From a virus: a DNA stretch of 28,155 bases. The notes beneath the pieces are model-generated. The model made no database searches and was not told the origin of the DNA. It was given only the letters and a program-made list of their open reading frames with translations. Positions 1-28,155 of the stretch are shown here, piece by piece. Each line of letters begins with the position of its first letter. The stretch's first letter is position 1. Location of the stretch: positions 1 through 28,155 of the IMG/VR virus record IMGVR_UViG_3300048121_001213. One strand, written 5' to 3'. The translations under genes were made by a program, and so were the position numbers.

Positions 1-113
1 GGAAGTGTTGATTGCTCCCAAGTCCATTTCCACATAGTAGCTTGACCTGCATCAGGTGCGTCTACTTGTATCTCAAGTACTTCAGGTGCAATACTAAGGT
101 TTACATCAGGAAC
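1..113 (-). repeat. Leader-module homology, copy in cassette E (cut by window edge)
   Basis: This is the start of the segment shared by all leaders (I-A-P-E-V-L-E-I-Q-V-D-A-P). At DNA level it is closest to the stretch around 15125-15235 of the cassette C leader, with only scattered differences. The similarity to the cassette B leader extends further upstream, to about base 240. Confidence 0.7.
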
Positions 114-419
114 ATTGTCCTGTGTAATCTGCCGTGTACCCAATTGGATACTGTTTCCACTTAGATATAAATCTCTCCAGCGGTTGCTAGCAGTTCCCAA
201 GTCACGTGTAATATTAGTGTCAGGTATTAAGTGATCGCCAATTTGTCCACTACTGTTGATGTCCAGAGTATCGTGATTTGGTAAACCTAGACCAGTGAGT
301 GTTACATTACTCTCACTGATGCTTTCCCAGGCACTGGCAGTTGAATTGTACTGCCACGTTCTGCCTACTGCACTGTATAAATCGCCGTCACTTGGACTGT
401 TTGGAAAGTTGATTGCCAT
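1..419 (-). CDS. Fibre cassette leader protein, N-terminal part (cassette E, partial at window edge)
   Basis: The frame opens with ATG at 419 and stays open to base 1, giving 139 codons with the C-terminus outside the window. The N-terminus reads MAINFPNSPSDGDLY, followed by G-R-T-W-Q-Y and A-W-E-S. It matches the start of the leader at 21187-23412 (MAVSFPSSPTNGDIH, G-R-R-W-I-Y, A-W-K-S). Both then have a D-L-G-x-x-x-N-R-[WF]-R-D-L-Y-L-S-G-N-S-I-Q-L-G-T-R segment. The last visible residues (I-A-P-E-V-L-E-I-Q-V-D-A-P, W-K-W-T-W-E-Q-S) are the shared leader module that precedes the cupredoxin-like domain in the paralogues. The start is fixed by the promoter/hairpin element immediately upstream. 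It is probably a virion tail or fibre component; its missing C-terminal type (S74, glycan-binding or other) cannot be predicted. Confidence 0.85.
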   Translation of the reverse strand, partial: MAINFPNSPSDGDLYSAVGRTWQYNSTASAWESISESNVTLTGLGLPNHDTLDINSSGQIGDHLIPDTNITRDLGTASNRWRDLYLSGNSIQLGTRQITQDNVPDVNLSIAPEVLEIQVDAPDAGQATMWKWTWEQSTL

Positions 420-445
420 GTGTAATAATCCTGTTGTTATTACAC
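417..445 (-). promoter_or_regulatory. Leader hairpin with SD in loop, ending at start codon (copy 1)
   Basis: On the minus strand the nine bases GTGTAATAA and TTATTACAC form a perfect 9-bp inverted repeat around the 8-base loop CAACAGGA. The loop holds the Shine-Dalgarno AGGA, and the ATG at 419-417 follows the stem with no gap. The same element precedes the ATGs at 7214, 15339 and 23412. The repeat is directly visible; a role in controlling translation is inference. Confidence 0.75.
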
Positions 446-446
446 T

Positions 447-454
447 TATTTATC
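447..454 (-). promoter_or_regulatory. T4-type late promoter box GATAAATA (copy 1)
   Basis: GATAAATA on the minus strand fits the T4-like late -10 box (TATAAATA in T4, NATAAATA in T4-like cyanophages). It lies 27 bases before the ATG at 419 and two bases past the stop codon of the upstream gene. It is identical in position and sequence to the boxes before the other three leader genes, which supports function. Confidence 0.75.
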
Positions 455-456
455 GA

Positions 457-789
457 TTATGCAAAGGGATCATCAACAACAATATTAGGATTAGTTGGCC
501 AATTATCAAATATTAAATCACCCTGTTCATTTAAATCAACAGTTGATAAATCTACATCTGTGATATCACGCAAGGCCTGACGGTAATCTAATTCAGCTTG
601 TGAAATTGTTCTATCACTAACTGTCCACCAATCAGTATCTTTTATCAATTGATCACGTCTTAATCTTAATAAGGTTAATTTTCTCATATTATCTAATTGT
701 GTTCGAGCAGATGTGATTTCCTCTTGTGTGGGTGAATCGTTGCCAGTTTGGCTTAACCAATTAGTTGCTATTTCATTACTTGTATACAT
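457..789 (-). CDS. Phage tail fibre assembly chaperone-like protein (cassette D)
   Basis: The product has 110 residues. The core from about residue 42 to 75 (L-R-R-D-Q-L-I-K-D-T-D-W-W, then S-D-R-T, then Y-R-Q-A-L-R-D-I-T) matches the phage tail assembly chaperone family (Pfam Phage_tail_APC type: R-D-x-L-L-x-x-T-D-W followed by Y-R-Q-A-L-R-D). Such small cytoplasmic proteins act next to fibre genes and are usually thought to help fibre folding or attachment without joining the virion. The gene is last in cassette D: its ATG directly abuts the TAA of the 810-residue fibre gene, and its own stop lies just before the next late promoter. A paralogue with the same core lies at 18755-19102. The C-terminal tail, acidic and Asn/Pro-rich, is unlike that paralogue and may set partner specificity. 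Confidence 0.75.
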   Translation of the reverse strand: MYTSNEIATNWLSQTGNDSPTQEEITSARTQLDNMRKLTLLRLRRDQLIKDTDWWTVSDRTISQAELDYRQALRDITDVDLSTVDLNEQGDLIFDNWPTNPNIVVDDPFA

Positions 790-3222
790 TTATTTTATCC
801 ATAAGTTTCCGTCAGTACCACCATAAGCATCATTTCTAAATCCACTGTTATTTCCTTGTTCTGGGTGTCTCTGATATGCAAAATAAGATGTACCTGTATG
901 GTGGTCACCAAACCCTCGAGTACCAGAATTTGGGGCTCGGTCACTAATTGATCCTTCAAAAGTTGTTGCAACTCGTGTTCTTTCATTCTGGTTTTGGGCA
1001 CTGCTTACTGTATCAACAGTAGCATTAGTATCTATAAAGTTGTTTAGTATTGTACTGCCACTAGAGGTAAATCCACCAGTTGTTTCCATCCAATATGCAG
1101 TACTACCAGTGTAAGGACTTGCAGTTCGATATGCATTCATAAATGCATCGCTCATTTTAGCAGTACTAGTAGCTTGATATTGTGGGCCATTATTATTGCT
1201 TACATTTACACTATTATTATTGTGATGTGCTTGATTACTTGACACTGTTACTCTAGCCATTAATACCCAACCGCCGCCATTTCTACTGTTGTCAACATAC
1301 ATACGTTGAGCAGAGTACCCGCTAATAGCAATATAATAATATCCATCTGGATATCCTTGATTAGCTAATTGTACTGCACTTGATGCAGGATTGGCAGCAG
1401 TACCTATAGAGGCTGTAAAACTTTTCCAACCAGATGCGTATTTGTAATATAAGTTTCCGTCATCATCGCTCACATAAGCAATAGTACCCGCAGTTGCTGA
1501 ACTATTTAATGTGGCCACTGTTTGAGTTTCAAGTGTAATACCATCATTATTAATTATTAGATTTGCAGCAGCAGAGTTTAAGTTATCTGTACTTCCGGTT
1601 GCGGTGCTTCCAGCATTTACACTAAACTCAATGGTGTTATTTCCACCACCATTATCAGTTGCTATTATAAGTCGATCATTACCTGCTTCATACCCAAAAT
1701 AAGCAACACCATAACCACTAGCATGAGCAATGAACAATGCATCTCCACCACTATTAGAACCTACGCCAATATATCGAGTACTTCCACCATCATCAAAAGT
1801 AGTAGCGGAATCACCAGCACAAATATTCCCACCGCTTACATGTAATTTTTCGTCTGGCGTATTTGTCCCAATACCAACGTTGCCCGCTGTGTTAATTACC
1901 ATTCTTACATTATTAGCATCAGCAGCAAATTCAAGGCCGCCTTGACCACCAAGTCTTAGTTTAGGACTTGAACCACTATCCATTCTAGTGGCATTAAATG
2001 TCACCGTTCTTGATGCATTTGTATAGTTCGGCGAACCAGTAGTACCATCAACAGCGACATTCAATCCTACTTCTTCATTATATAATCTAAATATTCCACC
2101 ATCGCTAGTTCCGTTATTAACACTTAATTTATACGAAGGATTAGAGTCACCAATACCAACATTGCCACCTAACGGATTTATAGCCAAATTGTAATAGGCG
2201 GTTGGATATGTAGTTATAGATTTATGCCGTGTTTGAATCCAAGAATTATATGGAGAATCGTCATTAACTCCCATATCAAGTGTAGTATGTCCACCTTTAA
2301 TAGAAAACGCCCCTACTCTGGAGGTAGCCCCTGTAGGGTCATCTCCAGCATACTCAATAACTAAATTTGCATCTGGCGTATTTGTCCCAATACCAACATT
2401 GCCATTGCTTAATCCGTGTAGCCATATGTTACCAGACTGATTACCAACAGCATCACCTTGAGATAATTGAAATGCACCGTTATCCATATAAAAACGACCA
2501 GTGTATCCGCTTGTTCCACCTGTTCCTCTGAAATACAAATGTGGAGTCCCGTTATCTCTTTCAAATGTAACTACTGGATTTCCACTCTGTATAACATGAA
2601 GTTTACCTTCTGGATTTACAGTACCAATTCCAACATTGCCGTTACCTTTGATAACTACATCGTAATTTGTATCAGTCTGATGATCTGCATTAAATGCAAT
2701 CATATTATCTGGAGCACTACCATCAGCACCAGCATCAAAGTAAATTGCACCAGTATTTCCTACACCGCCATTATCTGCAATTGCTCGCATACCAATAACT
2801 GCTGGCTGGCCAGTAGAATAATTATCTACTAAAAGTGTGTTGGTATTTGCACTAATTGTATGAGAATTTCTAACATGTAATGGAGCAGACGGTGCTGTGT
2901 TAATACCAACACCTGTTGAATTAATGTTGAGTGCAGCATTATTTGCACCATTGTATATGTTAACAACATCTCTACCAAGAGTTCCGTCACGTAACTTAAA
3001 GACATCTAAATTTTGATCGTTTTCAAAACGCCAGGTTTGATTACCGGCTGTCATTTGTAATCTTGCACGGTCAACGGTATTACCACGTGCATTGGTAATA
3101 CTAACATCTATATTTTGACTTGAATCATTATAAATTTCTAAATTACTTGAAGGCGTATGTGTTCCTATTCCTACATTACCATCTGTATGAATTAAATCTG
3201 CTATATTTCTTGCTACACTCAT
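790..3222 (-). CDS. Tail fibre / adhesin with GNVGIGT repeats and fibrinogen-like C-terminus
   Basis: The product has 810 residues. Six copies of the fibre repeat (for example GNVGIGTNTPDEKLHV, GNVGIGTVNPEGKLHV) are spread over about residues 15-470, separated by beta-rich spacers, as expected for a trimeric fibre shaft. From about residue 624 the sequence changes: Y-P-D-G-Y-Y-Y-I-A-I, then M-Y-V-D-N and G-G-G-W-V-L-M-A-R. This resembles the first subdomain of fibrinogen-related domains (Y-x-I, CDM, GGGW), but the usual cysteines are absent. The protein ends G-F-R-N-D-A-Y-G-G-T-D-G-N-L-W-I-K. It is probably a receptor-binding adhesin. Its ATG overlaps the TGA of the upstream leader gene (ATGA), with GCAGGA just upstream, so translation is likely coupled. 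The fibrinogen-like call is moderate; the fibre call is firm. Confidence 0.85.
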   Translation of the reverse strand: MSVARNIADLIHTDGNVGIGTHTPSSNLEIYNDSSQNIDVSITNARGNTVDRARLQMTAGNQTWRFENDQNLDVFKLRDGTLGRDVVNIYNGANNAALNINSTGVGINTAPSAPLHVRNSHTISANTNTLLVDNYSTGQPAVIGMRAIADNGGVGNTGAIYFDAGADGSAPDNMIAFNADHQTDTNYDVVIKGNGNVGIGTVNPEGKLHVIQSGNPVVTFERDNGTPHLYFRGTGGTSGYTGRFYMDNGAFQLSQGDAVGNQSGNIWLHGLSNGNVGIGTNTPDANLVIEYAGDDPTGATSRVGAFSIKGGHTTLDMGVNDDSPYNSWIQTRHKSITTYPTAYYNLAINPLGGNVGIGDSNPSYKLSVNNGTSDGGIFRLYNEEVGLNVAVDGTTGSPNYTNASRTVTFNATRMDSGSSPKLRLGGQGGLEFAADANNVRMVINTAGNVGIGTNTPDEKLHVSGGNICAGDSATTFDDGGSTRYIGVGSNSGGDALFIAHASGYGVAYFGYEAGNDRLIIATDNGGGNNTIEFSVNAGSTATGSTDNLNSAAANLIINNDGITLETQTVATLNSSATAGTIAYVSDDDGNLYYKYASGWKSFTASIGTAANPASSAVQLANQGYPDGYYYIAISGYSAQRMYVDNSRNGGGWVLMARVTVSSNQAHHNNNSVNVSNNNGPQYQATSTAKMSDAFMNAYRTASPYTGSTAYWMETTGGFTSSGSTILNNFIDTNATVDTVSSAQNQNERTRVATTFEGSISDRAPNSGTRGFGDHHTGTSYFAYQRHPEQGNNSGFRNDAYGGTDGNLWIK

Positions 3223-6200
3223 AATCCTGCCTCATCTAATCTTGCTTGTAAACTGTCTATCTTATCAGACATTTCTTGCATTGCTTTGACCATCATGGGA
3301 ATTAATTGACGCTCATAAATTGCAAGTGTATTTTCAATAGTTCCATCTGGTTCTAAATCTTCGCCATACTGTTTATCGTTTCTATAATGAGTAGTGCCCA
3401 TATCATAAGTTACTGTGGAGTCAACTGCTTGAACCTCTTGAGCAATAAATCCATAAATGTATTCTTCTTCAGCTGTATATTTCCAGTCAAAACTTACTGG
3501 ACGAAGTTGTTTAATTTTTTCCAATTGGTTGTCTAAATCAACAACATTGGTTTTTAGTCTTGCATCAGATCCACTGTAAATTTGTGACCCGCCTTCAGTA
3601 ACACCAATGTTACCATTTGGTGTATCAACACTAAATCTAATAGTATTGCCGCCTGTAGTGGCATCCCTAGGGGTGTTACTATCACCATAAACACGGAAGT
3701 GACCATGGCCTTGGTTAGTACTAATGTTTATACCATCATAATACCACATTTTGTGGTTATAATCAGTAGTGTCACGGAAAATAGTTTGTCCATCGTGGTG
3801 TACGAAACTTCTGTAACCACTACCCAAGTTACCGCTTCTATAGTGGAAACCAGCATCTGATGTACTTTCGCCCTTAACTGACTGCCCAGCAGTGATGTGT
3901 CCATCAAAATAATGCTGGCCTTGACTGTCATAAAACTCAGTTTTTGCTGTTGTTTTTACGATACTGTGTCTATAAGAACTTGTACTTAATCCCTGAGCGG
4001 GTGCTGCACCAGCAGTTGTTTTACTGCCATCCATGCGTGTCATCGTAAAGATTGAATCTCCGTCAGCCCAGCCACGACCATAAGATTCTGAATTTGCGTT
4101 ATTGTATCCGCCAAAATGATAAGCTGGTCTATAATCAGGCGCAGAACCACCGTCTATATTATTCCCGTAAAATAAAAATCCATCGTTTTTATTGTAACCA
4201 TAAATTCCCATTGCATTAGATTCACCCTGGATCTTTTCATTATGGTCTGTTCCAGTAACACTTCTAAAACTGACGAATCCACGGTTTACACCAATACCGT
4301 TGTCTCCTGCTTCGCTAGATGGAATATCTACGTATAGTTTTATAGAAGGTGCTTCATTTCCAATACCTACATTACCATTAGAGTCGATAGTGACACGTGG
4401 ATTATTATTAGTGTATAATTTAATACGGCTATTTTCTCGTTGTACTAGTTCAACATCTTGATTGTCATCTCTTACGTAAATATCGAAACCATCATTAGCA
4501 CCTGCACCACTTTGGTCGTTTGTTATTTTCAAACCAGTTGCTCCACCATCATGAATATGTAATCTTCGTTGTGGAGAAAATGTTCCGATACCTACATTTG
4601 CAGCATCCCCCGGAGCACCTAAAGTCAAAGCCCTACCGCTAACACTAGGTCCAATACTTGCGTATTTTGTTGCTGCTCCTACTTCATTAATAACAAATTG
4701 AATATCAGTATCAGTATTATTAGTTAAGTTAAGCATGGTAGATGTGCCACCACCACTATACGCATTTACCACGTTAACAACAATACCAGTATCTTGATCA
4801 CTCTTAATGTTTACTCTATGATCAGATGCTGTTGAAGTTCCTATATATAATCTTCCAGCAGTGTCTATTGAAAGATATTCTGTACCACTGGTATTCTGAA
4901 AACTGTATTCAGGTGCTTTAACATAAAGTACATTTCCAGTAGATTTGATTTCATCATTTGTTCCATCTTGTCTTAGTGTAAGTGTACTACCAATTGTAGC
5001 TGTTGCATCTACAATAACAGGGCCACTAAACGTACCGCCTGCACTTGCACTAACTGCATCACCAACTGTGAAGTTTTCATAAGCAATAATTTCAACTGTT
5101 TCGCCAGCGCCAACTCCACTTGTTAATACAATGGCAGTACCACTTGTATCAGTGTAGTCTGTTGTACGTACAAGTTTTACACCATTAAGAAATACATCTA
5201 CACTACCAGTTGTATATGTTGCTGTAAAACTAGTTTGGTTAGCGGTTGCCGTATAACTATATCTATTTGTAGTTGCTGGAAATGTTAAGTTCGTAATTGC
5301 ACTACCATCCCCACTTAATGTTGCGGCATTAACTGCACTACCAAATGTTACATCGCTAGAGATCTTAGTAGCAAAAGCACTGTCAAATCTTCCTTGTGTA
5401 TAATATAAGTTTGTACTGCCTTCACTCAGTGCATCTGTATTACTTGCCGTAATACGTGCATCTGCTCGGGCATCTGTGTAGTATAAATTAGTACCTTCAG
5501 CAACATTTGTGGTTGATTTTGTACCTAACCACGTGTCTGCTGTGCTTGTAAAGTCAGCTGTTGCTAATTTAGTAGCAATATTATTTGCTGTTGTGGTAGC
5601 GAAATTAGGGTCATCTCCTAGGGCAGCTGCTAATTCGTTCAATGTATCTAATGTAGCAGGTGCGCTATCAGTGATTGATGCAACTATGTTTGTTGCTGTA
5701 TCATATCCGTTGTTGCTTAAATAAGTGCCTACATCACTATCAGTGTAACCGGGTTGTCCGTCTAGTGTTAGCGTACCAGCCGCATCGTCATATGTGGCAG
5801 TAATATTATTACCACCTACCAATAATGCTGCTACCCGATCATCAACTCGTTCATTAGTAAAATATAAATTAGAACCTTCAGTTAGATCTGCTGTGGTTGC
5901 GGCGGCTATACGTGCATCTGCTCTAGCATCTGTAAAGAATAAATTTGTACTACCTTCAGTTAAGTCATCGCTATTCGCTGCCCCGGCTTGTTGCCAAGCA
6001 CTTCCATCCCAAATATAAAGGATGTCAGTATCAGTAGCAAACGCCTGGTCGCCTGGGTTGTTTCCGGTAAGTGGGAGATATGTACTATCATCGTAAACGT
6101 TAACTTTTGCAATTACCGCACTACCATCTTCCACAACCAGTTCAGCTGTACCAGCTACTTCACGTATCTTGTTCTCAAAACTAGGAGTATTTTCCACATA

Positions 6201-7214
6201 AGTTGCCAAGTCTTGTGGTACAAATTTACCACTACCTGCATCATAAACAATACACATCTGGTTAACTAAACTTGGAATAGGTCTTAATTCAACAGCCGTC
6301 TTGTGGCCTTCCTGCGTGTGTTGGAAATAGACTACATAATTGCCGTTGATATTTGTTTCAACTGCCAAATCTTTTACGGTAATCTCACCTCTCATTACTG
6401 AGTGGTTACCGCACTGGTAGTAGAGGGTATCTGGAGCATTTGCTGGTACTGTAAATGTTATAGTACCGCTGTCAGTTCTACTTCCAGTTACACCTGAAGT
6501 GTATTCACCAAAGTATGTACCAGCCGCAAAATTAGTTCCATTATCAGTTGTAAAGTAAAATGGGTGTCCAGTAGCATTTATGTTTACGGTATATGTGCCG
6601 CCACGGTAAAACGGACCTAGGTTGGGATTATCGCCTTTTGCACTGCCACTAAAAGTGTATCCGCCACTGCCACTATTAACTACAGTGTATGCAACACTTG
6701 GATTTGTTAGTGTTGGTGGTGTAATAGTACTGGGCACGTTTACCGTAATACGTTGAACGTCTGTTGCGTTACCGCCATTTATGTCTGGATGTGTGTCACT
6801 GATTGGGCCTGCACTAGTAGCCCAACTAATTAAGTTATCTGTACCTGCGCCATCAATCCACTTCAGATACAAACTGTGTGTTTGCGTCATACTGCCATGA
6901 ATATCATAAGCTGCGAAGTTGTTGACTACATATGTACCTTCTTTATATAAGGGTACGTTTAGTTCATTTGAATTAGTGATTGTTCTACGTGCATATGGCA
7001 GGGTGCTTTGTTCCCACGTCCATTTCCACATAGTAGCTTGTCCCATGTCAGGGGCATCTACTTGTATTTCAAGTACTTCTGGAGCAATTGCTAGGTTAAT
7101 ATTGACCAAGCTGTCAATATTTGTTGTGTCGATATTTAAATCGGTGATTGTGCCACTGGCATCTACTACCAAACTTTTGGCAAGTTGAACTAATTCGTAA
7201 CCTTTACTTGACAT
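3219..7214 (-). CDS. Cassette D leader: large tail fibre with cupredoxin-like domain and C-terminal S74 chaperone
   Basis: The product has 1331 residues. Residues 1-40 are an N-terminal cap (L-A-K-S-L-V-V-D-A-S-G-T-I-T-D-L) shared with the cassette C leader. Residues about 41-165 are a module shared by all leaders. Residues about 167-282 are cupredoxin-like, with His217, Cys268, His271 and Met274 as likely copper ligands. Residues about 415-605 hold [DE]-x-[TS]-E-G-[ST] repeats with Y-[FY]-T-x-x-R and the segment A-P-A-T-L-D-T-L-N-E-L-A-A-A-L-G. Later come G-N-V-G-I-G-[TN] repeats. The C-terminus is an intramolecular chaperone (Peptidase_S74) with the S-D-A-R-L-K motif: Ser1216 and Lys1221 match the Ser/Lys dyad spacing of endosialidase. 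It ends in a coiled coil. Cleavage before Ser1216 would release the chaperone after trimerisation. The start is set by the promoter/hairpin element directly upstream. Confidence 0.9.
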   Translation of the reverse strand: MSSKGYELVQLAKSLVVDASGTITDLNIDTTNIDSLVNINLAIAPEVLEIQVDAPDMGQATMWKWTWEQSTLPYARRTITNSNELNVPLYKEGTYVVNNFAAYDIHGSMTQTHSLYLKWIDGAGTDNLISWATSAGPISDTHPDINGGNATDVQRITVNVPSTITPPTLTNPSVAYTVVNSGSGGYTFSGSAKGDNPNLGPFYRGGTYTVNINATGHPFYFTTDNGTNFAAGTYFGEYTSGVTGSRTDSGTITFTVPANAPDTLYYQCGNHSVMRGEITVKDLAVETNINGNYVVYFQHTQEGHKTAVELRPIPSLVNQMCIVYDAGSGKFVPQDLATYVENTPSFENKIREVAGTAELVVEDGSAVIAKVNVYDDSTYLPLTGNNPGDQAFATDTDILYIWDGSAWQQAGAANSDDLTEGSTNLFFTDARADARIAAATTADLTEGSNLYFTNERVDDRVAALLVGGNNITATYDDAAGTLTLDGQPGYTDSDVGTYLSNNGYDTATNIVASITDSAPATLDTLNELAAALGDDPNFATTTANNIATKLATADFTSTADTWLGTKSTTNVAEGTNLYYTDARADARITASNTDALSEGSTNLYYTQGRFDSAFATKISSDVTFGSAVNAATLSGDGSAITNLTFPATTNRYSYTATANQTSFTATYTTGSVDVFLNGVKLVRTTDYTDTSGTAIVLTSGVGAGETVEIIAYENFTVGDAVSASAGGTFSGPVIVDATATIGSTLTLRQDGTNDEIKSTGNVLYVKAPEYSFQNTSGTEYLSIDTAGRLYIGTSTASDHRVNIKSDQDTGIVVNVVNAYSGGGTSTMLNLTNNTDTDIQFVINEVGAATKYASIGPSVSGRALTLGAPGDAANVGIGTFSPQRRLHIHDGGATGLKITNDQSGAGANDGFDIYVRDDNQDVELVQRENSRIKLYTNNNPRVTIDSNGNVGIGNEAPSIKLYVDIPSSEAGDNGIGVNRGFVSFRSVTGTDHNEKIQGESNAMGIYGYNKNDGFLFYGNNIDGGSAPDYRPAYHFGGYNNANSESYGRGWADGDSIFTMTRMDGSKTTAGAAPAQGLSTSSYRHSIVKTTAKTEFYDSQGQHYFDGHITAGQSVKGESTSDAGFHYRSGNLGSGYRSFVHHDGQTIFRDTTDYNHKMWYYDGINISTNQGHGHFRVYGDSNTPRDATTGGNTIRFSVDTPNGNIGVTEGGSQIYSGSDARLKTNVVDLDNQLEKIKQLRPVSFDWKYTAEEEYIYGFIAQEVQAVDSTVTYDMGTTHYRNDKQYGEDLEPDGTIENTLAIYERQLIPMMVKAMQEMSDKIDSLQARLDEAGL
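5568..7094 (-). repeat. Leader-module homology, copy in cassette D
   Basis: About 1.5 kb coding for the shared leader module, the cupredoxin-like domain and the D-L-T-E-G-S repeats, up to N-N-I-A-T-K. It is highly similar in protein, and largely in DNA, to 13771-15222 and 21391-22959. It differs mostly at synonymous sites and by one 25-codon insertion. Confidence 0.75.
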
Positions 7215-7241
7215 GTGTAATACATCCTGTTGTTATTACAC
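7212..7241 (-). promoter_or_regulatory. Leader hairpin with SD in loop, ending at start codon (copy 2, variant)
   Basis: This is the same element as at 417-445, but one extra base lies between the AGGA and the 3' arm. The arms GTGTAATA and TATTACAC still pair over 8 bp, now with an 11-base loop containing AGGA, and the ATG at 7214-7212 still follows the stem directly. Confidence 0.75.
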
Positions 7242-7242
7242 T

Positions 7243-7250
7243 TATTTATC
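7243..7250 (-). promoter_or_regulatory. T4-type late promoter box GATAAATA (copy 2)
   Basis: GATAAATA lies 28 bases before the ATG at 7214, with the same flanks as copies 1, 3 and 4. It sits in the 85-base gap between the cassette C end gene and the cassette D leader. I saw no convincing factor-independent terminator in the rest of that gap. Confidence 0.75.
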
Positions 7251-7299
7251 GATTATATAGAAGTAGTTATATTTTTTAACTTAGAGATTAAAGTTTATT

Positions 7300-7845
7300 T
7301 TATGAGTTATATTGGTCTATTACAGGTTGCGGTGTTGCGTCTACAACTGCTTGTGCGGCAGCACGTTCTTGGTTATCTTGTGTAATCAACGGATTCTCAA
7401 TAGTTGTAGTAATCGAATTGCCTTCTTCATCGTAAGTAGTCTGTTCAACAGTTGCTTCCAGTGGTTCAATTGCAGACACTGTTACAACATTAACCGTCTC
7501 ATCCACCATGTTCATTTCTGAATCATGCCATACTTGTTCACCTGTTAGATGTGTTTCAATAACTTCGTCACGCCCATCGGCTAGTGAGTATTGGGCTAAC
7601 CGTTCATTTGCTGTTGCATAATTTCTTAGTTGTTTTTCAAAAAGTTTTTGATCCGCTAGGTCCTGAAATTCATCAGGCACATCGGAAAGAAAGTTTTCTT
7701 CTTCAATATATTTTTTAAGTATCCATTCTAGCATACCACCTCTTACAAGTGGAACACAATAACTAATATTATCAAGTAAAAAACTCATACTATTGGTTGA
7801 TTCTTGTTGTGAATCAATATTAAATGTAACATTTTGTAATATCAT
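7300..7845 (-). CDS. Acidic hypothetical protein, possible tail-fibre accessory or chaperone
   Basis: I do not recognise this 181-residue protein. The first half has a helical look (L-E-W-I-L-K-K-Y-I-E-E-E, then Q-K-L-F-E-K-Q-L-R-N-Y). The second half is rich in Glu, Thr, Val and Gln (for example V-S-A-I-E-P-L-E-A-T-V-E-Q-T), and the protein ends Q-P-V-I-D-Q-Y-N-S. There is no signal peptide, membrane segment or fibre repeat. It is the last gene of cassette C, three bases after the stop of the 363-residue adhesin, and is followed by a late promoter. The assembly chaperones sit in a similar place, so a chaperone or accessory role is possible, but this rests on position alone. Confidence 0.7.
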   Translation of the reverse strand: MILQNVTFNIDSQQESTNSMSFLLDNISYCVPLVRGGMLEWILKKYIEEENFLSDVPDEFQDLADQKLFEKQLRNYATANERLAQYSLADGRDEVIETHLTGEQVWHDSEMNMVDETVNVVTVSAIEPLEATVEQTTYDEEGNSITTTIENPLITQDNQERAAAQAVVDATPQPVIDQYNS

Positions 7846-7848
7846 ATC

Positions 7849-8940
7849 TTATACCCACTCTGCACTAAACGCTAACCAAGCAGTAGTTGTTCCGCTCCAA
7901 CCAAATATTCTGGTTCTATTTGCCCCATTACTTCCTGCTTGTACACTTAACATTGGGTTAAGTTGATTATTATAACCATATCCAATGCTAGTCACTGGAT
8001 CACTATCACTATGTTGTAGCGTACATCTAAAATCGCCAGCTGCACTAAAACTCAAAGATGGCGCTATCCGCATACGTCCCCCTGGTAAAACAATAGGAAC
8101 ATACCATGCTGAGTTTGAACCATGTGCTGTTGCAATACCGGTGTAATCTGTGGTCGCTGGTACATCTGTTGCGCCAAATCTTTGATAGTATCTCTGACAA
8201 ATTTGCCATTCTTCAGCGTATGTTCTGTATTCAAATGGAGTGGCAACTGGCCCAATTTCAGCCTGCATCAGTGCAAATTCCACAAAAGATGAGTTCTGTA
8301 CAAGGTTTTGGCCGTATGTTTGAAACGCTGGTTGAATTTGAATATTATTAGTTGTACTGTCTTCATGAAGTGCCATGCCAAGCGGCAATGTATGTGTGGC
8401 AGTCACGTAATGCCACTTACCGTCTGCTGGGATTTCATCGCCGATCATATAACAATTAACAGTATCACAAATTCTAAGTTTATACCCAGGCACATTAGTT
8501 TTAACCCAAGAACTAAGGGTAATTGGTTGTCCTCTCATCCAATATTCTGGTTCAATTTTTTGCCCCGGATGTAGCCATGTTGCTGTTACTGAATCGGTAA
8601 GAATGGTTTTATGACTCTTGACCCGTTCACCAGTGGGTAATATTGTATTTAATACCTGCTGTGAGGTGGTGGCCCCATTGCCATATGTGAACCAACCATC
8701 TGGTCCAAATGTGGGTGTGCCGGCAGATATTGAACTTGGATTGGTTTGAAAATCTCCACGTTGACTAATCATAAACTGACTGTTACGTAATAAATTTTTA
8801 CGGCCAGCTTTGATTAAATTAAACTGCTCCTGCGGAGTATTAGCACGAAGCATTGCTTCGCCAGCAACACCACTGGGCTTATCTAGTTCTTTTAACTTTT
8901 CTCTTACGTTAATTTCTGGCTTACTTGCATATACAGTCAT
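7849..8940 (-). CDS. Phage adhesin with carbohydrate-binding-type beta domains
   Basis: The product has 363 residues. A helical N-terminus of about 45 residues (V-R-E-K-L-K-E-L-D-K, then A-G-R-K-N-L-L-R-N-S-Q) leads into a domain starting L-L-R-N-S-Q-F-M-I-S-Q-R-G-D, a common opening of jelly-roll domains in phage tail proteins. Residues 248-255 are C-Q-R-Y-Y-Q-R-F, preceded by P-F-E-Y-R-T-Y-A-E-E. This motif closes such carbohydrate-binding-like domains in many phage fibre proteins. A further beta-rich part ends W-L-A-F-S-A-E-W-V. The protein lacks GNVGIGT repeats, so it is probably a fibre tip or side adhesin rather than a shaft. The ATG lies four bases past the previous stop, with AGAGGA at good spacing inside the end of the upstream gene. 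Confidence 0.75.
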   Translation of the reverse strand: MTVYASKPEINVREKLKELDKPSGVAGEAMLRANTPQEQFNLIKAGRKNLLRNSQFMISQRGDFQTNPSSISAGTPTFGPDGWFTYGNGATTSQQVLNTILPTGERVKSHKTILTDSVTATWLHPGQKIEPEYWMRGQPITLSSWVKTNVPGYKLRICDTVNCYMIGDEIPADGKWHYVTATHTLPLGMALHEDSTTNNIQIQPAFQTYGQNLVQNSSFVEFALMQAEIGPVATPFEYRTYAEEWQICQRYYQRFGATDVPATTDYTGIATAHGSNSAWYVPIVLPGGRMRIAPSLSFSAAGDFRCTLQHSDSDPVTSIGYGYNNQLNPMLSVQAGSNGANRTRIFGWSGTTTAWLAFSAEWV

Positions 8941-8944
8941 GATA

Positions 8945-11317
8945 TTATTCCTCTACTACAAAACCATTAACGGCTGAAATAGCAGTACCTACGGCTCTTG
9001 TAGTATTATTTATTCGCTGTAATCCACGGAATTCTGATCTTCCAGCACTGGTTCCGGCGTGTAAGGTTCTAGTACTACTATCATAACCAAATGCTGTTAC
9101 TACATTTGAGGTACCATAAAGTGTACACTTTGCGTTTTCCTGGAACAATACTTTTTCGTCTTCATAGATTTTCATAATTTGTTCTGCAGATGGTGCTGTA
9201 GCTGAAATGCGATGCAATGCTAATTTTGTATCAGCTGTAAATGAAGAAGGAAAAGTTGAACCGTTGTATGAATTAACCCCGTAACTAATATATGCGGATT
9301 GATCTGTTAATGTCCCGGCGTATTTAGATACTTCAATTCCATTTCTGTATACAGTTAAAACTCTGCCGCTATACACAAATGCTACATGTATCCATCCGCT
9401 ATTAGACACTGCATAAGTCTGATCCCATGCGCCGCTTGCAACTTTAGACCTAGTAGTAATACCAGTTGAATTAATACTAGCCAATAGAACTGTGTTATTG
9501 TACCCGCCGGTATTTTGATTTTCTATAGAAATCTTACCAACTGTGTCGCACCAGAAATGTGAAACCCAGGGCTGTGACCAATCAATTGAAAAAGAATCTA
9601 TTGGCTGTAATAGGTAATTGTTAAGAGTAAAGCCACTATAAGCAACCAATTCTGCGCCACCTGTTACAGGCGTCTTCTTTACAGTGCCAATTGTTTCTAA
9701 ACCATTTCCATTATACCCACCGTAAACACTTCGATCATCCTCTGCCAATTTTACAATTACATTATCTACATACACTGTGTTCGCTCCAATAGCGTATGGA
9801 ACAAGATAATGAGTGGTCTGTGTTGCAGTAAAAAACATATGTCGAGTTACACTACTAGTAGTTCCTTCATGCGGGATATAACCAACATCGTTTGCTGCGT
9901 TTGATCCTGTGCCTAGGTGAAAACTCCAAGAACCTTGAAAATCAAGCTGTACATAATATCGCTTACCTATTTCACATGTAATAGGATAGTAGCATGGTTG
10001 GTTACCGCCAGCTGATGTAATAGCAAGTCTGCCGGACGACCAAGAAATACTTGCGCCGCTTGAAGCCCATCCATCAATATTACTATCAAAAGTGCCGTTG
10101 CTGACAAGATTAGAATCTGTAGCATCGTTACTGTCAGTATCACTCAATGTTGCTAATTTAGAGTTGCCTATTTGCCATCCGGTATTATAGTCAGATGCAA
10201 TATATGCAACTTTGCCTTGTTCCGGACTATCAAAATCTGGGTTTAATATTGTTAAATCTCCAGCAGAACTTCTCATAGCTTGATTGTCATCATTCATAGA
10301 GATTGCTTCAACTACGCCGCCGCCATTAAAACAAGGGTATGGCTCATGTGCTCCGTTAGAATACCATTTCATAATTACTTTATCAGTAATATCTCCATCG
10401 TTTGTTGAAGTTGTTCTGTTAACCTCAGGAATTGGTATACAAAACACTGATCTAGGATTAGTACTATTGTCTTGTTCAAAAATAAGATTATGATTTTCAG
10501 TAAAATCAATCCAAGACACACCAGTATATGCTGATCCGGCACTTGCGGTTATTTTAACAATCGTATAATCGCTCTTTATAACGGCTACACCGCCGTTAGT
10601 GGCTACTGCAATTGTAGGGACTGGCAGTGATCCAGACACATGCATATTCGAATCTGGTGTAACTGTCATTGCAACATCATTTACATATTCATTAATGATA
10701 TTGAACCCTGTGACACTCATTTCTTTTTGTACACTTCTTGGGGCAGTTCTTCCCAATCTACTAGGACTGATATAACTGTAAGTATGTCTATGAACGTGAT
10801 TATGTATACGCAATGTATCTGATATGAAATCAAGTATACATATCCCATTGTTTGTTCTGCCAAAAACAATATGTCCGTTTAATGCTGATACGCAGGTATT
10901 ACTACTACCATCTCCAGAAATACCAAATCTGACTTCCATCCACATGGGTAGATTTGGATCATCAGCATCATATATAGTTAAATCTACTGTTTGGCCTTCT
11001 TGAACATTTGTATTATTTGCTTCTAAAACTAGAACAGCCACCGCAGGGAAATCCGGTCTATTACCACGTACTGATGTATTCAAACGCTCATTATACCAGC
11101 TTGTGTGTTGTGTGCGCTTACGCCATGCACCGCCGTCACTGTCTTTACTTGTATCGTAGATGATTACATCAACAGCAGTCTTGGGAATAACAGCATCAAT
11201 TGTGCTCAGGCTACTGCCTTTTGACAGCAAAAACTCTCGCTTGTCCATAAAAGCCGCAGTTCCCAAATCTGCATTACTTGGTACTTGATTTGGATTAGTT
11301 CCTATAAGTTTAGTCAT
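8945..11317 (-). CDS. Multidomain phage structural adhesin (propeller-like, CBM-like and LamG/ConA-like regions)
   Basis: The product has 790 residues. The N-terminus (P-S-N-A-D-L-G-T-A-A-F-M-D) resembles a linker common in marine phage structural proteins. Residues about 140-375 have short repeated strands (N-G-H-I-V-F-G-R-T-N-N-G-I, then N-G-G-V-A-V-I-K-S-D-Y) that could form a beta-propeller. Residues about 402-525 look like a carbohydrate-binding jelly roll, opening N-L-V-S-N-G-T-F-D-S-N-I-D-G-W. Residues about 555-715 look like a laminin-G/concanavalin fold (S-G-W-I-H-V-A-F-V-Y-S, then L-T-V-Y-R-N-G-I-E-V). The start overlaps the upstream stop as TAATG, with GGAG eight bases before. The domain folds are judged by eye and only moderately sure; the role as a surface glycan-binding virion protein is inferred. 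Confidence 0.75.
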   Translation of the reverse strand: MTKLIGTNPNQVPSNADLGTAAFMDKREFLLSKGSSLSTIDAVIPKTAVDVIIYDTSKDSDGGAWRKRTQHTSWYNERLNTSVRGNRPDFPAVAVLVLEANNTNVQEGQTVDLTIYDADDPNLPMWMEVRFGISGDGSSNTCVSALNGHIVFGRTNNGICILDFISDTLRIHNHVHRHTYSYISPSRLGRTAPRSVQKEMSVTGFNIINEYVNDVAMTVTPDSNMHVSGSLPVPTIAVATNGGVAVIKSDYTIVKITASAGSAYTGVSWIDFTENHNLIFEQDNSTNPRSVFCIPIPEVNRTTSTNDGDITDKVIMKWYSNGAHEPYPCFNGGGVVEAISMNDDNQAMRSSAGDLTILNPDFDSPEQGKVAYIASDYNTGWQIGNSKLATLSDTDSNDATDSNLVSNGTFDSNIDGWASSGASISWSSGRLAITSAGGNQPCYYPITCEIGKRYYVQLDFQGSWSFHLGTGSNAANDVGYIPHEGTTSSVTRHMFFTATQTTHYLVPYAIGANTVYVDNVIVKLAEDDRSVYGGYNGNGLETIGTVKKTPVTGGAELVAYSGFTLNNYLLQPIDSFSIDWSQPWVSHFWCDTVGKISIENQNTGGYNNTVLLASINSTGITTRSKVASGAWDQTYAVSNSGWIHVAFVYSGRVLTVYRNGIEVSKYAGTLTDQSAYISYGVNSYNGSTFPSSFTADTKLALHRISATAPSAEQIMKIYEDEKVLFQENAKCTLYGTSNVVTAFGYDSSTRTLHAGTSAGRSEFRGLQRINNTTRAVGTAISAVNGFVVEE
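9007..9014 (-). promoter_or_regulatory. Possible late promoter box AATAAATA inside a gene
   Basis: AATAAATA on the minus strand lies inside the 3' end of the 790-residue gene, about 67 bases before the ATG at 8940. It fits the NATAAATA pattern and could give the 363-residue adhesin its own late transcript. It also encodes part of an Asn/Ile stretch, so a chance match is quite possible. Confidence 0.3.
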
Positions 11318-14300
11318 TAGTTATTCTCCGTAAGTGCTATTAGTTCTGTAAGGGATAGCTGTGCTGGATAATATGAAAGTTTTCTAATATGTCCATTCCA
11401 TAATGTTGATGATCCAGCAAATCCTATTTCCACCATAGTTACCTTATCCATCTCAGGCATCGTTATACTAGACATTTGAGCATCGATTCCGTCTGCGGCG
11501 GCAATTTGAGAGTTGGGTTTTATAGATAATGCCATCTTATGTATTTCAGTGTCCTGCCAAAGTGGTAATACGCTATATAAAGGAAAATAATCATTATTGA
11601 ATCCAGGTGTAACGACTCTAAAAGTATAACCACTGCGATCCAATGCTACAGAACCACCGGTGGCGTTTCTTCTCAACAGATATCTATTAGAGCTTGTTCC
11701 GTCTGTGATACCCCACATACAAGGAGATGATCCTACGTTTGCATCACCTGTTATAGATGTACCTTCTCCGTATATAGTGGATTCTTTTGAATTATACCAA
11801 GAGATGTCATGTATACGAGCTGTATCTTGTTCTCTAGTATACGCAACACTTGACGCAACATCGGCTGAGCGAGTTGCAGGATTTCCGTTAGTGTATATGA
11901 AAGATGAAGCACTAGATCCTTGTTCTTGTTGCGCTCCAAAAACATAGATACCATTACCTTCAGCAATATTATCCGCATATATCCAGTGATATCCGGCAGT
12001 TGTGTTAGCCGATATTACAGTAACAGAACATCTATACCAACCATCTCCAACATTTTCAATATTTGCAATACAATTATTGCCCAGTGTGTTTACTGTTCCA
12101 TTTATAATATCAAATTCAACATTATCGTTTCCAGATTGTGCATCTACGTTCGATATCCACACATATTGAGCATTTCCATCAGATTTCAAATAAAAACTAT
12201 TTGTATAACTTTGACCTGTTGATATTGAACCAACATAAGGCTGACTTAAAGCCCCAACTCTGCCAGTCCCAGTTCCTGATGTTCTCGTAAAATATACTGC
12301 GGCAGTTGATCCGTCTGGCGCAGAGTATCCTAATAACAAAGTCGTGTCTTGTGATGCATAATCTTTAACCCATCTCCCAGAGTAATTAAATGCATTACTA
12401 AAGTCTTGTAGATTAGTAGCCGCACCCTCAAGAATCAATCCAGTCTCTACCCACTTACGACCATCATACTTGTAACCATAACGTGCGCCGTCAGCTGGTG
12501 CTGTTCTGAGAATACCATTCTCATCATGATACGTTGCCGCACTTGAACGTGAAGTAAAGCGTGTATCAGATGGAATATATGAGGTTGCAAAAGACCCTTG
12601 TTCAATTTGAGGAGCCCAAACAAGAATGCCGCTTGCCGCATCAGTATTATTATTATCATAAAACGCAAGGTTTGTCGATTGATTCCAACTAGCACCGTGA
12701 ACAGCAATCATTACGCATCTATACCAACCACCGCCAACATCTTCAATATGATGTGTGACACTAGCCATAGTTCCACCTACGTTAGCGGTAGTTGCTGTTC
12801 CAGTTGATAAGTCGAAGAATGCAGTTACATTGTTTGCACCATTTCCAAGTTCCATATGAAAATTATAATCGCTACCAACAGATTTTGCATAACAAGAAAC
12901 TGCGTATGTTGAATTGGCTGCAGGAGTAAACATGTTGAAGTCATGAATAACTCTAGTTCCGGAAGAATCTTTACGTGCTATAAAGACAGCAGACATTGTG
13001 CCATCTGGAGCAAGTGCATAATTCCTAATCTTTTCACATCTCGAAGTAGAAAAAGTTTCTAAATTAGTGCTATTAGGAACAATGTTAGTTCTCGACTCTT
13101 CAATCAACAAGCCTTTGCTTTCGCCAGTAACTGGGTCGTGGTCAAAGCGTGGTGTGTTTGTATTAGCGTAACGTAGAACACCTTTGCTATCGTAGTAAGT
13201 AGCAATCGAATCACGATAGAATGTAATACGAGGGTCTAGTTCTTTTGAGTTAGCAAAGTCTAGATTAAGCGTAGGTCGAACACTGTGACGAACTTGTTCA
13301 GTGTCTATAGCACCGTCATCTCTTACACCAAAGACTGGTGTGGTATTTTGATAAACTCTAATTCTGTTTGCTGTTGCGTGTGTTGCACCATAACCTAATC
13401 CAAACTCGCCAGAACCATCTGTACTGAGTCTGAGATTTTCACCACCTATACGAACACCTGTTGTAAATTTACCTTGACCTGAAACATTAATATCACCAGT
13501 AATATTTCCACCTGTTAATGGTAATGCATTATCTGCTAAGGTACCTTGTGCAGCAGTTGCATAATCACTGCTATCAAATGCTTTTACTTGTGCAAGATTT
13601 GTTACTTCGCTATCCATTAACGCACCTGCGGCAGTTACGTTAGTGGTGTCAGTTACGTCTGCTCCAACTTCAATGCCATCTAGTTTAGCGCCGTCTGTTG
13701 CAATATCTCTGCCAGCAATGGTTGATGTTGTGGTAATCGGCCCAGTCATTGCACCGCCACTTAGCGATAGTTTTGTTGCAATATTATTTGCTGTTGTGGT
13801 AGCGAAATTAGGGTCATCTCCCAGTGCGGCTGCTAATTCATTTAAGGTATCCAGTGTACTAGGTGCGCTATCTGTTATTGACGCCACAATATTTGTTGCT
13901 GTATCGTAGCCGTTATTTGTTAAGTATGTGCCTACATCACCATCAGTGTAACCTGGTTGCCCATCTAATGTTAATGTGCCTGCGGCATCATCATATGTAG
14001 CGGTGATATTATTTCCGCCCACTATTAATGCAGATACACGGTCATCTACACGTTCATTCGTAAAGAATAAGTTTGTACTACCTTCAGTTAAATCATCGCT
14101 GTTGGCGGCACCGGCTTGTTGCCAAGCCGATCCGTCCCAGATATATAAGATATCTGTGTCTGTTGCAAATGCCTGGTCACCAGGATTATTTCCTGTTAGT
14201 GGGAGATACGTACTGTCGTCATATACATTAACTTTTGCAATAACTGCTGAGCCATCTTCCACCACAAGTTCAGCAGTACCAGCCACTTCACGTATCTTGT

Positions 14301-15339
14301 TTTCAAAGCTGGGTGTGTTTTCCACATAGGTTGCCAAGTCTTGTGGTACAAATTTACCACTAGTGCTGTCATAAACAAGACACATCTGGTTAACGAGGCT
14401 TGGAATTGGACGAAGCTCTACTGGAGTTTTATGTCCTTCTTGTGTGTGTTGAAAGTACACCACATAGTTGCCGTTGATATTTGTTTCAACAGCTAAATCT
14501 TTTACAGTAATTTCACCACGCATTGCGCTGTGATTACCGCACTGATAATATAATGTGTCAGGCGCACCTGCAGGAACAGTAAATGTTATACTGCCTGTTT
14601 CATTACGTGATCCAGTTACACCAGTTGTGTATTCACCAAAGTATGTGCCAGCACTAAAATTTGTTCCGTTATCTGTTGTAAAATAAAATGGATGTCCAGT
14701 TGCCGTAATATTAATGGTGTAAGTACCACCACGATAAAATGGACCTAAGTTGGGATTGTCACCTTTGGCTGCTCCGCTAAATGTGTAACCGCCGCTGGCG
14801 TTGTTTACAACGGTGTATGCTACACTGGGATTGGTTAAACTGGGTGGTGTAACCGTACTGGGTACATTTACTGTAATACGCTGTACATCGGTTGCCGCAC
14901 CGCCATTTATATCTGGGTGTGTATCACTAATCGGACCCGCACTGGTTGCCCAACTAATTAAGTTATCTGTACCTGCTCCGTCCACCCACTTCAGATACAA
15001 GCTGTGCGTTTGTGTCATACTAGCATGTATGTCATATGCCGCAAAGTTATTGACCACATATGTACCCTCTTTATATAAGGGTACATTTAGTTCGTTGGAA
15101 TTAGTAATGGTGCGTCTAGCATAAGGGAGTGTTGATTGCTCCCAAGTCCACTTCCACACGGTAGCTTGACCTGCATCAGGGGCATCTACTTGTATCTCAA
15201 GTACTTCAGGTGCAATACTAAGATTGATATCCGGCAATTCTTCAATTGCAGTGGTATCAATTTGTAAATCTGTAATGGTGCCCGTGGCGTCTACAGTTAA
15301 ACTTTTGGCAAGTTGTGCTAATTCAAGGTTGCGGCTCAT
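11317..15339 (-). CDS. Cassette C leader: large fibre with cupredoxin-like, tandem CBM-like and ConA-like domains
   Basis: The product has 1340 residues. The N-terminal cap (L-A-K-S-L-T-V-D-A-T-G-T-I-T-D-L) and following module match the cassette D leader. The cupredoxin-like domain spans about 166-281, with His216, Cys267, His270 and Met273. [DE]-x-[TS]-E-G repeats and the D-T-L-N-E-L-A-A-A-L-G segment follow. From about residue 690 it differs: L-D-F-A-N, D-P-R-I-T-F-Y-R-D-S and R-F-D-H-D-P-V-T-G-E, a module known from phage tail proteins. Two jelly-roll domains of carbohydrate-binding type follow (about 752-925 and 965-1160). Each contains G-W-Y-R-C and closes with E-Q-G-S-x-A-[TS]-S-[YF]-I. 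The C-terminus is concanavalin-like (W-N-G-H-I-R-K-L-S-Y-Y-P-A-Q-L-S). No S74 chaperone is present. The start is fixed by the promoter/hairpin element. Confidence 0.88.
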   Translation of the reverse strand: MSRNLELAQLAKSLTVDATGTITDLQIDTTAIEELPDINLSIAPEVLEIQVDAPDAGQATVWKWTWEQSTLPYARRTITNSNELNVPLYKEGTYVVNNFAAYDIHASMTQTHSLYLKWVDGAGTDNLISWATSAGPISDTHPDINGGAATDVQRITVNVPSTVTPPSLTNPSVAYTVVNNASGGYTFSGAAKGDNPNLGPFYRGGTYTINITATGHPFYFTTDNGTNFSAGTYFGEYTTGVTGSRNETGSITFTVPAGAPDTLYYQCGNHSAMRGEITVKDLAVETNINGNYVVYFQHTQEGHKTPVELRPIPSLVNQMCLVYDSTSGKFVPQDLATYVENTPSFENKIREVAGTAELVVEDGSAVIAKVNVYDDSTYLPLTGNNPGDQAFATDTDILYIWDGSAWQQAGAANSDDLTEGSTNLFFTNERVDDRVSALIVGGNNITATYDDAAGTLTLDGQPGYTDGDVGTYLTNNGYDTATNIVASITDSAPSTLDTLNELAAALGDDPNFATTTANNIATKLSLSGGAMTGPITTTSTIAGRDIATDGAKLDGIEVGADVTDTTNVTAAGALMDSEVTNLAQVKAFDSSDYATAAQGTLADNALPLTGGNITGDINVSGQGKFTTGVRIGGENLRLSTDGSGEFGLGYGATHATANRIRVYQNTTPVFGVRDDGAIDTEQVRHSVRPTLNLDFANSKELDPRITFYRDSIATYYDSKGVLRYANTNTPRFDHDPVTGESKGLLIEESRTNIVPNSTNLETFSTSRCEKIRNYALAPDGTMSAVFIARKDSSGTRVIHDFNMFTPAANSTYAVSCYAKSVGSDYNFHMELGNGANNVTAFFDLSTGTATTANVGGTMASVTHHIEDVGGGWYRCVMIAVHGASWNQSTNLAFYDNNNTDAASGILVWAPQIEQGSFATSYIPSDTRFTSRSSAATYHDENGILRTAPADGARYGYKYDGRKWVETGLILEGAATNLQDFSNAFNYSGRWVKDYASQDTTLLLGYSAPDGSTAAVYFTRTSGTGTGRVGALSQPYVGSISTGQSYTNSFYLKSDGNAQYVWISNVDAQSGNDNVEFDIINGTVNTLGNNCIANIENVGDGWYRCSVTVISANTTAGYHWIYADNIAEGNGIYVFGAQQEQGSSASSFIYTNGNPATRSADVASSVAYTREQDTARIHDISWYNSKESTIYGEGTSITGDANVGSSPCMWGITDGTSSNRYLLRRNATGGSVALDRSGYTFRVVTPGFNNDYFPLYSVLPLWQDTEIHKMALSIKPNSQIAAADGIDAQMSSITMPEMDKVTMVEIGFAGSSTLWNGHIRKLSYYPAQLSLTELIALTENN
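13771..15222 (-). repeat. Leader-module homology, copy in cassette C
   Basis: About 1.45 kb paralogous to 5568-7094 and 21391-22959. Downstream of this block the proteins diverge completely into different C-terminal domain sets. Confidence 0.75.
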
Positions 15340-15365
15340 GTGTAATAATCCTGTTGTTATTACAC
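15337..15365 (-). promoter_or_regulatory. Leader hairpin with SD in loop, ending at start codon (copy 3)
   Basis: Identical to the copy at 417-445: a 9-bp perfect inverted repeat, an 8-base loop containing AGGA, and the ATG at 15339-15337 directly after the 3' arm. Confidence 0.75.
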
Positions 15366-15366
15366 T

Positions 15367-15374
15367 TATTTATC
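15367..15374 (-). promoter_or_regulatory. T4-type late promoter box GATAAATA (copy 3)
   Basis: GATAAATA lies 27 bases before the ATG at 15339, in the 55-base gap after the C1q-headed fibre gene of cassette B. Flanks are the same as in copies 1, 2 and 4. Confidence 0.75.
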
Positions 15375-15394
15375 GATTATATTATTTTGTTTAC

Positions 15395-16822
15395 TTATGT
15401 GTTTAACCATCCACCAAATGTACTGATCTGAATAGTGGTACTACCAATAAGTGTTGGTTGAGGAGTATTATTAACATGACTCCATGGCTCTGCATAATCA
15501 CCAGCATTCATATAATATGTTCCTAAAGCAAGACTATTATTATACTGGCCGGACCCTCCAGCATATTCGTAATCTCGAAATCTTTCAACTCCATTAATAT
15601 AAATTTTTGCCTCGACATTACCAGTTCCAGCATTACCGAAGTTCATTCTATGCCAAAAGAAATAATTACCTGCAACTGGTGCAGTAAATCTATTGTTTGT
15701 ATTGTTATAGTGCCCGCCAATATCAGAAAATTCATGAGAATGATTAATTTTTTGGGCAAAGTTAACTAAAGTATAATTTGATCCTACACCCGCACAAAAT
15801 GAAGGCTGATAAGGCATCGTGACACGGCCATCATAATCAATACGCATACGTTCAGTTGTACTATTATTGGGAGATCCATTATTATTTTTTGTTGCAAAGT
15901 GTAAGGAACCACCCCAGCCAGATTCAAAGTCGGCACCAATTTCAGCCAGTCTGGCTGATTGGCCATTTGTTTGTGTTACTTGCATTGCAATGTTGGTTGC
16001 AAGACCAGGACCAACAGCGTTCTTTTTATGCACCATTAAATTATTTGCAGCGTTGTCTGAAACTACTTCTAATTTATAACCTTCAGTGTTTAAATCACCG
16101 ATAATGACGTTGCCTGAAGCATTAACTATCATTCGGTCAGCTGTGCCGCCTGTTCTAAATGTAATTGAGTCGCCAAAAGGTGCAGCGTAATTTTCCCCCC
16201 AAACATCTAAACTGGCACGATTTGCCCCTGATCCGTTTAATCTAAGCCAACCGTCTGCGTGACCATTCAAATATACTCCGTTACCAGTAGCGTAGCTAGA
16301 TAGTGTTGAGTCAGTTGCATAAACAGTTGATGTGGCTGGAGTTATAGTTAATCCAGTGGTAATTCTCGCTTCACCATTAACATCTAATTTCTTTCCAGGA
16401 TTAGTTGTACCGATGCCAACATTACCATTGGTATATTTTACAGTTAACACATCGCCATTTGCATTATCGCCTAGGCGAAGATCGGCGCCAAATCCATAAA
16501 CTCGTACAGTATTACCGGCACCGGGACCAAAAGATGGGTGTCCCGCTACATAAAACATATTATCAGAATGCCAGCCAATTGCACCAACATCAGCACCGCT
16601 TTCACGTTCAAAAGAGATATGATTGTAATCAGCAGGCTCACCGGTTCCTACATGAATATTACCGTATACCTGTAATTTTTCTTGTGGAGTTGTAGTGCCA
16701 ATACCCACACGGTCGTTGGGTGCGTCTACAAAAAATGTGTTGGTGTCAATGATAACATCGCCATCAGCATTTGTTGCCAATACTCCAACAATTCCATTAT
16801 CACCATCTAATACTAATGCCAT
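15395..16822 (-). CDS. Tail fibre with C1q-like C-terminal head (cassette B)
   Basis: The product has 475 residues. Fibre repeats include V-G-I-G-T-T-T-P-Q-E-K-L-Q-V and V-G-I-G-T-T-N-P-G-K-K-L-D-V, plus a degenerate V-I-I-G-D-L-N-T. The final 140 residues or so look like a C1q/TNF-type jelly roll. They open M-P-Y-Q-P-S-F, contain N-N-R-F-T-A-P-V-A-G-N-Y-F-F-W and K-I-Y-I-N-G, and end I-S-T-F-G-G-W-L-N-T. C1q domains are trimeric and could serve as both trimerisation and receptor-binding head. The tail differs from the G-[HY]-L-I-G ending of the three cassette A fibres. The gene starts 24 bases after the previous stop with AAGGT at about 10 bases. It is the last gene of cassette B. Confidence 0.85.
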   Translation of the reverse strand: MALVLDGDNGIVGVLATNADGDVIIDTNTFFVDAPNDRVGIGTTTPQEKLQVYGNIHVGTGEPADYNHISFERESGADVGAIGWHSDNMFYVAGHPSFGPGAGNTVRVYGFGADLRLGDNANGDVLTVKYTNGNVGIGTTNPGKKLDVNGEARITTGLTITPATSTVYATDSTLSSYATGNGVYLNGHADGWLRLNGSGANRASLDVWGENYAAPFGDSITFRTGGTADRMIVNASGNVIIGDLNTEGYKLEVVSDNAANNLMVHKKNAVGPGLATNIAMQVTQTNGQSARLAEIGADFESGWGGSLHFATKNNNGSPNNSTTERMRIDYDGRVTMPYQPSFCAGVGSNYTLVNFAQKINHSHEFSDIGGHYNNTNNRFTAPVAGNYFFWHRMNFGNAGTGNVEAKIYINGVERFRDYEYAGGSGQYNNSLALGTYYMNAGDYAEPWSHVNNTPQPTLIGSTTIQISTFGGWLNT

Positions 16823-16846
16823 GTCTTTTTTACCTTGTTTAAATAC

Positions 16847-18379
16847 TTAACCGCAAACTACATGCAAGGATACCCATGCATCACCTAAATTTGAGCCTAG
16901 TCTATTTCTTAGTTGTAACTGTCCATTACTTGTTACCTGTACTTGCGGATACCCGTGATCGTTTCCTGTTTTTACTACATTAAACGGACCAGCTAGTATC
17001 CAACCAGAATTAGATTTAACCGCAGTGTAAGTAGAAAATGATTTGTTTGCCCCTGGAACGCCATTTTCTCTGCCAGTGATGTAAATATTTACACCAGACG
17101 CCCATGAACTAACATGGTCATCTAAATCAAAAACAGTTGCATAACTAGACGTTAAATCAATATATCCAGTGGCATTTTGTTCAACTGTACCAGAAACATG
17201 CAGTGGATTTTGTGGACTAGAAACGCCGACTCCTAAATTACCGTAGTTGTCTAAACGCATTCTTTCTGTTAGTACATCAGGCCCGTCAGCTGTACTATAA
17301 GAACCGTTACCAGTTCCTTTAAGAGAAAATACTAGTGCTGGTTCTACACTGCCTCCTGTTGGGTTATTATATCCGCCCCATAGGTGTATTTGACCTTGTA
17401 AAGGTCTGGATCCTTCAGCAGTATTCCATCCGTTTCCTTCAAAAATTAGAGCACCTGGCAAGTTCACTCCATTAACAGGACTTGCAGCAGGATTAATAAT
17501 TTTTATATCGCCGTTATCTTCAATTTGTAGTCTATCTAAATTTGCAGTATATAACACTAATTTATTACTTTGTGGGTTACCTATTTTAAATTGTCCACCA
17601 CTGGCAAACATTCTACCGTATGTTGCATTGCCCCATCCTGATTGTAATGACAGCATACCATCGCCACCTCCACTACTGTTACCAATTGTAAGTGTTGTAG
17701 TGTTACCAACTAAATCTGGACTTGTACTGTTTATTGATACATTACCATCTACCTGTAGTGTAGTTTGCGGATTAATAGTACCAATGCCTACCGATCCCGC
17801 CGATGTGATGCGCATGGCTTCTGTGTTGTTTGTTTGAAAGTTTAACGAATGGTTTGATTGCGTACCAACCCAACCGCCACTTGATGCCGCAAGCATTTCC
17901 ATATTAACGGAGCTAGAGGTATCGGATGCTCTTATGTAAGCGGTCCCAGCTTCAGAAACATCTAACTGTCTTGTAGGTGAACTCGTCCCAATACCAACTT
18001 TACCATCGGTATCAATTACTAATGCTCCTTCATTTCCGCTTGTATCTAATCTAATTTTTTCTACAGTAGTTCCATTGCCAACTACTAAAGTATCTGCATT
18101 ATCTTGATAGAAAACATAAGAAGCAGTACCGCCAGCATCTCTTATCTGTATAGCTTGAGAGTTATTATTAAATACAATCTGATGCGAACTCATATCAATA
18201 TCGCCAGTCATAGTACCACCTGCTAGTGGTAGTGGAGCACCGACGTTAGTATCCAACATGGTAACTCCGCCCATTTGCAGGTTACCATTAACAATGTTTA
18301 GGTGTCCACTAGAGTCAATACTAAGATCTGGTGTACCATTATCTAGATGAGATATGTGTTCAATTTTTAGTGTTGACAT
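16847..18379 (-). CDS. Tail fibre with GNVGIGT-type repeats and unrecognised C-terminal domain (cassette B)
   Basis: The product has 510 residues. The N-terminus MSTLKIEHISHLD, with P-D-L-S-I-D-S-S-G-H, matches that of the cassette A fibre at 24971-26461 (MTTLVLEHLQHAD, P-D-I-T-I-D-S-S-G-R), so these two probably attach to the same partner. Shaft repeats include K-V-G-I-G-T-S-S-P-T-R-Q-L-D-V and S-V-G-I-G-T-I-N-P-Q-T-T-L-Q-V. The last 110 residues or so (from G-Y-I-D-L-T-S-S-Y-A-T-V-F-D-L) are beta-rich and end A-W-V-S-L-H-V-V-C-G. They are not the C1q-like type of the neighbours, and I do not recognise the fold. The ATG follows the small gene's stop by 15 bases, with AGGA and a closer GGA upstream. 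Confidence 0.8.
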   Translation of the reverse strand: MSTLKIEHISHLDNGTPDLSIDSSGHLNIVNGNLQMGGVTMLDTNVGAPLPLAGGTMTGDIDMSSHQIVFNNNSQAIQIRDAGGTASYVFYQDNADTLVVGNGTTVEKIRLDTSGNEGALVIDTDGKVGIGTSSPTRQLDVSEAGTAYIRASDTSSSVNMEMLAASSGGWVGTQSNHSLNFQTNNTEAMRITSAGSVGIGTINPQTTLQVDGNVSINSTSPDLVGNTTTLTIGNSSGGGDGMLSLQSGWGNATYGRMFASGGQFKIGNPQSNKLVLYTANLDRLQIEDNGDIKIINPAASPVNGVNLPGALIFEGNGWNTAEGSRPLQGQIHLWGGYNNPTGGSVEPALVFSLKGTGNGSYSTADGPDVLTERMRLDNYGNLGVGVSSPQNPLHVSGTVEQNATGYIDLTSSYATVFDLDDHVSSWASGVNIYITGRENGVPGANKSFSTYTAVKSNSGWILAGPFNVVKTGNDHGYPQVQVTSNGQLQLRNRLGSNLGDAWVSLHVVCG

Positions 18380-18394
18380 TCCGGACGTTTCCTA

Positions 18395-18667
18395 TTATTC
18401 TGGCATTTCTGCTTCTGCTTCAGCATTTCTTGCAGCAGCAGTTTTTACAACTTCTAATTCAAATGCTTGTGCAACTTGAGCATCTTTGCCCACAGCCATA
18501 GCAATTTCATTTTCATTGCAGTGTGTCATTAATAATCCGCAAATTTCGTCCACGGCAATTCTTGCACGATTTGTTACAGCATTATCTGCCCAATCTTGGA
18601 CACTGGCTGCTGCATATTCCATCGCTTTGTTTTCTGTTTCAGTTAAACTGATTGTAATATCTGGCAT
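18395..18667 (-). CDS. Small conserved phage protein of fibre regions, function unknown
   Basis: The product has 90 residues and is mostly helical in appearance: I-S-L-T-E-T-E-N-K-A-M-E-Y-A-A, W-A-D-N-A-V-T-N-R-A-R-I-A-V-D-E-I, and an Ala/Glu-rich tail. Small proteins with this pattern (T-x-x-E-x-K, W-x-x-N-A-V-x-N-R) are familiar beside fibre genes of marine phages, but I know of no assigned function. It has the clearest Shine-Dalgarno of the window (AAGGAG, seven bases from ATG) and its own late promoter box about 32 bases upstream, so it may be made at a higher level than its neighbours. It heads the promoter unit that continues into two fibre genes. Confidence 0.75.
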   Translation of the reverse strand: MPDITISLTETENKAMEYAAASVQDWADNAVTNRARIAVDEICGLLMTHCNENEIAMAVGKDAQVAQAFELEVVKTAAARNAEAEAEMPE

Positions 18668-18698
18668 TTTATTTCTCCTTAAAATGTGTTGTTAGTTA

Positions 18699-18706
18699 TA
18701 TTTATT
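18699..18706 (-). promoter_or_regulatory. Probable T4-type late promoter box AATAAATA
   Basis: AATAAATA lies 31 bases before the ATG at 18667, in the 87-base gap after the chaperone gene. It fits NATAAATA and is followed by a short leader with a strong SD (AAGGAG). It probably drives the small protein and the two fibre genes behind it. The leader lacks the hairpin seen at the four leader genes. Confidence 0.6.
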
Positions 18707-18754
18707 GCCTTGTGCAATGTTGTTTACGCTATTAAGTAACCGCTGAAAAAATAC

Positions 18755-19102
18755 TCATACTGGTTTCTCCGGCCATACCACATCGTCTAAACTAGTGTAT
18801 GTATTTGTTATATCTCTTAGTGTTTGTCTATACGCTAATTGTTCATCTGTTGGTGTCCTGTCTGGTAAGACCCACCAATCAGTCTCTGTAATCAATTCAT
18901 CTCTTTTAGCACGTAATTGCTTTAATGGTATTTCCAATAATACTTCGTCTATAGCAGTATCTATTTCCGCCTGCGTTGGCTTTTCTGTAATATTATCTTC
19001 ATCCCAATCAATTGTTCCATCTTCGTAAAGAGTAAATCTTCCTTCAGGTCTAATTTTTTGTAATGCAAATATAGTATGTCTAAATCTGGTTGCGTCTATC
19101 AT
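18755..19102 (-). CDS. Phage tail fibre assembly chaperone-like protein (cassette B)
   Basis: The product has 115 residues from the chosen start. The C-terminal half carries the tail assembly chaperone pattern: L-R-A-K-R-D-E-L-I-T-E-T-D-W-W, then P-D-R-T-P, Y-R-Q-T-L-R-D-I-T, and V-V-W-P-E-K-P-V. The first half (M-I-D-A-T-R-F-R-H-T, then Y-E-D-G-T-I-D-W-D-E) also fits a small assembly factor. A longer frame starts at 19117, but I prefer the ATG at 19102. It overlaps the upstream stop as TAATG, the same junction as at 11317 and 21187, and has GGGG about nine bases upstream. The paralogue at 457-789 shares the core but has a different N-terminus and tail, consistent with each serving its own cassette. 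Confidence 0.75.
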   Translation of the reverse strand: MIDATRFRHTIFALQKIRPEGRFTLYEDGTIDWDEDNITEKPTQAEIDTAIDEVLLEIPLKQLRAKRDELITETDWWVLPDRTPTDEQLAYRQTLRDITNTYTSLDDVVWPEKPV

Positions 19103-19917
19103 TATGCTGAACCCCATGCAATTTCTTGTATTACCAAAGTAGATTTCATCGTTGTATTATTATAAGATGAGGCGGTGTCACGGCTAGTACCAATATTTAA
19201 ACTAGCACCATTGGTATTTTCTGCACTGAACATAACTCTTGTTTCCACTAAACTAGTTGTATTGGGATGCCAAACAACACTTGTTCCTGAATGTACTTGT
19301 TGGTCAGGCTCACTAAAACTTCTAATACTACTAAAATCACCAAAAGCTGCACCACTGTTATAACTACCGTTTAGATTGGTGTTCCTTTGCCAGGCGCCGC
19401 CGCCAATTCTGTATTCTAACCAGGCGTGTGCGTCATCATTAGCAGAACCAAAGATATTACCAATTACTAGTAGTCTATTATCAGCATGATTTGGTGTTAT
19501 ATCTACTTTAAGTGCTTCAAATCCACTTTGACTGGTAGTATATGTAATAGCATCTGTACTTGCATACTGTGTTTGTATAACTGCACCTCTGCTTGAACTT
19601 GTTAAGATTCTACTCCAATCGTGCCATCCAACTGTCCCTTGCTTTATTCTATAATATAACCCGCCGTTTAGATAACCGTAAGTGTCAGCAAAATACATTT
19701 GCGCAGCTCTTTCATTCGTGGCATCATCATGTGTGCCTCCCTGGTCAATTGAACTTAAATACCAAATAACACCATTATTGGAGGCTGCGAGGTTAGCTGG
19801 TGCGCCACTTTGATACCCAAAACTATTTGGCTCCATAGTATTGTAATCTTCACTACTAGTAAGAGTACCACTACTACGCATTACGATACTGTCGTCTGTT
19901 AAATTATTTTTAGCCAT
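19102..19917 (-). CDS. Fibre-tip protein with pyocin-knob-like segment
   Basis: The product has 271 residues. Residues about 75-110 (Y-G-Y-L-N-G-G-L-Y-Y-R-I-K, then W-H-D-W-S-R-I-L) resemble the knob repeats of phage and pyocin fibre tips, where a glycine-rich strand is followed by W-S-x-W. The second half (A-L-K-V-D-I-T-P-N-H-A-D-N-R-L-L-V-I-G, ending T-L-V-I-Q-E-I-A-W-G-S-A) is a beta-sandwich type common at the ends of marine phage tail proteins. The gene overlaps the preceding S74 fibre by eight bases and uses GGAGG nine bases before its ATG. Position suggests it is the tip or receptor-binding partner of that fibre; this is inference. Confidence 0.7.
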   Translation of the reverse strand: MAKNNLTDDSIVMRSSGTLTSSEDYNTMEPNSFGYQSGAPANLAASNNGVIWYLSSIDQGGTHDDATNERAAQMYFADTYGYLNGGLYYRIKQGTVGWHDWSRILTSSSRGAVIQTQYASTDAITYTTSQSGFEALKVDITPNHADNRLLVIGNIFGSANDDAHAWLEYRIGGGAWQRNTNLNGSYNSGAAFGDFSSIRSFSEPDQQVHSGTSVVWHPNTTSLVETRVMFSAENTNGASLNIGTSRDTASSYNNTTMKSTLVIQEIAWGSA

Positions 19918-21187
19918 TCAGTTTTTCCTCCAGTTCTTGAATTCTTGTTTCCATCTGTTGTATTCTTTCTACTGCTTCTTGTAGAGCCGCAGTTAATAAT
20001 GGAGTAATACGACCATAGTCCATTGTTTGCATCTCATCTGCATCTTTTTCACCAGTTACAGAATATTCGAGTCCAGCATCTTGAACTTCATGTGCAATAA
20101 AGCCATCAACATAGTTGTCTGGATCAACATTCCAACTATGTCTAACTGGACGTAATCTTTGTAATCTATCAAATGCGTCAGTTATTAATTCTACGTTTTG
20201 TTTTAATCTATAATCTGATGTTGTGTTATATGTAGTGCTAGTTGTACTTCTAACAATACTACCAACTATGCCTTCACCACTAGCAGTTGTATGAAAACGC
20301 ACAGTATTTGCATTAGAACCGTTTAGTTCTAATTGCCAATCACTATTGTTTGTAAAATATCCACGAGACCCAAACACACTACCTACTAGATAACAATTAT
20401 TAAATCTAGTATTATTATCTCCAAGATTAATGTAGTTTCCTTTTAAACTTAAAGTACTTGTATCAAATGGATAAATTGAACTAGAACCGAATGCAATTCC
20501 AATATTGTTATTTTGTGTACTTCCAAAATATGCACTATAGTTATCATCTATACCAATGGCAACATGATTTACTCCATCTTTCCTAAGTCCAATTACTGAT
20601 CCCCAGGACCCACGTCTTACAAACGTTGCTACTTCGCCTTCTCTAGCTGCTAATACATTACCATCAAGTTTTAAAACAATACCACTAGTATCAGCAGGCG
20701 TACTGTCAAGAATATCTTCAGATGTTGTACCAATTAAAGTATTACCACTACCATTAATAAGAAATCTATTTGATGCAGCACTTTGATCCCTTATAGTAAA
20801 TCCATCAGCATCAGATAGTAAATCTATACGACGGGAGGCATTTTCAATAGCTACTCGTCCTTGTGTGCTGTCATATACATGTAATGGAACCGCTGGACTT
20901 GATGTCCCAATACCAACATTACCACCACTAGAATTTAATACTATGTCTTGATCAGCATTAATTCTTAAATCTCTTCCACCATTTATAGTTGTAATAAAAT
21001 GACTTCTTGCAGTGTCAGTAAGCTGTATCTGTGCATTACTTTTTTCAATTAACAAGTTATTTGTAAATGTACCACTGTTGTCTGTTAATACAACTTTGCT
21101 TAAATCAATAGTAGTGCTTCCAGCAACATCTGGTGCCACTAGGTCTACATATCCGCTTACATCGCCTTTGATTCTTAAATCTGCCAT
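19910..21187 (-). CDS. Tail fibre with C-terminal S74 intramolecular chaperone (cassette B)
   Basis: The product has 425 residues from ATG at 21187, which overlaps the leader's stop as TAATG. A GTG 15 bases further upstream gives a longer frame but is less likely. The N-terminus (M-A-D-L-R-I-K-G-D-V-S-G-Y-V-D-L, then P-D-V-A-G-S-T-T-I) aligns with that of the fibre at the right window edge. One clear fibre repeat (N-V-G-I-G-T-S-S-P-A-V-P-L-H-V) and a degenerate one follow. The last 102 residues are a Peptidase_S74 chaperone: S-D-Y-R-L-K with Ser324 and Lys329, then L-R-P-V-R-H-S-W, G-F-I-A-H-E-V-Q, and a heptad helix ending E-L-E-E-K-L-N-G. Self-cleavage before Ser324 would leave a mature fibre of about 323 residues. 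Confidence 0.88.
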   Translation of the reverse strand: MADLRIKGDVSGYVDLVAPDVAGSTTIDLSKVVLTDNSGTFTNNLLIEKSNAQIQLTDTARSHFITTINGGRDLRINADQDIVLNSSGGNVGIGTSSPAVPLHVYDSTQGRVAIENASRRIDLLSDADGFTIRDQSAASNRFLINGSGNTLIGTTSEDILDSTPADTSGIVLKLDGNVLAAREGEVATFVRRGSWGSVIGLRKDGVNHVAIGIDDNYSAYFGSTQNNNIGIAFGSSSIYPFDTSTLSLKGNYINLGDNNTRFNNCYLVGSVFGSRGYFTNNSDWQLELNGSNANTVRFHTTASGEGIVGSIVRSTTSTTYNTTSDYRLKQNVELITDAFDRLQRLRPVRHSWNVDPDNYVDGFIAHEVQDAGLEYSVTGEKDADEMQTMDYGRITPLLTAALQEAVERIQQMETRIQELEEKLNG

Positions 21188-23412
21188 TATACTATTACCC
21201 ACCTGCTTCCACTACTTATAGTAACTGTGGATCCACTTTCAATTGTTACTGGTCCTGCAGCCATTGCACTATCTCCAACTGCAATTGTGTAGTTTTCTGT
21301 TACTGTTTGACTGTTTACAAAAAACGGTTGTGATGTACGTACTCTGGTAGTTACTAAATCTCCAGTCATAGTATCGCCAGTTTTACTTACCTTTGTTGCA
21401 ATATTATTTGCAGTTGTTGTAGCAAAATTAGGGTCATCTCCCAATGCCGCCGCTAATTCATTTAAAGTATCCAGTGTGGCTGGCGCACTATCAGTAATGG
21501 TTGCAATGATATTTGTTGCTGTATCATAGTCGTTATTTGTTAAGTATGTACCAACATCAGTATCAGTATACCCTGGTTGTCCGTCTAATGTAAGTGTGCC
21601 AGCTACACTATCATAAGTCGCTGTGATATTATTACCACCTACAATTAAATTGTCTACATCTGCGTCTGTATATCCAGGCTGTCCATCTAGTGTTAATGTA
21701 CCAGCTGCATCGTCATAAGTTGCAGTAATGTTGTTGCCACCTACTACTAAACTGGCTACACGGTCATCTACACGCTCATTTGTTAAAAATAAATTTGTAG
21801 TGCCTTCTGTTAGATCGTCACTATTGCTTGCACCTGCTTGTTGCCAAGCACTTCCGTCCCAAATGTAAAGTATATTATTGTCTGTAGCAAATGCTTGGTC
21901 ACCTGGGTTATTACCAACCAATGGCAAATATGTACTATCGTCATAAACATTAACTTTTGCAACAACTGCACTGCCGTCCTCAACTATTAATTCTGCTGTA
22001 CCTGCCACTTCTCGAATCTTGTTCTCAAAGCTAGGTGTATTCTCAACATAAGTTGCCAAGTCCTGTGGTACGAATTTGTTTGAGCTAGCATCATATACAA
22101 GACACATCTGATTAACTAAACTTGGAATAGGTCTCAATTCAACTGGTGTTTTGTGACCTTCTTGTGTGTGCATAAAATAAACAACATAGTTGCCATTAAT
22201 ATTTGTTTCTACAGCCAAGTCCTTGACTGTTATTTCTCCACGCATACTGCTATGGTTACCGCACTGATAATATAATGTATCAGGAGCACCTGCAGGTACT
22301 ACAAAAGTTACAGTGCCACTATCTGTACGGCTACCAGTTACACCAGTTGTATATTCACCAAAATATGTACCAGCACTAAAATTAGTTCCATTATCTGTTG
22401 TCAAGTAAAACGGGTGCCCTGTTGCTGACACATTAAATGTATATGTACCACCTCTGTATATTGGTCCTAAGTTGGGATTGTCGCCAGCGGCGCTTCCACT
22501 AAATGTGTATGCACCTGAACCACTGTTTGTTACACTATAACTAACACTTGGGTTGCTAAGTGTAGGAGGGGTAATAGTACTGGGTACGTTTACATTTATG
22601 CGCTGTACATTAGTTGCTGTTCCTCCGTTAATGTCTGGATGTGTATCGCTAATTGGGTTACTTGGATTATCTGTTGCCCAGCTTACTAGGTTGTCTGTAC
22701 CAGCACCGTCAATCCACTTCAAGTACAAACTATGTGTTTGTGTCATGCTTCCGTGTGTAACGTAAGCCGCATAGTTGTTTACGGTATATGTACCTTGTTT
22801 GTATAAAGGGACACTTACTTCTGGAGAATTTGTAATTGTTCTACGTGCATAAGGTAGTGTACTTTGTTCCCAGGTCCACAACCAAGTTGTGTCTTGACCT
22901 GCTGCTGGAGCATCTACTTGTATTTCCAATGTTTCAGGAGCAATAGTAAGGTTAACATCAGGTATATTATCCTGTGTAATTTCCCTAGTACCTAGTTGAA
23001 TACTATTACCACTAAGATAAAGATCACGAAAACGATTGGTTACACTTCCAAGGTCATATGCAATGTCAGTGTCTGGTATGATATCTCCACTTACATCGCC
23101 CAGTTTAGCTTGTACACGGGTATCAGTATAATAAAGGTTGTTTGTACCCTCAGTAATTTCATCAGTGTTGTCAACGCCCTGTACTGCGCTGTCAACATAC
23201 GTTTCAGTTGCATAACTGTTGGTTGTAAGATAGTTGCCTACACGTGCATCAGTGTAGAATAAGTTGGTACCTTCGAGAAGTGTATCAGTATCAATAGTAG
23301 TACTGTTAATTACGCTTTTCCAGGCACCGCTAGTACTGTCGTAAATCCACCGACGACCTTTTTCGTTGTGTATATCGCCATTGGTTGGGCTACTAGGAAA
23401 TGAAACTGCCAT
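21187..23412 (-). CDS. Cassette B leader: structural protein with cupredoxin-like domain, no fibre C-terminus
   Basis: The product has 741 residues. The N-terminal 33 residues (F-P-S-S-P-T-N-G-D-I-H, G-R-R-W-I-Y, A-W-K-S) form a cap shared with cassette E. [LI]-x-E-G-T repeats with [FY]-Y-T-D-x-R follow to about residue 100. The shared leader module starts near 150 (L-T-I-A-P-E-T-L-E-I-Q-V). The cupredoxin-like domain spans about 283-398, with His333, Cys384, His387 and Met390. A 34-residue tandem duplication (V-G-G-N-N-I-T-A-T-Y) lies near residues 557-624. The end (M-A-A-G-P-V-T-I-E-S-G-S-T-V-T-I) is a known terminal motif of phage tail proteins. Unlike the C and D leaders it lacks GNVGIGT repeats, glycan-binding domains and S74; the next gene supplies the S74 fibre. 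The start is fixed by the promoter/hairpin. Confidence 0.88.
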   Translation of the reverse strand: MAVSFPSSPTNGDIHNEKGRRWIYDSTSGAWKSVINSTTIDTDTLLEGTNLFYTDARVGNYLTTNSYATETYVDSAVQGVDNTDEITEGTNNLYYTDTRVQAKLGDVSGDIIPDTDIAYDLGSVTNRFRDLYLSGNSIQLGTREITQDNIPDVNLTIAPETLEIQVDAPAAGQDTTWLWTWEQSTLPYARRTITNSPEVSVPLYKQGTYTVNNYAAYVTHGSMTQTHSLYLKWIDGAGTDNLVSWATDNPSNPISDTHPDINGGTATNVQRINVNVPSTITPPTLSNPSVSYSVTNSGSGAYTFSGSAAGDNPNLGPIYRGGTYTFNVSATGHPFYLTTDNGTNFSAGTYFGEYTTGVTGSRTDSGTVTFVVPAGAPDTLYYQCGNHSSMRGEITVKDLAVETNINGNYVVYFMHTQEGHKTPVELRPIPSLVNQMCLVYDASSNKFVPQDLATYVENTPSFENKIREVAGTAELIVEDGSAVVAKVNVYDDSTYLPLVGNNPGDQAFATDNNILYIWDGSAWQQAGASNSDDLTEGTTNLFLTNERVDDRVASLVVGGNNITATYDDAAGTLTLDGQPGYTDADVDNLIVGGNNITATYDSVAGTLTLDGQPGYTDTDVGTYLTNNDYDTATNIIATITDSAPATLDTLNELAAALGDDPNFATTTANNIATKVSKTGDTMTGDLVTTRVRTSQPFFVNSQTVTENYTIAVGDSAMAAGPVTIESGSTVTISSGSRWVIV
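21391..22959 (-). repeat. Leader-module homology, copy in cassette B
   Basis: About 1.57 kb paralogous to the C and D copies, lengthened by an internal 34-codon tandem duplication. The N-terminal cap upstream of it is of a different type from those of C and D. Confidence 0.75.
21541..21744 (-). repeat. 102-base tandem duplication within the cassette B leader
   Basis: Two adjacent 34-codon units encode V-G-G-N-N-I-T-A-T-Y-D followed by A-G-T-L-T-L-D-G-Q-P-G-Y-T-D. The single unit is present once in the C and D leaders. The two units differ at many synonymous sites, so the duplication is not recent. Confidence 0.8.
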
Positions 23413-23438
23413 GTGTAATAATCCTGTTGTTATTACAC
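23410..23438 (-). promoter_or_regulatory. Leader hairpin with SD in loop, ending at start codon (copy 4)
   Basis: Identical to copies 1 and 3: a 9-bp perfect inverted repeat, an 8-base loop with AGGA, and the ATG at 23412-23410 directly after the stem. Confidence 0.75.
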
Positions 23439-23439
23439 T

Positions 23440-23447
23440 TATTTATC
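23440..23447 (-). promoter_or_regulatory. T4-type late promoter box GATAAATA (copy 4)
   Basis: GATAAATA lies 27 bases before the ATG at 23412 and eight bases past the stop of the last cassette A fibre. Sequence upstream of the AATC flank differs from the other copies, which marks the edge of the conserved block. Confidence 0.75.
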
Positions 23448-23455
23448 GATTTGTG

Positions 23456-24943
23456 TTAGCCTATTAGATGACCACCAAAATGTGAATATAGGCTAGCACC
23501 ATACATTTCATTATTACCTGTAGCATTTACAAAATTTACTCTGGCTTCGTCATTAGCTGAAAGATACATTACTTGAGTATATGATACATTTTCCCAACGA
23601 TCATTCATATTCCAATGTCCACGTGTATAATGGTTACCGTTTTTCTCTAGTCGCAATTCCCCATTACGCTGAGTGCCATCAACTGGCGATCCCCCAACGA
23701 TTGCACCCACAGTAAAATGATAATACCCATCAACTGGTGCAGTAAATTTGCCCGTAGAAGAACTATAATTTCCGCCATTGTTATGATAAATATTGTTCCA
23801 AAGTATAATTTGACTACTACTAACACTTCCATTACTCTTAAAAGCAAGAAATGCTGGAACATTAGGTGTTGTAACAATACCTGACGTATTAATATGCATT
23901 CTGTTTGAGTTATTAGCACGAAAAGACATATCAACATCTGATATAACAGTTAGTCCATGACTAGGGTTGGTATAAAATCCACCTCTTAATGTACTGCCAT
24001 TGTATGTCAAATACCCACTGGAAATATCCCCAGAACTAGGACCATATATTTTATTGTAAAAGCCATTTGTAGTGTTTGTCCAATTAACTTCATCGGACTT
24101 TAATCTCATAGTTTCTACTGCTGTAGCTGATGCACTGCTGGCTACGCCCAAAGTTAGTGCGGTAACTGTCCCTGCATTACTTGTGGCAATAGCTTTAATG
24201 TTGACTTTTGCACCAGTACCATTTGTAGAACTATCATTTGCATAGAAATCAATTTGACCAATGACATCGTTAGCCGTAATACTCGTATCAGTGTTTTCAA
24301 TGGTTAACTTTGCACCTTGGCCTGAGTTATTAGCAGAAATATTTAACTCAGACTTGGGCGAATTAGTTCCAATACCAACATTTCCGCCATCTTTTTGTAA
24401 TGTTATAGGATGACCTGTGTTATGTGTATGTAAGTGTAATCCTACGCCGATGCTAGACCCAGCAGTCATTCTTCCACCATTATTATGCCAAGTGCCAACA
24501 GCGAACCAGCTATCACTGGAAGTATTACCGTCTATCCAAGCACCATAATAATCATTCTGCTGATCAACATTCATCCTCGCACCAACACTTAGTTTTTGTA
24601 ACGGATTATCATTACCAATACCTACATTGCCGCCAGCATTTGCCAATACAACATTTTCGTTTACAACTCCGCCAATATGTATTGGTCTACCACTTACACC
24701 ATCGAGAGAAGCAACAACTGTACTATCAACAACATGTCGTGACAATTTCGCTATAGAAACTTCACTTGATTGTAGCTCTATTCCGTCTCCAGTAGTTGCT
24801 GTATTAACAGTAAGCGTACTATTAGGCGAAGCTGTACCAATACCAATTTTATTTGTAGCGTGATCAACTTTTAATAAATTGTCTGCACTGTCCACTGTTA
24901 AATCAGTGGTTGTTATACTTGAGCTTGTGATTGATGTTGTCAT
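23456..24943 (-). CDS. Tail fibre with C1q-like head, third of a tandem set (cassette A)
   Basis: The product has 495 residues. The N-terminus (M-T-T-S-I-T-S-S-S-I-T-T-T-D-L) differs from both neighbours. Fibre repeats include K-I-G-I-G-T-A-S-P-N-S-T-L-T-V and N-V-G-I-G-T-N-S-P-K-S-E-L-N-I. The last 140 residues or so (P-N-V-P-A-F-L-A-F, then T-G-K-F-T-A-P-V-D-G-Y-Y-H-F, ending S-H-F-G-G-H-L-I-G) are C1q-like. The middle insert of the head (G-S-P-V-D-G-T-Q-R-N-G-E) differs from its paralogues, as expected if loops determine receptor choice. AGGA lies seven bases before the ATG, and the gene follows the previous stop by 27 bases. Confidence 0.85.
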   Translation of the reverse strand: MTTSITSSSITTTDLTVDSADNLLKVDHATNKIGIGTASPNSTLTVNTATTGDGIELQSSEVSIAKLSRHVVDSTVVASLDGVSGRPIHIGGVVNENVVLANAGGNVGIGNDNPLQKLSVGARMNVDQQNDYYGAWIDGNTSSDSWFAVGTWHNNGGRMTAGSSIGVGLHLHTHNTGHPITLQKDGGNVGIGTNSPKSELNISANNSGQGAKLTIENTDTSITANDVIGQIDFYANDSSTNGTGAKVNIKAIATSNAGTVTALTLGVASSASATAVETMRLKSDEVNWTNTTNGFYNKIYGPSSGDISSGYLTYNGSTLRGGFYTNPSHGLTVISDVDMSFRANNSNRMHINTSGIVTTPNVPAFLAFKSNGSVSSSQIILWNNIYHNNGGNYSSSTGKFTAPVDGYYHFTVGAIVGGSPVDGTQRNGELRLEKNGNHYTRGHWNMNDRWENVSYTQVMYLSANDEARVNFVNATGNNEMYGASLYSHFGGHLIG

Positions 24944-24970
24944 ATTTTTATCCTATTTTGCAATTACATA

Positions 24971-26461
24971 TTACCCTATCAGATACCCTGAGAAGTGTGA
25001 GTAAGCAACACCAGCTGATGTGTGTAATTGACCACCACTAGCACCTGATCCTTCAACATGAACATAATCATTAACAGACATCGCAAGTGTGGTAGTAAAT
25101 CCTACACGATTATATTCGTTATGACTACTACTAGCACGAGTGTTTCTATACTCAAAATTAACACTTCCATTTAAATATAAATATAAGTGAGTGGTGCCAC
25201 CTGTACCTGATTTATGCCAATGATATGTAGTAAATGTATACAACCCAGTAACAGGTGCAGTAAATCTGTGATTAGCCGTATTAAAGTTAGTTGCACGATC
25301 ATATAGATTACTATTATACGGAATTATTGTCTTTGTAGTAATATCAAGACTGCTTGTAGTAGACGCAACAAAAGCGGGTTGAGCAGGAGTAGTAATTGCA
25401 CCAGTGTCAGTAATCTCCATATGCTTGGTTAAAGCAGTTCCAGTGTGTTTATAAAAGGAGTGGCTGGCACCAGTATAATATTGCATTTCACCTGAACCTA
25501 ATCCTATACCACCTTTCCAATTTGGTTCGTCATATACAGCTAATTTATTAGGACCCATAATAGCAGGATTACTAAAAACAGAAGAATTAAAGTGCGCTCC
25601 ATCTGTTTCAAATCGTTTAAAATCAGAACTATTAGCAGCACTAGTATAGCTACTGGTATTAGCGCCACCTCCGCCTCCTAGAACAACATCACTTGAAATT
25701 ACGTTAAGAGTACCGGAAGAATTAATTTTCATACGTTCTGTATATGCTGAACCATCAGAAACTGAAACATGACCGTAAGATAAAGACGCACCATCATTAG
25801 TAAACATCCTATGCACACCAGCAACAATGCCCAAACCGCTTACTACGTTTCCATCTTCATATGTATGTATTGTTTGCCCATTAGATGGAATATAATTACC
25901 AAAAGATAAACGTGCGGCTGAAGAACTAGTCCCAATACCAACGTTGCCTGATGAGTCTATTCGCATACGTTCTGTGCTGTTTACTCTAAAAGCTAAACTA
26001 TTGTCATTATTGTCGTATCGAATCTGTCCTACAGAATCTGCATCACTGTCACCAAATAATATAATTGCTGGCTGCGTATTAGCAGAAATTATGGATACTG
26101 TGCCTCTCGAAGTAGTGTCTGAGACAGTAAGTGTTCTACTAAGCGAACTCGTCCCAATACCAACGTTGCCTGATGAGTCTATTCGCATACGTTCTGCGTT
26201 GTTCGTCCAGAATTGCATTGCGTCTGAACTATTATCGTATCGAATACGACCAATATCTACATCATCAGTATCGCCAAAGTCGATGCCAGCTTTATTAGTA
26301 TTCCCACCGTTAACACGAATTAATGAGAACGTACTGCCTTTAACTTCAAGCTGTGTACTAGGCGAACTCGTCCCAATACCAACACGGCCACTGGAATCAA
26401 TGGTTATATCTGGACTTGCACTATCTGCATGTTGTAAGTGTTCTAGTACTAGTGTTGTCAT
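24971..26461 (-). CDS. Tail fibre with C1q-like head, second of a tandem set (cassette A)
   Basis: The product has 496 residues. The N-terminal cap (M-T-T-L-V-L-E-H-L-Q-H-A-D) matches the fibre at 16847-18379. Three shaft repeats occur (V-G-I-G-T-S-S-P-S-T-Q-L-E-V, V-G-I-G-T-S-S-L-S-R-T-L-T-V and V-G-I-G-T-S-S-S-A-A-R-L-S-F). The first two are separated by a 74-residue unit that recurs as a tandem duplication, with 46 bases identical at DNA level. The C1q-like head contains N-H-R-F-T-A-P-V-T-G-L-Y-T-F and L-Y-L-Y-L-N-G and ends S-H-F-S-G-Y-L-I-G. A perfect T4 late box (TATAAATA) lies 29 bases before the ATG, and a weak SD (GGA) precedes the start. Confidence 0.85.
   Translation of the reverse strand: MTTLVLEHLQHADSASPDITIDSSGRVGIGTSSPSTQLEVKGSTFSLIRVNGGNTNKAGIDFGDTDDVDIGRIRYDNSSDAMQFWTNNAERMRIDSSGNVGIGTSSLSRTLTVSDTTSRGTVSIISANTQPAIILFGDSDADSVGQIRYDNNDNSLAFRVNSTERMRIDSSGNVGIGTSSSAARLSFGNYIPSNGQTIHTYEDGNVVSGLGIVAGVHRMFTNDGASLSYGHVSVSDGSAYTERMKINSSGTLNVISSDVVLGGGGGANTSSYTSAANSSDFKRFETDGAHFNSSVFSNPAIMGPNKLAVYDEPNWKGGIGLGSGEMQYYTGASHSFYKHTGTALTKHMEITDTGAITTPAQPAFVASTTSSLDITTKTIIPYNSNLYDRATNFNTANHRFTAPVTGLYTFTTYHWHKSGTGGTTHLYLYLNGSVNFEYRNTRASSSHNEYNRVGFTTTLAMSVNDYVHVEGSGASGGQLHTSAGVAYSHFSGYLIG
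25929..26196 (-). repeat. Pair of identical 46-base repeats marking a 74-codon internal duplication
   Basis: Bases 25929-25974 and 26151-26196 are identical and lie exactly 222 bases (74 codons) apart in frame. They encode E-R-M-R-I-D-S-S-G-N-V-G-I-G-T. The spacers are diverged copies (I-R-Y-D-N recurs in both). Confidence 0.8.
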
Positions 26462-26489
26462 TTATTTTTCCAATTGCATTTGTTTATCA

Positions 26490-26497
26490 TATTTATA
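26490..26497 (-). promoter_or_regulatory. T4-type late promoter box TATAAATA
   Basis: TATAAATA on the minus strand is an exact match to the T4 late consensus. It lies in the 42-base gap between two cassette A fibre genes, 28 bases before the ATG at 26461. No leader hairpin of the type seen at 417-445 is present here. Confidence 0.7.
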
Positions 26498-26503
26498 ATA
26501 TTC

Positions 26504-28155
26504 TTATCCTATTAAATGTCCGCCAAAATAATTGCTGGCATTTGCATGGAGGTCTATACCCGCGTTATAAATTTGTATATAATCAAATTTATTTAATCCA
26601 ACAGTAGCCGTTAACACCATTGTTGGACCATAACCAGTACTTCTGTGTTGATGGTAGTTTCTTATCTCATATCCACTAAATGAATAACTTCCGTTTTTAT
26701 AAAATGAAATCTGACCTGTTCCATTACTGGATTGATCTATAAATGTATGAAAATGAAAATGATAAACACCAGCAACTGGAGCTGTAAACCGGTTATTAGT
26801 TGTAGAAAAATGATTACCTTGATTTAGAATTGTATGAGTAAAATCTAAATAACCACCTGAATTACTATTAGAAGCACCTTGTGCTAATGCTTGAAAGGCT
26901 GGATGATTGGGTTTTGTGATATAACCTTCGGCACTAATCTTCATACGTTCTGTAAATCCAACATGTGTGCTAGGACTAGATGCTGTACCAAAAACTAATT
27001 GCGAGCCATCATCATAACTAACTGTAGCTTGACTATTATTTTCAACATTTATTCCAAATTGACCACTTCCACTCGCAACACCAGTTCTTTCAACAGCAAA
27101 TATATTATTAGCACTTTGAGAAACAGTTAAAGTAGCGTTAGGCGATGCCGTGCCAATACCAACATCACCAGTTGATGTAATTCTAACTCTTCTAGTACCA
27201 TTAGAATAAAGATCAACTGGATGGTTGGTACTGCCACCCATTCTTATATCAGTACCTTGAACTGTTTGCATAAACGCAACTGTACTAAGATCAGCTGATC
27301 TTACTTGAAGACTAGTGTGTGCTGTACCAGTAAATGTTGGATTACCTGATGTGTCAATTATAAGTCTGTCACCGTCTCCAACGCCAGTACCAGTATCACT
27401 AATTCTAAAACTATTGTCAGAACTCTCAATTCCCATGAAGAAACTTTGACCGCTTCGATTGAATTTAATGGATGCATCACCAGTACTTGTATTCTGTAAA
27501 AGCATCTGTGCATTATCAGATGATGCAATATGTAAAGCGTTTTCTGGACTCGTCGTCCCAATACCCACTCGTCCATCTTCGTGCCACGACATAGCTCGTG
27601 TTCCACCAGAAATACCTACGTCTAAGTAGTCATCAGATCCAGAGCCACTTCGTGCGTCCCAACTCCAGCTTTCGTTTCCAGTATGATTTACAGTTATGTA
27701 AGAACCACCACCAGAATTAACTTGAAAATTTTGTACACCTGTAACTTTTACAGTTCCATTTACATGTAAAGTTTCACTAGGAGAACTAGTCCCAATGCCA
27801 ACTTTTCCGTCACCCTTGATAATCATCATATCAGATGTGCCACTATTAGAAGTAACTTTGAAAGGAGTATTAGTAGCAGTATTCCAACGAGTGTCTACCC
27901 ATAAGCCATCTGATGCATCAGCATAAGCATTTCCTACCGTACCTGCAGAATTACCATCATTCTCTACTTTCATTACAAAGGAATCTACATCAGTTATAAC
28001 TGATAATTTATGAGAAGGTGAACTTGTCCCAATGCCAACGTTACCGCTACTATCTGTTACAACTATTTTATCCAATGCTATAGTATTTGACCCTGCCACA
28101 TCAGGCACAGTTAAATCATAATGTCCGCTTGTGTTTCCACTTACTCTTATACTAC
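26504..28155 (-). CDS. Tail fibre with C1q-like head, first of a tandem set (cassette A, 5' end just outside window)
   Basis: An internal GTG at 28108 could be mistaken for the start, but the frame is open to the window edge. The extra residues (S-I-R-V-S-G-N-T-S-G-H-Y-D-L-T-V) align with the first residues of the S74 fibre (D-L-R-I-K-G-D-V-S-G-Y-V-D-L), so only a few residues are missing. Both continue P-D-V-A-G-S-[NT]-T-I. At least four shaft repeats occur (for example V-G-I-G-T-S-S-P-S-H-K-L-S-V, V-G-I-G-T-T-S-P-E-N-A-L-H-I). The last 137 residues or so are C1q-like: N-H-P-A-F-Q-A, N-N-R-F-T-A-P-V-A-G-V-Y-H-F, I-S-F-Y-K-N-G, and the end N-Y-F-G-G-H-L-I-G. It is a trimeric fibre with probable receptor-binding head. 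Confidence 0.85.
   Translation of the reverse strand, partial: SIRVSGNTSGHYDLTVPDVAGSNTIALDKIVVTDSSGNVGIGTSSPSHKLSVITDVDSFVMKVENDGNSAGTVGNAYADASDGLWVDTRWNTATNTPFKVTSNSGTSDMMIIKGDGKVGIGTSSPSETLHVNGTVKVTGVQNFQVNSGGGSYITVNHTGNESWSWDARSGSGSDDYLDVGISGGTRAMSWHEDGRVGIGTTSPENALHIASSDNAQMLLQNTSTGDASIKFNRSGQSFFMGIESSDNSFRISDTGTGVGDGDRLIIDTSGNPTFTGTAHTSLQVRSADLSTVAFMQTVQGTDIRMGGSTNHPVDLYSNGTRRVRITSTGDVGIGTASPNATLTVSQSANNIFAVERTGVASGSGQFGINVENNSQATVSYDDGSQLVFGTASSPSTHVGFTERMKISAEGYITKPNHPAFQALAQGASNSNSGGYLDFTHTILNQGNHFSTTNNRFTAPVAGVYHFHFHTFIDQSSNGTGQISFYKNGSYSFSGYEIRNYHQHRSTGYGPTMVLTATVGLNKFDYIQIYNAGIDLHANASNYFGGHLIG

Follow-up and report, generated by a model that had tools for sequence, protein, structure and literature searches.

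A 42-base element, probably a late-gated translational lock, stands at the start of four tail-fibre genes in an uncultured marine T4-like phage

The 28,155-nt stretch of DNA analysed here, referred to as the window, comes from an uncultured marine T4-like phage in which four tail-fibre genes each open with a 42-base switch. Each element is probably a cis-acting, late-gated translational lock of the T4 gene e type, attached to each mobile fibre cassette. The element lies on the minus strand and reads AATC-GATAAATA-A-GTGTAATAA-CAACAGGA-TTATTACAC-ATG. It is sequentially composed of a GATAAATA box, a 9-bp inverted repeat with AGGA in the loop, and an ATG flush with the stem. The sequence-only reading had described four near-identical blocks, and all four are present. 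The copies at 417-458, 15337-15378, and 23410-23451 are identical, and copy 2, at 7212-7254, contains one inserted base (GGATGTATTACAC) that leaves an 8-bp stem. The parts are listed below, with the boxes read directly from the sequence.

447..454, minus strand: T4-type late promoter box GATAAATA of copy 1; predicted +1 at 441 (T4 rule; A signal six bases past the box)
420..445, minus strand: hairpin of copy 1, left arm 437-445 and right arm 420-428
429-436, minus strand: loop CAACAGGA of copy 1 with the SD sequence AGGA; the ATG at 417-419 is flush with the stem
7243..7250, minus strand: late box GATAAATA of copy 2; predicted +1 at 7237
7215..7241, minus strand: hairpin of copy 2 with one inserted base, 8-bp stem 7234-7241/7215-7222; ATG at 7212-7214
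15367..15374, minus strand: late box GATAAATA of copy 3; predicted +1 at 15361
15340..15365, minus strand: hairpin of copy 3, arms 15357-15365 and 15340-15348; ATG at 15337-15339
23440..23447, minus strand: late box GATAAATA of copy 4; predicted +1 at 23434
23413..23438, minus strand: hairpin of copy 4, arms 23430-23438 and 23413-23421; ATG at 23410-23412

The element is specific to the leader genes that follow it. A 38-base search of the window with up to three mismatches returns only the three identical copies, where shuffled sequences give an expectation of 0. A covariance model of the element, built from 22 relatives, recovers four sites in the window with E values of about 1e-8 to 2e-7 and none besides. 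As the sequence-only reading stated, no other gene in the window has the element. Most of the related leader genes on other marine phage contigs carry it. The GATAAATA box alone occurs five times in the window against 2.3 expected, which is near chance, so the significance belongs to the joint element. The element has no match at E ≤ 1 among the curated covariance models of Rfam, and a tRNA search found none. A search of 50,697 isolated-phage records gave no genuine DNA match, and the weak Staphylococcus phage hits look like chance. GTDB genomes contain no match to the element.

The leader genes share a domain with 74-79% DNA identity in most comparisons between window copies; copies 1 and 3 are 93% identical, over 99 nt only. 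Among the four window copies, the 100 nt upstream of the element are at background identity, and the first 100 nt of leader coding sequence are mostly so, with 61% between copies 1 and 4. The element is therefore the best-conserved stretch. The claim that the downstream domains have diverged holds for the extreme N terminus and the C terminus, which diverge fast, but not for the domain after the N terminus, which is shared. The genes at the four loci are as follows.

3..419, minus strand: leader gene 1, a fibre adaptor that runs off the window (ORF list; shared domain)
3219..7214, minus strand: leader gene 2, 1331 aa (ORF list; alignment)
11317..15339, minus strand: leader gene 3, 1340 aa, matching phrog_677, baseplate wedge tail fibre connector (5.7e-20), and tail protein families
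21187..23412, minus strand: leader gene 4, 741 aa, matching phrog_677 (6.9e-17)
457..789, minus strand: gene upstream of copy 1, tail fibre assembly-like, 110 aa; its stop codon is 2 nt before the late box

The match to phrog_677, a T4-like baseplate wedge/fibre connector, covers the N-terminal part of the leader. In leader 3 (11317-15339, minus strand), residues ~165-290 contain a GHPF...YYQCGNHSxMRG segment, also found in leaders 2 and 4, that resembles the copper site of plastocyanin/azurin. The segment has a Pfam Copper-bind E value of 0.0088, below the family cut-off, and no sequence match in the PDB; it belongs to the part of the leaders that matches cyanophage fibre connectors. The fibre genes at 15395-16822 and 23456-24943 (both minus strand), just upstream of copies 3 and 4, end in a C1q-like domain (Pfam PF00386).

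A T4-type late box GATAAATA stands immediately upstream of the gene at all four sites. In T4, late promoters consist of an 8-bp TATA box spanning about −13 to −6, at a distance of one helical turn from +1 (PMC2988020), and the late box of cyanophages is NATAAATA (PMC2984593). Among 83 distinct late genes of the marine contigs, counted without the leaders and the VAD genes described below, 66 have A at the sixth position past GATAAATA and none has C. By the T4 rule and this A signal, we infer that transcription starts at the fifth left-arm base. A gp55-type late sigma factor (phrog_12791, E 8e-82) is encoded on the closest long contig (G001, 59 kb), which also has genes for gp46 and for proteins of the gp23 (major head) and gp21 (protease) types. 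An early promoter was considered and rejected: the box is of the late type, and sigma70-like matches in the window, among them a TATAAT shortly before copies 2 and 3, are at chance level. A terminator was likewise rejected, as there is no U tract, the stem runs directly into the ATG, and the element is absent among terminator-like sites.

With the predicted +1 inside the left arm, the hairpin would be absent from late messages and form in read-through messages alone. As in T4 gene e, its presence should then depend on the promoter itself, a point missing from the sequence-only reading. In the proposed mechanism, a gp55-type sigma factor would read GATAAATA and transcription would begin about six bases downstream, within the left arm. 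GTGT, the arm half that contributes the G-C pairs, would be missing from the late RNA, which would keep only AAUAA of that arm, stay open, and be translated from AGGA and the ATG. RNA reading through from the upstream gene would contain both arms and form a 9-bp hairpin flush with the ATG, hiding the spacer and the start codon. With the late RNA open and the read-through RNA locked, each leader would be made from its own late promoter only.

The layout of the loci suggests that read-through RNA would include the hairpin. Every box is preceded by a same-strand gene whose end lies 2-50 nt away, and no terminator-like site was found in the intervening gaps. At copy 1, the upstream stop codon is so close to the box that a read-through RNA must include the whole hairpin. 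The full RNA has a predicted folding energy of about −8 kcal/mol, compared with 0 to −0.7 for RNA from +1. The predicted cost of opening the SD-to-AUG region is 8-9 kcal/mol in read-through RNA versus 2-4 in late RNA at 37 °C, and 11-12 versus 4-7 at 20 °C. The predicted helix covers the start region of the read-through RNA, with the spacer paired, the SD in the loop, and the ATG flush. Because AGGA is unpaired in the loop, unlike in T4 gene e, repression would have to come from the hidden spacer and start codon.

This late-gated hairpin design is already known from the T4 lysozyme gene, and here it is seen to recur in marine phages. In T4, an inhibitory helix represses the read-through transcripts of e, soc, 49, and I-TevI, by about 100-fold for gene e, and its 5′ strand is missing from their late transcripts (PMC3014915, PMC2988022). 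As in the window, the 5′ arm at e, soc, and 49 adjoins or is overlapped by the late box, and the 3′ arm reaches the start codon; as is predicted for the window, the 5′ arm is absent from late transcripts and present in upstream ones (PMC3014915). The T4 cases are single genes with the SD in or beside the stem, whereas the window genes are tail-fibre leaders with the SD in the loop and one element repeated at four cassettes. Late promoters likewise preclude structure in the late RNA of homing endonucleases (I-TevI, I-TevII, I-TevIII, segB; Aeh1 mobE) (PMC2988022). Those hairpins protect introns or limit early-made nuclease, but the window loci contain no endonuclease.

The geometry alone retrieves the T4 cases. 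A blind scan of T4, HTVC008M, and ten viral contigs (147 sites) used a late box, an SD, a start codon, and a stem between box+2..+16 and start−6..+3. The top six include T4 I-TevI, e, 49, and soc, and the window sites rank just behind. Stems of at least 9 occur at 4 of 27 late sites in T4 against 0.18 expected, and shuffling gives a stem of at least 8 at about 1% of late sites (1.4 of 116). Non-leader marine late genes are weakly enriched as a group (four with a stem of at least 8 versus 1.3 expected), so the case for generality comes from the VAD family and isolated examples and not from a genome-wide trend. HTVC008M yielded no convincing lock, and 24 late-box sites in the cyanophages Syn9, Bellamy, and P-SSM2 yielded none, with a best stem score of 6.

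The element recurs among related leaders. A DNA pattern that fixed the box, the left arm, and AGGA, with no constraint on the right arm, matched 19 additional viral stretches, every one preceding a leader gene. Their right end is TTATTACAC, TTATTACGC, CGATTACAC, or similar in all but a few. Protein searches added leaders irrespective of promoter, and a late box is present in 40 of 58 distinct leader upstream regions. Leaders at least 75% identical in the domain contribute 24 distinct late-box sites, 17 of which have a stem score of at least 7. Below 72% identity, none of the 16 leaders with a box has a stem of at least 7 when the nearest box is used; L052 has a 14-pair stem with a box farther upstream. 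Distant homologues, about 60% identical in the domain, keep a TATAAATA box and have no hairpin. The hairpin is thus a trait of one phage lineage, plus scattered cases, and not of the leader protein family as such. Loss of pairing with promoter and SD retained, the pattern expected if the palindrome were incidental, occurs in these distant homologues only; phages close to the window do not show it.

Pairing is retained through sequence change. In the leader alignment, the named structure is paired in 90.6% of cells, compared with 23-43% when one arm is slid. Double changes occur at three pairs, a result matched by 6 of 500 shuffles. Scores for further pair types and for overall covariation are no better than shuffles in this alignment, because the left arm hardly varies in the close clade. 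Leader arms pair better with their own partners than with swapped ones in 2000 of 2000 trials, a result inflated by relatedness. Individual variants keep the pairing in several ways: ACGC forms a U-G pair, AATAG a G-U pair, and L029 has a shortened right arm with pairing into the AUG. A G-C pair is replaced by A-U between L043b (ATATGTGT/ACACATAT) and L326 (ATATGTATA/TATACATAT). Ahead of a leader-like gene, L056 has the arms ACATATAAC/GTTATATGT. L011a, L037, and L043a are weaker cases. The earlier proposal of selection on RNA structure is supported by these G-U pairs, register shifts, and double changes.

An independent gene family displays the same architecture. The scan flagged a large gene with a GTG start and the N terminus VADxxxIISRIQxRRGLKQDLPQPLRPGE, a virion structural gene by weak match. 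Its homologues were fetched by protein alone; a single-protein search returned only itself, and an alignment-based search worked. Stems of at least 6 are present in 23 of 30 distinct late-box leaders of the family. The arm pairs include TACTGTTAAG/CTTAACAGTG, TACTGTTATGT/ACATAACAGTG, TACTGTTATAT/ATATAACAGTG, TACTACTATT/GATAGTAGTA, and TACAATTAAC/GTTAGTTGTG, and several of the family's pairs are compensatory. The arms score a sum of 205.5 with their own partners, compared with a mean of 158.8 and a maximum of 181 after swapping; none of 2000 trials reaches the own sum. As in the window, the stem extends from the end of the GATAAATA box to the start codon, the predicted start position lies inside the left arm, and the loop contains an SD (GGAG in this family). 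The VAD locks differ in gene, in arm sequence, and in having the start codon inside the stem. The SHQDDANLK clade (L267, L271-L273, L281, L284) has kept the late box and lost the stem.

Two single genes were also observed. An Rz-like spanin lipoprotein gene (L079:18657, G009:38657; weak PHROG match, 1.8e-4) has a perfect 9-bp late lock, GTGTTATCC/GGATAACAC, with a flush ATG, and would be a lysis gene guarded like T4 lysozyme. At L128:17207 (minus strand), TATAAATA and an 8-bp stem, AATAGTTT/AAACTATT, precede a gene for a 95-aa protein of phrog_18771, a family of unknown function, with a hydrophobic N terminus that is holin-like by eye.

The element could instead be a homology patch for recombination of fibre cassettes, with a hairpin of little regulatory role. 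In four locus pairs, the element and leader are 96-100% identical and the upstream 120 nt are at the background of shuffled sequences, so the promoter, lock, and leader move as a unit, which fits module exchange. The break at the element in these pairs, and an element identity above that of the coding domain, are what a homology patch would give. A similar role was proposed for PeSL units, the nearest described analogue. As cited in PMC4503421, PeSL cassettes of T4-type phages (Arbiol 2010, Comeau 2014) contain early promoters and terminator stem-loops. As in the window, the junctions between exchanged modules carry a promoter together with a stem-loop. The window element differs from that description in its late promoter and in an RBS hairpin without a U tract. 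A homology patch leaves the complementarity and the flush position of the start codon unexplained, compensatory arms are also found in a gene family that is no fibre array, and copies inside other contigs differ from one another. We consider this explanation unlikely.

Quite improbable is a translational operator bound in trans by a protein, in the style of gp32, gp43, or RegA, that coordinates the four leaders. A near-identical hairpin is present at all four starts and T4 has such operators (PMC3014915). However, the loop varies freely among relatives (CAAC, CAAT, CGAT, GCAA), and related genes, including leaders, have arms of unrelated sequence in which pairing alone is kept. In addition, the late RNA, the one in need of regulation, should be without the hairpin. 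The suggestion in the sequence-only reading of an operator for a phage or host protein is therefore not supported.

The hairpin might also be incidental, a chance complementarity between the conserved initial region of the promoter and the RBS of a recently copied cassette. A gene starting with MFLNEF (L053, L054, L057, L059, L062, L063, and others) is preceded by GATAAATAAGTGTAATAAC, which equals the box and left arm of the leaders, and has no matching right arm. The left arm sequence AGTGTAA is shared with another late gene. As AGTGTAATAAC before the MFLNEF gene has a left arm but no right one, the promoter accounts for some of the left-arm conservation, and late promoters of this group may be extended to include AGTGTAAT. 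The lack of a hairpin in distant homologues and a possibly recent origin of the window copies would also fit an incidental hairpin. This explanation is nonetheless very unlikely, given the rarity of stems of at least 8 in shuffled late sites, the four experimentally known T4 cases in the same class, and the survival of pairing through changes in two gene families. Equally hard to sustain is a palindromic operator in the DNA that overlaps the late promoter and binds a transcription factor: a perfect inverted repeat adjoins the promoter and I-TevI, which overlaps its own promoter and autorepresses, is a precedent (PMC2988022), but the changes keep RNA pairing and not DNA symmetry (U-G in the ACGC arms, stem into the start codon), and the stem stays at the start codon when arm sequence differs between related genes.

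A late-gated lock at each leader would extend a textbook T4 gene-control trick to abundant uncultured marine phages and to a new gene class, the fibre leaders, which contribute to host range. It also provides a rule that can be searched genome-wide: a late box, a start site inside an inverted repeat, and a flush start codon. With its compensatory arms, the marine structural family allows the idea to be tested independently of the window phage. If every leader cassette has its own late promoter and lock, a cassette could be inserted anywhere in a late-gene array. The element might then, more speculatively, act as a portable insulator that restricts each cassette to expression from its own promoter, the presumed benefit of the lock, and aids the swapping and stacking of modules. 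Marine T4-like phages might, in the same tentative reading, use such locks as a general tool, for fibres, a structural gene, and a spanin. The finding suggests how duplicated or exchanged fibre cassettes remain independently expressed.
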